Source: Parietichytrium sp. I65-24A (taxonomy: Eukaryota > Sar > Bigyra > Thraustochytrida > Thraustochytriidae). From it: a DNA stretch of 64,000 nucleotides. The stretch covers positions 434,001 through 498,000 of the forward strand of contig BLSF01000012.1 of assembly GCA_012862575.1 (NCBI GenBank). Direction: 5' to 3'. The translations under genes and the position numbers were made by a program. Under the pieces are notes generated by a model that saw only the letters and a program-made list of their open reading frames with translations, ran no database searches and was not told where the DNA came from. Below are positions 1 to 64,000 of the stretch, one piece after another (within the stretch, counting starts at the first letter, position 1; the number at the start of each line of letters is the position of its first letter).

Positions 1-1284
1 CACTTTCTGTTCCGTTTCTTGTCTATTCTTCCAGTCACTCACTCACTCTCTCATCACAGTTTCCAGCCACCCACTTTCGCGCTCATTGAAGCCTTAACCT
101 CCTTATCTTCAGCTAGAATTACTGCCACCGCTTAAGGAACTTTGGTGGAGGAGAAGAGGTAGGCGTGGGCTACAGTTTACCATGGAAAATTGTATTAGTA
201 AATTATCCAATTGTGGCGTAGCGGTCGCGCAGTTCGAGAAGAAAGCACTATATTGTTCGTGTACTGGGGAATGTTCTCTGGGAACCGAGGCCTTCCACAA
301 ACAAGGTGGGTACTGATAGGACCAAGTGCACACGGCAGGTGGGTGAACGTCTACGCCATAGATAGATGATATGGTAGGATCGAGGGGAGCCGCGCCAATG
401 TGGTTCGCACCCCCTGAGAGTGCCAATCTTTCCTTTCTTCAACAATTTGTCAACTTTCACTGTCAGTTCAAAACAGAATTCACATATCTGATGACCGCGT
501 TGCGTCCTGTTCTCATCGCCTTTTCTTAAAAGTTGGGTGTCGGGTTGGTCAAAATAAGTTTTGGAGGGTACTCACTGTCAGCATCATCGTTTGCTGTTAG
601 ACCAGTCAGAACCTGCCCTGCTAAAGGTTGCGATGCATGGCAGTGACTTGGGATAGAATCAGACGATCGGAAAGTTGATGCTGGAGATCACGCCTTCTTT
701 GTTACTGACTGACGACAGTGTATTGGGTTGAGATTGGCTGATTGATTGACCAATGTGCGTGGGTGGGTTCACGGCTATGTCTCTTTTTATTTATCTCAGC
801 ATACTTGCAAAGAGTTCTGAATTCTGGCAATCTGGCAATCTGAATCGGCAGCCTGTTGACAGCGAGTTCTGGCATCTCTGGCGTGGCTCTCTGAACCCCC
901 AGGATCCCCCAGGCGTGGGCAATCGCATAGTTGACAGTCTGTGTTACCTGCGTCAGCCATCTATGCCACAGATCGCATCGTCAACCAGCTCACGGATTGC
1001 GCTTGGAGGTCTTGGAGGGCTGAAAACGTGAGTACTCACCGTCAGAACTTCTCGCTTTGCACGATTTGTTTTGGTAGTAGCAATGGCTTTTATTCACGTC
1101 ATGGCGAGCGAGCGCGTGCCACTACGAGCCGTCCCTCTTGATCCCCCTGCCCCCGCAATCAGAGCTATCCTAAGGCAGCACCAGCATCTACTCATACCCA
1201 TCCCCCACTATTCCGCCCCCCTCACGCCTTTCGCCTGGGTTCCTTTTGTTCGCCGCTCCTGGGTGTGCACCTGTAGTCCTGAAT

Positions 1285-1470
1285 AGAGCTTCACCCTAAA
1301 GAGACCTCGTCAGAGCGTCTTTCGGGGCAAGATTACCCGAGCTTCAGCGAACCGTGCGAAACCTGGAGGCAGGGAAGCGGAGGGCTATGGTAAACCCTAT
1401 CACCGCACGTGTGAAGCCGAAGACTATCGCGGAGTAGCCACCGACTACGGAGCCCAGGGAGAAAGAGAGA
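1285..1470. other. Possible structured RNA segment, identity unknown
   Basis: This GC-richer block is flanked by low-complexity DNA and contains several self-complementary pieces. One is a stem AAAGA/TCTTT around 1299-1323; another is GTAG/CTAC with a seven-base loop near 1432-1446. It has no long open frame. I could not match it to tRNA, 5S, SRP, RNase P or spliceosomal RNA signatures. It may be an unrecognised ncRNA or chance structure. Confidence 0.18.
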
Positions 1471-1563
1471 GAGAGAGAGGGAAGAGAGGAGAGCCCACTT
1501 ACGCCCCACTTAATGTGGGCAGTAAGAGCGGCGGGTAAGAGGGAAGGAGAGAGGGAAACAAAG

Positions 1564-1595
<32 letters not shown>

Positions 1596-1625
1596 GGAGA
1601 GAGAGAGAGGAAAGAAGGAAGGAGT
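1455..1625. repeat. GA/GAAA-rich low-complexity tract
   Basis: Purine-rich microsatellite on the plus strand with GA dinucleotide runs and a tetranucleotide GAAA run near 1561-1590. It ends just before a CTAGCTAGCAGC stretch. It lies 300-480 bases upstream of the myosin start. No function can be inferred from sequence. Confidence 0.8.
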
Positions 1626-1934
1626 ATGTACTAGCTAGCAGCTGCTAGCCCTCGAGGTGAGTACTCATAGAAGGAGAAGAAGAAGAATGAGCTCAAAAAG
1701 TAGTTTTGCAAAATAGACAGTACTGAGTACCAGGTACTAAGCTTCTCTTAGTCCATGAATTAGTAAAAGCTTATTCAAGCTGCCATCGAAGCAAACCCCC
1801 ACTTGGCCAGTCGGGAACACGCTCGCAGAGAGAGAGAGAGTGAGAGAGAGTGAGTGAGAGAGCGTGTGTGTATGTGCGCGGGGACGGCGGATTAGGGGTG
1901 CGCGCAGTGAGTTGAAGATTGTGGATCAGGAAAG

Positions 1935-4568
1935 ATGGCGTACAGAGGACAAGGGAGTGGGGTCGTGAACGACCTGGTCATGCTTGACAGCTTGACCGAG
2001 GCGAGCATATTGGATGCGCTGTCGCGGCGCCATGCGCGCGATGAGATTTACACCTACATTGGTGAGACCCTCATCTCCGTGAACCCGTACAAGCAGATTG
2101 GTTCGCTGTACGGGACTGGTGTGATGAAGAAGTACATCTCGAAGAAGGACTACCAGAATGCGCCTCACGCTTATGCGACTGCGGAGAGAGCGTACAGGAA
2201 CATGCAGCTGCAGACTTCGAATGAGTGCATCGTGATCACCGGCGAGTCGGGAGCCGGAAAGACAGAGGCGTCAAAGGTGTGCATGAACTACATTGCGTTT
2301 CTGGCGTCCAAGTCGAAGCATGTTCAGAGGGTCAAAGAGCAGCTCCTGGAAACGAACCCTCTCCTGGAGGCGTTTGGCAATGCCAAGACTCGTCGCAATG
2401 ACAATTCGAGTCGCTTCGGAAAGTACTTTGAGATCCTTTTCAAGTTCAGCGACCCTGCTGGAGGGCGAATCAGCCAGTTTCTTTTGGAGAAGAACCGCGT
2501 GACCTCCCAGCAGCAAGGCGAGCGCAACTTTCACATCTTCTACCAGATGCTCACTGACTCCAGGCTCCGCCGCGACTTGAGCCTTTCCGGCAGCCACTCT
2601 GACTTCAGATATTTCTCTGATCCTAGCTCCGCCCAGGTACGTACCTTGGACGACTCGAAGGACTTTTCTGACACTGTCCGGGCGATGGACTGGGTGGGCA
2701 TCAAGGACCAGGACCAGTCTGCGATCTTTGGCATCCTTGGGGCGATTCTTCATCTCGGCAACGTTGAATTCAAGAGTGCCGGGAGGGACAAGTCCTCAGT
2801 GTCCAACCAATCTGCGCTCTCCATGGCTGCAGACCTCCTCGGCGTCTCTGAGCGCGACCTCGGAATCGCGCTTACGCACCGCACGGTGAAGAGTGGAATT
2901 GAAAGTGTCCGCACCGGCTTGAGCGTTGAAAAGGCCGCTTTTGCCAGGGATTCATTGGCAAAGAGCCTCTACGGCAAAATTTTCGAGTGGATCGTCAAAC
3001 GCGCAAACGAGACGATCCACTGTGATCAGTACTCCACATCTATCGGAGTTTTGGACATTTACGGCTTCGAAATTCTGTAAGTTCTCCCCTGGCAAACCGT
3101 CTCACACACTTACGTCGAGGCATTGGTGTCAATTCCTGACCATTTTTTTCTGTTTGTTTTGTTTTGGCAATCACCTATTCACAGTGGAATCAACGGTTTT
3201 GAGCAGCTTTGCATCAATCACACAAACGAGCGTCTGCACCAGCTCTTCATTGAACTCACCTTGCGCCGCGAGCAGGAGGAATACAAGAAAGAAAACATCA
3301 GGTGGACTCAGATTGACTTTATGGACAACTTGCCTATCTGCCAGATGATTGAGAAACGGGGCGGAATCTACTCGCTCATTGACGAAGAGAGCATTTTCCC
3401 TCAAGGCTCGGATGCTTCTTTGATGAAGAAGCTTGGAAGCAACATCCGCGACAGATACTTTCAGCCTGCCCGGTCCAGCTCATCCCAGTTCCAGATCAAG
3501 CACTACGCTGGCGAGGTCACGTATGACACCAACGGAATGTTGGACAGCAACAAGGACACCATGTTCCCTGATCTTGTTCTCGTGAGCAACACCAGCCGGA
3601 ATCCGGTGGTGGGCAGCTTCTTTCAGGATCACCCGGCCGCACGCCCAGATCTCAAGACCAACAAGCGCCCTCCAACCACCTGCATGCAGTACAAGAAGCA
3701 GGTCTTCAACCTCATGGATACGCTCAAGAGCTGCAACCAGCACTACATCAGGTGCATCAAGCCCAACGACCAAAAGCGCGCTGGTATCTTTCAGAACGAT
3801 CTTTCTCTGGAGCAGGTGAAGTACCTCGGGCTGCTGGAAAATGTTAAAGTACGCCGCGCCGGCTATGCTTTCCGCATGGAGTTTGATGAGTTCATGTCCA
3901 AGTACAAGGTGACCATCAAGGGCCACCCAGAGTATGAGCCAGATTCTCGTCGCGGGGTGGAGCGCATCTTGTCCAACGCGGGTGCCCGCGACTATGAGAT
4001 GGGACGCACAAAGGTATTCATCAAAGACGCGAAAACTATTCTCGGCATCGAAGACGAGCGAATGCGCTTCTTGGAGGAGGCGGGAGCGTTCCTTCCACAA
4101 GACGATGGTCTCATATACGCCGACAAGTGTCTAGGCTTCAACGCCAAATTCATGCGTTCACAGCTCTACTTTGTCGTCGGAGGCAAAGGCTTCTACTGGT
4201 TCTCGCCGACTGGCGCTCTGGAGCACTTTGTTGCCATGCAGAATATTGAGCTGTTGGCGTACAGCACTCAGGAAGGCTGGATGGTTGTTTGCAGCACTTA
4301 CCCAGGTCTCAAGCCTGAGGATCCCAAGGTACAACTCAGCTATTTGAGTGACAACATCTATGGAAGCGAGATTGCAAACTTTTGCGAGATTCTCAAGACC
4401 AACATGGGCTACGATATTCAGATCTCACAGTCCAGCTCCGTACCAATGGACGCGCGCGACCCAAATTTGTACAAGCAGAATCTCAAAATGATCGGCAAGG
4501 GTGCTCTCGGGCTCCCGATGATTCAAAATGCCCCGCCCGCCAAGGCTGGATGCTGTGTTATTTCGTAA
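1935..4568 (+). CDS. Class I myosin heavy chain with TH1 tail and C-terminal CaaX-like box
   Basis: Actin-based motor. Two exons, 1935-3076 and 3185-4568; the 108-bp intron starts GTAAGT and ends ACAG, and interrupts the DIYGFE switch II region. The spliced protein is 841 residues. Visible motifs are the P-loop GESGAGKT (103-110), switch I NDNSSRFG (about 155-162), DIYGFE near 373, and actin-binding/converter segments including CIKPN. The motor ends near residue 690 and is followed by a TH1-like basic membrane-binding tail of about 130 residues. I see no IQ motif between converter and tail. The protein ends GCCVIS, which fits a CaaX prenylation box with an adjacent cysteine. The family links membranes to cortical actin in endocytosis and motility; the lipid anchor is inference. 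The start is the first in-frame ATG after a GA-rich leader. AT-rich DNA with polyA-like signals follows at about 4690-4740. Confidence 0.95.
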
Positions 4569-4938
4569 TCGCAAAATCCGAAAGGTACCAAAAGCATCAT
4601 TTGTGTAGCTCCGTAATGTTTTGATACGGTGACTTTCTTTTGTTGTTACGAACGCCTGTGTCTGTTGTCAGAATGTTCATTTCGCTATGAGTAAAAATAA
4701 TCAAATAATTCAATTCAAGAGAGATAAAAAATTATAGTTCCTAAAGACCAATTTTCTTAAGCACTGCTCCATTCCTCGATCAAAAAGCAATTTTATTTTT
4801 TCCATTTGTGTTAGGTGTTAGGATAATCTTCCCTGGAAACGACCTTTTCGAAACCTTTCGCAAGACTTTTGTGCAAACTGCGCTCATCCGCTGCAGTGAA
4901 GAGAGAGTGACATTGTGCAGCTCCGATGATGTGGACTC

Positions 4939-6861
4939 TTATAATTTAGCCTCCTTGGCCAGAACACCGATGCGGTACTTTTCCGCCTCCTGAATGGCAA
5001 ACGTACTGTGTTTTGTGATCTCAAAGAGTTTGGTGACGTCCTTTCCTGCTGCACGTAAGAGCACGTCTCCGCCTCCAGGATGATCACGAAGCCAAGAGGT
5101 TACGTCGTATACCTTTCCATGAAGTACGAACCACACGCCGTCATTCTCGGACTTGTGCTGTGCAACCTCATCCATTGTGATGACTCTGTCCTTGGCAATT
5201 TGAAGCTCCGGTCCAGCCTTCTCATTGACCCTCCCCAAATCCTCGATAGCGGCGTCAATTGACTGTCGAACGACTTGCGCATGAGCGTTGGCGCGTGTGT
5301 TGGCAGGTTCTTCCAGACTTGCAATTCGACGGCGCTTCTCGAGCGCAATGTGGCATCCATTGATCGCTTCAATGAAACCTAAAATTTGGTCAGACTTTAG
5401 GGTGTTGAACTCAGCGAGGGGCTGGCCAACTTTCTTGTACACTCGGTAATTACCAATGACGCTAGCCCAGAGCATGATTGCAAACTCCTGAGCGATGTTG
5501 CGCCCTATGCAAGAGTGTCCGCCTATGGAAAAAGGGAAAAATCCCTCCTTTGCAAATCCACGAGCACGAATCGGCTCACCAGGCGCAGCCTCGTTGAATC
5601 TCATCGGGTCGAATCGGGTGGCACCCTCCCAGAACGAGGGGTGTCGGTGTGCGCCAAAGATGTTGGCCATCACGTTTGTTCCCGGCGGTATGGTGTATTC
5701 ACCGAGTCGGGAAGGCTCGGTGCAATGTCTTGGGGCTACTGAAGTCGATGGAGTGTAGAGTCGCAGGCACTCCATCATTACACACTTCAAATACTGCAAC
5801 TGCATCAGCTTGTCATAAGTGTACAAATTGCGATTTCTTGCGGCAGGAACTGCTTCGCCAGCGGCTGCGGCCGCCTTTGCGTCCTGCGGTGTCTTATCTC
5901 CGAGCACACGATGCAATTCTTCTAGCACTTTGCCTTGGACATCTTGATGGACGCTCATCATTTCAATTGCAATCGTTAGCATGCGAGCGGTGTTTCCTAC
6001 ACCAGCCAAAAATCCAATCATATTTGAGACTGCTTCAAGCTCCGTAGGCACCTTTCCAGCAGGGCACTCTGCGGAGCGATTGGCGAGATTGGCCTCGATC
6101 ATGTGCGTGAGAATGTTGTGGTTCACCTTTGCTCCTCCCTTGATGTCGGCAATTGCTGCATAGAAGGTGTCAGCAAGAACCTTTTTGTTCGAGTTGAACT
6201 GCTCGGTGACTTGTTTAGGTTCTGTCTCCCTCCACCGCTTATTCATGGCTCGGTTTAGGAAAATTCTGTCGCAGATTTTCAGAGCCTCGAGTTGTTTGCA
6301 CTCTCCAGTTCGCAGCGCCGCGTACGACTTGCCCATACTCAGCGCAGACGACACATCTGCTGCAGCAAGCTCGGCGATTGCATACGCCTCCACGTGCCCT
6401 TGCGCAATTTGCTCCTTTTCGAGACGGTCCAAGAAGTCCATGGCTATTTCGCTCAGCGGCTCAACCATCTTGGCGTTGTGAGGCTCAGCAAAGAGCCACT
6501 GAGAGAGCATCCTCTTGTTATTCTTGTGCTCGTCACCATCGAGCGCAATTTGCGCTCGGTCAAACAGGATTCGAACGTTTGCTATCACGTTTGGCGGTCG
6601 CGGGAAGCGCTCCGTGGCCGACCCACCCAAAAGCTCTCTGATTTGCAACGGGTCCCGCGTGACCACCAATGGGACCTCGCCCAGCGGGAGCATGTAGATG
6701 TCTCCAAACTCGTCGTGCAGCTTTTGATACGTATTGATGTCCTTCAGGTTCAGCTTTTTAGCGATGTTCCTCGGCGGGCCGGGCGGGTAGCCCTTAGACA
6801 TGAGCCCCAGGTTGCGTTCATCTTTGAGCCCTGCCTCTCGCAGCGTGGATGTGCCAGACAT
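4939..6861 (-). CDS. Cytochrome P450 fused to a C-terminal cytochrome b5 domain
   Basis: Haem-thiolate monooxygenase with its own electron-transfer haem domain, 640 residues from the ATG at 6861. The frame stays open 12 codons further but without an ATG. The P450 part has a proline-rich hinge (PPGPP), an I-helix segment AGVGNT, an ExxR motif (ECLR) and the cysteine ligand loop FSIGGHSCIG with Cys near 451. A linker of about 100 residues leads to a cytochrome b5 domain (about 561-640) with the HPGG axial histidine and a second histidine in TKHST. No obvious N-terminal membrane anchor is present, unlike typical microsomal P450s. The I-helix has Asn where most P450s carry an acidic residue before Thr. 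Substrate is unknown. The b5 domain presumably supplies the second electron. It converges tail-to-tail with the myosin gene (370 bp apart). Confidence 0.92.
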   Translation of the reverse strand: MSGTSTLREAGLKDERNLGLMSKGYPPGPPRNIAKKLNLKDINTYQKLHDEFGDIYMLPLGEVPLVVTRDPLQIRELLGGSATERFPRPPNVIANVRILFDRAQIALDGDEHKNNKRMLSQWLFAEPHNAKMVEPLSEIAMDFLDRLEKEQIAQGHVEAYAIAELAAADVSSALSMGKSYAALRTGECKQLEALKICDRIFLNRAMNKRWRETEPKQVTEQFNSNKKVLADTFYAAIADIKGGAKVNHNILTHMIEANLANRSAECPAGKVPTELEAVSNMIGFLAGVGNTARMLTIAIEMMSVHQDVQGKVLEELHRVLGDKTPQDAKAAAAAGEAVPAARNRNLYTYDKLMQLQYLKCVMMECLRLYTPSTSVAPRHCTEPSRLGEYTIPPGTNVMANIFGAHRHPSFWEGATRFDPMRFNEAAPGEPIRARGFAKEGFFPFSIGGHSCIGRNIAQEFAIMLWASVIGNYRVYKKVGQPLAEFNTLKSDQILGFIEAINGCHIALEKRRRIASLEEPANTRANAHAQVVRQSIDAAIEDLGRVNEKAGPELQIAKDRVITMDEVAQHKSENDGVWFVLHGKVYDVTSWLRDHPGGGDVLLRAAGKDVTKLFEITKHSTFAIQEAEKYRIGVLAKEAKL

Positions 6862-8324
6862 CCTTTTGAGCAAATGCACTCTCCTCCTGCGCTCCACTGC
6901 TCCACCTCTCCCGCGTCAAACTATTTCGCCGCTTGCTTGCTCTCCTTGCTGCGTTCGTTCGCAATTTGCTTTGCCAAACTAAGCTGTCATGCAGATAGGA
7001 CATCAAAGGGTATTTAGCAACAAACCCACGACCATTATTAAGTTACCACTCAATTCTTCTTCATATCAATGCATGTCAAAGCTCACTGCCAGTGCTCACG
7101 GTACAGTGGTACTCAGTCACGGTGCACTGCAAACTGATGGAGATTTATTGAAGATTTGCAATGTGTGCCACTGTTCTCTTTCAAAATTTACATTTTTCCA
7201 ACGCATTCCTGTCGAGGATGTACTCCAAAGTAACTCGACCAACTTTCAAAGCGGCCTTCCCGAAATGCTGCATCTCTATATTCGACGTTTCTACTTTTAC
7301 TTTGCTGATTGTCTGCTTTTGCGAACGTCACTTTACATTGGTCAACCTGATCTGATCTGTTCTGTGAACAGACAGAAACAACAGAGACGATAGGACATAA
7401 AACCGTCCTAACGCCGCGTGTCGCGTAACAGAGGAGCCCTTTACTACGCACCGGTTGAGTGAGCACGACTCATCATGGAGCAAGGAAAATGTTAAACTAA
7501 AAACTTTACATCATTTCACGTTCAACAATTGGAATGTGGACTTGCTCTGGCGGATGGCGACGGGACCTTCGGCGGGGTACTCGAGTACGGGCGCAGCTAC
7601 GTACGCTTTCGTTGGACAGAGTCTGCTAGCCTCGCGGCTCGGTTAACAAGTGCTAGCTAGCTAGCTAGCACTCAAAATCGCTCTCCTCCGAGCGCAACGT
7701 CCAGGGGTTCGTCCTTGAACGCCCTGCACTGGCACTGCGCAGAGTTTGATTTACATGTTTTACTGTTAATTTAAAAGTGGAGCCACGAAGTGCAGCGCAA
7801 ACAAACCCTATTGGAAGGTAGGGTGGTCTGAAATAGAGGACGCTTTTGCCTCATGATAAACCTCTGCCGCCTGCAACCGGCAACCCTTTGCATCAACCCA
7901 AATGATCAATTGGCATTCTTGTTTCAATGTTTCATTGTTTCATTGTCTCGGTTCGTTTCGTTGTGTTCAACCAAACCGAGATGAAGATGGGTCGTATCCT
8001 CGTCATTCTTTCTCGGCGACCAGGCAAAAAAACAACCAACTAACCAACCAACCAAACAATCAAACAAACAATCAAACAAACAAACAACCAAACAATCAAA
8101 CAAACAGACCTTATCCTTCCTCCGCTTGTCTTTTCGGCCAAGCGTTCGTTCGTCAATTTCAAAAGAACTTGACAGCAGTAACTTATCATCGCTCTCCCTC
8201 TTCCCACCGTATCTTTCGTACCGGTACTCACTGTACAAAAGTGAGCCCTCACAAACAGCCTTACGTTACGAAGCAACACAGGAACGCAGGGACACTGGGA
8301 CGCTGGGACGCTGGGACGGGTTCA
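6862..8324. other. Intergenic region between divergent P450 and fucokinase-like genes
   Basis: This is a shared divergent promoter region of about 1.46 kb. It contains a GCTA tandem run (about 7653-7672) and a long CAAA/CCAA low-complexity tract (8034-8107). An ATG at 7902 is in frame with the downstream gene, but the intervening 140 codons are low-complexity and look non-coding. No RNA gene was recognised. Confidence 0.5.
8034..8107 (+). repeat. (CCAA/CAAA)n microsatellite
   Basis: Imperfect tetranucleotide tract made of CCAA, CAAA and CAAT units in the 5' flank of the fucokinase-like gene. It is readable in one frame as an Asn/Gln/Thr/Lys-rich string, which makes the apparent upstream extension of that gene doubtful. 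Confidence 0.85.
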
Positions 8325-10697
8325 ATGGGGTCCGCAGAGTCCGCGGAGTCGTCCGCGCAGAGCGAAAGGGCGCAGTGGGACGCGGTGGTGCTGTGCACGA
8401 GCAGCACCGAGCTGTTCACTGCGTGCGAATCCGCCCTGGCGGACCGCGCTCGAAGGGGAAAGTGCGCTGTTCGCGTTGTTCGCGTTGTTCGCGATGTTCG
8501 CGCGGACGACGGCACAGAAGGCACAGAAGGCACAGAAGGCAGCCGGGACGCGGTGTGGGTCGCACGCGTGCTGTCGACGGTGGAGCAGAGTCTGGGAAAT
8601 GTAGGAAATGTGGGAAATGCGGGAACTGGCGCGACGCAGCACGGTCTGGCGAGCAGGTTGAGAGTGCTGGTGGTGAATGTGGATGGCCGGTTTGAGCACT
8701 TCTTCTCGCCGTGCACGACGTTCTTGCCGGAGCTGGACGACGACAACCTGGTGAGCGTGCTGGACTACTGCCTGGACGTGGTGCAGCTTGCGCTTGGGCA
8801 CAGCCCGCAACCAGGAGTGTGGTTTGTGGCTGCCGATGAGCTTCTTGTGCTGCCTGAAGGGTTCGATGGCAAGCTGCGCGTTCCACCGAATTGCGACGCG
8901 GCAGTGTTTTTGGCACGGGCAGAGCCGGCTGCGGACGCGAGGCTTCATCATCGCGTCATGTTTGACCCAGTAACGTTCCAAGTGGAGAGCTGGTCGTCGC
9001 CCGTGTCGCCCGGCGCTGTGATGAGCGCTGAGCAGTTGTCGCAGTCGATTTTGGACGAGTACGAGGAGGACTGTAGGGTGGCAGTAATAATTCACTTGAG
9101 TGTTCATGTGTGCCGCAAGATCTTAGGGTTTGTTCGGAGCGCGGGCCCCCGCGCGCTTGACATGGACCTCTTCGCAGATGTCCTGGAGATTCTGTCGTCC
9201 AATTGCTCTGAGGATAGCTACGAATTTTCCGGAGAGTCGCTCTTACCAACTGAACTGAAGGCGGGTCTCTATGAAGCCTTGCGTGGAGACGGGTCTTCAC
9301 TAAGCGGAAGCGCCTACGTCTGTAATTCCGAAGTGGACATCTCTGTGCACTGCCCATCGTCTCTTTTCCAGCTGCAAGTGCTGCACGCCGAGAAGCCCAC
9401 CCCGATAGGTCAAATGTTTGAGCGTCTCGGGTACTCCAGGCCAATGGAGAACATCACCGACCTTCCAAACGAGTTGAGGGGGTTAGGGAAATCAGAGTTT
9501 AATAGATTAGATGATGACGCTAACCTGGAAGAGAGATACCGAGCGCATGTGGAATCCTTAGACTCGCAAGAGAGTTGTGTATCGAGCGGGAGTGGTCGGG
9601 TCCGCACCCGCTCTCGCTCAATGTTAAACGAGCATCACATATCTGTGTCGGGGGACAGCAGCGTTGTGAACTCGCTTTTGTTGGGCCGTGGCGCCGCGGA
9701 CTCGGCCTCTATTATTGCCAACAGCAAACTGGGCGGCACATGGCATCTTGGCCGTGGCTCGATAGCCATCGGCATCCAATCTTGTGGTCGGGATATTAGA
9801 ATCCCGGATGACGTTTTCGCTCAAGAGATTGCACTGACTGCCAATCATCAGAGTGTGCTACTTGCGTACCACGTTGATGACCAATTGTGTAGCGTATTCC
9901 CGGAAGGAACTTTTATGGAATGTAATTGGGCCAAGCTATTGAGTGTGATGGGTGTCAGTAAAGCCGACTTATGGCCAGAGTCCGTCCTGAGGAATGGCGC
10001 AGTCCCATGTCTTCGAAATGCTCACATCTTTCCGGTGCGATCAGGTAGTACGCCAGAGTCGGTTTGGAGACTAGCAACAAGTTACCTTTTGGAATTTCTT
10101 CCGAGCCTTGCTCGCGCGAACGTGGGCGGCGGGGCGAAGATGGCCGTTGTTCAAGTGTACCGCGCTCGCAAGGCGTGGCGGGAGTGCTCAAAAACATCAA
10201 TCCAGATAGCTGAATCGCAGAGGTCGTATTTGCAAGAGTGGGCCTGGGCCAGGCACCTGACCCTTCGTATAGACGAGTTTCGTCTGCTTGGGTGGGTCCT
10301 GGAGCAAGAGAGCCACAGCGCGCGATCTATCCAGCAGGTTCTCCACAGAATGGCAGAGCTCCAATTCTGGGACATCTTTTCTTTCCTGGATTCGACAATT
10401 GAGAACCCAAAAGTCAAGCTGGGTTCCAAGGCCAAACTCCTCCAAGTGTCCAGCGATGCGATGGCCATCTTCGCAGCTCATCTGTACCCTTGGACTGACG
10501 CGCGAGAGGGCCTCGCGGATATGGGCTTGATCTCTTTCGACGATCACACAGCCGCGTTAAAGTCTTTGTCTGGCCTGCGACATTCGGCCATGCGGCGCAT
10601 TCTGAACTCCCAGGACTCGGTCGATGTCCAGAAACTTCTCCTTCTCCAGCTCTCCGCCATGTACCACAAAGCTTCCCTAGCTCTCAGTAGCTCTTAG
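8325..10697 (+). CDS. L-fucokinase / GDP-L-fucose pyrophosphorylase-type domain protein lacking the GHMP kinase half
   Basis: 790 residues from the ATG at 8325. The first strand (DAVVLC), a segment PGVWFVAADELLVLP and a C-terminal stretch with DLWPES and a following FPV align by eye with the N-terminal two thirds of animal fucokinase and plant FKGP, the region related to fucose-1-phosphate guanylyltransferase. A left-handed beta-helix-like piece is visible around SVVNSLLLGRG. The protein stops where the GHMP kinase domain begins in roughly 1080-residue homologues. The glycine-rich nucleotide loop (GSGGATL in human fucokinase) is not visible; that place is taken by a TEG tandem repeat. Short in-frame repeats (RVV, TEG, NVG) crowd residues 45-105. 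Activity as a nucleotide transferase is therefore doubtful. In the family the pathway is L-fucose salvage to GDP-fucose in the cytosol. Confidence 0.72.
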   Translation: MGSAESAESSAQSERAQWDAVVLCTSSTELFTACESALADRARRGKCAVRVVRVVRDVRADDGTEGTEGTEGSRDAVWVARVLSTVEQSLGNVGNVGNAGTGATQHGLASRLRVLVVNVDGRFEHFFSPCTTFLPELDDDNLVSVLDYCLDVVQLALGHSPQPGVWFVAADELLVLPEGFDGKLRVPPNCDAAVFLARAEPAADARLHHRVMFDPVTFQVESWSSPVSPGAVMSAEQLSQSILDEYEEDCRVAVIIHLSVHVCRKILGFVRSAGPRALDMDLFADVLEILSSNCSEDSYEFSGESLLPTELKAGLYEALRGDGSSLSGSAYVCNSEVDISVHCPSSLFQLQVLHAEKPTPIGQMFERLGYSRPMENITDLPNELRGLGKSEFNRLDDDANLEERYRAHVESLDSQESCVSSGSGRVRTRSRSMLNEHHISVSGDSSVVNSLLLGRGAADSASIIANSKLGGTWHLGRGSIAIGIQSCGRDIRIPDDVFAQEIALTANHQSVLLAYHVDDQLCSVFPEGTFMECNWAKLLSVMGVSKADLWPESVLRNGAVPCLRNAHIFPVRSGSTPESVWRLATSYLLEFLPSLARANVGGGAKMAVVQVYRARKAWRECSKTSIQIAESQRSYLQEWAWARHLTLRIDEFRLLGWVLEQESHSARSIQQVLHRMAELQFWDIFSFLDSTIENPKVKLGSKAKLLQVSSDAMAIFAAHLYPWTDAREGLADMGLISFDDHTAALKSLSGLRHSAMRRILNSQDSVDVQKLLLLQLSAMYHKASLALSSS

Positions 10698-11149
10698 TCC
10701 ATCTTTACTCGAGCTTCTATCTATCATATAGAGCTAACTACGGCTACTATAGTACATACTACTATTGACTCTGAAATTCGAGCTAAGCTCACCAAAAGTG
10801 TGCACACCTTCGCGTGGCGGCGATACGTGGGCACTATTATAGTATTGGGTAGAGTAGATGTAGCGGAGAGATCCGTTCACGACCCATGTGGACTATTCGG
10901 ACTCAGAGATGAATGACAGATGTGCCACGGTGAGAATGAGGGAGACTGGAAGATCAGAAAGCACGTCTTAGTCGGAGTTGGGTACGGCGTTTGAAAGGAG
11001 AAGGGGTAAGGTTGCAGAATTCGGGACCTTTGCGCCGAAATCGTGGAGGGTTTGTTTGTACGCGCTCTCTCTGCGCAGCGACCAGCGGAGAAGAGCATCG
11101 TGCCTTGGTCGAGAGGGAGAGCAGAGGTTGCGTTTCCAGTGGAGGCGAG
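10698..11149. other. Intergenic / 5' UTR
   Basis: The plus frame of the next gene is open from about 10991, but without an ATG until 11150, so most of this is taken as promoter and leader. A GCTAACTACGGCTACTATAG-like AT-rich patch lies at about 10730-10770. Nothing else is recognised. Confidence 0.4.
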
Positions 11150-12493
11150 ATGGCCGTGGAAGGCGCCAGGGAAGGGGCGGTGATGGAGCTGCGAGACGAG
11201 GCATGCGCGAGCAACGAGGCGTTTGAAGACTGGATACGACACTGCTTATACACGAACAGGAAGAAGCACGGCGCGATGCAGCGAGTGAAGAGTAAAATCA
11301 TGAGGGCGGTGTCATACTCGTTGGTTGTCTCTTTTGTGCTGATGATCATCGGAGCGAAGGCATCGACGTCTTCCCAGTACTATGGCCCGTTTCGAAGAGC
11401 GCGCACTGGAGTAGAGCTTGCGGGTCTGACCTACTTTAAGGCGTTTGTGTCACTCTGCATCGGACTGCTCGGTTTATATGGCTGGTTTCGTAGGTTTCTG
11501 CTTCGAAGAGACTTTTGTCTTCTCTTTGGTGGGATCCGAGTCTTTGATTGGGCAGTAGGTGCGTGGTTATGGCTTGCGGTCAATTTTGATTTTGGGCTCT
11601 CAGCGTTCGACGGAGACTCGGGGCTTACCACTGGCGAGCGAATGGTGTACTTTGTGCTGTGGATTGTGGCTACATTCTGCCTGCTGCACACTGCCACAAA
11701 CACTAGATCGCTTTATCGCGCTTGGATACAGTTTCGAGTACTTGCATACCGGGAATACATGGAGGACGAGAAGAGTCGCCCTTCGAGACACTCTCGCTCT
11801 GGACAGTCGCTACGTGAAGTGCACGTCAACCCTAGCTCCAGTCCGCACGTCGAAAAAGTGCTCAACTCGATTCCAGTGGCGACTCCACACGATCCAAGAG
11901 CTGCACAGGCTGAGGTGATTCACTTAAACTTGAGTGGGTCAAATTTTGAAGTTGATTACAATTCGAGGTCCTCTTTCGCCGAGCCGTTCGAAATGTTTGC
12001 GAGCGCGAGACCAACACAGTACGACGCCGGCTATGCTGGCTACGACAATTATACAGAGCACCAGTTGGTGGACTACAACCAGTATTTTGAGTCGCTTGCA
12101 GTGGAAAATGGCCATGCCTTCTTCGAGCCGGACACTAGCTCTCCACTGGATAAATACGCCCAGATAACCTCTGATGAGTTTTTTATGCGCTGGGGATCGA
12201 TGCCAGATTCGGGTCAATTTGAGCGATCCATCATATCCGTTCCGGCCATTAACCACATTCAGGAACATCTGTGCCCAAAAGGTTTCTTTATGGTGTACTC
12301 TAGTGAAGCACTGCACGAGGAGGAGCAGCTGAGAACCGTTTACCTTTTCGCGCAATGCGACGGCGCTGTCTTCCTTCTGGAGCTTGTATTCAACGTCACT
12401 GTTCCAGCGGTCCGCGCGACCTTCAAAAGCCAGGACGAGAGCAAAACTCATACTTTCGTCAGCCTGCTGGAACTGCAGCGTCTGTTGGCCTGA
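11150..12493 (+). CDS. Four-pass membrane protein with a C-terminal beta-adaptin appendage-like domain
   Basis: 447 residues from an ATG in good context (GCGAGATGG). After about 45 mostly charged residues come four predicted membrane helices, around SYSLVVSFVLMIIG, FVSLCIGLLGLYG, WAVGAWLWLAV and FVLWIVATFCLL (roughly residues 53-190). A long, probably cytosolic Ser/Tyr/Asp-rich linker contains several aromatic short motifs (FAEPF, YNQYF). The last 110 residues, starting ITSDEFFMRWGSMP, resemble the C-terminal subdomain of beta2-adaptin appendage (B2-adapt-app_C). Shared points are an EFF..W opening, a hydrophobic VYLFAQCDGAVFLLEL core and a terminal helix LLELQRLL. In adaptins this platform binds endocytic accessory proteins and clathrin. 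A membrane-tethered copy is unusual. The domain call comes from remembered family patterns, not a search. Confidence 0.6.
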   Translation: MAVEGAREGAVMELRDEACASNEAFEDWIRHCLYTNRKKHGAMQRVKSKIMRAVSYSLVVSFVLMIIGAKASTSSQYYGPFRRARTGVELAGLTYFKAFVSLCIGLLGLYGWFRRFLLRRDFCLLFGGIRVFDWAVGAWLWLAVNFDFGLSAFDGDSGLTTGERMVYFVLWIVATFCLLHTATNTRSLYRAWIQFRVLAYREYMEDEKSRPSRHSRSGQSLREVHVNPSSSPHVEKVLNSIPVATPHDPRAAQAEVIHLNLSGSNFEVDYNSRSSFAEPFEMFASARPTQYDAGYAGYDNYTEHQLVDYNQYFESLAVENGHAFFEPDTSSPLDKYAQITSDEFFMRWGSMPDSGQFERSIISVPAINHIQEHLCPKGFFMVYSSEALHEEEQLRTVYLFAQCDGAVFLLELVFNVTVPAVRATFKSQDESKTHTFVSLLELQRLLA

Positions 12494-12617
12494 TCTGATA
12501 ACTAGACAAGTAGATGGTGGTGGTTGTTGAATTGTAGCTATTTTCAAATGTCATTTAGTTGGTTTGTTCAAATAAGTGCCGTCATCTCTCAGGCAACTAC
12601 TACGATTGAGAAAAAAA

Positions 12618-13937
12618 TTAATCGTTCAAAGTCAGTTCGTTGTCGATCTCAGCGATGAGATCTTCCAGCTCCTTGTCGAAACGATCCTGTGAGGACTCAG
12701 CTACGGAGACGAGGTCATCATCATCCATGTTTCCCTCGCCGTCTCCATTATCCATGCCGTCATCCGACATCTTCGTGTCATCATCAAACAGCCCATCTGC
12801 GGCGTCCCAGCTTGCCTCCTCGTCATTATCTTGTTCGTCTCCGGCTGTCTTTTTCGCCTCACTAGACTCAGCTTGCTCTCTGGTTTCAAGACTCTCTTCT
12901 CCTGATTTCAGAGGCTGAGCGTAGTCGTCCGCGTCTGGAGCTTGGGCACCTTCTTTAAACGTGGAGGATGCTTTTGGCGGCTCGTTGCCATTCCCTGGTC
13001 TTACTTGATCGTTAGCATATTCCTCTCCCTCAGATACCGAAAGAGGCGTTTCTTCCACGCTCTCAGCCTTTGTTTCGGGCCTTCTCTCCTCTCCGCTTTG
13101 GCCAAAATCGGCGCCATCTCTGCCTTCGTCTGCGGAGGCGCTATGTCCCACAGATTCTTGGATCTGCGAGTCAGGGTATCGTTCGTTGCCCGGTCGCAAA
13201 GGACCCTCCTCAGTCAAATGCTTACGATCAGAAGCTGCCTGATAATCATCGCCGTTTGCATCTCTCGCACGATGACGTGCAGGGTGCTTTACTACATTTT
13301 GCTTCGCGCTGTTGTAGCGCTCCACGGCTGCTTTAAAGTGCTCAATCGCCGCAGGTTGTGAATCAGCGTTCGCATCCTCTTCCAGGTCTTCGACTAAACC
13401 ATCATCATTCTCAGCAGGATTATCATCGCCGTTTCCATCTCTCGCACGATGACGCTCAGGGTGCTTTACTACATTTTGCTTCGCGCTGTTGTAGCGCTCC
13501 ACGGCTGCTTTAAAGTGCGCAATCGCCGCAGGTTGTGAATCAGCGTTCGCTTCCTCTTCCAGGTCTTCGACTAAACCATCATCATTCTCAGCAGGATCTA
13601 GCACATCCGACTTGGCAGACTTTGCGGTGGTACCTGCAATCTGCTGCTCGCCGCCAACATCAGCAACATCAATTGCATCCCCATTATCAACGTCGTACTC
13701 AGACGCACCGTTGTCTCCCGTGTGCAAGAACTCATTCGAGTCATTCACATCCACATTCTCGCCTCCCGCGCCGGCAATTGTCTTCAAAGCGCCACGAATC
13801 GCAGACCTTGCAGCTGTATAGCTTCTGCCGACGCTGATTCCGTCGTCGTCAGGGGCCGACCAAGACGCCATGCGCAGCGCGGCAATCATTACGAAAAGCA
13901 CCACCGCACCCGCCAGAACGCCCGTTTTCAGCGCCAT
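12618..13937 (-). CDS. Acidic, repeat-containing single-pass membrane or secreted protein, function unknown
   Basis: 439 residues. An N-terminal hydrophobic segment (about residues 7-24, GVLAGAVVLFVMIAAL) looks like a signal anchor or signal peptide. The rest is hydrophilic and very rich in Asp, Glu, Ala, Ser and Asn. Two tandem 59-residue repeats lie around residues 117-235, each carrying AAVERYNSAKQNVVKHP. The C-terminus is almost purely acidic. I do not recognise a family. The composition suggests an extracellular or Golgi-lumen low-complexity protein, possibly cation-binding; this is inference. The stop lies 124 bp from the convergent upstream gene. The 5' end is duplicated at 14148-14735 beside an assembly join. 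Confidence 0.7.
   Translation of the reverse strand: MALKTGVLAGAVVLFVMIAALRMASWSAPDDDGISVGRSYTAARSAIRGALKTIAGAGGENVDVNDSNEFLHTGDNGASEYDVDNGDAIDVADVGGEQQIAGTTAKSAKSDVLDPAENDDGLVEDLEEEANADSQPAAIAHFKAAVERYNSAKQNVVKHPERHRARDGNGDDNPAENDDGLVEDLEEDANADSQPAAIEHFKAAVERYNSAKQNVVKHPARHRARDANGDDYQAASDRKHLTEEGPLRPGNERYPDSQIQESVGHSASADEGRDGADFGQSGEERRPETKAESVEETPLSVSEGEEYANDQVRPGNGNEPPKASSTFKEGAQAPDADDYAQPLKSGEESLETREQAESSEAKKTAGDEQDNDEEASWDAADGLFDDDTKMSDDGMDNGDGEGNMDDDDLVSVAESSQDRFDKELEDLIAEIDNELTLND
13235..13590 (-). repeat. Two tandem 177-bp coding repeats
   Basis: The two copies are offset by 177 bases (59 codons); for example TTCGACTAAACCATC recurs at 13389 and 13566. They are nearly identical at DNA level and keep frame, so the duplication within the acidic protein gene is recent. 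Confidence 0.85.
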
Positions 13938-14735
13938 GGTCCCCCCTCCTCCTGACGAAATCAGCGGCCGAGAACTGTGGGGCCACGCTCGAGCGAGCCT
14001 GTCCTCTCCGTCCTCGCTGGAAACGTCGGGTAATGCAATGGTACATGTGTGCGTAAGTGTGAGCTGTGCAAAATGTGGTCGCGGGTGTCACAGGTATGGT
14101 ACCATTATACATGTGATGGATGACTGAGCGAAGGATGAGTTCACTGNTTCGACTGAACCATCATCATTCTCAGCAGGATCTAGCACATCCGACTTGGCAG
14201 ACTTTGCGGTGGTACCTGCAATCTGCTGCTCGCCGCCAACATCAGCAACATCAATTGCATCCCCATTATCAACGTCGTACTCAGACGCACCGTTGTCTCC
14301 CGTGTGCAAGAACTCATTCGAGTCATTCACATCCACATTCTCGCCTCCCGCGCCGGCAATTGTCTTCAAAGCGCCACGAATCGCAGACCTTGCAGCTGTA
14401 TAGCTTCTGCCGACGCTGATTCCGTCGTCGTCAGGGGCCGACCAAGACGCCATGCGCAGCGCGGCAATCATTACGAAAAGCACCACCGCACCCGCCAGAA
14501 CGCCCGTTTTCAGCGCCATGGTCCCCCCTCCTCCTGACGAAATCAGCGGCCGAGAACTGTGGGGCCACGCTCGAGCGAGCCTGTCCTCTCCGTCCTCGCT
14601 GGAAACGTCGGGTAATGCAATGGTACATGTGTGCGTAAGTGTGAGCTGAGTGAGCTGTGCAATCTGTGCAAAATGTGGTTGTGGGTGTCGCAGGTACCGT
14701 TCTATTATAGACTGAGCGAAGGATGAGTTCACTGT
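13566..14735. repeat. Direct duplication (about 580 bp) flanking an 'n'
   Basis: Bases 13566-14146 and 14148-14735 are two direct copies separated by a single n. The copies are near-identical in the coding part and slightly diverged in the promoter part; for example GTGAGCTGTGC is expanded to a longer GTGAGCTGAGTGAGCTG in the second. This is most simply an uncollapsed contig overlap. Confidence 0.8.
14148..14519 (-). pseudogene. Duplicate 5' fragment of the acidic membrane protein gene at a contig join
   Basis: From the ATG at 14519 this copies the first 120 or so codons of the gene at 12618-13937 almost perfectly, then stops at the 'n' at 14147. The duplicated block continues into the 5' flank to about 14735, where the two copies diverge by short indels and substitutions as alleles would. 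The most likely explanation is two overlapping contigs or haplotypes placed end to end. A genuine partial tandem duplication is the alternative. Confidence 0.7.
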
Positions 14736-17700
14736 TCTCCTGGAACGAGCAGCTCTTTGGTCTTGGGTGATTTCAACTCACAGTCAGTCAATCAATTGAA
14801 CTTCGATAGTTGTGAGTTTTCCATTTTCCAGTTCTTCATTGGTCTAAGGGCCGCAAAAACGAAGAAGTCAGAAGCTTATGTACTCGTTGGATTTGCAGTT
14901 GCATTGCATTTTCAGTGCAGTTGCAGTAAACCTTGGCGTGGTTCCCAGATTTCTCAGGCTTTCATTACCTTTCATTGGTTAGAGTTTTAGACTTGGGAAA
15001 ATTAGAAGACGACTATTGTTTTGTCTGCAGTGGTTTCTGAGTTGAGAGTCTCTTTAAAGGGTTAGGTTTTTCACGTGGGTACGAGTAGACAACGATTTCC
15101 AGTTTCAGCCAGTTTCTGGACAGAAAGCCTCCTGCCAGGCCAGTGAGCTTGATCATCGTGAAGAGCAGTTCAATACATGTCTTCACTTTTTATTCTTTGT
15201 TTCTTTTTCAGAGATCGCAGTGCGGAAATCGAATCCAGTGCCATCTTCATATCTCATTCCCGAATCTCTGCTACAAAAGGTGCAGCGACTAGAATTAGGA
15301 CGACGGTGCAACCTTTCGCCTCTTCACGCCCGCGATCCGGCCTGCCGAGACTCGTTCACTGCAGAGCCACTCTGCAGTTGGGAACTTTCTTGTCACCAAG
15401 TGACAGAGACACCAACATCGGCCACATTTGCCAAACCTTGAACAAGTGGATCCGCGAGGCTCTACTCAACTCACGTAGTTCACGTAGCGCGAGAGTCGCC
15501 AGAGATCGCGAGAGCGGGAAGCTGATCGACCGCGTTTCGCGCTAGCTCTACGGCGACAGCTAGCGCGCCAGTATTCTCGGAGGAGTGTACACAACGCCGC
15601 GCGTGATGGCCTACTGCTCTCTCTCTCTCTCCCTTCCCCATTCTCATTCTCAATCTCTTCCTCTCTTCAGAGACTCGAGAATCAAAGACTTGATCGTCGG
15701 TGGGTGAGTGGTTGAACTTCAAACTGAGAGCTGCTTTCTTTGGAAATTAGCTGTAAGAACAAATGGAAATGGACTTCTCATGGTGGCTCATGCTTTCACT
15801 CCTTTCTTGTCTCATGCATCTCCGATTGCTGGCGGTGAATTTGTACCGATAAATAACTGAGATTAATAGAGGAGAGGTATCTCCAAAATATAATGGCATG
15901 CGCGCCAAACTAGGTAAATATTTTGCCTTCTTGGAGTTGGCGCCTTCCGCGCAAGCCCCTTTTCGGGTAAAAAGAGACCCCGACATGCTTTCAACTCACA
16001 GTTAGGTCTTCGCCTTCAAGACTCCTCAACCGTGCTGAACTGACCGCCAATTCTGCAAGCACTGCATCACGTAGCGTGTCGATATGCGAATCTTTAGTAC
16101 GAGGGATTCCAGTTCGGATGCTCCGGGTCTGGTGAAGCCTTCAAAGCTGCCTCATTGATTGATTGATTGCTTAGATTCATCTGATTGATTGTTTGATTTG
16201 ATCGATCGATCGATCTACGATGGAAAGGTCCAGCGTCGAGCCTTGGTGCGCTGGCGTGTCCCTCGGCAGCTGGCTTACTTTGCCACTTCTTTTTCCTTGC
16301 CTCTCTTCTGTTTAGCTTTTTAACTTTCCAGCTTTTCGAATGTATCATTTGATTTCAATCATCAAAATCTGATTGAAAGAAAAGTGCAAAGTGTTCGCTG
16401 TCGATTCAGCATCTCCCTCGCACACAACTCTCATCACGATTCCACTAATCCTGAGTACTATTAATACGTATTAATACTCTCCCACCGACCGCGTTTTGCA
16501 CAAGAATCACAAAACTTTTCCTGTCAGCACCCCTATCGTTACCATTAAACGCCTCATAGGACCTCCCTCCCTCACGGCGGAAATGTTAGTAGCCACGCCA
16601 CACCTCACTAGGAGTGGCACCCAGTAGGTATATGCTAGCTCTGTCACTAGTGTATGTTCTGTTGGTGGGATGGTAGGTAGCCGACCGTAACGCTTACGGT
16701 AACAGTCACTTGCTAAGTACAAAAAGTAAAGGGTGTGCGCTCTCCGCCAAAAAGAAAGAAAGAAAGTGAAGGAGAAGGTGGAAAGTGAAGATCATTAAGG
16801 CTAAGATGGGAGAAACGGTAGTGCGAGTCAGGCTCCGTGAGGAGGGAGGGAGAGAGGATTCGGTGGACGAGTGACTTTCGGACTCGCCAAGCAGTGATTT
16901 TAGGACTTGCTTCTCGCAACTGGACAACTCGGCAGCTGCAATAGCTCCACGGAAGATCGAGTGTCTGCAGTGTGTCTCATCGATCACGGCACTCTAGTGC
17001 TAGTGCTGCAGAAGCAATCACCTCAGAAGGCGGAGTGCAAACGTTGGTTGGCTTTGATAAGCTTATTGGAAGTAACACAAATTGTTTCCTTCTGTCCACC
17101 AAGAATAGTGCCTCGTTAGAGCTGCTACTGTCGTAGAGCAGGTCCACGTTCAAGTGTGCTCACGAACGCACACTTTCCCAAAACAATTCGCCGTAGGGGC
17201 CCCTTTAACCGACTTTATTTTCCAGGTCCAAAATCGGTCCGATAGTTGTTGCCAGACACTATTGACCAAATCCGAGATGCTTGACCAGTAAGTTAAATGC
17301 CCAACTTGACCAACGCGGGTGAAGGTATTGGTGCGAAGACCCAAACTTACACCTCGGTGTATCGTCTCAGTTTAGGGCAAGTGGCCAGATTTGGCAAATG
17401 TGGCGTGGACTCCAAAGCCCCCTTGTGACTTCAGAAACTTTGTAAACAAACACAATCAAGTCACGTGAATGGATCGCCAGGACAGATCTCACGCGAGCAG
17501 CACTAGCAGAGCACCTTCTGCAGGCCAAAAGAGCGGATTTGGCGGCTGCTGAAGGTTGAGGTCAGGTTCTAGTACCGGTAGTCTGGGCTACCTCGACTTC
17601 GACGCAAGGTGATGCTTGGCTTACTGTTCATTTACAGTTGTCTTGAAGTAACTCCAGAGAGCATTGGTCGTTACCAAGTACTTTCACCCGCAGTGCACGT

Positions 17701-17964
17701 GAAAGGTCACAAAAGACCAATTACCTTCCAGCTGGTTGAGGCTCTTTTTCTCGATTCCTTGATACCATCTATGTGGTGAGCTAACTCGTTTTCGTGACTC
17801 GAAACGCCGGAAGGTAGAAGAGGTGAATGGTAATGGGTTTGTCCGCTCTTCATACAAATTCATAAAGTTGCCTGTCTCATTAGGATGAACAGTCTGAAAT
17901 CATATTTTTTAAATTAATCGCAAAGAAGACGTGGACGAGAGCGATACCGTGAGAACGAAAACGT

Positions 17965-18330
17965 TGCGTACTTACCTGCTCGTCTCGGTCGAGCTCGTGT
18001 GGAATCTTTTCCACATGCCACTGGCCACGCTCCATAGGCGAGTCATTCTGCGGCTACCGTCTCGAGTATGCCGCTCTATGGCTGCCTCCTCGAAGAGGCG
18101 GAAGTCGTAACGGACGTTCACGGCATGGTCCTATCCGTCTTGAATACGCAGGCCGGTAGCCCATCGCTACTTCAGCATGCGTCCTCGAGGCAGACTCCGT
18201 AATTCGTGCTGATATTTCGCGCAAGTGCTCGAAGCACTAAGCTTCTGCGTGAACGCGATACAGCAAGTAGGGAAATCTCTGCGTAATCCAGTGTCCGGAC
18301 CTTGAAGAGGGCGGATGGTACATTGTGAGT
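17965..18330 (-). other. GC-rich structured block with a perfect minus-strand splice donor; ncRNA or hidden exon
   Basis: The plus strand shows several clean hairpins: TGTGGAA/TTCCACA near 17999-18016, CCATAG/CTATGG near 18033-18081 enclosing GCGGC/GCCGC, GCCTC/GAGGC near 18083-18098, and AGTGC/GCACT near 18225-18239. On the minus strand the block ends with CAG followed by GTAAGT (near 17978-17970), and a TGATTTCAG acceptor follows about 85 bases later (near 17892). One minus frame is open for about 50 codons before the donor and looks mildly protein-like (for example RYDFRLFEEAAIERH). I cannot decide between a structured spliced RNA and a small coding exon. The plus-strand ACTTACCTG also matches the 5' end of U1 snRNA, but the U1 stem-loop I motif is absent. 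Confidence 0.25.
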
Positions 18331-19390
18331 GCCACGCTGGGTGTTAGGTAAATTGGGAGTCTACCGTTTCGGCGACACACACTCATACAACTAAATTTCA
18401 AGTTTAGTCATCGTGCTTCTCTCGCTCGCTCGATCACTTTTTGTTTTCCTCACTCACTCGCTCACTCACTCTCTCTCTCTCTCGTGCGAGTTCATGAGTG
18501 CGCACTGACAGTCGCGGTGAGTACGGAGTACAAACTCTTGTTTACTCCGCACACGTCAGCAATGATTCCGCAGAAAGAGACGTGATTGAGCCTACAGTAT
18601 ACACACTTTCAAGCCTTCCGACTGGTCTGCATTCAAGCATGCACAAGCTCATCGCCAACGAAAAAAGAAAGAAAAAGAAATAAAAAAAAGGAAACAAGGA
18701 GGGTGTGCCAGCAGAGTTCAGAAGCTTCTCGGCGTCCACGGCACTCGCCACCTACTGACACCACAGCTCAGCACTCGCCTGTCACGATCTGGTCAACTCG
18801 ACCATCATTCACGGTCGGTGAGGACGACAAATCCTAGTGCAGGAAACCAACCAACAAACACAACAAACAAAGAGCAGCATGACCTCTCGCCAATTGAAAG
18901 AGAGTGACAACATCGAAAGGCACTTTCACTTCGCCTCCTTGTTAGACAACGATTGCCAACGTTGGTTGAATTTACAAAGCAAAGTAGAGAAAGAAAAAGC
19001 GAGAAGGGAAGAAAAGGAAGGAAAGGAGGAAGGAAGCGGCAAGCGGGAAGAGGCAGGAAATGCGAAACGCGGGCCCTTCGCTACGTTCGGTTTACAGAGG
19101 CGCGTAAGGCGCACACTACGCGGAGAGCCGTAGCCCGCGATACGGCTCAGTAGCGCAACCCCTTCTCTTCCCGCGCAGACCTGGCTCATGCGTAGGTGTT
19201 AGCGGGAGCCAGCTCGACTCGTAGGTCCTTTTGCAAAACGCGGTGCCCTCAGAGCGGGAGGCGCAGCAGGAGCTAGCTGCGTGCTAGGCACCTGTTCTCG
19301 ACACAATTCACAATTCATCATCACAATTCGAAATGAGAGTTGTTTGGTCTTGCTTCCGTGATTATCACTATAGTGTGATGATGATGACCA

Positions 19391-19427
19391 TCATATCAAT
19401 CATATCAATCATATCAATCATATCAAC
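19391..19427 (+). repeat. (ATCATATCA)n short tandem repeat
   Basis: About four copies of a nine-base unit, in the 5' region of the AP2 gene about 250 bases upstream of its start. Confidence 0.85.
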
Positions 19428-19673
19428 GATGTGATGATCATGATAGATGGAGAGAATATAGAGAGATAGACAGACAGTCGTGAGCGTGAGGGTGAAGGTG
19501 AGGTGCGCAATAGAGCGGGGACTATGGCTGCGGGTAAGAAGAGTGGTTTTGAAAGCTAGTATTCGAGTCGAAGATCGAAACTGCAACTCTGCAAAGAAAT
19601 TGCAAAACCGAAACTCGAGCTCAAGCAAAACAGATCATCCTCACTCGGAATCTCAAACAAAGTCAGAGCCAAG

Positions 19674-20249
19674 ATGATGCCTCTTGCCATCCCAGAATAC
19701 TGTGACTACGACGACGAGCTCATGATGCAAGGTCTGAACGAGATCCTCAGCTGCGAACCTGGCGAGCCACTCGACAATGTCGACGACTTCGAGGTGTTGC
19801 CGGAGATCGACCTGCATCCATACTACGCGTCTCCGGACCAGTGGTACTTCAGCAACGACATGCAATACAGCGCACAGGCCTTTGAACCAAAGCATTTTGA
19901 GCCAGAGTACCCGAAGGTTGTTGCTCAAGTCCAGCACACCCCGCGCGAGATGGTCAAGAAAGCTCGCAAACCAAAAAAGCCTGCCGCCGGCAAGGTTCCT
20001 GAAAGGACTTCCTCCGACGACGGCAGAATCACCTCTACCTTTCGCGGCGTCTGCTGGTACAAGCGCACCAAGCGCTGGGTCGTTCAGGTCAAGAGTAAGG
20101 GAGTTCGGGTTCACGTTGGGTATTTCGTTGACGAGAACGAGGCAGCTCTGGCGTACAAGCAAGCCGCGGCAATGCTCCAATTGAATCCGGGCATGGACAA
20201 GAGCCGTCTTTGCAAAGAAGTAAAGATGATCCTCAAATCATTCGCATGA
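19674..20249 (+). CDS. AP2/ERF-domain DNA-binding protein
   Basis: 191 residues. One AP2 domain lies at about residues 122-172, beginning STFRGVCWYKRTKRWVVQV and continuing to a YKQAAAML helix. It shows the three-strand plus helix pattern with the expected Arg and Trp residues on the DNA-contact face. The first 80 residues are acidic and aromatic-rich, as in an activation region. A basic Lys-rich stretch (about 95-107) may be a nuclear signal. It is shorter than plant ERFs, with a single domain. Likely a nuclear sequence-specific regulator; targets are unknown. Two adjacent ATGs (19674 and 19677) could start it. Confidence 0.88.
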   Translation: MMPLAIPEYCDYDDELMMQGLNEILSCEPGEPLDNVDDFEVLPEIDLHPYYASPDQWYFSNDMQYSAQAFEPKHFEPEYPKVVAQVQHTPREMVKKARKPKKPAAGKVPERTSSDDGRITSTFRGVCWYKRTKRWVVQVKSKGVRVHVGYFVDENEAALAYKQAAAMLQLNPGMDKSRLCKEVKMILKSFA

Positions 20250-20908
20250 AAACGCGGGCAACCTCCGCGAAAATGTCCATAGAAAAATCCTGCCTTGTAC
20301 TCCCTCAACTGAACCCTGCAAAAACTGAATGACTTTAAACCTGCTGTGCCTTATACAAAACCTAAATCATGAATTGCCAACTTTTATATTCAAACTCCAC
20401 ACTACCTAGCTTTTTCCTCGTTTTCAATTGAGAATGTTGCGTGTAAGACATAATGCTCTCAGTTATCAACGCCGGGAGGGCACATGGGGCATTCTTTTCA
20501 GAAAGTGATGGTACAAGAAACATACCCAAGAGACCCAAGAGGGGGAAAAGGTCAGAGTCGCTTTTGAAAATGAGTACCGTATGTGACTTTCTTTTTCTCT
20601 AGACTGCTGGTCGTCAAAAAAAAAAAATGGTCGAAATCGGGCTCATCTCTCCTTTTGTTCATGTGAAATAAGTGTAAAAAAACAATTGCAACGGCACAGA
20701 TGGGAAACGAACTCAGTGAAGCTGATGTATGTTTGGTTCAGCCTTGCTTTGGAGGGGTTCAATCTACGATGTATCCAGTGACCGAGCCGTACGCAGTGGG
20801 TTTCGAACCAGTTCGAAGCCTTGAAGCATCATCACAGTAACGCATTAACGTCCAGCTTTCTGCAGCAGCGAAAGGTGTGCGAACTCAAATTTTCTTCGCA
20901 ATCAGTGT
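20250..20908. other. Convergent intergenic spacer
   Basis: Spacer between the AP2 gene and the 7TM-RGS gene (opposite strands, tail to tail). It includes a poly-A run near 20616-20628. No gene or RNA is recognised. Confidence 0.5.
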
Positions 20909-22297
20909 CTATTCATCAGCGGCCGTTCTCGCATCGGCGTCGTAAATTAGCTCTGCTTCCATCTCCATTTTGACGCATAGCGTTTTAAATTCCTGAGTAA
21001 CACGAAAGCGCTGAAAACCGTCGCGCTTCATCAGACTAAAAATCTCGTCAATAGCTTCATCAAACACGCCGTTCTCGACGGGGCCTCTACCTTCTTTGAG
21101 GAAAACATCCTCCAGGTTGCCGCGTTGGTTGCTCTGCAGATTGACCTGCATTTTGGCACTGTCAGGCACGAAAGAATCGAAAATCGTTGTGGCGATTTTT
21201 TCTCTTGTCGACTCTGATGTACCACGGTAACTGTCACGCCAGTCTGTGGCCGCCTTCCAAAACAGAATATTTTCAACGTTGTATTCTTGAGCCAGATGCC
21301 TTTCAAATGCCTCCAGACCGGCCTCAGAGCTCAAAACCATCCCAAGAGTCACCTTGGCTGGGTCCAACTTTCCGCCAGTGCCTGTCACAGACGATGGAGC
21401 CACCGTCGTTTTGTACTTTCCTCCGCTGCTCTCATCCCCACCGGCCCGCCTCCGAAACTTTGTTGCAGATTCTGCGTCCACAATTGTTTGCATCACGGGC
21501 CGCACGCAGACAACATAATGATTGTAGTAGCTCAGCCCAACGAGTACCCACATCGGATCCTGATTTACCCCAAAAACACCGAAAACCACCAAGACATTCC
21601 AGATTACTCCAAACACAAGACATGCCCCGAGCAAGCGGCGGACTTCAGCGCGCAGCCCCATTGGATCTTCGTGGTGCTTGAGCCGCTGCAGCAAGACCAG
21701 ACTAGCTATAACCTGTGCAATGGCAAATGCGAAGAGAGCGTAGTTTGCAAGGGAGCTGAAATTGCACCCGGTACACCCTTTCAAATATTGATCGTCGGTG
21801 CTCACCACCAACACCATAATGGCCAATGGGACAAGGCACAGAAACGCCAAGACGCGTAATTCGTTCCATCTTCCAGCCCTTCTAATTCGCTTGATGAGCA
21901 AATCAAGATTTGCCGACTCCTCTCCGATTTTGAACGATTTCACAGCGTTTCCGAGCTTTATGCGATTGTACATTTGGGAGAGCGAAATTGTTAGGGGGCC
22001 AGCAAACAGGGGCACGTATAGAACGGAGCAAATGAGCGAAACGTCGCACGAGAATGTCTGTCGGCCATACCCGTCCCTCCACAGGCACATTACAAGCAAG
22101 AGCATCGACGCAAATGTCTGCGTTGCGGTGAGGACGACCGACCTTGCGCAGATTGGGTATAGACGTTGCCGCGCCACCATCAGCGCCAAGGGCACCAGTA
22201 AATACACCGTCGACACCGCAAACGCAACGAGCGACAAGGCCTGAAGCCGCGGGTCCATCTCCCCGGCAGCTGTTACAGTCGCATTGCAGGTTGACAT
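20909..22297 (-). CDS. Seven-transmembrane receptor with C-terminal RGS domain
   Basis: 462 residues. Seven hydrophobic segments occupy about residues 15-270, with a short extracellular N-terminus and paired cysteines in a loop (GCTGCNF). A cytosolic Ser/Gly-rich linker leads to an RGS domain at about 318-440. The domain shows the usual landmarks: an opening LGMVLSSEAGLEAFERHL, an ENILFWKA helix, a VNLQSNQRGN turn, and a FDEAIDEIFSLMKRDGFQRF end. RGS domains accelerate GTP hydrolysis on G-alpha; a 7TM-RGS fusion (as in plant RGS1) couples sensing directly to G-protein shut-off at the plasma membrane. The ligand is unknown. The start is the only ATG before the first helix. Confidence 0.9.
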   Translation of the reverse strand: MSTCNATVTAAGEMDPRLQALSLVAFAVSTVYLLVPLALMVARQRLYPICARSVVLTATQTFASMLLLVMCLWRDGYGRQTFSCDVSLICSVLYVPLFAGPLTISLSQMYNRIKLGNAVKSFKIGEESANLDLLIKRIRRAGRWNELRVLAFLCLVPLAIMVLVVSTDDQYLKGCTGCNFSSLANYALFAFAIAQVIASLVLLQRLKHHEDPMGLRAEVRRLLGACLVFGVIWNVLVVFGVFGVNQDPMWVLVGLSYYNHYVVCVRPVMQTIVDAESATKFRRRAGGDESSGGKYKTTVAPSSVTGTGGKLDPAKVTLGMVLSSEAGLEAFERHLAQEYNVENILFWKAATDWRDSYRGTSESTREKIATTIFDSFVPDSAKMQVNLQSNQRGNLEDVFLKEGRGPVENGVFDEAIDEIFSLMKRDGFQRFRVTQEFKTLCVKMEMEAELIYDADARTAADE

Positions 22298-22471
22298 CTT
22301 TCCGGCGACACGTCTCCCTCTCCTCCACGGAGACTACCTCTTCTCGCCCGCCTCCTTTCGTCGCCTCCGTTCAACCTGACAAACTGCCAGCTTCCCGTCT
22401 CACCTCGAACACAGGCAATTGCTCGTTCACTCTGTTTATCCTTGCACAGCCAAACCAATCCTCATGACCAA

Positions 22472-22520
22472 CTCACCCATCAAGTTCTGTCAGCNAGCTC
22501 ACCCATCAAGTTCTGTCAGC
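22472..22520. repeat. 25-bp direct repeat around an assembly 'n'
   Basis: The sequence CTCACCCATCAAGTTCTG and flanking bases occur on both sides of the n at 22495. This looks like two contig ends whose overlap was not merged. Confidence 0.8.
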
Positions 22521-22603
22521 CTGGCTCTTGACTCTGTGAGACGACAAAACGCGTAATTGCCCATCACTCGTCGCTCGTAGCGACAGTCGCTTTTTCCATT
22601 CAT

Positions 22604-22655
22604 CTGTCTATCTATCTATCTATCTATCCTTCTTTCTTTCTTTCTTCTTTCTTTC
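22604..22655 (+). repeat. (TCTA)n(TTTC)n microsatellite
   Basis: Tandem TCTA units followed by TTTC units, about 300 bases upstream of the 7TM-RGS start on the opposite strand. Confidence 0.9.
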
Positions 22656-22848
22656 AATGAACATGTTGTGGTTGCTGGGAGCGTCTTTCCATTGCTCTGA
22701 AATTAGTGCAATCTAAGACTGGGACTGAGAATGAGAATGACTGTGACACAGTGAGGGAGAGAGAGAGAGAGAGACCACATCGCATTCATCGTGCCAGATT
22801 GTCAAATTATCACAATGTCAGACCCATTTCTTTCTCTCTCGCAGGCAG

Positions 22849-22920
22849 TCTCAATCTCAATCTCAGTCTCATTCTCATTCTCATTCTCAATCTCAATCTC
22901 AACCTCAATCTCTCTCTGTG
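22849..22920 (+). repeat. (TCTCAA/TCTCAT)n hexamer repeat
   Basis: About 11 imperfect hexamers. Lies in non-coding DNA. Confidence 0.9.
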
Positions 22921-24827
22921 TCTCAGCACAGGTGATTAACAACAGCAACTTCCGTTGTTCATGCGAAGAATAATTGCTCTTACGCAGTCGGGTATCAGAC
23001 GCTAGCATTCTATCCGTTACGTTTGCTCGCAAGTTGAACTTGAACTTGCACTTGAACGTGGCGAGTTGAATTTTGACTTGAGCAGATCCTTTCGAAACGA
23101 AAGCGAGAGGAAAGCTTGCCATCTTTCTCTGTGACCATGCATGGAGTGGTTGGGCAGGCAGAACGGTGAGAGCCTGATCGTGAAATCAGCAGTCAAGTAG
23201 TGGTGACTGGCGACGGTGCAGAGCTCGAGATCCGGGAGTCAACGGCCATTCGTAGCGTCAGATTTGACCGGGAAACAGAGAAGCGTAAGTATGTGGCAAA
23301 CTCTTGAATGAGGTGAAAGATCCACTGAGATTTGCTCTTGCTGTGAGTTTGCTTCCTTGACGCTTGTTCAAGTTTTTTTTGTAGGCGATGCTGGCGAATC
23401 TCCGGTCTACTTTGCATTTCATACCTTCTCCTTCCCCCGCTTCATAGGGGTCTGACTTCTGTGAAGGGTATTCATAACATCAATCTCGAATAGCTGTTGT
23501 CTCGCGCAAAGCCCAAGCGCATTCTATAAAGGTATGCTCCGAGCAGAGCGTCATGTCCAGTCGTTTCGCAAAATTTTGTTTGTGAGCAATGAAAGTAAGG
23601 ACCTTACGACCTCGGAGTCACCCATATCCGAGCAGAGTACCTTTGCACGAATTTTTTTTAAATTATTAACAAGAGAAAAATGCACCTAGCCTTTCAGAAT
23701 TCAGAATTCGGAAGTTTCGAGTTGAGCAGGAAGGACAGATGCCGAATTACTTCATTCTCAACGGCTTTAAATGGGGAAATGAGAACCTTTCGGGGTCAGC
23801 TTGGTCTGAGCAATTGCGAGCCAATCCCGGCCAAATACTTGTGCGTGATGTCAAGGCCAGCTCTAAACTCAAAGTGTGCTGTATGTTTTTCAACTCCGGT
23901 GGAGAAAATGACCTGTGACTTCGGACAGAGCAGTGTACTACACGAGAAGTGACATTGAAGGAAAGTAAACCATACATCACATTCATAGGACTCTCAAAAT
24001 ACGATGAAACACAATCTGCTTCAATCCCACGCCTGACTTGAACTTGAACTTGGGAGACTGACTTGCGTTAAGATTTTCACTGACAAGTCAGCAAACAAAC
24101 GAACAAACAGTTCGCAGAAAGCAAGGAAAAACTCTCGTTGAAAATCTCAAAGCCAGTAAATTCATTCGAGATCTCTCCGCTGCGCTCGAAGAAGGCGGCA
24201 GTCAAAACCACACCACAAAACAGACGACAGGGAAAACACCTGCGAAACAGCGGTGATTGATATGTCTAATTGCGACTTATCCGGAATGATGCTGTGTTTT
24301 ATGTAAGGGACGACTATTGGCAAGAACAGGAAAGAAAACCTACAACGAACGTGTTCGACTGGAGCCCAAAAATGAGGACAGGAAAAATACCTGCGAAACA
24401 GCGGTAATTCATACGTCTAATTGCGATATGTCCCTCTCCTTGTGTGTCTTGACTTGCACAACGCGTGGACAGTGTGGACAGTGTGACAGCAGCGTACGTT
24501 AGAAGTCATTAAGCGGGGACCCCTAACCGTATAATTCTGAACCCTCAAGCTTGTTTTGCAGACTGAAGAGCGGACCAGAAACTTCTTGCTTAAAAGGTTT
24601 CTCTTTCACAGTTCTGTTTCGTTTGCAGAGCCCACGGCGTACTGAGTATCACACTCTTTCTTCAAAGACTTGTGGCCGAAGCAGCAGGCTGGGCATCACA
24701 TACTTTGTTGACAGCAAAGAGGGAGAGGACTTGTGTGTGTGGATTGATGATTCAAGGCTGACCTTGCGTTGTTGGCTGTGGCGTTCGTGGGTAATTTGAG
24801 ATTGATTTTGGGCTTTGCATCTACAAA

Positions 24828-26105
24828 ATGCTGGACATAATCCACTTTCGAAGCGAACGCGGCGGAGATACACAGCGGGTGTTGAAGAGCGAAACATTGC
24901 GTGGGAAGCAAGTCGGAAAAGTGCAGGAGAGCATTGACAATGTCCAAAGACTTGACGCGCTGGAGAAGACGTCGAAGAAAAGTGTGGACAATCTACGCAA
25001 GGAGTTGAAGGTTATGGGCCGTCCTCCGCCTTCCGTTGGCAGTGGTGCCTCGGAAGAAGCTGCTTTGGAGGGCTGGAGATCGAGAGTGCGTAGTGAAAAG
25101 TCCAGGCTCAAGCAGTTAGAAGTGGAATGGAAAAAAACTGCGGACGAGCTAAAGGAGGCTCTTGCGACGTTTGCAAATATTGTCGACATGCAAGCTGCGA
25201 AAGAGGTTTTGCGCGTGGGATGCCAGGATACGCGCGAGCCAATTACAGGGTGGCAGGCGCAGGGCCAACCCTTGAACAATACAGGCGAGGAAGGAACTGT
25301 CCTGGAGAAGTGGGCTTCTGCATTGATCCGTAGCCTTACTGGAAAGGAGGTCGTAGCCGGAAATTCCTATGACGTTTACCGGGAAAAGTGGCTCGACGAG
25401 ACGAAACAATTGCCTTGCGCCACGCGAGAAGGGAGAGCTTTGGAGTGGTGCATCTTGTGTCAAGGCACCTTGGAGAGTTCGATGAAAATTTCTGCCTCTC
25501 TTTGCACTTTGTTCAAGTCAATCCTAGAGACCTGCTCTGACCCATTTGAGTTTGATATTCCCCACCCCACAGGCTTCCCGCGCGAGAGCGCGTATAATAT
25601 TATCTGCACTTTACAGGGGCGTGAAGTACTGTCTATTCAAAACGAAACGGATTTCCATGCGCGCCTTGCAGGAATACGCAGCGGGCCAAAAAGACAAAAG
25701 ACTTTTGAGGAGCAAAAGCGCTTCGTTCACTGCGTGCGACTCCAGTTCTTGGACCATAGCTGGTGGGAGACCTTTGTTCAGAGTGTTCTGAGGGAACGAA
25801 TTCCTCTCGATGAGAGTTTCTCACTGGCCCTCAATAGAACCATCGCAAGCCCTCTTTGCGAGCAACCGACCAAGGACTGTGACAACTGGGACCGCTTCCA
25901 AAGCGACTCTCACACCGTGACAAACCATGACGTAGATGACCTCGAGTGGTACTTGAGGGACTCGAGTTTTCTACATGGCGCGTTCCCCTCGGAAATCGAT
26001 CGCCTGGTCTACGAAAGAGTTACTGGAGCATTCCCCGATTTGCCAGCCGTTCAGTACCCCGGTATCGCTCGGTGGTCTGAACTGGTCAGCAAATATGCAA
26101 TCTGA
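24828..26105 (+). CDS. Coiled-coil protein with a GST-C-like (eEF1B-type) C-terminus, function unknown
   Basis: 425 residues. Residues about 20-65 and 85-115 are charged heptad-like helices (for example VQRLDALEKTSKKSVDNL). The middle is helical and unrecognised. The last 65 residues, with DDLEWYLRDSSFLHG, a PSEIDRLVYERV helix and a terminal ARWSELVSKY, match the GST C-terminal-like fold seen at the N-terminus of eEF1B-beta/delta and in aminoacyl-tRNA synthetase cofactors (L..YL..RSYL.G..PS.AD, then RWYNHI). In those proteins the fold mediates assembly of translation complexes. A similar docking role here is inference. Single exon; the start is the first ATG after a TTTG-rich leader. Confidence 0.6.
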   Translation: MLDIIHFRSERGGDTQRVLKSETLRGKQVGKVQESIDNVQRLDALEKTSKKSVDNLRKELKVMGRPPPSVGSGASEEAALEGWRSRVRSEKSRLKQLEVEWKKTADELKEALATFANIVDMQAAKEVLRVGCQDTREPITGWQAQGQPLNNTGEEGTVLEKWASALIRSLTGKEVVAGNSYDVYREKWLDETKQLPCATREGRALEWCILCQGTLESSMKISASLCTLFKSILETCSDPFEFDIPHPTGFPRESAYNIICTLQGREVLSIQNETDFHARLAGIRSGPKRQKTFEEQKRFVHCVRLQFLDHSWWETFVQSVLRERIPLDESFSLALNRTIASPLCEQPTKDCDNWDRFQSDSHTVTNHDVDDLEWYLRDSSFLHGAFPSEIDRLVYERVTGAFPDLPAVQYPGIARWSELVSKYAI

Positions 26106-26568
26106 CAATATATTTCCCTTGCACTGACTAGATCTGCTTTGGGCTATTAGGTCTTTGTGTTGACGTGTGAAATTTGAATGTCCTGAGGTTTGGGAAGCCA
26201 TGCCTTCGATCTATGCGATAGCCTTGAACAATAACGCAATCTCAAGTTGTAACTTCGAAAAGACCGTTCCATTCTTGCCATGACACATTCTCACATTCAC
26301 CAAGCCATTATAGCAAAGTGCACATCAATCTGGCAGACAGGTGGCATCGGCATTTTTCACCTCGTCCACCTCGTCCTCAAAACCTTGACGGCAGCCTTTT
26401 GCGTGTGCCTTACTAGTCTTCGGTATTGGTGCTCTACCTAGCCTAGACTTGATTGACTGTGACAAAGGATTTTTGCCCCGTTACTTCCAAAACTGGGCTA
26501 GGTTGACATGTGTTGACGGAACGGCAGGGGGACCAAGAACTTGGAGGCTCCGCTGTTTCGAGCCCACA
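26106..26568. other. Intergenic spacer / leader of the LMF gene
   Basis: The downstream frame is open from about 26449 but without an ATG until 26569. No other element is recognised. Confidence 0.4.
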
Positions 26569-28620
26569 ATGCGGCTCGACACGCTCTTGGAAGGCGTGGC
26601 ATGGGCGTATGTTTGGGCGTTTGCAGGAGTGTGGGTGCAATGGCAGGGCTTGTTCGGAGTTGACGGCCTCGAGCCCGTGCAGAACAGGATCAACACCGCC
26701 GGTGGAGGTGTTGGACTGCTGGAGCTGTTGCAAAGGGCGCCTGGGGAACGCGGAGAGCCTTTCCTTGTGCTGCCAAGGCTCATGCAAGTCTTGCAGGTAC
26801 ACGAAGCAGATCTTGTCTGCAACGCGGTTTGTGCCGTCGGGCTTGCAGTGAGCGTGCTAGTGGCGTGGAGCAAAAGACTGAGGACTGCGTCGGCGTTCTT
26901 CGTGCTTTGGGCGCTGTATCTCACAATTCAGCAGGTTGGTAAAACGTTTTTGTCATTTCAGTGGGACATCTTGCTGTTGGAGACCGGATTCCTGGCGATC
27001 TTTGCTGGTGCGCAAATGACCCCAAACCTCTCGTCGTTTTCCTTCCGCTTCCTTTTCTTCAAATTTATGTTGATGTCTGGTGTTGTAAAAGTGCAGAGCA
27101 GATGCCCGACCTGGTTCGGACTGACAGCATTGGACTACCACTACGCCTCACAATGCATTCCAACTCCTCTTGCATGGTTCGCGCATCAGCTTCCAGCTAC
27201 TTTGCAGAGACTTTCCGTACTAGCGACTCTGCTCATTGAGATTCCTTGCACGTTTTGGATCCTTTCCCCATTGCGGGTTCATCAGCTCGCCAGCTTCGTT
27301 GTTCAAACGTTACTTCAGATATTGATCTTGCTGACAGGGAACTACAACTTCTTTAACTTTCTGACGATGGTGCTTTGTGCGTCGCAATTACTTCACAGCG
27401 GCGCCAAAGTCGAGGCGGCACCGACAGATCTGAAGACGTCGCCGGCAACTCGCAACTCTGCTCCGCAGAGTATACTTTTCATGATCGGTGGCCTGCTCCC
27501 AGTTGCGTGGTACACGCACGAATATATGTGCGACTGGGTACTTGATCCGGAGGACCCGATGTTTCCTGCCACTATCAAGAGCACCTACGCCACTGTGCTT
27601 GATGGACACGTGCATAGTGCAATAGCCCCGCTGCTTCTCTTCGTGATGGTGAACCTCGTGATTCATACGTGCCAAGATCTTTTTGCGCAACTGCCCGGAA
27701 AGGAAATGTCCGAAAGCGCATGGTACTGTGTGCGCTTGTCCTGGAAAGTGTGTTGCTCAATTTTGACATTTTCGATTGGAGCTGTTCTGTGTGGAGTCGT
27801 AATGGTCTCTTTTGTCACCTTTGCCGCCTTGGACAGAACAGGTGGGGTGCAGCAGACTGTTCCTCATGTTTTCGTGGACGCTTATTTCAAGAGTGAAGCA
27901 ATCGGTGGAATTACGAGTCCATACGGGCTCTTCAGAACTATGACTGGTGTGAATGCAGAAACGCGAGCGGTGTCGCGGCCTGAGGTGGTGGTGCAGATCT
28001 TGATTGACGGCCACAGTGAGTGGGAGGACCTCGAATTCAAATACAAACCTGGCGCGCTTGACGCTGCCCCAAGTTTCATCTGGCCATATCAGCCGAGGCT
28101 GGACTGGCAAATGTGGTTTGCCGCCCTTTCTAACTATCAGCAAGCGCCTTGGACGATACATCTGTGCTCAAAAATACTGAAGAGGTCCCCAGACGTCATG
28201 GATCTAATCACCGACGCGACTGTTCGTGACCAAGCAATCATAGGAGTTCGAGCAAGGCTGATGCAGTATGACTTCACACATGTCCAATTCCTCGATCGGC
28301 AAGCGCAGCTATATCCAAACTTGACTGGCCGGTACAACACGACAAATTGGTGGTGGAGAATTCCTGGGGCAGACCGTGAGTACATCCCCGAAGTACGCCA
28401 TGGAGACGAAAGCCTGGAAAAGTTTTTAGCTGCTTACGGCTGGGCCGAGCGGCCAAAGCATCTCCCTGGATCCCGCAACCGTCTTGCCCGGATCCTCTCC
28501 GATTTTTTTGACTTTGTCCACCAGGACGACCGTTTCTTCCGCGTGGTGAGGCAAATATGTACGCCGGAATTCGTCATTACCCTCTTGGCCATCAAGGCAA
28601 TATCCGCACGAAACAGATGA
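26569..28620 (+). CDS. Lipase maturation factor (LMF1/LMF2) family protein
   Basis: 683 residues with about eight to ten hydrophobic helices in the first 440 residues. The family core is visible: a helix followed by FFKFMLMSGVVKVQSRCPTW and then LTALDYHYASQCIPTPLAWF. This corresponds to the conserved stretch of animal LMF1 (KLM..G..K..W..LTAM.YHFETQPLPTPLAYY). The lumenal C-terminal half includes the FEFKYKPG-like segment EDLEFKYKPG, a PRLDWQMWFAAL box and an NTTNWWWR stretch, all typical of the family. LMF proteins sit in the endoplasmic reticulum membrane and support folding of secreted lipases. Length is between LMF1 (567) and LMF2 (about 707). An AATAAA signal lies about 75 bases after the stop. 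The partner lipase is not in this window. Confidence 0.9.
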   Translation: MRLDTLLEGVAWAYVWAFAGVWVQWQGLFGVDGLEPVQNRINTAGGGVGLLELLQRAPGERGEPFLVLPRLMQVLQVHEADLVCNAVCAVGLAVSVLVAWSKRLRTASAFFVLWALYLTIQQVGKTFLSFQWDILLLETGFLAIFAGAQMTPNLSSFSFRFLFFKFMLMSGVVKVQSRCPTWFGLTALDYHYASQCIPTPLAWFAHQLPATLQRLSVLATLLIEIPCTFWILSPLRVHQLASFVVQTLLQILILLTGNYNFFNFLTMVLCASQLLHSGAKVEAAPTDLKTSPATRNSAPQSILFMIGGLLPVAWYTHEYMCDWVLDPEDPMFPATIKSTYATVLDGHVHSAIAPLLLFVMVNLVIHTCQDLFAQLPGKEMSESAWYCVRLSWKVCCSILTFSIGAVLCGVVMVSFVTFAALDRTGGVQQTVPHVFVDAYFKSEAIGGITSPYGLFRTMTGVNAETRAVSRPEVVVQILIDGHSEWEDLEFKYKPGALDAAPSFIWPYQPRLDWQMWFAALSNYQQAPWTIHLCSKILKRSPDVMDLITDATVRDQAIIGVRARLMQYDFTHVQFLDRQAQLYPNLTGRYNTTNWWWRIPGADREYIPEVRHGDESLEKFLAAYGWAERPKHLPGSRNRLARILSDFFDFVHQDDRFFRVVRQICTPEFVITLLAIKAISARNR

Positions 28621-28864
28621 ACCAAACCTCAACTGCACTCAACTTTGCGATCTTTCTTTGCTTCTTCGCATGACATTTTTCCACTTAAAAAATGAATAAA
28701 AGAAAGAATACAAAACACTCATCTCCTGCTGTTCATCCTTCTTTGGCAAGCATTTCATTGAACAAGAAGAAGAACCAGTCGAGTCGAGGGGAAAGAACCA
28801 GACAGGAACCGAGATAGGAACCCGACTTTGTCTACTCTATCAGAGTCTTTACTAGCTAGCCTAT

Positions 28865-28893
28865 TTAGTACCGGTGTACCGGTACCGGTACCA
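28865..28893. repeat. Clustered TACCGGTA palindromes
   Basis: TACCGGTGTACCGGTACCGGTACC-like cluster of overlapping palindromes. The core TACCGGTA(GT) also appears at about 17573, 41604 and 61545 in non-coding DNA. Confidence 0.6.
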
Positions 28894-29449
28894 TTTAAGC
28901 ATGGCCGGATCAGTTCTTTGTTCGTCAAGTGCGTCGAGGCTAGGAACCAAGGAACCCTACTTTCTTCCCTACTGCACGCGCTAACACAAACCTTACAGTC
29001 GAACTCTGATGGATGGAAGGCTGAGTCGCAGGTCCGCACTCTTACTGCGCTTATCTCCAAACGCCTAGTACAGCCATGGCTAGCAAGCCCATTAGATACA
29101 TTATAATACAAACACATTACCGTAAACAATAGTAGCCTGTGGATGGAAGATGTTCTGGATTGGTTCCATTACCAGCCATTTAGCTCGAAGCCGTAAGAGC
29201 GAGATTGCGAGTTGGATTGTGAGGGAGCGGACCCTTGGCCACAGGGCAGACTGGAGAGAGTGTACGCGGGGACACAGGAGGTGAGTGCTAGGTGTGGGGA
29301 CAAGGACGGAGAAGCGGGACGACGCGCGCGTGTACAAACCGCGTGAGAGACGGACCGACAGTGACCGGAGAGAGCTGGCGCGGTTGGACGGAGAGGCGGA
29401 GAAGGAAGGGCGATTTTGTTTTGTTTTGCTACCTTGATATCATATTGAT

Positions 29450-29451
<2 letters not shown>

Positions 29452-29479
<28 letters not shown>
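29452..29479 (+). repeat. (GA)n microsatellite
   Basis: About 13 GA dinucleotides, 140 bases upstream of the TOM40 start and probably in its 5' UTR or a UTR intron. Confidence 0.9.
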
Positions 29480-29480
<1 letters not shown>

Positions 29481-29620
29481 GTTAGTATGCGAGGATGCAT
29501 GTGGCTTGTGGAATGTTTTTGTCTAACTTGTTATTTGATGATGTGTTGTGAATATGTGTGATATCGTTTTTGCTTTGGCTGAGATAGGTCGCAGTGGAGA
29601 GAAGAGGTGTATCAGACAAC

Positions 29621-30712
29621 ATGTTCGCTTTCGGCAAAGATGGGGCGCTCACTGGCGTGCTCGGTAGTCTCAAAGCAGCTCTGGGTCCTAAGGTCGCAGA
29701 CTGTGCAGGAGGAATGACTCCAGTGGGATCTGCCCCTCAGGGAGATAATGCTGAGGCGGTCGCCAAGGCGAAGGCGCAGCAGGCAAAGGAGCAGGGCTTG
29801 CCAATTGGCACCGCCTCTGGACTGAGCGCGCAGCAGCAGCTCGAGGCAATCGAGGCTCAGAAGAAAGAGCTGGAGAAGAAGATGGGCAAACGGCCAAACC
29901 CTGGTGCGTACGACAAGGCGGATAGCGATGCAAAGCAGGTGCTCAACCCAGAGTATTTCGATGGCTTCCGCATGCTTATCAACAAGCAGCTGTCCAACAA
30001 ATTCCAGGTGTCCCACGAGTTCTGGCTTGGTAGCCAGATGCTCCAGACTGGCAACCAGTACCACTTTGGAGTGCATGTTGCACCGACCGACAGCATGATG
30101 TTGATCAGCAGGATTGACCCATCTGGTCAGCTCGATGCACAGTACCATCAGACCATCACCCCAAACTTGACTTCCCGTCTTGTGGCTATGCTCAGCCCAG
30201 ACGCATCTCGCAGCGTGGTTCAGTACGACGTAGAGTACAAGGGCAGCGACTTTACCGGAGGACTCAAGCTTTCCCAGGGACCATTTGTTGGTCTGAGCTA
30301 CTTCCAGAGCGTCACACAAAACCTTGCTCTTGGAGGAGAAGGTGTGTTTTACGGCGGCCAAGGCGTCTCTCATGTGTTCTTGCGCGGAAAGTACCACGAC
30401 GAGAAGAACCAGGCAACTCTTACGTACACCACCTTGAACTCGATCTCTGCCAACTACTGCCGCAACGTGAATGAAAAGGTGCGCCTTGCGGCTGAAGTTG
30501 AAGTGAACCTCAGCACCAATGAGTCCCTCATGAACCTCGGCTGGGAGTTTGCTCTTCGCCAGGCGCTAGTGAAAGGATCCTTCTCGACTGAAGGAGTTCT
30601 CGCTACTCACGTAACCCACAGATTGGAGCCAGGATTCTCAATTTTCATGAACGCCATCCTCGACCACTCTAAGGACACCCACCGCTTTGGATACGGTGTT
30701 CAGTTTGGCTAG
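29621..30712 (+). CDS. TOM40: Tom40, mitochondrial outer-membrane protein import channel
   Basis: 363 residues from ATG 29621. After an Ala/Gln/Lys-rich N-terminal segment (about 1-95) comes a 19-strand Porin_3 beta-barrel sequence. Landmarks are [20 protein letters not shown] (start of barrel), a [18 protein letters not shown] segment, and a C-terminal strand [10 protein letters not shown]. That strand carries the polar-x-Gly-x-x-hydrophobic beta-signal used for insertion by the SAM complex. Tom40 forms the pore of the TOM complex. Length fits the family (about 310-390). The neighbouring gene on the other strand (EF-hand) is unrelated. An AATAAA lies near 30887, 175 bases after the stop. Confidence 0.92.
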
Positions 30713-31071
30713 ACATACTTTTCATTTCCATTTGCTGTTCTGCTTACTCTCTGCTTGCAATTGAAGAAAAGCTGTTATTCATGCCATACCACTTTGGAGG
30801 ACCAGAATTCTGGTAAATAATGCCGCCTTTGAGTCCGACTGAACAAGCGAGCGAACGACACCAGTTCCTAGCGTTTGGCGCAAACAAATAAAATCAAACA
30901 CCAAAAAATCTTGCTGATCAACACACCCCGTTCCGATGCCTTCTTTGTTCGGTTTTGGTGACATTTTTTCTACTGTCAGTTCCCGCTTTTGAGTAGCCCT
31001 CGTTGACTTCGTGACAGCGATAGTGAGAATGGGCCCCTATATGACGAGTTAGCGGCCTGCGAAGGCTGCGC
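30713..31071. other. Convergent spacer, 3' ends of TOM40 and the EF-hand gene
   Basis: The AATAAA at about 30887 on the plus strand fits TOM40 3' processing. Nothing else is recognised. Confidence 0.5.
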
Positions 31072-31389
31072 TCAGTCGTCGAAGGCACTTTTCTTCGCCT
31101 GTCTGCAATGTTTCACCTTGTCGATGTATCCATTTATAAGCTTGCAAAAGTTATATTCGTCAAGCCTTGCGAGAATCACCGAAAACTCCATCCACTCTGC
31201 TCTCGAGACCATCCCGTCGCCATCTTTGTCAGCCCGCGAGAGCTGCAGTCGAGCTTCGCTTTCTGCGACCTTATGACCCGTCATGGCTTCCCCAAGCAAC
31301 GCGAACGCACCTGCATCTAAAAACCCACTTTTGTCAGAGTCCAGCTCATCGAAGAGTGCACCAAGCAACGCTTCAAATTGTTGATTCAT
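31072..31389 (-). CDS. Small EF-hand calcium-binding protein
   Basis: 105 residues from the ATG at 31389; the frame is open 11 codons further without an ATG. A pair of EF-hands is visible. The first loop, DSDKSGFLDAGA, ends in Ala instead of Glu at position 12 and may bind calcium poorly. The second loop, DKDGDGMVSRAE, is canonical. The last 35 residues form a lysine-rich helix. The length corresponds to a single EF-hand pair. The role may be calcium sensing, but no partner can be named. An upstream exon cannot be excluded. Confidence 0.8.
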   Translation of the reverse strand: MNQQFEALLGALFDELDSDKSGFLDAGAFALLGEAMTGHKVAESEARLQLSRADKDGDGMVSRAEWMEFSVILARLDEYNFCKLINGYIDKVKHCRQAKKSAFDD

Positions 31390-33206
31390 TTCTTCTCCAC
31401 TCAGGCTCCGCGCTCCTTCCAATCAAACCCTGACTTTGCTGTTCTGCTTTTGGTCCAAGTTGCTCTTCCCGTCAATCCTCCCACTCCTACTTTGGAGCTC
31501 ACTTGCAAAGCCTTTGCCCCACGCAAACTTGATCTACGAACGCATTCCCATGCACTGTGACACCTTGATGCTCGCAGCTATTCCTTCTGACTATGTTCCA
31601 CTTTGAGTTGATGGCAATATCGTCTTCTGCCTCTCCGCATTCGTGCAAACTTGTGCGCATGATGTGCCACAAGTGCAATTGTCCGAGGAACCGCGTTCTT
31701 TGTTCGTCGCGAACGGACCCTAGCGAAACGCACTGCGAAACGCGGTCACCAGTCGCGGAACGCAAATCAAGACAGTTTCGAGATGTGCGGAACCCATTTG
31801 ATATTCAGCGGAACGCTTCTGGTCGTGCCAGATCTGACGCAAGTCTGCAACGTCGTGGCAGGGCCTATGCGGGAGACTAGCGGGGAACAGAGACGTCTGA
31901 CCAAGACGACGCGATCATCGACGATCGATCATAGATCATCATCGACCATCGATTATCGATCACAGATCGCATCGCAGATCATTATGATGATCGCGAGCCC
32001 AACTCGTAAATCAGTGAAATCAAGTTGTTAATCAAGTTGACGGTGATCCGAACGACTCCAGTATTGACAGCGAGTGAGTCCTGAGTACGCTTTGTTTTTT
32101 CTTTTTTTTCTTCCTCCCGTCCTTTGTGCAGAATTCAGGAGATCTTTCACTTTCGAACAACTCGCTTCTCGATTCGAATCGATCTTTTCCTTCCTTCCTT
32201 CCTTATGCGCTGATGTTGTGATATGTTGTGATATGTTGTGATCGTGACACGTTTGTTGGGACGTCGCTCGAATGAGAGCAACGAGCGCTTGGCTCGACGT
32301 GAATTGTGAAAAGATGCACGTTCTTCCCGCTCTGCACTGTCAGACCTGGTCTTTTTCCAAACCGAGCAAAGGCCGTCCAAACGAAGCGATAAAATGGTGG
32401 TTCTCGACAGGAAGTGCCACGGAAAGCAAGCTGACTTTGGCGGAAAAGATCATGATGGAGACAACCACAACAAGTTTTCTCTCAAACGAACAAAGCAAGC
32501 CATTGCGGATTGCGAATGGATGCGGAATCGCCAGTGCATCGGAAAGCATCAGGCTGCGAGGATGGACTGGGGATTGGGCGTCCCGAGCTAGATGGGTGGA
32601 TATGGCCACGACAAAAGAGCTCTTGGTACGAGCACTCAGAGCATTCGAGTCAGTCGGCCACTGGTGCCAGTACCACTGAGAACAAACGATAGCAAACTTG
32701 TCATTTCAATCCCATCGGTCTTTCACGTTCCGCAGAGTTCTGATTTGACGGGCGAGGTGAAAGAGTTTGACTTGAGGATGAAACAGCGTGGCGGGACCTC
32801 TTTCCTCTAGCAGTAACATAACGCGTGGGTTGATCCTCACAGTCAAATCCCCCATCCAAGGCTTCCACTGTACGTGGGCTCTGCTCCCTGGGATCCGTGG
32901 CGCTCATAGCTCATGTTGACCATGGTCGAAGGCAATGGTATGAGATAATGGGAAGAAGTGGGGATGACAGATCCGGATGACGCTTGAGGGTCGCCCAGTA
33001 AGAACGGCACTAATCAACCTGTCACGTGTACGCGGCGCTAGCGCAGCGGTACACGTTTTCGTGGAGTCTACGGGTAAGTGTAGCAGGCGGCGAAGGGTAG
33101 AAGGGCCTGTGCCAATCCATCGCCTTCGTCATCATCTATCACATCTATCACACTATGCTAGAAATTAAGCGGCGGCCTACGATGTAGTGCGCAACTCACA
33201 TAGGTC
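31390..33206. other. Divergent intergenic region
   Basis: Contains ATCGAT/GATCATCG-rich DNA (31915-31990), a TTGTGATATG triple repeat (32216-32241) and a 7-bp stem hairpin at 33025-33055. Several open frames of 60-135 codons exist, but they overlap on both strands and have no recognisable domains. I regard it as non-coding. Confidence 0.45.
33025..33055. promoter_or_regulatory. Inverted repeat upstream of the elongase
   Basis: CGTGTAC (33025-33031) and GTACACG (33049-33055) form a perfect 7-bp inverted repeat enclosing the palindrome GCGCTAGCGC. It lies 150 bases upstream of the elongase start. It could be a dimeric protein-binding site or an RNA hairpin. Confidence 0.3.
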
Positions 33207-34130
33207 ATGTCTAACTTTGGAGTTGGGAAAGCAAATCAGATTGCAGACCCGAAACTCCAGGTTAGCACAGGCGACTTTCTGTCGAATTTGTTGCAGGCAC
33301 AGCAAGGAAGGATGGCAAACAGCAGCGTGTGGGATGATGTGGTGGGCCGCGTGGAGACCGGCGTGGACCAGTGGATGGATGGCGCCAAGCCGTACGCACT
33401 CACCGATGGGCTCCCGATGATGGATGTGTCGACCATGCTGGCATTCGAGGTGGGATACATGGCCATGCTGCTCTTCGGCATCCCGATCATGAAGCAGATG
33501 GAGAAGCCTTTTGAGCTCAAGACCATCAAGCTCTTGCACAACTTGTTTCTCTTCGGACTTTCCTTGTACATGTGCGTGGAGACCATCCGCCAGGCTATCC
33601 TCGGAGGCTACAAAGTGTTTGGAAACGACATGGAGAAGGGCACCGAGTCTCATGCTCAGGGCATGTCTCGCATCGTGTACGTGTTCTACGTGTCCAAGGC
33701 ATACGAGTTCTTGGATACCGCCATCATGATCCTTTGCAAGAAGTTCAACCAGGTTTCCTTCTTGCACGTGTACCACCATGCCACCATTTTTGCCATCTGG
33801 TGGGCTATCGCCAAGTACGCTCCAGGAGGTGATGCGTACTTTTCAGTGATCCTCAACTCTTTCGTGCACACTGTCATGTACGCATACTACTTCTTCTCCT
33901 CCCAAGGGTTCGGATTCGTGAAGCCAATCAAGCCGTACATCACCACCCTTCAGATGACCCAGTTCATGGCAATGCTTGTGCAGTCCTTGTACGACTACCT
34001 CTTCCCATGCGACTACCCACAGGCTCTTGTGCAGCTTCTCGGAGTGTACATGATCACCTTGCTTGCCCTCTTCGGCAACTTTTTTGTGCAGAGCTATCTT
34101 AAAAAGCCAAAAAAGAGCAAGACCAACTAA
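33207..34130 (+). CDS. ELO-family polyunsaturated fatty acid elongase
   Basis: 307 residues from ATG 33207, or 272 from an internal ATG at 33312. Condensing enzyme (3-ketoacyl-CoA synthase) of the microsomal elongation cycle. Multiple membrane helices surround the histidine box HVYHHATIF with the preceding Gln of PUFA-type elongases (QVSFLHVYHH). Other family signatures are KAYEFLDTAIMILCKK and NSFVHTVMYAYY. The basic C-terminus KKPKKSKTN fits endoplasmic reticulum retention. The sequence after the internal ATG is very close to Thraustochytrium C18/C20 PUFA elongases as I recall them. It therefore probably serves long-chain omega-3 synthesis. The extra 35 N-terminal residues are not in the form I remember, so either ATG may be used. 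Confidence 0.95.
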   Translation: MSNFGVGKANQIADPKLQVSTGDFLSNLLQAQQGRMANSSVWDDVVGRVETGVDQWMDGAKPYALTDGLPMMDVSTMLAFEVGYMAMLLFGIPIMKQMEKPFELKTIKLLHNLFLFGLSLYMCVETIRQAILGGYKVFGNDMEKGTESHAQGMSRIVYVFYVSKAYEFLDTAIMILCKKFNQVSFLHVYHHATIFAIWWAIAKYAPGGDAYFSVILNSFVHTVMYAYYFFSSQGFGFVKPIKPYITTLQMTQFMAMLVQSLYDYLFPCDYPQALVQLLGVYMITLLALFGNFFVQSYLKKPKKSKTN

Positions 34131-34728
34131 AACTGCCTGCATGATATGCCGCTCGCCGGCGTTTGAATTGACTCAGAAAGCGAGTTAAGGCGGCACGCAA
34201 ACTCTATATTTACAAACGTGTCGCTGTCACTCACTCGCCATCTGTTTACTACGTGTCTGTTCAATGAGCATGTTCTTGAATCTAAAGAATCTCGAAAGTT
34301 TTTTAAAACTTCTTGTCTTCAAAGACGTTTCCCAGCTTTGATGATCTTCTGTTCTACAAACACGTGTTTGGTTATTTGCTTTGACAGTAAGGTAAAACAA
34401 TCATAAAAATAGAGTTGGAGAAACTTTTACTCTTGGAAAAGCTAACGAATTTACAACATAACACATACACCCGTCACTCTTTTTCTCAAGCAATACCATC
34501 CAGCACGCGTGCTTCAAAGCACAATGCACACTGCCAAGCCAAAATTTCAGCCAGCTAGCATTTCGCCAAAGCCCACATGAGCATTCTTCGGCCTCGCCAG
34601 CACCATGATCGCATGGCAGGCGTTCGCTCTTCCCCACGTTCACTCACATACAATTCACAGTCAATGCCTTTGTTTCTTCGTGGTCAATTCATTCATTCAT
34701 TCATCCATCTTCTTCACAGTCCATCAAT
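34131..34728. other. Convergent spacer
   Basis: 3' flanks of the elongase (plus) and MORN gene (minus). It includes an ATTC run near 34688-34702. No gene is recognised. Confidence 0.5.
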
Positions 34729-35445
34729 TCACTTCTCTTTGTCTCTTTGCTCATCCCCATCCCCGTCGCACGCGAGCCACTTGCCAGTCTGCCTTAGCAG
34801 CTTGAACTCGTTCACGCTGAGGTCCCACCACTGCGGCTCCTCCTTTTCGGCTGCGTCATCAAACCTGATCCTGGCCAGCGGCATCGACTCTCCGGCGTTT
34901 CTCTCGCGCACGTCCTCGCACACGGCCGTCCGCCACGCGGATCGCGTCCTGAGCGCTAGACGCGCGTGTAGTATCTCCTCTACGCGGCATACGTACCGTC
35001 CGCGCCAAAAGACCGTCCGCGCACCCTTGATGGCGTCGTCCAGCGCGTCGAGGCGGGATTGTTCCTGGAACGCGCGTTTGAGCTTGGCCTTGTTCCGCAG
35101 CAGCGCGGAACGTTCCGCGAGCAGCGGCGTCGGGTTGGCGCGCAGAACGCCGAACCCGTGGCGCCGGTCCTCGGCGAAGGAACCGGTCCAGCTTCCGCCG
35201 TCGGGGAGGTGCTCGGTGCCGGTTCCAGATCGGCGGCCGGTGCGGAACCCGCCCTCGTACGCAAGGAACCCGCCGGCGAGGAACAGTTCCCCGCGCCCGT
35301 GGGGGAACCCGCTCGACGGGCACAGATCCCCGCAGTACGTACGACCGTCCGCGTACTCCTTGCGCGTACCCTCCTCCGCCAGCGACTCCTGCGCGCGACG
35401 CGTGCGCGCGTCGAGCCGGTCCAGCAGAGACCCGCCGCTCGCCAT
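34729..35445 (-). CDS. MORN-repeat protein
   Basis: 238 residues. At least three MORN-type repeats lie at about residues 29-100, visible as YADGRTYCGD, HGRGELFLAGGFLAYEGGF, GTGTEHLPDGGSWTGSF and HGFGV. A charged helix follows (about 105-140), then a C-terminal domain with RGRYVCRVEEI and EPQWWDLSVNEF that I do not recognise. MORN repeats scaffold membranes or cytoskeleton in protists; no enzymatic domain is attached. The region is distinctly GC-richer than its neighbours. Confidence 0.8.
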   Translation of the reverse strand: MASGGSLLDRLDARTRRAQESLAEEGTRKEYADGRTYCGDLCPSSGFPHGRGELFLAGGFLAYEGGFRTGRRSGTGTEHLPDGGSWTGSFAEDRRHGFGVLRANPTPLLAERSALLRNKAKLKRAFQEQSRLDALDDAIKGARTVFWRGRYVCRVEEILHARLALRTRSAWRTAVCEDVRERNAGESMPLARIRFDDAAEKEEPQWWDLSVNEFKLLRQTGKWLACDGDGDEQRDKEK

Positions 35446-37455
35446 CGCTCTTTGGGACTAATGGGACACGTTAGGTGTGTGGAAGTGTACGCGCGTACGT
35501 TACGTTATGTTACGTTACGTTACATGTGCGAGAGGGCACTCGTGTGAGTACTGCCTTTTTATCCGTTGAGGTTGCTGTCCATTAGCATATCCTAGCGGAT
35601 GAGCTAGCTAGCTAGCTAGCTAGCTAGAGAGGCGCAGTGGTGAGAGAAGCTGGAGAAGTTCTTGTATGGCCAGGAGTGAACGACGGCAATTTACTCTTCG
35701 CAATATGCCAATGCGTCCGCGGGGAGGACCTTTGTTACTTACTTTTTTTCTTTCTTTCGTTCTTTTCTTTATTTTTGTCTTCATCTTTTTCTCGCGTATC
35801 GGATGGGACGCATGGACTCGTGTATTTTACTCTTTTGAAAATTCTCCCAATTCAAGCATGGCTGGGGCACGTGAATTAGGGTGTTGACTGTGTCTGAGGT
35901 GGTTTTGCGCTGGTCCTGGTGAATGGCACGGAGTCTGAGATCTGACAGGACGGCCTAATCAACTGTAACTTCGTAGGAGTTGTCCGGCATCAGGCTAAAT
36001 TAGTCGGTCTCTGTTTCGACGTGCTTTGAATGCTACACATTCTTTCATTCCAAAGGACACGTTGACCTTCGCGGCCCAAACCATGCCATGTTTTCATTCA
36101 ATACTCACAATACTTCTTCTTCTTCGTATGTCACAATAAAAATTCCGCTCTAGCCGGGCACCCGCACAGACAGCGAAAGAACAGTTCTGTCGTTGACTTC
36201 TCTACTTGAACAGCGACGCTTAGAGTTAAATTTGTCCGTTATAAAATAGAAACACTGTGGCACTGTAAGTTTAAAATGTATCTAAAATGAAGTCAAGTCC
36301 GGGTCACCGACATGAGAGGTCCATGGGGAGACGGCACGAAGACAAAAGGTTGAAATTGTTTTGGATACTGTGCACACCTCAGTTTGATCCCGGAAGTAAA
36401 GCCCTCTCTCTCCAACAGGATCGAAATTTATCCGCGAGCGCGGTGTATTCGACGTCAGGACGAGCTGTTCTTGTCAGAGCAATATCCGTTCGGGAGCGCA
36501 AAATTATGTTTGACACTGGCATTAGCGATGAGCCGAATGAGGAGCTCGAGGGTCTGGTCTGCTCGGTGTTGCCTGATCTACTCATCTAATTCAGGATGAG
36601 AAATCACAGTCAATACTATACACCGGACTTGAAGTTCGTGACGAAAGTAAAAAGAGATCCCGCCTCCCCTTTCCGGTCGCGGTGCGACGGACTCGGGACT
36701 CAAGGCTTAAACGCTAGCGTTTTAGATGAGCCCAACGGAAGGATATTGCATGAGTGGCTGTGCAATGAGAATTGATTCCCTGTCAGAGTTTTCAGGATCA
36801 CTTTTGGCAGGGCTAGCGACAGGGGAAAAAAGAGAAGTGGTGTCGCACAAGCTTGCGCTGGTTGGTCTGCGTGATTATTGACTTGCGAAGACCATCAACT
36901 TGTTTATGCGAGAAGGCGTAGGTGCTGTTTGAAGGGAACAACATCTCGAAACCTATGGAGGCTAGATTTTGCGTGGCCTACGCCATAAATTATAAAATTA
37001 TGGATGCTTTTCGGACCCGCCAAGTCAACGATTTGTACAGAATCATAGAGAACAATACACTTCACACCTCAACTTGAAAGAAAAGGCTGTGTACTTTGGC
37101 AGAAAGTCTAAGTTTGTGAAGCCCAATGCACTCAAATAGACGGAAGTCGTTACAACGCTCACTACCCTACTCCAGAGATTTTGCCGACTCAAAGGCTATT
37201 CGTTACAAAATGTGGAAATTTGGAAGGAAATAAGCGATGTGCTCTTCAAGTCCGGTTTCTTAGGCAGTAAGTAGAACCTCGAGAAAAAAAACCAAGTACA
37301 AAGTGAGTGTACGGATGCCGCCTCACAAAAACTTTCCGTTCAAGTGTACATTTGAATGTGAGCTGGCAAGAAGCTCAACAGACCCCCAACCCGTAAAAGT
37401 TGCTGGAGCTGAATCTCGGCGTGGCGCTGCCTCCTCTTCCCTTCGTCTTCTCACA
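35446..37455. other. Intergenic interval with GCTA repeat
   Basis: Holds TACGTTACGTTATG-type repeats (35495-35525), a GCTA tandem run (35602-35627), a TTTCTTTC tract (35735-35790) and AT-rich DNA from 36000. A 100-codon ATG-initiated frame at 36287-36589 has no recognisable domain and I leave it uncalled. The RGS gene frame is open upstream of its chosen start, with another ATG at 37315. Confidence 0.45.
35602..35627. repeat. (GCTA)n self-complementary tandem repeat
   Basis: About six GCTA units. Because GCTAGC is a palindrome, the run can fold on itself. A shorter run occurs at 7653-7672. Confidence 0.9.
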
Positions 37456-38241
37456 ATGCCTTCAAAGCTAGAGCGCGGGTTTCAGCTTCGCACGAAGATT
37501 GAAAAGCCATTTTCAGAAGACGAGCTGGAGGAGTATCGCGTCAAGTATTTTACCAAAGATGGATGCGTTCGGGGGAGAAATACAGTCGAAAACTTTGCGC
37601 TGCTTCGACCAAGGGTGGGCAATTCGCCGTACACTGGCACCGTAGAAGGCAGAATCATCAAGGACAAGCTTGGCTTCGACGGCGCAGGGGCAAACTTGCT
37701 TGGGCCAGGTTGCGCTATCACGCTAGACCGCATTTTCCAGTTCGACGCGACACTCAAGCTTTTCTTTGCGTTCTCGTGTATTCGTCTCGTCCCAGAATCC
37801 ATTCTCTTTTGGTCAGAGGTGGAGCGTCTGCAGAATCTGAGCTGGAAAGCGAATCGAGTTCTTGGGATTCTGAAGTCATCGTCCATGGACGAGGAAATTC
37901 AATCGCGATTGGAGGTTATTTGGAGGGAATTCTTAAGTCAGGACGCATCGTACGAAGTGTGTATCCCTGGAGCCATGCTCGAAGAAATCAAAACAGCCAT
38001 TTCAAGTCGCAAAGCCGAATTCAACCTCTTCGCGAAAGCGCAAACCCTGGTGTTCCGCGACATGGAGAAAGGCCTATTTCGCGAGTTCTTGCAGTCCTTG
38101 AATAGCGAAGGCATTCGCCTCATCCGGAACCATATCGAACGCCACGTCCCATCGCCGAGCCTCGCAACGGCGACAGCTCTCGCGACCGCGCGTCCCCACG
38201 GCCAGGATCCCCGTGTCGAATGCGGCTCCGCGAGGAGCTAA
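37456..38241 (+). CDS. RGS-domain protein
   Basis: 261 residues from ATG 37456, which directly follows a CTCCTCTTCCCTTCG leader; an in-frame ATG at 37315 would add 47 residues. The RGS domain lies at about residues 90-218. It starts ITLDRIFQFDATLKLFFAF, has the ESILFWSEVERLQ helix, an IWREFLSQDASYEV-like turn and IPGAMLEEI, and ends NLFAKAQTLVFRDMEKGLFREFL. It acts as a GTPase-activating protein for G-alpha in the known family. There is no membrane segment. The N-terminal 85 residues are unrecognised. It is the second RGS gene in this window besides the 7TM-RGS receptor. Confidence 0.87.
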   Translation: MPSKLERGFQLRTKIEKPFSEDELEEYRVKYFTKDGCVRGRNTVENFALLRPRVGNSPYTGTVEGRIIKDKLGFDGAGANLLGPGCAITLDRIFQFDATLKLFFAFSCIRLVPESILFWSEVERLQNLSWKANRVLGILKSSSMDEEIQSRLEVIWREFLSQDASYEVCIPGAMLEEIKTAISSRKAEFNLFAKAQTLVFRDMEKGLFREFLQSLNSEGIRLIRNHIERHVPSPSLATATALATARPHGQDPRVECGSARS

Positions 38242-39059
38242 CTCACCTCACCACCCACAACTTGTGTAAACTACTTGAACTCCAATTCTGACTACTTATC
38301 GAACCGCCTTTCTCATTCTCGACCTTCGTCCAAACTCTGTCTCCCTCAATCGACCTCCACACTCACACGTCAGTTCGAGCGCAGCCAAGTCTGCCGCTTC
38401 TGCTCCAAAACTGACGTCCGAGCCATCCCATCATCGACTTGATCCCCCACAAACACTTCCTAGCCTCGAGCACAGACAGACAGACAGACAGACAGACAGA
38501 CGAACAGATGCACAGAGCTGTGAGCTAATCTGAACTGCCTGTGAACTTGCTATGAACGCCGACACTCCGTTCCCCATCGTCGGTTCCCGTTTCCCGTTTC
38601 TCGACTCCAAATTATTGAATTTTGGTTTCCAACTTGGTTTGCTCTGCGGCCTTCCAAATTCCATTGTTAGTCTGCAACGCGCTTTCCTATATCGAAGAGC
38701 TAGCTAGCGTCTCCGAGAGGTCACACATATGGTCACGCTGTCACAGTCCTTCACGCGGACTACGTGGACAGCGACTACGCCCAGCTGGCGGCACCCTACG
38801 CGCTCGCGTACCGACGACATCGACGCTTGTAGTCCTCGCAGGCATCGGCTTAGAAAGAAGGCTGGGAGCAGAGAGGGCAGAGAGGATAGAGAGGGCAGAG
38901 GTTGTCGCTCTTTGGAGGCGGAATGGAAGAAGCGTTGTGGGTCGTGGCAGTCGGAGTGGTCTCGTCGCTGTTGTTCGTGGTGTTCATCGCTCGCGAGAAC
39001 GTGCGTTGGCAAGAGCGGCGCAGAGGCCAGCTGCGTCAAGAAAAGTTCGAAAAGCAAGC
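38242..39059. other. Intergenic spacer with CAGA repeat
   Basis: A (CAGA)n tract lies at about 38473-38501. The downstream frame is open back to about 38622 without convincing protein character. No gene is recognised. Confidence 0.45.
38473..38501 (+). repeat. (CAGA)n microsatellite
   Basis: About seven CAGA/GACA tetranucleotides between the RGS and CCDC130 genes. Confidence 0.9.
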
Positions 39060-39959
39060 ATGAGCTCTCTAAGCGCTGCGAGGGCGGACAACTTTTACTA
39101 CCCGAATGGATATGACCCGCAGCGGGATGGCACGAAAAACCAGCGCACCAACTCCGCGGGCGCAAACCAGTGGGAGAAGTACGGGCTTATCAGGTTTGCG
39201 ATGCCGTTCGCTTGCCGATGTACTACATGCGAGCAGCTCTTGGACCGCGGGGTGAGGTTTAATGCCAAGAAGGACAACGTCGGGACTTACCTGTCGTCGC
39301 CCATCTTCGGTTTCACGTTCAAGTGCAAAGGGTGCGGAGCTGAGCTCAAGATGGAGACGGACCCTGCGAGAGGCGCTTTTAAGGTAACCCTTGGATTGCG
39401 ACGCATTTATGCCGGGCTGGAGGAGCTTGAGGGCGACGAACACAAAGAAGACAAGGACTTGGCTGCCGAGAGCGACCCTTTCGCCGTGCTCGACAAAGAG
39501 GTGAGAGCGCGCGAGAAAGAAGAGGCAGAGGAGACCTATCTGACCAAGGTTCAGAAACGAAACGAACAGGCAACAAAAGACGACTACCTCATGAATTCCG
39601 TCCTTAGGGCGAAAAATCGCTCCGCCCGGGAAGAGGAAGAGTCCCTCGTCGATACAAATTTCTCATTTCCGTTGCTGAAGGAGAGCACCGAGGACGCCGC
39701 CCTTGCTCGGGGCATACTGGAAGTTGAGAAGGTGGCGGCTACTCGTGTAATTTCAAATTCAACTTCATCAAACCCGACAGCCACATCGAAAGGGGCAGCC
39801 GCAATGGTGACTAAGAAACGCCGCCGACTCAAACGACTCTCAAATGACCCCTTGATGAGTGTCGGGTCGAGCCTGCCGCAGCATGGAACGCAGCAGGGAT
39901 TTCAGGTCACATTGAAGAAAAAGAAGCGGAAGAAGAGTGCAACGAGGGAATCAAGCTAG
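39060..39959 (+). CDS. CWC16/Yju2-family splicing factor (CCDC130 type)
   Basis: 299 residues from ATG 39060. Family signatures are an N-terminal NFYYPNGYDPQRDG, the segment LIRFAMPFACRC, a four-cysteine zinc site (CRCTTC about 49-54 and CKGCG near 90), the block FNAKKDNVGTYLSSPIFGF, and METDPARGAFKV. The C-terminal half is charged coiled-coil and lysine-rich, ending KKKKRKKSA, a probable nuclear signal. Yju2-like proteins join the spliceosome around the first catalytic step; the CCDC130 paralogue is less well defined. Length is typical for the group (about 300-400). A GAAATAAAATG polyA-like signal occurs about 45 bases after the stop. Confidence 0.88.
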   Translation: MSSLSAARADNFYYPNGYDPQRDGTKNQRTNSAGANQWEKYGLIRFAMPFACRCTTCEQLLDRGVRFNAKKDNVGTYLSSPIFGFTFKCKGCGAELKMETDPARGAFKVTLGLRRIYAGLEELEGDEHKEDKDLAAESDPFAVLDKEVRAREKEEAEETYLTKVQKRNEQATKDDYLMNSVLRAKNRSAREEEESLVDTNFSFPLLKESTEDAALARGILEVEKVAATRVISNSTSSNPTATSKGAAAMVTKKRRRLKRLSNDPLMSVGSSLPQHGTQQGFQVTLKKKKRKKSATRESS

Positions 39960-40261
39960 CGCGGCGCACTGTTTGACATGTTGACTACTTTGAGAGTTGG
40001 GGAAATAAAATGAAGCACTACGTCAGCAAGTGGCTGATTTTTGGAACTCGATAGAATAACATAATTTTTTGCTTTTTCTTTTGTGAAGACGCGCTACGTG
40101 GTTTTTTGGGTGGAGCGCCACGGTCACTACGCTGAAAGAGGCATTTTTGTTCATCGTGTAACAACAAACATGCCCCTCTGTGTTTTGCTTTTCAAAGCGT
40201 GAGCATGCATGGATGCAACAACAGATAGAGGGCTTTCGTGAATTGCTATTGCGCTCCACGA
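39960..40261. other. Convergent spacer
   Basis: Spacer between CCDC130-type and SDR genes, with the CCDC130 polyA-like signal at about 40001. No gene. Confidence 0.5.
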
Positions 40262-41101
40262 TTAGGAGCTCAAGCCCTTTCCTCTTCTAGCGACTGGGTG
40301 AGATGAAGTAAGGCCTCCGCACACTGCGATGGACTGACCATTCACGTATGAGCTGTCGCTTGATGCAAGGAAGAGAGCAACGGTGGCAATCTCTTCTGGC
40401 GCACCATACCTCTTCAGAGGGTTAATCTGTCCAATCTTACTGCGGATTCCCTTTTCATCGGCCCTGACGAATACTGGGGCGGTCATTCCTGTCTCAATGA
40501 TTCCTGGGCAGATGCAGTTGCAGCGAATGTTCGTGCCAGTCAGTTGGTTTGCAAAGGTGGTGCACATGTTAATCACCGCAGCCTTGCTGGCGCTGTAAGC
40601 AACATCTCCTGCTCCACTGCGGATGCCAGCAACGCTCGCAGTTGCAATGAGAGCGCCGCCCTTGCCTTGAGCGTCCATTTTCATGGCAGCGTTCTTCAAG
40701 CAGTTGAAGACGCCAATCACGTTGACGCGAAAAGTCTTCTCGTAAATCTCCGGAGTTTCATCCCAGAAAGGCCCCGAGAAGACAATTCCAGCGTTTGCGA
40801 AGCACACGTCAATGGAACCAAACTTTGAGCAGCACAGTTCGATGAGTTTCTTCACCTGCTCATTGTCGCCCACGTCGCATGTTTGCGCCACTGCAGTGCC
40901 TCCGAGCCTCTCGATTTCGCGCACGGTCTCCTTGAGCCCCTCTTCGTTCACATCCGAGCACACCACCTTTGCGCCTTCTTTGGCGTACAAGATAGCGCTT
41001 GCGCGGCCGATACCGCTTGCGGCACCGGTCACCACCGCGTTCTTGCCTTGCAGCTTGCCGCCTGCAGCCACCACATTGCTCTGCACTCCTGCACGGTCCA
41101 T
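40262..41101 (-). CDS. Classical short-chain dehydrogenase/reductase
   Basis: 279 residues from the ATG at 41101. NAD(P)-dependent oxidoreductase with a Rossmann fold. Motifs are the cofactor loop TGAASGIGRA (about 23-32), a C-terminal end of strand 2 reading VVCSDVNE (Asp favouring NAD over NADP), a CDVGD acidic turn, the FANAG box, the catalytic serine in TASV and the YSASK catalytic pair, then the PG..ETGM motif. Length is standard. The substrate cannot be predicted. The frame continues upstream with no ATG, so the start is secure unless an intron is present. Confidence 0.92.
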   Translation of the reverse strand: MDRAGVQSNVVAAGGKLQGKNAVVTGAASGIGRASAILYAKEGAKVVCSDVNEEGLKETVREIERLGGTAVAQTCDVGDNEQVKKLIELCCSKFGSIDVCFANAGIVFSGPFWDETPEIYEKTFRVNVIGVFNCLKNAAMKMDAQGKGGALIATASVAGIRSGAGDVAYSASKAAVINMCTTFANQLTGTNIRCNCICPGIIETGMTAPVFVRADEKGIRSKIGQINPLKRYGAPEEIATVALFLASSDSSYVNGQSIAVCGGLTSSHPVARRGKGLSS

Positions 41102-44100
41102 CTTGCTCTTTGCTTGGTCACGGTCTCTACAACGACAACGTATATGCCAACCTGACACTCCGATTCGGGTTTGGATGTCTCCTGCTGCCTTGCTCTCCCT
41201 CTTTGACCTTTCTTTTCCCTGAGTCTGTGTAGGACTGACTTGACTGACAGTGAGTGAAATGGAGGTGGCCTTGGACTACTTTTCTCTTCGGCGCTGTGAA
41301 AGATTGCCTGGTAAACTTTGTTCACAGTCTTTCTGTTGCTTTGCAAAAAAAATGAATGAAAATCAAGCTCCACCAGCCTGAGAGGGGTCAAAATTGGCTG
41401 TTCTGCCAAATTCCAATGTTTTAGTTCGGAGAAAAGCTTGGAAGCTTTTGTTTATGAAGAAACATCAACAATCAAAATAAAAGCATTCGTCCCTCATTCT
41501 TCCGATCTTTCACTTTGGGATACCAATGGATAACTAACCTTTGAGTGATTGATCGATTTTTGACTGATTGACAAGTTCGTTTTGGATAGAAAAGGTAGTG
41601 AGTACCGGTAGTTTAGTACGAAAGTGCAATTGACGAAATTCAATTCTGATTGGACAAGGGGTGGCTTTTTCACAATAACCGCACTGCCGCAGTTCTAGCT
41701 AATGTGGATGGCGTTCTTCCCGTGGTCTTGTGAGAGCTAGACATTTCTGAGTCCGACACTGGGAATTTTGCAACATCGCGTCACGATGGACCTAATGTGA
41801 CGGTGTTCTCAGAATGGGATTCAAAATTCTGTTCTGTCTTGAGTTATACGGGCTGGCTGCTCGAGGAGACAGGACACGCGGTTCGAGCTGTTTGAGCACG
41901 GGAGCTTGGCTTTGGGCAAACTCAAGATAATTTGCGTTGAAAAGAAATCCATTTTCTCTTTTGAATATACTTGCGTTTGGACACTTACAATATGCAATTT
42001 GACGGCTTGATATCAATCAGAGAAAGAAGGTAGAGCTGTTCACGCCCGCCACGATGATGCTTTCTATTGCAAGACACCTGAAGATCCGTTTCAATGAGAC
42101 GCCGCTGGTGGGCAAACCCTGCATGCGCGTTCAAGCATGGTCAAATGGTGCACTGATATTTCTTTCGTCCGCATTGTTGAACTTGGCCATGTTTGCTTCG
42201 AGTCGGCACATTTGCGCCAAAAATTCAAGCAGGCCAGCAGAGATGAAGAGCCTGTCAGGCATGGGGCAGAACAATTCTTGCCAGTCTCGCAAGAGTGCCT
42301 CCGAGATCTGCTCACTGGGTTTGGGAACCAAAGGAGTATTCAGAAGGCTCGGGAACCAGACTTTGTAGACTTTGAAGAACACATCTTCAGCCTGCCGTGA
42401 AGCACACATCAGAGACAATGCCGAGAGTCATGTCTATCGTATGATAGCTTGAACCAAAAACAATCGGTGCACATGACTTCGGGTAAAGCATCATTGATGT
42501 CATGGAAAACACATACTTCACGAATTAGCATCTGAGATGAAACATTCGTCTTCGGATTCTCTTTCCTGCCTTTAAACCTCGGTGTCTGCACATCCTTCAT
42601 TCGCCTTTTTGCCTTCTTACGGGTTCGGGTCATGCTTCTGAATCGCCTTGACCACGGCTGCTCGTGAGAGGCCACACGCGAACCGCTTTTGAGGCTGAAG
42701 AGATGACGAACGCTATACTCAACGGTCAATCAGATCAAGCTCCGTCCTTCACCAGCCGAGTTGACCATCAGCCTCTCCGCAGTTCAACGAAACCGTTCAA
42801 GTCTCTGTGGGACAGCTGCGAACGCTGGCCAACGCTGGCCACAGCTGTGCAAGAAAGTAAAGCTGCCTTCTCCGTCCAAGTAACTTACGCGAAGAGCAAA
42901 GTAGACGACGATCGCTGAAGATTGATACAGTGGATTGTATCCCATCGCGCAAGGCTCTCCCCGGCGAAGACATCCATTCAGCGGCCAGCGCGCGATCTGA
43001 CTGCGAAGTGGATCTGTTAGGCCGTCACATCTCGATCAGATATTCGACACACGATGACTTGCGCGACCATTCTTTCGATCAGGTTCTATGTTCAGAATCC
43101 ACAGTCAAAAAGATCAATCCAAAGAGGACCAGTAGTCACTGAATGTCACTGAAGCCACCAAAATCCCTCACCGTCAATGCGCGCGAGCCATTTGGCTCAG
43201 CTACCCCCCCCACTGACATGCATACTCAGAACTCTAGTACTGGTACTGACAGTGCGTACTTTCCAAATCGCTCTGAGAGCTCAGTAAGGTTAAGTCAGTG
43301 CGAAGAGATGTTCGGTGTGATCGGCATGCACATCCATCCCATCCTCATCCATCCTCCCACGAAACGCCTGCGCTTGTTGTGGACTCACTGCGGCGCATCC
43401 CTGCTCTGTAGGTGTTCAATCGCCCCGTTGGCGTTGTTGGCGTGGAATCCGCGGTCAATGGGTCGGTAGATAGATAAATGTCAATGCAATTTGGGTCGCG
43501 GGACTGAACGTTTCATCGTTTTATCCGCGAAAAAAAAAAAAGAGATTCTCGCAAGACTCTTGAGTGATTATTTTGGCTCTCACTCTCAGAGCTATGCAGC
43601 TAACTAACTCTTGCTTGCTCTTCTGCAGAGAAGAAAGAGAAGCCAATGAATGAGAAGCCACAGAATGGTCTTCCCTCCTGTTGCGTCCTCCTATACGAGT
43701 CTATATGTTATGCTCTAGTCTTTCACACAGATTGTCCTGCGTTTGGAGAGCCACAGATTGGCAGCTGAAGAGCTTTCCCATTTGCTAAGCTTGAGCCTAC
43801 TCCAAAGTAGGGGACGAACGAGCGAAGAGAAGAGGAGGAGAACACGAGAACACGAGAGTGAAGAAAGAGAAGAGAGGAGGAATTGGTTGTGAGTGAAAAG
43901 GAAGGAAGCAAGCAACAAGCACGGGAGGATCTTGATCTTGATCTTGACTCAGAATCCGACGTTCGTTAAGGCAAAGCCTATCGAAAACCCTGATGCTCTC
44001 ATCACACACCATTTCTGCCATAATTTCATCTATCTGGGCCAGTTAGTACTCCCTCTTTTCGATTTCCATCTCAGTGATACATACATACTCTCGCAGGCAC

Positions 44101-44288
44101 CACTAGCTGTTCAGCTAAGTCACGAGTAGTGTCGTAGTTTATCATCGTTGATAAAGATTACTGCGAAAGTGAAAATGAGGAGATGGAAAAAGATCAAGGC
44201 AGCAAACCCCAAACGCTAATCAGAGCAACCACAGTGCAAACAGAGCAAGCAGAGCAGAGACAGAGACAGAGGAACAAGAGAATCAAAG
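41102..44288. other. Gene-poor interval
   Basis: Contains TACCGGTAGT at about 41604, a possible spliced or decayed minus-strand gene at 42131-42633, TCAGATC/GATCG-rich DNA (43000-43120) and a poly-A run near 43531. No other supported gene. Confidence 0.4.
42131..42633 (-). CDS. Possible two-part gene or gene relic, function unknown
   Basis: Two overlapping minus-strand frames have protein-like composition. The first (42633-42409, from an ATG) is basic, then reads IREVCVFHDINDALPEVM. The second (about 42409-42131) contains ISEALLRDWQELF and RLFISAGLLEFLAQMCRLE. Joining them needs either a short intron in the overlap or a frameshift. An AG before GCTGAAGATG near 42390 is a possible acceptor, but no good GT donor was found. 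The family is not recognised. It may be a decayed gene. Confidence 0.2.
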
Positions 44289-44771
44289 ATGCGCGGTCTT
44301 TTCGGAGTCGTTTTGGCAGTGGTGGCGTCGCTGGCCAGCGCCGAGCACGAGCTGTTGAATGCGCTGCAGGAGGCCATGGAGGGCGTCGTGGAGCACGAGG
44401 GCACAAAGTACTACTGCGAGGGCGGGCAAAAGTTCTCCACGTGCGCGCACTGCGAACAGCGCTGCGGTGAGCCGATAAAGTACTGCTCGGTGGACTGCAG
44501 ACCTGGATGCGAGTGCCCAAGCGACCGCCCGTACTGGAACGCCAAACTCAAGCAGTGCATGCACAAGTGCGGTCCTTTCAGCAAGCTCGAGCAAATCTGC
44601 CCTGACGCCTTGGAGTTTAAGACCTGCTTGCTGGACAAGAAGATCCCTTCGTGCTCCAAGCCAAACCCTTCGCAATATAGCAAATGCACCAAGGGATGCA
44701 GCTGCCCAACGAACACGTACTGGAACCCAGTGAACAGGCGGTGCACTGAGAGAGAATATTGCTACAACTGA
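44289..44771 (+). CDS. Secreted cysteine-rich protein with trypsin-inhibitor-like (TIL) modules
   Basis: 160 residues. A clear signal peptide covers residues 1-18 (LFGVVLAVVASLASA, cleavage after ASA). The mature chain has about 18 cysteines. Two segments resemble TIL modules: STCAHCEQRCGEP followed by CRPGCECPSDRPYWN, and a second one with CTKGCSCPTNTYWNP before a final CTEREYC. TIL modules are small disulfide-bonded folds found in serine protease inhibitors and in von Willebrand-type and zonadhesin proteins. Protease inhibition or extracellular matrix or mucus function is inferred. Single exon; a GA-rich leader precedes the ATG. Confidence 0.78.
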   Translation: MRGLFGVVLAVVASLASAEHELLNALQEAMEGVVEHEGTKYYCEGGQKFSTCAHCEQRCGEPIKYCSVDCRPGCECPSDRPYWNAKLKQCMHKCGPFSKLEQICPDALEFKTCLLDKKIPSCSKPNPSQYSKCTKGCSCPTNTYWNPVNRRCTEREYCYN

Positions 44772-45547
44772 GTTCTCTCATTGGAACCAAATCGCGGCGC
44801 CAATCCCACTATTGAAGACCTCCCTCGAGGGCGCTCTTCTGCTGCTCGTGCGGGGCTCGAGAGCGGGAACAGAACAAACACAAAAAAGAGGCTTCGCCGC
44901 CAACCTTTCATCTCTTCGGTTCAATCTTTCCAAATGAATTATACCCAAAATCTTCTGATATCACACTCACAATCCTCCAAACATTCTCTCTCTTTCCTCG
45001 CGCCAATCTTCCCTCTTCTTCCGCGCTCGTCCATGCTCATCCACGCTCTCTCTCTCTCTCTCTCTCTTTCCATTCCCCAAATCCAGCGACTTGCTTCACC
45101 ATTTCCCTAGGCCCACCTACCCGAATCGGTAACTAACCCCTCTCCGCATTCGGCTTGTGCAAGTGAACCACAAGGTGTGCATGGCCGGAGTAGGAGTGGC
45201 TACCGACTCTTAGTGGAAACTGTCCACCCAAGAGACGCGAGAGACGCGAGGACCCTGGCCGATGGAGCGGGCTAGCGTTCGACCTTGAGAATCGCCTAAG
45301 AAGCAGGGCGTCCCCGGCGAGGACGGGAGGCGCGCCGGCGACCGTTCCACGCGTCGTAAGTCGTACGTCGTAACGGCATTTCGAGCAGCAAGAAGCAAGA
45401 AGCAAGAAACAAAAAAAAACTAAGGGGTGCGCAGTGAGGGACAGTGAGGGACAGTGAGAGGAGGATAAGGAAGGAGGACAGGTGTCCGCGCGAGGCAGGC
45501 GGTCGGGAGAAGGCAAGAAGTCAAGAAAGCAAGAATTTCAGAATGCG
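44772..45547. other. Spacer and leader before the kinase, with a GC-rich structured block
   Basis: A CT run lies at about 45047-45067. From 45130 to 45410 the DNA becomes GC-rich with self-complementary pieces, notably CTCTT/AAGAG enclosing GTGGA/TCCAC (45208-45236) and GTCC/GGAC (about 45311-45325). It may be the structured 5' UTR of the kinase or an independent RNA. No protein frame. Confidence 0.35.
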
Positions 45548-47218
45548 ATGCAGGCCATCAGGGAAGAACGCGCTTACAAGCTGGGTCTGCACCGTGAGCT
45601 GGTGGAAGACGTGGGCGGGCGGGTGGTGGCGTCGGCGTACTGCGGATGCTTCAGCTTTGCGTGGCTGCATAACCCTAACGGCAGCTCGGAGCTGGGCGCG
45701 TTCGCTGGTATCGAGAAACTGATCGCGGAGACGGACGAGGAGAGCTACGAGATTGACCCGGAGCAGCTGACGCTAGGGCAGGTGCTGGGTCAGGGCGGGA
45801 ATGGGTCCGTGTACATGGCGTCGTATTGCGGATTTCCCGTGGCGGTGAAAGAGCTCAACATCAGGGGCGGGCTCGGCAGACACGACGCCGATGCCACAGG
45901 GAAAACGCTGGAAGAGCTTGATAGGGAGCAGGAGATGAAGATGAATGCGGAGTTTCAAAAGGAGTTTCAGAACTTGAAGAGGATCAGGCACCCGCACATT
46001 GTGGACCTCTACGGCACCGCCGTGTTGAGAGAGGGCGAGGGGGACTCGTTTAGGAGGGTGCTGACAATGGAGTTGGCGGCTTGCAGTCTGCGAGACGTTC
46101 TTAAGAATGAAGTGAATGTTACACCAATGGCGACAGCGTTGAATTGGGCGAAAGAGGTGGCCATAGGGCTGGCGTTTCTTCACAGCCGGAAGCTGATCCA
46201 CTTTGACATCAAGCCCGCAAACGTATTAATAGATTTTTCTGGCCGGGCGAAGATTTGCGACCTCGGAGTGGCTCAAGCGACTTCCGCGACTTCCCCGAAT
46301 TCTTTGACATTCACAAACTCGGCGCGTGTCGGCACGCCTTCCTATATGGCTCCTGAATTGCTCAGGGCGGATGTTGCTCGAATCACCAATCAAGTCGACG
46401 TTTACTCGTTTGGGGTGTTGCTGTGGGAGGTGATCCACCGCGAGAGCCCGCACCCAAAGACCTGGGGGGTTCCTCAGCTGTTTCGGCAAGTGGCCGTCAA
46501 CCATCACCGACCTCATATTGAAGCTGATGTACCATCATCTTTAGCTGCTCTGATTCGCATGTGCTGGGACGAGACTCCGGCGAATCGTCCATCGTGCGAG
46601 CTTGTATCCAAAGCTCTGGCTCATCTGGTTCCCATCCAACTGCCTCAGCTCGTGTCTACTCAAGACCCTAGTCACGGTGAATCGTTTTTCCTCTGGGAGC
46701 CGGAGGCGAGATGCTTTCTCTCGGACTGTTTGTACCATTCCTTTCACCAGAGCTTTTTTGACATTGAATTCGCCGATGGCCAGCCAGCACAGCACGGAGT
46801 CAACCCTCGAAATATCATCTTGGACCGCCAACTTCCTCGAGAAATCGGCCAGTACAAGTCCATGGCAGCCGCATCTCCCCGACGGCAAATGGATCCGCAA
46901 AGCAACAAAGGCGGCATGGTGCAAGTGCGGAATGACTCTGATGACGACGAGGAGGAAGACGATTTGCAAGATTCTGATGGCGACGAGGAGAATGAGGATG
47001 AGACTGAAGAAGAGGACGAGGAGGAGGAGGAAGAAGAAGATAGTGCCGCCGAAAAACAACGCGACAGGCAGCGCAAAGTCGCGGAGCTGAAAGCCAGGGT
47101 GATGAAGGAAAAGCAAGAAGCTCGAAAACTGGCGCAAAAACGAGCAGCGGAGCGGAATGAAAATACGGAAACAGCTGTAGCGGCCTGGCTCTTGCGACTA
47201 TTCCCTCAACAAGAGTGA
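45548..47218 (+). CDS. TKL-like protein kinase with an acidic coiled-coil C-terminus
   Basis: 556 residues from ATG 45548; the frame is open upstream but without an ATG. The kinase domain spans about residues 75-345: glycine loop GQGGNGSVY (about 82-90), VAVKEL lysine (about 101), catalytic loop HFDIKPANVL, metal loop CDLGVAQ, activation-segment end SYMAPELL, and the CWDETPANRPS signature of TKL/RAF-like kinases. The catalytic loop has Phe in place of Arg before Asp (non-RD) and the metal loop is DLG rather than DFG. A central region of about 120 residues is unrecognised. Residues about 465-500 are nearly all Asp/Glu, followed by a basic Ala-rich helix. Likely a cytosolic Ser/Thr kinase; pathway unknown. 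Confidence 0.88.
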   Translation: MQAIREERAYKLGLHRELVEDVGGRVVASAYCGCFSFAWLHNPNGSSELGAFAGIEKLIAETDEESYEIDPEQLTLGQVLGQGGNGSVYMASYCGFPVAVKELNIRGGLGRHDADATGKTLEELDREQEMKMNAEFQKEFQNLKRIRHPHIVDLYGTAVLREGEGDSFRRVLTMELAACSLRDVLKNEVNVTPMATALNWAKEVAIGLAFLHSRKLIHFDIKPANVLIDFSGRAKICDLGVAQATSATSPNSLTFTNSARVGTPSYMAPELLRADVARITNQVDVYSFGVLLWEVIHRESPHPKTWGVPQLFRQVAVNHHRPHIEADVPSSLAALIRMCWDETPANRPSCELVSKALAHLVPIQLPQLVSTQDPSHGESFFLWEPEARCFLSDCLYHSFHQSFFDIEFADGQPAQHGVNPRNIILDRQLPREIGQYKSMAAASPRRQMDPQSNKGGMVQVRNDSDDDEEEDDLQDSDGDEENEDETEEEDEEEEEEEDSAAEKQRDRQRKVAELKARVMKEKQEARKLAQKRAAERNENTETAVAAWLLRLFPQQE

Positions 47219-47361
47219 GCGGGCTTCGGCTTCACAAGAAGTGTTATAAATGTGTTCGGAACAACAATAGTGTACCTTAAAATATGGTAATTATTATTTT
47301 TTTCAAACGAGAGCACCCCTCCGCAAGATTTACTATGCGGGCAATTGACCGTGTTGATTAA

Positions 47362-50100
47362 TCAAAGGACCTGTTGCGTTGCCGCGGAATGTTGGAACTG
47401 ATCATCAACTAGGAGCACCAGCCTTTGGTACAGGTTGTCTTCCATTCTCGATCCAAGCTCATTCATTGCGGCAAATTGTGCAGCGACCTTGTGGAGATCG
47501 TCGCCGTGATAGATGGCAATTCTCTCCACCACCCCGCGCACTTGGACGTCCACAAAGAGTAAGATTTGATCATCGTCTCCATCTAATGCTCCCAGAGATG
47601 TCCATTTCGATGGCACTTTCCCGGAACCTGTCTCCATGCCCGAGAAATCGACAGAGTCGCACTTGGATTCTACGTCGTCCCCGCCTTCGCCGAAAGATGG
47701 CGCCCTTCCCTTTTTCAAGCCTGACGGGTTTACGGGGCCATTCTTTGTCAATGATAACATTGTGCTATCCCACTCCGCAAAGTCCACACCAGAACTTGCA
47801 CCAGAGTGTGGAGGAGTTTGGGAGTAGTGTTCCTTCACTATACGGCTCTTGGGGGTGCTAATAGCCGACCCTCGGCGTTCGGCAGAGCGCATAGAAGAAA
47901 ATGAGGATGAGCTGTTACGGTATGGCTTGGCCTCTGCTTCCGTATTACTGGCTGTCGAGGCACTTGCTTTGAAGGCCTTGGCCATCTCTATTCTACGCTC
48001 GACAGTCTTTGTGGATTTCGTTGGCGCAGGAGGCGGCGCTTTGTAATCCTTAATGATTACCGGGTTGAATGTGCACCCCTCAAGCTCGTTGTCGGGTCGA
48101 TTGGCACGCTTGTGCTCGATCGCCTCCCTGGTACTCGCTCCAAATTGGATAAGAGCCTCCTCACGAGACGTCTTGATTGCGGAGCGCTCTAGACGCGCAG
48201 AGTCGATCGTCCGACTCTTGGGGCACAGTTTTGGAGCGAATGAAATGGTTTGCGCTTCCCTGTTCAGACGCTTCTGAGCCTCCTGATGGGATCTGTGATC
48301 CATGTATTTCTGTCTGAACAAGGACACCAATGAAGTGGCCTCCTCGCCAAGCGACTCCCCGTCATCTGTGCCACCGTTGGCCGGAATTGCATCTTCGTCG
48401 CCTGCATCGTCAATAATTATCAAGTCGTGCCGCTGCTCCTCAGTTTTAGTCTCGGAGTTGTCGATAGCGGGAGCAGAGACACTTGAGGAGTGTCTAGGAC
48501 TTCTGCTTACGCACGGATCTTCTCGTACCACGCGTTTCACAAATTTCATGTACATCACAAAAGTCACAGTATTCGTCCGCTGGGGATCCAAGACGCCAAG
48601 TAAACGGTCCACGAGCCACGAGTCGATGCTGTTGACTACCTTCTCCTTCCGTACACCAATCAGGCTCATGAGCAATTTGCTACATTTTTCGCTGGACATC
48701 GCGAGGGCGCTCAAATCGCTGCTTTCAAGGTAGGCATTGGAAAGCTCACGTAATAATTTGGATTCAAAATAGTGTCTGCTGCGCACGGACGCTTTTGGCG
48801 CATTTGCGGAATGCAAGGACTTGAGCATTTCTTGCTGTCTAGAGACAGCATCAGAATGCCGTGACTCGAGAGCGCGCCGATACAAGTGCTCAAATCTGGA
48901 CTCCCCATTCTGATCCTCTGATTTCAGCTTGTGTTGCGCACTGCCCGAGTTGGCTTCTGAGGGCCCTTGCTTGTTTGGATTTCTGCAGACGGAACATCCA
49001 AGAGAGGCGTCCTGCGATTTTTGAGCAATACAGTTGGCATTCTCGCACTTACTCTGGGTTGTCTTGCTCGACAATGTGGGCTTGAAATACTCCTTACCGG
49101 ACAACGGATCGCAAGTTTTGAGTTTCTCGTATTTCTGCTTGTGCCTCTCAAAATGGTGCGTTCTAGACATATACAGCCGCTCGCTTGTGGCCCTTTGCTC
49201 ACTTGGTGTACGCTTCTTGATTCGTGGATTTCGCAAGGCTGCATCCCGCAAGCTCTGCATCTTTTCAGAACGCATCTCCAAATCTCTGTCCATTCTCTCC
49301 AAGAAACTTGGTCCGTTGTCCTTTGCGGGATCGTTCTTTTTTGATCGCGTCCCTTTTGAGAACTGCAAGGATTCGATAGCGCTCTTGTCAATGAAGGTCT
49401 CGGAAGATCCGATTGAGAGTGCATCTTCAACAAACGTCTTTGAAGCGCTCTGAACGGAGGCCTCGCTTCGAAAAGACGCACATGTTTCGATGTCATCTTC
49501 ATTCGCCCCAATAATCCCCTCTGGTGCCTGTTCGTCTGCCTCCGCTTGCCCTCTAGGAGCAGAGACTTGCTCCGCATCATGCATTTGGCCATGAGAGACA
49601 GTTTCGCCGTCCTTCAATTTCTTTCCCATTTTTGAATTTGCAAGGAATCTGCCGCCCTCGCGAGGCATTTTCCCCTGCCTTGTGAGGCAGTTGGTAACCT
49701 GATCAAGCTGAAGCATCAGCAGCTCTGCAACTTGGGAATGCACAACACCAGGAAATATTGCGAGCCCTAGCCTCGCCAAGCATTCCAGGAACTCTTCGAA
49801 TAATAGCCCTGACATCGACCCACCCAAACTCGGCTGCTTCGGCCTGCCTCCAAGCGCTGACTCCACGCACTGCAGCACTTCCACGCCACTGACCATGTGT
49901 GGAGCAATATTTGCGCTGAACGCCAGCGCAAGAAACCCGTTCGAGTTGACGAGCTTTGTAGCTTCATTGTGCTGCGACGTGCTGTACTTGTTGAAGAGCG
50001 CCCGCACGCCCTTGAACAATCGCGGATCACCTTTGAGCGAATCTGCGACGCTCAGCAGCGCGTGCAGCTCCGCAACGCATCTCTCGTCATCCCCAGCCAT
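47362..50100 (-). CDS. Large EF-hand-like/disordered protein of the flagellar-associated type, function uncertain
   Basis: 912 residues from the ATG at 50100. A TATTTTTGCAG tract directly precedes this ATG and looks like a 3' splice site, so an upstream 5' exon may exist. The N-terminal about 130 residues form a helical EF-hand-like module with LFKGVRALFNKYST and LLFEEFLECLARLGLAIF. A long charged linker follows. A second similar helical segment lies around residues 470-560. Further on come ISFAPKLCPKSRTID and ELEGCTFNPVI, a motif (C-T-F-x-P-x-I) common in protist flagellar and basal-body proteins. The end has an LLFVDVQVRGVVERIAIYHG module resembling C-terminal domains of the same group. Thraustochytrids make flagellated zoospores, which fits. 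No enzyme motif is seen. Confidence 0.6.
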   Translation of the reverse strand: MAGDDERCVAELHALLSVADSLKGDPRLFKGVRALFNKYSTSQHNEATKLVNSNGFLALAFSANIAPHMVSGVEVLQCVESALGGRPKQPSLGGSMSGLLFEEFLECLARLGLAIFPGVVHSQVAELLMLQLDQVTNCLTRQGKMPREGGRFLANSKMGKKLKDGETVSHGQMHDAEQVSAPRGQAEADEQAPEGIIGANEDDIETCASFRSEASVQSASKTFVEDALSIGSSETFIDKSAIESLQFSKGTRSKKNDPAKDNGPSFLERMDRDLEMRSEKMQSLRDAALRNPRIKKRTPSEQRATSERLYMSRTHHFERHKQKYEKLKTCDPLSGKEYFKPTLSSKTTQSKCENANCIAQKSQDASLGCSVCRNPNKQGPSEANSGSAQHKLKSEDQNGESRFEHLYRRALESRHSDAVSRQQEMLKSLHSANAPKASVRSRHYFESKLLRELSNAYLESSDLSALAMSSEKCSKLLMSLIGVRKEKVVNSIDSWLVDRLLGVLDPQRTNTVTFVMYMKFVKRVVREDPCVSRSPRHSSSVSAPAIDNSETKTEEQRHDLIIIDDAGDEDAIPANGGTDDGESLGEEATSLVSLFRQKYMDHRSHQEAQKRLNREAQTISFAPKLCPKSRTIDSARLERSAIKTSREEALIQFGASTREAIEHKRANRPDNELEGCTFNPVIIKDYKAPPPAPTKSTKTVERRIEMAKAFKASASTASNTEAEAKPYRNSSSSFSSMRSAERRGSAISTPKSRIVKEHYSQTPPHSGASSGVDFAEWDSTMLSLTKNGPVNPSGLKKGRAPSFGEGGDDVESKCDSVDFSGMETGSGKVPSKWTSLGALDGDDDQILLFVDVQVRGVVERIAIYHGDDLHKVAAQFAAMNELGSRMEDNLYQRLVLLVDDQFQHSAATQQVL

Positions 50101-51245
50101 CTGCAAAAATACACAAAGTAAAGGCGACAAGAAACGACAAGAAGCTTCCGCCTTCCCTCGAGCCAAGTGCTCTCTGCTGATGACACCCCACCTCCGGCTC
50201 GCAGATGCGGTCTTGAGAGTGGGTCACGCGGTCTTCAAGACGTCCAGCTAGTGCCGTCGACTCGAGCGCGAAGGCTATGGAGGCACTGTACTGCGTACCT
50301 TTTACTCGGGCAACAGCCTCGGCCTAGACTCTGAGACTCTCGGAGTGCCAAGCGCCAACGCACACTTGCCTATTTCGTTTTAACTTTGAGATAAAGTTTT
50401 AACAGCCGAGAAGAGGAAGGGAGGAATGCAAGCAGGTGTGTATGTGTGTGTCTCTGTCCTAGAGCAGTACTGGCGAAACGTGCCTCATCCGTCGCTTTTG
50501 AAGCTCTCTGAGGGGTGGCCAGGTCAAGGTTGCGGCTCTGCGGAGTGGCCGGAATCGCTTTGTTACTCACAATTTGTCGACTGACGGTGTTTTATATTTT
50601 CCAATTTTACTTTCGTTGTTGTTGTATTTTTTGCAGGAAAGGAATGGGCTGAACTGGGTGATGATCTCTTTTCCTTTCCAATGCCTTGGACTTTTGAAGA
50701 AGTACACCTGGCAGTGCTGATGAAAATGAAAATGTATATCAGAATGAACTGAAGTAACTGTGAAAATGAAAATGATGATGATGGGTTTCATAGTTGACAC
50801 TGCCAATAATCGCTAGGCACATTCTATCTTTTACCGTGTAAATCGGAGACGGTGATCAGGTGGCCGTTACCGGATATATTTTTGTTTCGCAGTTTTCTTT
50901 TTTCCTCACGCTGTCAACGCAATGGCTGACAACCAAACAATGACCGTCCAACCAAACAAACGCTCTCAAGGAAAGACTCGGAGCTTCGAGAGTCTGTTAA
51001 CAAAAGCAAAAAAAAGCGAATGCATTCTGGACTATTTGCTCAGTCGTCTCAGCGTTCTTTCTCGTTCGTGAATATTTGTAGAAGACATTTAGCAGCTACT
51101 GAGTACGTGCAATCTGCGCGGGTGGAAGGTTCGAGGGACTTGCTGAGCTCCCGCAACCTTGAAGCACGTTGCCGCGGCGATTCTCATGGTGCAGACCCGG
51201 CCGCAGGAGCTTGGAGTTCTGACTGTGTAGAGCGACTGGAGCCGG
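50101..51245. other. Divergent intergenic region
   Basis: Between the large minus-strand gene and the helical plus-strand gene. It holds the possible 5' exon and intron of the former (from 50101 upward), GAAAATGAAAATG repeats (50722-50780) and an A-rich run near 51008. No other gene. Confidence 0.45.
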
Positions 51246-52517
51246 ATGGACCCAGAGATCGAGAAGCTGGCGAGACGAGTGCTCCAGCATTCGGTACGAG
51301 ATATTAGACTTGAGGAGTGCCTCGAAGAGTTCTTGGATGCAGTTGAGAGGAAAGAAGAGAAGGATTCTGAAGCATGGTGTGAATATGAGCTCGCGAAAGA
51401 TGACGAGGAGAAAGACCGGGTTGCACTGGTGCTTTTGGCGATGATGTATGGGCTTGGGGAAAAATTTGGTGGAGCAGAGATCTTGGAATACGCAAATGGC
51501 TCACCGCGTTTGGCCGTTCAGCTTTTGGGACGATGTGCAGGACTGGTCTGCCAATTCTCAAACGCCGATGAGAGCCAGCTTGTTCTCACGCTTCTGAGAT
51601 TAGTAGTGGAAATGGGCTATGCATCTACGAAGTTTTCCAAGGAAGAAATCTTCGAAAAAGGCACTTCTGGGGAACGCAGCTCGCTCCTTTTCTTCGAAGA
51701 CACGAGAGACTCATCCGCACCGGTGTCCCTGGCAAGAAGAACCAAAGAGTATGCCCAATACCTGCGAGATGTGTACCAAGCCGTTTCCAGCAGCCAATTA
51801 CTCCCTCAACTGAGCGTGTCCTTAGTGAGCCTTCTGAGGAGAAAGGATGTGCGAACCTTGGAGAAAAGTCTCCCTCTGTTTGCACAAGCTGCGATGGCAA
51901 CATTACAAGCTGCAAAGACATTCCCACACGCTGAGCGATCTGGTAAAGAGCTTGCTGCTAGTCTGCTCGTTTGTGTGCATGGAATCAGGTATGTTCTCCA
52001 GGTTGAAAGACACGCTCAGAAATATTTGCAAAACTACTTGGACGTAATCATTGTTTCCTCTCGATACGAACTGGAAGCGTTGGAGAGCGCTGTGATGGAC
52101 GCCGGATTTGCGAGCATTGGAGAAATGGCCCTTTCTTCTCTCTGCTTCGTTCTGAATAGCAAGAAGACCGAGCTCGATATGTTTGACTCCATCGTCCGAC
52201 TTTGCTCCAACTCCGACTGTTTCGGAGACAAGCGGCGCTCAACAGTGTTCGAAGGAACTATCGGCAAGCTCTGTCAAAAGGAAATGTTGAGTGTTTGGAA
52301 CACGAAACTGAGCGAGGCCGAGCAACATGAGCTAAAGCACATGCTCGCAAGCGGGTACAGAAGAATGCACTCCCCGATAGACACGTCAACGGCGACCTAT
52401 AGAGATCTCTATTACGCATACGGAGCTGAAGGCGACGCTGCGCGAGAGGAAACTAAAGTTGACACCCAAACGGAAGCTGACCTGGACCTCGGCCTGATCC
52501 AAATTGCCATGTCCTAG
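51246..52517 (+). CDS. All-helical protein, function unknown
   Basis: 423 residues, predicted almost entirely alpha-helical with repeated amphipathic helices (for example RVALVLLAMMYGLGEKFGG, LVLTLLRLVVEMGY, LLPQLSVSLVSLL, GKELAASLLVCVHGIRYVL). This is the look of an ARM/HEAT-type solenoid, but no repeat consensus is firm. The first 60 residues are acidic. The C-terminus is polar and probably disordered. No signal peptide or membrane helix. The start is the first ATG in the frame. AATAAA lies about 145 bases after the stop. I do not recognise the family. Confidence 0.72.
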   Translation: MDPEIEKLARRVLQHSVRDIRLEECLEEFLDAVERKEEKDSEAWCEYELAKDDEEKDRVALVLLAMMYGLGEKFGGAEILEYANGSPRLAVQLLGRCAGLVCQFSNADESQLVLTLLRLVVEMGYASTKFSKEEIFEKGTSGERSSLLFFEDTRDSSAPVSLARRTKEYAQYLRDVYQAVSSSQLLPQLSVSLVSLLRRKDVRTLEKSLPLFAQAAMATLQAAKTFPHAERSGKELAASLLVCVHGIRYVLQVERHAQKYLQNYLDVIIVSSRYELEALESAVMDAGFASIGEMALSSLCFVLNSKKTELDMFDSIVRLCSNSDCFGDKRRSTVFEGTIGKLCQKEMLSVWNTKLSEAEQHELKHMLASGYRRMHSPIDTSTATYRDLYYAYGAEGDAAREETKVDTQTEADLDLGLIQIAMS

Positions 52518-52758
52518 CACACAACCCCTGAATTTTATCTTCACGTTTTTAAGGGAACGGTGACACCAATTGTTTCTCTTGTCTTTTATCCATTATGAGC
52601 ACCCATGCACCACAACAAGAGAAATGCGCACAAGTCAACAACAAGCAAGCGAGGAAAATTAATAAAAACTTGCTTGACGTATGAAAAATAAATCAAGATT
52701 GGGCCCTAAAAGGGTTCTATACATGGCCATCAGTTGGCTGTCAGGCCGTGCGAAGGCC

Positions 52759-53301
52759 TTAGATCCACCCGCCATCGCCTCCGTCTCCACCGCCACCACC
52801 ACCACCGCCGCCGCCAAGATCGTGGACATCATCACCGCCGCCGAAGAATGAGCCGATGAGTGACCTGCCGATCCCCGCGCCCATGCCAAACGCTGCGCCC
52901 TCCGCCATCGTTCTTCCCAATCCCGGCTGCTGCGGCTGCGCGTATCCGACTTGTGAATGACCCTGATTGTGCGCCACGACGCCAGGCGGCATCTCTCCGA
53001 GGGCCGTGGTCTGGTTCGTGTCCGTGTTCCAGTAGTAAACGAGCCCGCTGTCTTTGTCCACCACCGGCTTCCACGGGCCGAACTCCTGCGCAGACGCTGG
53101 TGGCGGCGCGGGGTTCACCACCTGAAGACCGCTGCTCTGCGCCATGCGCCCCTTCTTACGCGCAAATCCGCGGCTTTGCACGAGAGGAACAACATCGACC
53201 TGCTGCGACGCAAAAGCGCCTACAAAGCGTCGCGTTGCAGCAAATGATGAACTTCTTGACGCAACTGACCACCGTGCGCTTCGCAGTGCCGGCGAGATCA
53301 T
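52759..53301 (-). CDS. WW-domain protein with mitochondrial-type leader and glycine-rich tail
   Basis: 180 residues from the ATG at 53301. The first 45 residues are rich in Arg, Ser and Ala and lack acids (RSARWSVASRSSSFAATRR), fitting a mitochondrial targeting peptide, with RGFARKKG near the presumed cleavage point. A WW-like domain lies at about residues 74-108: GPWKPVVDKDSGLVYYWN then TNQTTALGEMPPG. The second Trp is replaced by Leu. The C-terminal part has a glycine-zipper-like hydrophobic stretch (GAAFGMGAGIGRSLIGSFF) and ends in a Gly/Asp run. WW domains bind proline-rich ligands. Matrix or inner-membrane location is inferred. It converges with the helical protein gene (240 bp apart). 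Confidence 0.72.
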   Translation of the reverse strand: MISPALRSARWSVASRSSSFAATRRFVGAFASQQVDVVPLVQSRGFARKKGRMAQSSGLQVVNPAPPPASAQEFGPWKPVVDKDSGLVYYWNTDTNQTTALGEMPPGVVAHNQGHSQVGYAQPQQPGLGRTMAEGAAFGMGAGIGRSLIGSFFGGGDDVHDLGGGGGGGGGGDGGDGGWI

Positions 53302-55607
53302 TATGCCAAGTACGTGACAACTGCACAAATGCAAAACTGCACAAATGCACAAATGCACAACTGCGATTGCTCTTCCGCCTGTCCTGCTTGCTCTCTTCTC
53401 CTTCAATTCCTTCGATTCCTTCGATTCTTTCGATACTTGCAGCACTCTTTCAGAATCTGCTCTATTCTGCTCTGATCTGCAAAATGTGAACTGTAAACTG
53501 TGAACTATAAGCTCTGAGCCCCACTCTTTCGCTTTCTCGACACAGCTTTATGCCAAGTTTGGTAAGAGAGCACTCTAGTTTCCCCGTCTCTGTCTCATAC
53601 GTGAGAGAGAATGGTGTCCTCGCCGCGCACCGAAGCTGAGAAGGACTAGCGAAAAAGTCGCAGGGCTACGCGGAGGCGTAGTCGTCTCGCGAGTGTACTA
53701 AAGCGTATTAGTGTTTTGGTTAGAAAGTGGAGGGAGTGGAGTGCAGGGCTAAAGGGCATAGAAGGGTCGTGTACCAGTGTGTTTCGAGAGGTTTCGAGAA
53801 TAGAAATGACGTCATGAATGGGATTCTGGCGTCATGCGTTTTAATCCCCTTTAATGCCATAGGTATGGGTTTGTTGGTGGGAGATTGTACTGGTCACGGT
53901 AATCGGCTAGCGAACGGACTCTTTACGATACTCTAAGTTCGAAATTTACCGATGCAATTGTCAGAGCTGGAAAGGCGTTCGCTCAATCTGAATTCTGAAA
54001 AACATCGAAAATCCATCTATAGAGAGACCGATCTACGAGCCCATCAAACGAGCACAAGTGGCGCGGCCGACATGTGCAAGCCGTTGGCAAATTGTCAATC
54101 TACTCTGAAGGTTGTCCAGATGATTTTGTGTGCAATGTAGTCCAATCATCAAAGTTCGAAATACAGGTGTCCTCGATCGTCCTCGATCAAAAAACAGAGC
54201 AGATTTTTTTGATGGTGGATAGCGAGCGCTCAGTTGGGTACGTACACGAGTGAGATAAGCGCAACATGTCGGCCGAGCGGAGTGCTCTTGAGGTTACACA
54301 GAATCGATGTAAATGATACATAGGTGCAGTGATGGAGAGGAGCAGGCAACTTGTAAGTCATACCACTGGACACCGTCCAGACGTCATTGTAAGAACAGAG
54401 AGAAAGCCACCTTCACAGAGGTCGATTACACGATATGATGCGGTGCTGAGTACATCGCAGGTAGTCAAAGTGATGGAAGCAAGCAAACCTGGATGACTTT
54501 ATTATTTGTATCAGTTCAAGCGAGAACACGACTTTGTTTTAAACATCATCAAAGCTTTATTCTTTTTACACGATGAAACTTGGAAACTGTGGAAACATCG
54601 TGTCGTGCATGTCAGGATCTAACAACTTTCTTGAGACTCATAGCGTACTGTGCAAAGACCACAAAGGGTATAAATTGCTCCTTGGTCAGTGTAGAGACCT
54701 GAAAGCCACGCTCTCTGCGGTTAGGTACGGCTGGATTGGCCGTGATGGAGAGTCCAAGGAAAGACTCTGCTCCGCATATTAGAATAGAGTTATCAAGCGC
54801 CGCAGCGACGAGCAATTACACTTTGTGCTATTGGGCGGGGTCGAGCGTTTGTGCAAAGTCTGCTTTCTGATCGAGTATCGACCATGACAGGATCTCATCT
54901 CTGCGTCCTTGTGCATTGAAAACTGGTCTGAGCTCCTGAGGCTCAGATTAATGGTATACATTCTTTGATAGATTCTGCCGAGCTCCTTTTCTTCTTTGCG
55001 GGAAGCTTCGAGAACGTGGCGCGTTGTCTCTCTCATCCGCAGCTCCAACCATACATTCCTGTTTGTCGTCGCAAACTTGCCTATCATGAAGGTGGCGCAG
55101 TTGCTGTGTATCCTGTGGAACTCCCAAGTATCCAAACCGAGCCCGCACGTAATTCTGGAAAGGTTGTGTACCTTCTTTTGCCCATGCCGACTTTATGCTC
55201 GGAGTGTTAGTGCTGGTGGAGTCGTCAATTGAGAAATTCTTGTCAAAATGACAACTTTTTTCGTGAGTTCCGAAGACACCGTCTCTGCGTGCATGCGGAT
55301 TCATGTTGTCCAACTGAGAATGGGTCCACTTCACTCCGGAGTGGCGAAAGCTCCCAGCCACCTACTCCGACCACTCAAATTTTCACATCCAACAGCCAAC
55401 ACTCCGCCCCACAGTCCACCCTTGCCCGCACAGTTCCTGCTCAAGAAAGTGGTAAGTCCACTCCTCCCAATCCCGCGCCTCCCGCGTCCAGCGGCCCTCT
55501 TTACCCAGAACGCTGTTGTCTGGCGTGGAAAATGCCATGCTGAGAAGAAGAAGCCGCTCGAGCTGTGTCGTCTTTCCTTCAATAATAACGAAACGAAAAT
55601 GTCTTAT
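53302..55607. other. Gene-poor interval
   Basis: Includes CACAAATG repeats (53323-53360) in the 5' flank of the WW gene and a CTACGC/GCGTAG hairpin (53671-53686). From 54780 to 55360 there are overlapping frames on both strands, with a mildly protein-like minus frame but no domain. The last bases hold the 3' flank of the LRR-Roc-COR-TIR gene, with AATAAA/AATAAG-like signals overlapping its stop. Confidence 0.4.
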
Positions 55608-58143
55608 TCAAGCTGAATTTATTCTCCTTATGAGCTCCTCGATGAAAGGATCTGCGAGGTACTTGCGCCGCTGAAAATCCATCGCCTCCTTCTTTTTAAA
55701 AATGGACTCGGCGTAGTCGGGGCATGCGCTAATGTGTTCGCTGAGAGGCTCAAAACCTGGTGAGTTTATCTTGGGGTCATACACCAAAATAATAGGTTTC
55801 TTACACTCTAGAGCCTCTTTCAGCTCTTTGCAAACTGCAGGGCGAGTGAACACGTCCTTGGTTAGGAGCAGCAAATACACCTTGGACTCGTGCACGCCTG
55901 TCATCATTTCATCCTCGCCGAGGTTTCTCTCAAAGTTCATGTCATACCACACATTTAGACCTCTTGCTTCCAGCTTGGTGGCAAGAATTCCAGCCATATC
56001 CATTGCCGTGGCTTGATAATGGCTTATGAAGGCATGGTGCTTACACCCTGTCGGAAGCGCTTTAAGCCGGCACTTTGGAACATTGGGACCTTCTGTGTCT
56101 GAGTCAAGGGGTCCTAGACTTGCGTCTTCGAAGAAGGCGTCAAAATCTCCGATCTGAACAGTGCGATTGGAACCTTTAGGCCGGATGCGATCCTCGCCAC
56201 TCTCACGCGCCTTGAGGATGCTCTGGTAATTGATTCGTACTCCGTTTACTGGCGATTCCAGTTGGAGCTTCCATCCTAAGGTAGGATACAGTCGATCTCT
56301 TTGTTCCAAAAACATCGATACCAGTACTTTCATGACTCTCGGAGCCTCTGGTGTGCCTTCTACCAGAGTAATGCGAATGAAATCGCTGGCCTCAACAAAG
56401 GCGACTGCAAAAATACCCATATACACGATAGCCTGATGTTTTGCGAGCTTGGGTGGCTCCTCTTGATTGCTCGCACATGTCGATATCAGGCGCTCGAAAA
56501 CTCCTTTCGGAAGGGAAAAATCGGAAAAATCTAGCACACACGTCAGTCCGCCGTTAAAGTCTTCAAGGTTCAGGGGTTCAAGGTCTTTTTCCTGCCTGAT
56601 GAGGCTTGTGACGAGGTATTTGTCTACTCGGCCGACTCTGAAGCTGCTGAGTAGCATTGTCTCACGCATGAAGTCGAGGAGGTAGTCCACTTGCTCCTCA
56701 TCCCACAAATACTCGAGTAGCGCGCGAGAGGCCACTGCGTCTCGGCGATAGTCTTCGAGATCAGCTCCGAGATCCCGCGCTTCCAGCTCTTCCTCAAAGT
56801 GCTCATTCTCCGAATGCCGCTCGTCATTGATGACCCTTGCAAGTTTGTTGAGCAGCCATTGGGGTTTGATCACTACTGTGTCCATAAGACGCGCTGTAGC
56901 CCGCTGATGCACTAGAACCCCGAGTTCGTGAAATGTGAAGAGCATCTCATCCGCCTGCTTAGGGCATATCCCATAATCCGAAGCGATGGACACGACATCT
57001 TCTCGCGGCATATGAGTTTTGCCAGAGAGTAGGAGGTCATCGAGCACTTTGTGCCAGGCCAATGGTATCTGCTTGTTGACGCACTTTAGACCTACTGCAC
57101 ACGACTGCACCACTTCGCGTAGCTCGACAGCGCGGTCTGGGGAGTCCTCCACATTGTTAACTGGGAAGAAGAACAGCTTGGCGCTGTTTTTTACTACTTT
57201 GTACCGGGCAACGTGGGCTACATCTCGCAGCACAACATTGACCTTTTTGTGGTCAACTGCGGCATTGACAGTGTCTGCACGCGTTCCCACGAGAATAACA
57301 GGAGCGTCTGGAGCGTGTAGCTTGATCGAATCAAGCCAGAACCTGAGAAATTCAAGAGCCTTGGCGTCTTTTTTGAGAACTTTACTCATGTCAAATGCCA
57401 CCAAGTAGATGCCTTCCTTACTGAGAAATATATGATGGAGCGCATAAAACACCTCTTGGCCGCCATAGTCCCATATCGAGAAGCTCACATCTGGCCCTGA
57501 ATCGCTCTTAATTGTCAACGCCTTGATTTCTTCGTAATCACACCTCGCGGCCACATCATCAACGAGATGCTTCCGAGGTTCTTGGGACGGAATGAGTTCC
57601 TCAAGTTTCATGCTTTTGCGTGTCGATTCGGTCTTCGTCGTGGCAGGACGGCGACCTAAGGAAGTGATACGTTTGACTGACTTGCGAACTGAGCCTGAAA
57701 TACTTGTTTTCTTCTTTGGTGTCACATTGCCCCGGGATTTGAAGCGGGCTGCAGCAGCTTTGTGAACTTGGAGATTAAAGCTCGATTCGCCGACTTTTTG
57801 CTCGCGCCAGTTTGCAGTGTTGATCACTTTCAGATCGATGCCGTTGGTGCTCGGTGTGTCTTCTGGCGGCATTCTCAACAGGGATCTGAGGGTGGAAGTT
57901 TTACCTGCACGTCCCTCGCCAACGAGCATTAGCTTGGCGCGGCCCCAAGCCTGAAAGTCACCATTTTCAATCGCTGCCTTGAAGTGCTTTTCTAACTCGG
58001 CGCGTTCGACTGACGAGTTGAAGTGCTTTTCTAACTCAGCGCGTTCGTCTGGCGTCTGCGCATGCTGCGCTATCCTGTTTTGCTCGAGTTTGGCTTTGAT
58101 GGCCGCCAATGTTTTGCTATTCTGTATACGGTTACCTGAAAGA
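55608..58143 (-). CDS. Terminal exon encoding Roc, COR and TIR domains
   Basis: This 2536-base exon follows a TTGTAACAG acceptor (58144-58150). Its first codons complete the last LRR (LDLSGNRI) and run into a helix with a short duplicated piece, RAELEKHF twice within 16 residues. The Roc domain carries a basic insert of about 70 residues between P-loop and DYGGQE, rich in Ser and Lys. COR has the WHKVLDDLL and VIKPQWLLNKLARVI segments typical of the family. The TIR C-terminal part reads VYLLLLTKDVF then VCKELKEALECKKPIILV. There is no kinase domain after COR, unlike LRRK proteins; TIR takes the output position. Confidence 0.88.
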
Positions 58144-61100
58144 CTGTTACAAGGACATAGTCGAGCGTGTCAGTCAAGATCACGAACGTTCCAATTTTAG
58201 CAGGGTACTGAACCATATCACCAAAACCGATGTCAAAGTCACACGTACTCCAACTCCAATGCAGTCAGCGTAGTGTTCTTCTCCAACGCGCGACCGATCG
58301 CTGATCCTCCTTCATCGCCAATCGTATTAGATTGAAGACTATTTCACCACAAAGAGACATGAAATCGTCAGCCAGCAAGTCCGAGAAAGCGTAGCAAGTT
58401 ACGAAAACAATCCCACCAAACCAATGTCAAAGTCACACGTACTTTAACGTAGTCAGCGCAGTGTTCCTCTCCAACGCGCGACCGATCGCTGATCCTTCTT
58501 CATCGCCAATTGTATTAGATTGAAGACTATTTCACCACAAAGAGACATGAAATCGTCAGCCAGCAAGTCCGAGAAAGCGTAGCAAGTTACGAAAACAATC
58601 CCACCAAACCAATGTCAAAGTCACACGTACTTTAACGTAGTCAGCGCAGTGTTTGTCTCCAACGCGCGACCGATCGCTGATCCTCCTTCATCGGCAGTGC
58701 CAGTATTTTCAAGACTATTTCATTACAAAAAGACATTTAATCGTCAGCCACTAAGCCCGAGAAAGTTTACTAAACCGTTTCACCAAGCCGGTGTCAAAGT
58801 CACACGTACTCCAAAAACGTCAGCGCAGTGTTCCTCTCCAACGCGCGACCGATCGCTGCTGCTCCTTCATCGCCAATTGTATTAGATCGAAGGCTATTTC
58901 ACCACAAAGAGACATGAAATCGTCAGCCAGCAAGTCCGAGAAAGCTTAGCAAGTTACGAAGACAATCCCACCAAACCGGTGTCAAAGCCACACGTACATC
59001 AATGTGGTCAGCGCAGTGTTCTTCTTTAACGCGCGACCGACCGCTAATGCTCCTTCAAGGCCAAATCCACTACCTTGAAGACTAATTCATTTTTTAAAAC
59101 ATGAAAGCGTCAGCCACCAAGTCCGAGAAGGTTTTGTAGGACACTAGACCGTTGTCATCCAACCGGTGTCAAAGTCACACGTACTCCAACTTAGTCAGCG
59201 TAGTGTTCTTCTCCAACGCGCTACCGATTGCCGATGCTCCTCGAGCGCTAAGTCTTTCATTCTGAAGACTATTTCAATTTTAAAAGACATGAAAGCGTCA
59301 GCCACCAAGTCCGAGAAAGCTCAGCAAGGGACTAATCTTGTCACCAAACCGGTGTCAAAGCCACACGTACATCAATGTGGTCAGCGCAGTGTTCTTCTCC
59401 AACGCGCGACCGACCGCTGATGCTCCTTCAGAGCCAATTTCATTTCCTCGAAGACTATTTCATTTTTAAAAAACATGAAAGCGTCAGCCACCAAGTCCGA
59501 GAAAGCTCAGCAAGAGACTAATCTTGTCACCAAACCGGTGTCAAAGTCACACGTACATCAATGTGGTCAGCGCAGTGTTCTTCTCCAACGCGGTACAGAT
59601 CGCCGATGATCTTCGATCGCGAAGAATCACATTCTGAAGACTGTTTGCGTGAAGAATTACATTCTGAAGACTGTTTCATTTTTAAAAGACATGAAAGCGT
59701 CAGCCACCAAGTCCGAGAAAGCTCAGCAAGAGACTAATATTGTCACCAAACCGGTGTCAAAGTCACACGTACATCAATGTGGTCAGCGCAGTGTTCTTCT
59801 CCAGCGCGCGACCGAGCGCTGATTCTCCTTCAGCGCCAATTTCAAATCCTCGAAGCCTATTTCAATACAAAACGGGAATGAAGTCGTCAATCACCAAGTT
59901 TCCGAGAAAGTTCAGCAAGAGACAAATCTCTTTCACCAAACCGGTGTCAAAGTCTCACTTACACAAACTAGTCAGCGCAGTGTTCTTCCCCAACGCGCGA
60001 CCGATCGCTGATGCTCCTTCATAAACGGTTTCATTTTCAGAAAGACTATTTTTCATTACAAAAAGACATGAAGTCGTCAGCCATCAAGTCCAAGAAACTT
60101 AAGTTCAGCAAGGGACTCTCACCAAACCGGTGTCAAAGTCACACGTACTCCAATGTAGTCAGCGCAGTGTTCCTCAACGTGCGACCGATTGCCGATGCTA
60201 CTTTAAAGCCAGTTCCACTTCCTCTAAGACTATTTCATTGCAAAACGGGCATGAAATCGTCAGCCACCAAGCCCGAGAAAGTTCAGCAAGAGACTAATCA
60301 TTTTCAACAAACCGGTGTCAAGGTCACACGTACCTCAATGTAGTCAGCGCAGTGTTCTTCTCCAACGCGCGACCGATTGCTGATGCTCCTTGAGCGCCAA
60401 TGGAACTGGATTGAAGACTATTTCATTACCGAAAGACATGAAATCGTCAGCCACCAAGCCCGAGAAAGTTCAGCAAGAGACTAATTTTGTCACCAAACCG
60501 GTGCCAAAGTCACACGTACATCAATGTGGTCAGCGCAGTGTTCTCCTCCAACGCGCGACCGATCGCTGATACTCCTTCAGCGCCAATTTCATTCTCTTGA
60601 AGACTATTTCATTACAAAATGACATGAAGTCGTCAGGTCAGCAAGATACAAATCCTTTTCACCAAACCGGTGTCAAAGTCACACGTACTCCAAACGAGTA
60701 GTGTNAAAGTCACACGTACTCCAATGTAGTCAGCGCAGTGTTCTTTTCCAACGCGCGACCGATCGCTGATGCTCCTTCATCTCCAATTTTATTACGGTGA
60801 AGACTATTTAATTACAAAAAGAGGTGAAATTGTGAGCAACCAAGTCCGAGAAAGTTTGGCAAGGTACTAATCCGTTTCACCAAACCGGTGTGAAAGTGAC
60901 ACTAGACTCGGAATCGTATCACAACAGATCTCGAGACTTGCTACTTGTGAGAACCAACTTACTCCAGCTTAAGAAGCGTTTTACTTCCCTCGAGCACTGC
61001 TGCAACCTTTTTCGCCCCATCTGGCCCCGCATTGCATCCCAAATCAAACCTGTTTAAAGGGAATGCACCATTAGAACCGAAGTCCTCCGCCTCGACACTC

Positions 61101-61231
61101 TGAAAATCGGCAACTCACCTCACGGCTTCTTTACCTCCGTCAATTGCCTCCAGGCCTTCCTCCAACGAGTTCACACACCAAAACCTCTCAAACTCGTCTA
61201 CGTTTAACCAGTTCTCATTGTACCAGCCCAT
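55608..61231 (-). CDS. LRR-Roc-COR-TIR receptor-like protein (ROCO family), 17 exons
   Basis: Exons on the minus strand: 61231-61119, 61049-60963, 60803-60720, 60603-60520, 60417-60334, 60229-60149, 60045-59965, 59856-59773, 59640-59557, 59454-59371, 59268-59185, 59081-58998, 58893-58810, 58714-58631, 58526-58443, 58338-58249, 58143-55608. All introns are phase 2. The spliced frame is open and sums to 3912 nt (about 1303 residues). Order: a 37-residue N-terminal cap (MGWYNENWLNVDEFERFW), about 15 leucine-rich repeats, and a last half-repeat LDLSGNRI. Then come the Roc GTPase (P-loop GEGRAGKT near 534, DYGGQE near 684, GTRAD near 745), the COR domain, and a TIR domain (about 1160-1303, HHAFISHY start). 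Known ROCO proteins are GTP-regulated dimers. TIR and LRR suggest an immune-type sensor; that role is inference. Exon 60045-59965 needs a GTGTAAGT donor to keep frame. Confidence 0.85.
58249..60803 (-). repeat. Tandem array of about fourteen 186-bp exon-plus-intron units, one LRR per exon
   Basis: Units recur at 179-194 bp spacing (one 216, one 169), anchored by CAAAGTCACACGTAC on the plus strand at 58234, 58428, 58616, 58795, 58983 (variant), 59170 and so on to 60705. Read on the minus strand, each unit has an acceptor (G)AAATAG or AAACAG. An exon of 84 nt follows (81 or 90 in three units), then a GTACGTGTG donor. Each exon encodes one 28-residue repeat of the form LxxNxIGxEGASAIGRALEKNTALTTLD. 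Introns of about 102 bp share sequence along their length, including CTTTCTCGGACTTGGTGG and GGCTGACG, a likely branch site. Confidence 0.9.
60674..60719. repeat. Assembly join inside the LRR exon array
   Basis: The motif AAAGTCACACGTACTCCAA occurs on both sides of the n at 60705, separated by only 30 bases instead of 186. The short stretch between (AACGAGTAGTGT) is not part of any unit. Contigs were probably joined inside the array, so one or more LRR units may be missing or a partial unit may be false. Confidence 0.75.
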
Positions 61232-63506
61232 CTTTTCGTCTCCTGTCTCCAGAGTTCCCGCACGGGATGCTGCAATGCTTCACGCTCTTTCGCCCCCCAC
61301 CCTGTCGCACCTTGTCCCTTTTGAGGTCTGCTTCGTTCATAGACTCTGCGACGCTTATTTTTCCGTTCCGTCATGCATACCCGTTCCTTTATATCTCTCC
61401 CTAGTCTGAAAGCTTCTTGCGTGTCCCAAGGGTGTGTAAGGCTTACCATGATATTCTATTGTAATCCATAGGGTTGGAGTTGCTCAAAATCCCACGCTGG
61501 AACAACGAGCTGTTCCAGTAGGCTGGTCTTAATTATCTAAACAATACCGGTAGTGATTACGCACCCGGGCCAAATTCGTAAAAGGCACATGCACTCGTGA
61601 GGGACGTTGCACTGCACAAACCCGGGCCAGGGCCTGTAGAATATAGAACTTTGTCCTTCGTTGCTCACAGTCAACCTCACTCTTGCGCAACGAGCGCTTT
61701 GGAAGCAAACTAAGGATCGACTTAATTTTGTGAGTTTTTTGACCTCCAGGTAAAAATTCATATTCACTGTCAACGCCGATTCAGCCGAATTGCCACGACT
61801 TGAGAAAACAATCGTTCACATACACTACATACACGTCTTGATGGATTGATTGTCGTCAACATTCAAGTCTTAATCTTCATTAGCGGAACGAGATTTCTTG
61901 GAGTCCACGAAGGTAGCAAAGTACAGAATTCTGAAGCAAATCGCAGTTTAATTTCCAGCGCGATGAGTTACCACGTTCCATCAAACTCTTCTCTTGACGA
62001 TCGGTCCGCAATTGTTCGCAAATAGAGGCGAAATTCCGCATCACTATCTGCACCCTTTTTTGAGCCACAAGCAGTATAGGGAGACGGAGCAGACGGAGAA
62101 ATAAAAAATTCAATCGCTAATCTCAGCTGCGCTAGTCATCTCGTCGGGGGTGCTCAGCGGTGAGCAGCTAATTGATTCCTTCGGGTCCATTTCCCTGGAG
62201 GGAAATCTTCACTTTCATTCTCTTTTACTCTCCAAGTTTCGTTGACATTAGCCTGTTTTCGATGCGCGCTGCGTGTGGAGCAGATGAGTTCGCGCTCTCA
62301 GGCTTGCACACCAACCCATTCGCTCCGCATAAAGCACTGCGACGACGCACCCCACCTTCCGATAGGTTTGTTTACGCTGCACTTCATGGCTTCACTTGGC
62401 GACGACGAAATGTGGAACTTCCTCCTCCTCCTCCTCGGACACGTAGGCGTTGCGGGGGGATGGCAACAAGCAAGACTCCAGCATCACAGCTTCCTGACCG
62501 ATTGTCTGGCGCTCCATCACCAGGCTGAGGCAAAACAAAAACTTTGACATTTTAACATTTTACAAGCTTAGGTAATTGGAAACTAGATGTGAAAAGTTTG
62601 TCGTGAGGAGACACGTGATTCGCGTGAGCTCACGTACTCATAGCAAGAAGGTAGTTGTATCTACTGACAGCAGATTGCTTTCGTGCCATGTGAACAGTGG
62701 ACGCTCAGACGCTTATAGTTTTGTTAGCATCTATCAGCGATTTAACTACTGCTACTATGAACGAATAGTACTCACAGTCAGTTGTATGTCTCTCCTACCC
62801 GTATGTCCGGGTCTTTCGTAGCCGTCTGTTAGTGGAAAGTGTGATGTACAGTACAGGCGGGTGGTAAAAGGTCTTCGAGCAAGTAGATTTCGGTGGTAGC
62901 TATCTAGTAGCTAGCTAGTAGCTAAAGTAGCTTCACGGATACTCTTACTGTACGCTGTGACATCACATCTGTTTACGAGGTCACTTCTCTCTAAAGTCAT
63001 TGTAAGGTAAGTCATTCGAATCTCTCCAGTGTGATCGTTTATGATTCTCTAGCTACTAGCTACTGGAAAACGAGCGTGATTGGCAAAGATACTGAAAGAT
63101 CTCAATAGTCATACTGGTACTCACTAAGTCAGTACAAAGTACCGGCACCCGTACTCTTGGCGAAAGATTTGGGTTGCTTCCGTCTCAATCTGTCATTTTA
63201 ATTAACAGTAAAAAACAATCCCAATCCTTGCCAGAGCACAAAGTGTTAAATACCATAGCGAGAATAGCGAGGATGATACTGCGTCTTAAAACATGTTAAA
63301 GTAAAAATGGTGACGACGCATGTCATTGAGACTGTCTCTCTCTCTATCCAGAGCAATCAACTCAATTTTGAGAAAGAGAGGCACTGAGTTCTACCTGTGC
63401 TGTACTGTGGCGACGTAAGATGCCTACTTTTCACAAGCGTCTCTGAGATCCAAGTGTTGCAAAAGGTCTGTGAGGGGATTGCACAAGGCAGTTCACAAAC
63501 CTGGTC
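61232..63506. other. Intergenic region upstream of the LRR-Roc-COR-TIR gene
   Basis: Includes the presumed promoter (from 61232 up), TACCGGTAGT at 61545, the motif GTACTCACAGTCAG at 62768-62781 and AGCTAGTAGCTA-type repeats (62898-62932, 63049-63066). No supported gene. Short open frames overlap on both strands. Confidence 0.45.
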
Positions 63507-63614
63507 TGCGTTGTTGCGTTGTTGCGTTGTTGCGTTGTTGCGTTGTTGCGTTGTTGCGTTGTTGCGTTGTTGCGTTGTTGCGTTGTTGCGTTGTTGCGCT
63601 GTTGCGTTGTTGCG
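63507..63614 (+). repeat. (TGCGTTGT)n octamer minisatellite
   Basis: About 13 near-perfect copies of an eight-base unit ending 34 bases before the ATG at 63648. It has no stop in any plus-strand frame and would encode an LRCCVVAL string if translated. Confidence 0.92.
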
Positions 63615-63647
63615 TCGAGTCGAGAGGTTTTAAGAGTGGGCGACGAC

Positions 63648-64000
63648 ATGGACGTGAGAACTGTATTGCGGAAGAAACATGAGCGTCTGGAGACTGTGTT
63701 CGAAAGCCTAAAATGTGGGTGCAGCGCCGAGAGAATTCGCTCCACCATCCAGCATCTGTTGCAAGAATCTACTTTTGACTTGCTCGGGCATCACTTAGAG
63801 AGGGTTCCGGATTCGAAGTCTTTCCAAAGCCTATTCCTGCCTGTGCTGGCCGAGCTAAGGGAGAGTGAGAGCCGTGTCGGCCAGGATCCTCTAAAGTTGA
63901 ATATTGGTGAATTTTGCGAGAAAATTTGTGAGCTACCAGTATTTTCCCGCCGCATCAAAGAAATCACTTTGGACGACGACTTGAGAAGAACTCTGGTTTG
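63648..64000 (+). CDS. 5' part of an unknown gene running off the window
   Basis: From ATG 63648 the frame stays open to the window edge (117 complete codons) and looks like a real helical protein: MDVRTVLRKKHERLETVFES, a CGCSAERIRSTIQHLLQES helix, LPVLAELRESESRV, then FCEKICELPVFSRRIKEI. No domain is recognised from this fragment. The codon pattern differs sharply from the octamer repeat just upstream. The frame is also open through that repeat, so a further upstream start is possible but unlikely. Confidence 0.6.
   Translation, partial: MDVRTVLRKKHERLETVFESLKCGCSAERIRSTIQHLLQESTFDLLGHHLERVPDSKSFQSLFLPVLAELRESESRVGQDPLKLNIGEFCEKICELPVFSRRIKEITLDDDLRRTLV

What the first reader, a model, noticed from the sequence alone, without database searches (positions are those of the whole stretch)
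55608..61231. Hidden LRR-Roc-COR-TIR gene of about 1300 residues
The Roc-COR-TIR exon alone looks like a complete gene, and the 3 kb upstream looks like satellite DNA. Reading the minus strand with GT-AG introns joins them into one frame: a 37-residue cap, about 15 LRRs, Roc, COR and TIR. The sequence directly shows the open spliced frame, the P-loop, DYGGQE and TIR blocks. That LRR plus a GTPase switch plus TIR makes an immune-type sensor is inference from animal, plant and bacterial families. ROCO proteins ending in TIR rather than kinase, in a thraustochytrid, appear unusual.
Basis: partly seen in the sequence, partly recalled or inferred. Interest (0 to 1): 0.93.

Follow-up and report, generated by a model that had tools for sequence, protein, structure and literature searches.

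The report
Exon-per-repeat LRR-ROCO-TIR sensor gene
DNA of an unidentified eukaryote holds a split gene for a probable internal infection sensor whose repeat units, one per exon, differ mostly around the positions expected to touch other molecules; brown algae have similar genes, but the ones described lack this gene's TIR ending.

Summary
On the minus strand, 61231-55608, seventeen exons joined by GT-AG introns give one open frame of 1313 residues: cap, 15 LRR exons, Roc, COR, TIR. All introns lie in phase 2; most LRR exons are 84 nt. Weak point: the strong donor of exon 7 breaks the frame, which is kept only by a weak donor two bases upstream or by skipping the exon. Profiles and predicted folds support Roc-COR and TIR; the TIR keeps the glutamate that NADase TIRs need. 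New here: codons 2-9 of the LRR exons, which include the expected concave face, differ far more between copies (64/144 sites) than the upstream introns (57/583) or the rest of the exon (41/320). Diversifying selection fits best; raised mutation is not excluded. Closest known: brown-algal LRR-ROCOs, also one LRR per phase-2 exon (72 nt, no TIR). The ROCO-TIR order is not itself unusual: 17 of 72 prokaryotic relatives examined have a TIR. Best reading: an intracellular LRR-ROCO-TIR immune-type receptor, a new variant of a known kind. Immune function and splicing are inferred; host identity was not tested.

The parts
61119..61231 (-). Exon 1: start codon and 37-residue cap
   Evidence: ATG 61231, in-frame stop upstream at 61282 with no ATG between; donor GTGAGT
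60963..61049 (-). Exon 2: first, degenerate LRR (87 nt; LRR by eye), donor GTAAGT
58249..60803 (-). Array of 14 LRR exons (E3-E16; most 84 nt, phase 2) with introns of 95-116 nt; period about 186-188 bp
   Evidence: exon table; unit and intron lengths; TRF; splice sites
59965..60045 (-). Exon 7: frame kept only with weak donor GTGTAA at 59964, or if skipped; strong donor GTAAGT at 59962 breaks the frame
59557..59670 (-). Exon 9 (114 nt) with a second in-frame acceptor giving 84 nt (59640-59557)
55608..58143 (-). Exon 17: last half LRR, helical linker, Roc, COR, TIR, stop
57234..57947 (-). Roc GTPase (limits approximate): P-loop GEGRAGKT, DYGGQE, GTRAD; about 100 residues of low-confidence insert (57821-57522)
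   Evidence: Pfam Roc; motifs and coordinates; fold matches 3dpu, 6hlu, LRRK2; residues 108-207 pLDDT under 50
56601..57065 (-). COR-A
   Evidence: Pfam PF16095 7.3e-14; coordinates
56046..56600 (-). COR-B region (limits approximate): no Pfam COR-B match, but the model aligns along the C. tepidum Roc-COR tandem
   Evidence: COR-B absent from the table of P0001; 3dpu_A, 645 alignment columns
55764..56039 (-). TIR domain (limits approximate); glutamate 773 of the terminal-exon protein at 55826-55824
   Evidence: Pfam TIR_2; Glu invariant in 17 of 17 rows of A3; fold matches RPS4, RUN1, SARM1

Best explanation
It is one gene for a large intracellular LRR-Roc-COR-TIR protein of the ROCO family that works as an immune-type sensor. 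Shown by sequence: a one-LRR-per-exon array, all introns in phase 2, a Roc with GTPase motifs, COR, and a C-terminal TIR with the conserved glutamate. Shown by comparison of the copies: codons 2-9 of the LRR exons, which include the expected concave-face positions, differ far beyond the neighbouring introns, while the repeat framework does not. Inferred: the LRR solenoid binds a non-self or altered-self ligand; binding changes the nucleotide state and dimerisation of Roc-COR; that brings TIR domains together, and they cleave NAD+ or make an ADP-ribose signal, leading to alarm or cell death. Tandem duplication of symmetric exons and selection on the binding face keep changing the ligand range.
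For: Open spliced frame and exon statistics. Domains and folds. Terminal exon has no usable start of its own. Diversification: in six disjoint exon pairs, codons 2-9 differ at 64/144 sites, framework 41/320, upstream intron 57/583; of the 15 pairs with upstream introns under 12% different, 12 show an excess in codons 2-9 at p < 0.05. E9/E10 differ at 17/24 there with both flanking introns only 3/102 and 4/102 different. dN/dS (Nei-Gojobori over all pairs, crude) 1.67 in codons 2-9 and 0.67 in codons 10-27. Among codons for the same residue, synonymous differences are 35/223 in codons 2-9 and 184/1247 in codons 10-27. Brown-algal ROCOs show one LRR per phase-2 exon, alternative splicing and positive selection on concave sites (PMC11378527). 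TIR Glu aligned with C. elegans tir-1 and invariant in 17 rows.
Against: No transcript, expression or population data. The strong donor of exon 7 breaks the frame, so the allele could be a pseudogene or need an odd splice. The concave face was assigned from recalled LRR geometry, not from a model of this LRR, and codons 4 and 6-9 are not classic contact positions. E13, E15 and E16 show no excess in codons 2-9 (1-2/24). At four-fold degenerate codons of unchanged residue, differences are 18/66 in codons 2-9 against 102/628 (9/15 in codons 2-6), so a raised mutation or exchange rate there is not excluded. The TIR matches solved TIRs weakly by sequence (best 0.0093), and its glutamate is found in over 70% of TIR domains (PMC7075850 passage), so it is weak evidence for NADase activity. 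A varied binding face could serve allorecognition, symbiosis or cargo binding instead of immunity.
Confidence: 0.62

Rival explanations
1. A recently damaged copy: a former LRR-ROCO-TIR gene now decaying, which is why exon 7 has lost the frame at its natural donor, exon 9 is aberrant and intron 3 holds a partial duplication.
For: Exon 7 breaks frame with the strong donor; exon 9 carries a 30-nt duplication and odd residues; the brown-algal paper says many ROCO genes may be pseudogenes (PMC11378527).
Against: No stop in 17 exons; 13 of 14 array exons keep a length divisible by 3 without any special choice; 97.5% of column shuffles give at least one stop; exon 7 can be skipped in frame.
Confidence: 0.2
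2. Not immunity: a ROCO signalling protein (chemotaxis, vesicle or cytoskeleton control, as in amoebae) whose LRRs bind the cell's own proteins, with TIR as a scaffold.
For: Roles of Dictyostelium ROCOs in chemotaxis and cytoskeleton (PMC4104024); TIR domains often act as scaffolds (PMC7075850 passage).
Against: Codons 2-9 diversify beyond introns, unexpected for a conserved internal partner; TIR and other conflict effectors sit in the same place in prokaryotic relatives (PMC8195603).
Confidence: 0.15
3. Two units: a non-coding satellite of dead LRR exons next to a separate Roc-COR-TIR gene.
For: The repeat is a DNA tandem array.
Against: First Met of the terminal-exon frame is residue 72, inside Roc strand 1; frame, phase and lengths of the exons are kept; no copies of the unit elsewhere in the window (blastn at E 1e-3).
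Confidence: 0.04

Closest known systems
Brown-algal LRR-ROCO candidate receptors (Teng et al. 2024, PMC11378527; Zambounis et al. 2012, not held, known from citations in the papers read)
   Same: LRR-Roc-COR; one LRR per exon; phase 2; tandem LRR exons; change concentrated on concave-face residues
   Different: There 72-nt exons and LRRs of 23 residues; here mostly 84 nt and 28 residues, RI-type by eye. The paper found no TIR in brown-algal ROCOs (small groups end in a peptidase or DUF900). Those hosts are multicellular; alternative splicing is documented there, not testable here.
Prokaryotic LRR-AP-GTPase(Roc)-COR-TIR conflict proteins (PMC8195603 section 15; loci L052, L054, L064, L045 and others)
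   Same: Same domain order; TIR with the same glutamate
   Different: Uninterrupted reading frames and other LRR profiles (LRR_14, LRR_8 or LRR_4 best in nine scanned, against LRR_6 here); about 18-24% identity in A2. This protein sits on a very long branch, so no recent transfer can be read from the tree.
Plant TIR-NLRs (RPS4, RPP1, Roq1) and animal TLRs
   Same: LRR sensor with TIR output; TIR fold best matches plant TIR-NLR TIRs, then SARM1
   Different: Switch is a Roc GTPase, no NB-ARC match; TIR at the C terminus; transmembrane segments not tested
ROCO-TIR proteins of Chondrus (TPR-ROCO-TIR), Aplysia and probably Trichoplax
   Same: Roc-COR joined to TIR in a eukaryote
   Different: Other sensor repeats or orders; no exon-per-LRR array mentioned in the passages I read
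LRRK2 and C. tepidum Roco
   Same: Roc-COR fold
   Different: Here a TIR follows COR, not a kinase

Membership tests
ROCO family | Roc domain with GTPase motifs | tested here: met
   Pfam Roc 5.4e-18; GEGRAGKT, DYGGQE, GTRAD
ROCO family | COR directly after Roc | tested here: met
   COR-A 7.3e-14; COR-B not matched by Pfam, but the model aligns to 3dpu
Brown-algal exon-shuffled LRR-ROCO | One LRR per exon, phase 2 | tested here: met
   (with the weak donor for exon 7)
Brown-algal exon-shuffled LRR-ROCO | 72-nt LRR exons | tested here: not met
   84 nt in 10 of the 14 array exons; the others 81, 81, 90 and 114 or 84
Brown-algal exon-shuffled LRR-ROCO | Diversifying selection on concave-face sites | tested here: inconclusive
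   Strong excess between copies of one gene in codons 2-9, but four-fold sites there are also somewhat raised and the face was assigned from recalled geometry; no codon site model fitted
Brown-algal exon-shuffled LRR-ROCO | Alternative splicing of LRR exons | not testable with these tools
   No transcripts; the symmetric exons allow it
Brown-algal exon-shuffled LRR-ROCO | Multigene family | not testable with these tools
   No genome held; no second copy in the window
TIR domain NADases | TIR fold | tested here: met
   TIR_2 over cut-off; Foldseek RPS4 4.3e-07, SARM1
TIR domain NADases | Catalytic glutamate | tested here: met
   E78 of P0002 invariant in 17 of 17 rows; aligned with the Glu of tir-1 KEL (its catalytic role recalled)
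TIR domain NADases | NAD+ cleavage | not testable with these tools
   Needs an enzyme assay
TIR-NLR (plant type) | NB-ARC or NACHT ATPase switch | tested here: not met
   Neither is listed by Pfam at E up to 1
Toll-like receptor | Signal peptide and transmembrane helix | not tested
   No predictor run
Prokaryotic LRR-GTPase-COR-TIR conflict systems | LRR, Roc, COR, effector in this order | tested here: met

The most novel reading that the evidence does not exclude
A protist runs a combinatorial intracellular immune receptor: 14-15 interchangeable phase-2 LRR exons, each with its own binding-face word, are mixed by alternative splicing (array donors are GTACGT rather than GTAAGT, and nearly any subset keeps frame) or by recombination between copies, giving many binding specificities in front of one Roc-COR switch and a TIR enzyme.
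Probability: 0.17. Interest if true: 0.87.

Novelty: new variant of a known kind. Interest (0 to 1): 0.57.

Why it matters
Repertoires built from one-LRR-per-exon ROCO genes have been discussed as a feature of multicellular brown algae: PMC11378527 links ROCO number to multicellularity and lists no more than four ROCOs per species in other SAR organisms. That makes a testable link between bacterial LRR-GTPase-TIR systems and eukaryotic immune receptors.

Tried and rejected
Targeted hypermutation or block exchange in the variable codons: less likely, not excluded. Among codon pairs for the same residue, synonymous differences are 35/223 in codons 2-9 and 184/1247 in codons 10-27; but codons 2-6 alone give 26/111, and four-fold codons 18/66 against 102/628.

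My first diversity comparison was misleading: it paired each exon with its downstream intron, which made E14/E15 look extreme (9/24 against 0/102). One search showed that E15 and E16 share an identical upstream intron and almost the same codons 2-9, i.e. duplication out of phase with my units. I use the upstream-intron numbers. Fisher p-values there treat sites as independent, which they are not fully. Distances in codons 2-9 do not follow intron distances (Mantel r -0.01), but neither do framework distances significantly (r 0.16, p 0.18), so this says nothing special about the variable codons.

Recent transfer from bacteria: P0001 lies on a branch of 5.1 changes per column next to another long branch, flagged as unsafe. 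Not decidable.

Close relatives: none in viral contigs with P0001; four distant loci (20-22% identity) with the two-row alignment, not examined; a degenerate DNA pattern of the exon end found nothing. PADLOC gave three weak matches, all to the TIR part.

Literature: 'Roc-COR' + 'TIR domain' + 'LRR' gave one paper; labyrinthulomycete + 'TIR domain' none. Listings for thraustochytrid + leucine-rich repeat, brown algae/ROCO/exon shuffling, ROCO + TIR domain, thraustochytrid + immune receptor, stramenopile + ROCO + leucine-rich repeat, labyrinthulomycete + innate immunity, and TIR/stramenopile/NADase showed no title or abstract start describing such a gene in this group; only the papers cited by call were opened. 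Most subscription papers are not held (Zambounis 2012).

Two scripts for finding TIR members did not work (one search found only P0001 itself; one search found none and ended in an error); the third did.

Full report
What is there. No whole genome is held for the window. On the minus strand between 61231 and 55608 lies a gene of 17 exons. E1 (113 nt) starts with ATG after an in-frame stop at 61282. E2 (87 nt) and E3-E16 encode one LRR each; ten of the 14 array exons are exactly 84 nt (the others: 81 in E6, 81 in E7 with the weak donor, 114 or 84 in E9, 90 in E16). E17 (2536 nt) encodes the rest. In the model all 16 introns are phase 2. Translation gives 1313 residues and no internal stop.

Is it more than chance. 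In the 14 array exons the predicted frame has 0 stops and the other frames 28 and 29. Column-wise shuffling of the observed variation gives 2.65 stops on average and none in 2.5% of 2000 shuffles. Exon lengths stay divisible by three (14 of 14 with the chosen sites) while 6 of 14 intron lengths do. Introns are poorer in G+C (0.433 against 0.505) and 15 of 16 have stops in all frames. The terminal exon has no Met before residue 72, within the first strand of Roc, so it is unlikely to be a gene on its own.

The weak point. Exon 7 is one base short at its end. With its strong donor the frame is lost; with GTGTAA two bases upstream, or with exon 7 skipped, it is kept. Which of these, or a sequence error, or decay, is true cannot be told here.

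Domains. Pfam: LRR_6, Roc, COR-A and TIR_2 over cut-off; COR-B not matched. An AlphaFold model of the terminal exon with 72 prokaryotic relatives (mean pLDDT 69.8, pTM 0.68) matches the C. tepidum Roc-COR tandem (1.5e-19) and LRRK2. Roc carries a low-confidence insert at residues 108-207. By sequence the TIR matches solved TIRs only weakly (best 0.0093). A model of the TIR (17 rows, mean pLDDT 75.9) matches plant RPS4 (4.3e-07), RUN1 and SARM1. The TIR glutamate is invariant in the 17 rows, which are this protein and 16 of the 17 prokaryotic TIR rows (L038, the weakest, was left out).

Diversification of the copies. I compared E4-E16 with their upstream introns. In six disjoint pairs codons 2-9 differ at 64 of 144 sites, codons 10-27 at 41 of 320, upstream introns at 57 of 583. 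Of 15 pairs whose upstream introns differ by less than 12%, 12 show an excess in codons 2-9 at p < 0.05. E9 and E10 have almost the same introns on both sides (3/102 and 4/102 different) and differ at 17/24 in codons 2-9. Against the trend, the three pairs among E13, E15 and E16 differ little in both, as expected of recent duplicates. Codons 2-9 have dN/dS 1.67, codons 10-27 0.67 (all pairs, crude). Synonymous change among same-residue codons is alike overall (35/223 against 184/1247), but four-fold codons are somewhat higher in codons 2-9 (18/66 against 102/628), so selection is the simplest reading and a raised exchange or mutation rate is not excluded. By the usual LRR motif (recalled) codons 2, 3, 5 and the split codon before codon 1 face the concave side; these four and codon 4, usually a structural asparagine, are the five most variable positions.

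Relatives. 85 open frames were found in them and 72 were put into alignment A2 with P0001; 13 were left out (near-copies, cut frames, second frames of a locus, and some others to stay under a size limit). TIR_2 is in 18 of the 73 rows; my own profile also gave 18. Of ten TIR-bearing ones whose upstream part I scanned, nine have LRRs and one has a second TIR instead. The tree needs 10 changes of the TIR label, at least 7 forced by starred branches: the ROCO-TIR fusion seems to recur. PMC8195603 (section 15 read) describes these proteins as conflict systems with at least 24 effector types including TIR.

Comparison with brown algae. PMC11378527 (abstract, sections 10 and 11, and part 1 of 2 of section 13 read) reports 111 ROCO genes in four species, one LRR per 72-nt phase-2 exon, alternative splicing, and four positively selected concave sites. 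Its authors found LRR-ROC-COR the only order in brown algae apart from small groups with a peptidase or DUF900 end, no more than four ROCOs per species in other SAR organisms including Schizochytrium aggregatum, and TPR-ROCO-TIR in Chondrus. The present gene shares the exon design but has mostly 84-nt exons, 28-residue repeats and a TIR.

Judgement. I take it as an intracellular LRR-ROCO-TIR receptor of immune type: the anatomy and the diversified codons are shown, ligand, switch and output are inferred. It is a new variant of a known kind. Its interest lies in the combination, and in the possibility that exon-mixing receptors exist outside multicellular algae; the host's identity was not tested here.

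Noticed in passing
window 12618-14777, minus strand: Two adjacent open frames encode nearly the same protein start (by eye), beside an N at 14147, with a 177-bp two-copy repeat at 13241-13597: a tandem duplication or an assembly fault.
   Followed up: no
window 57978-58046, minus strand: The linker between LRRs and Roc holds a short internal duplication (ERAELEKHF twice; by eye).
   Followed up: no
window 60688-60719: The donor region of exon 3 is partly duplicated, with an N at 60705, giving a second donor-like site; reading on to it meets a stop (by eye).
   Followed up: partly
window 4942-6915, minus strand: Cytochrome P450 fused to a C-terminal cytochrome b5 domain.
   Followed up: no
window 20912-22333, minus strand: Protein with a C-terminal RGS domain after a hydrophobic N-terminal half (by eye), like a receptor-RGS fusion.
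   Followed up: no
introns of the LRR array: Array donors are GTACGT in 13 of 14 array introns, while introns 1 and 2 of the gene have GTGAGT and GTAAGT and a likely myosin intron near 3077 has GTAAGT: possibly weaker donors that favour exon skipping.
   Followed up: partly
window 63507-63615: Octamer tandem repeat (TGCGTTGT, 13.6 copies) near the window end.
   Followed up: no
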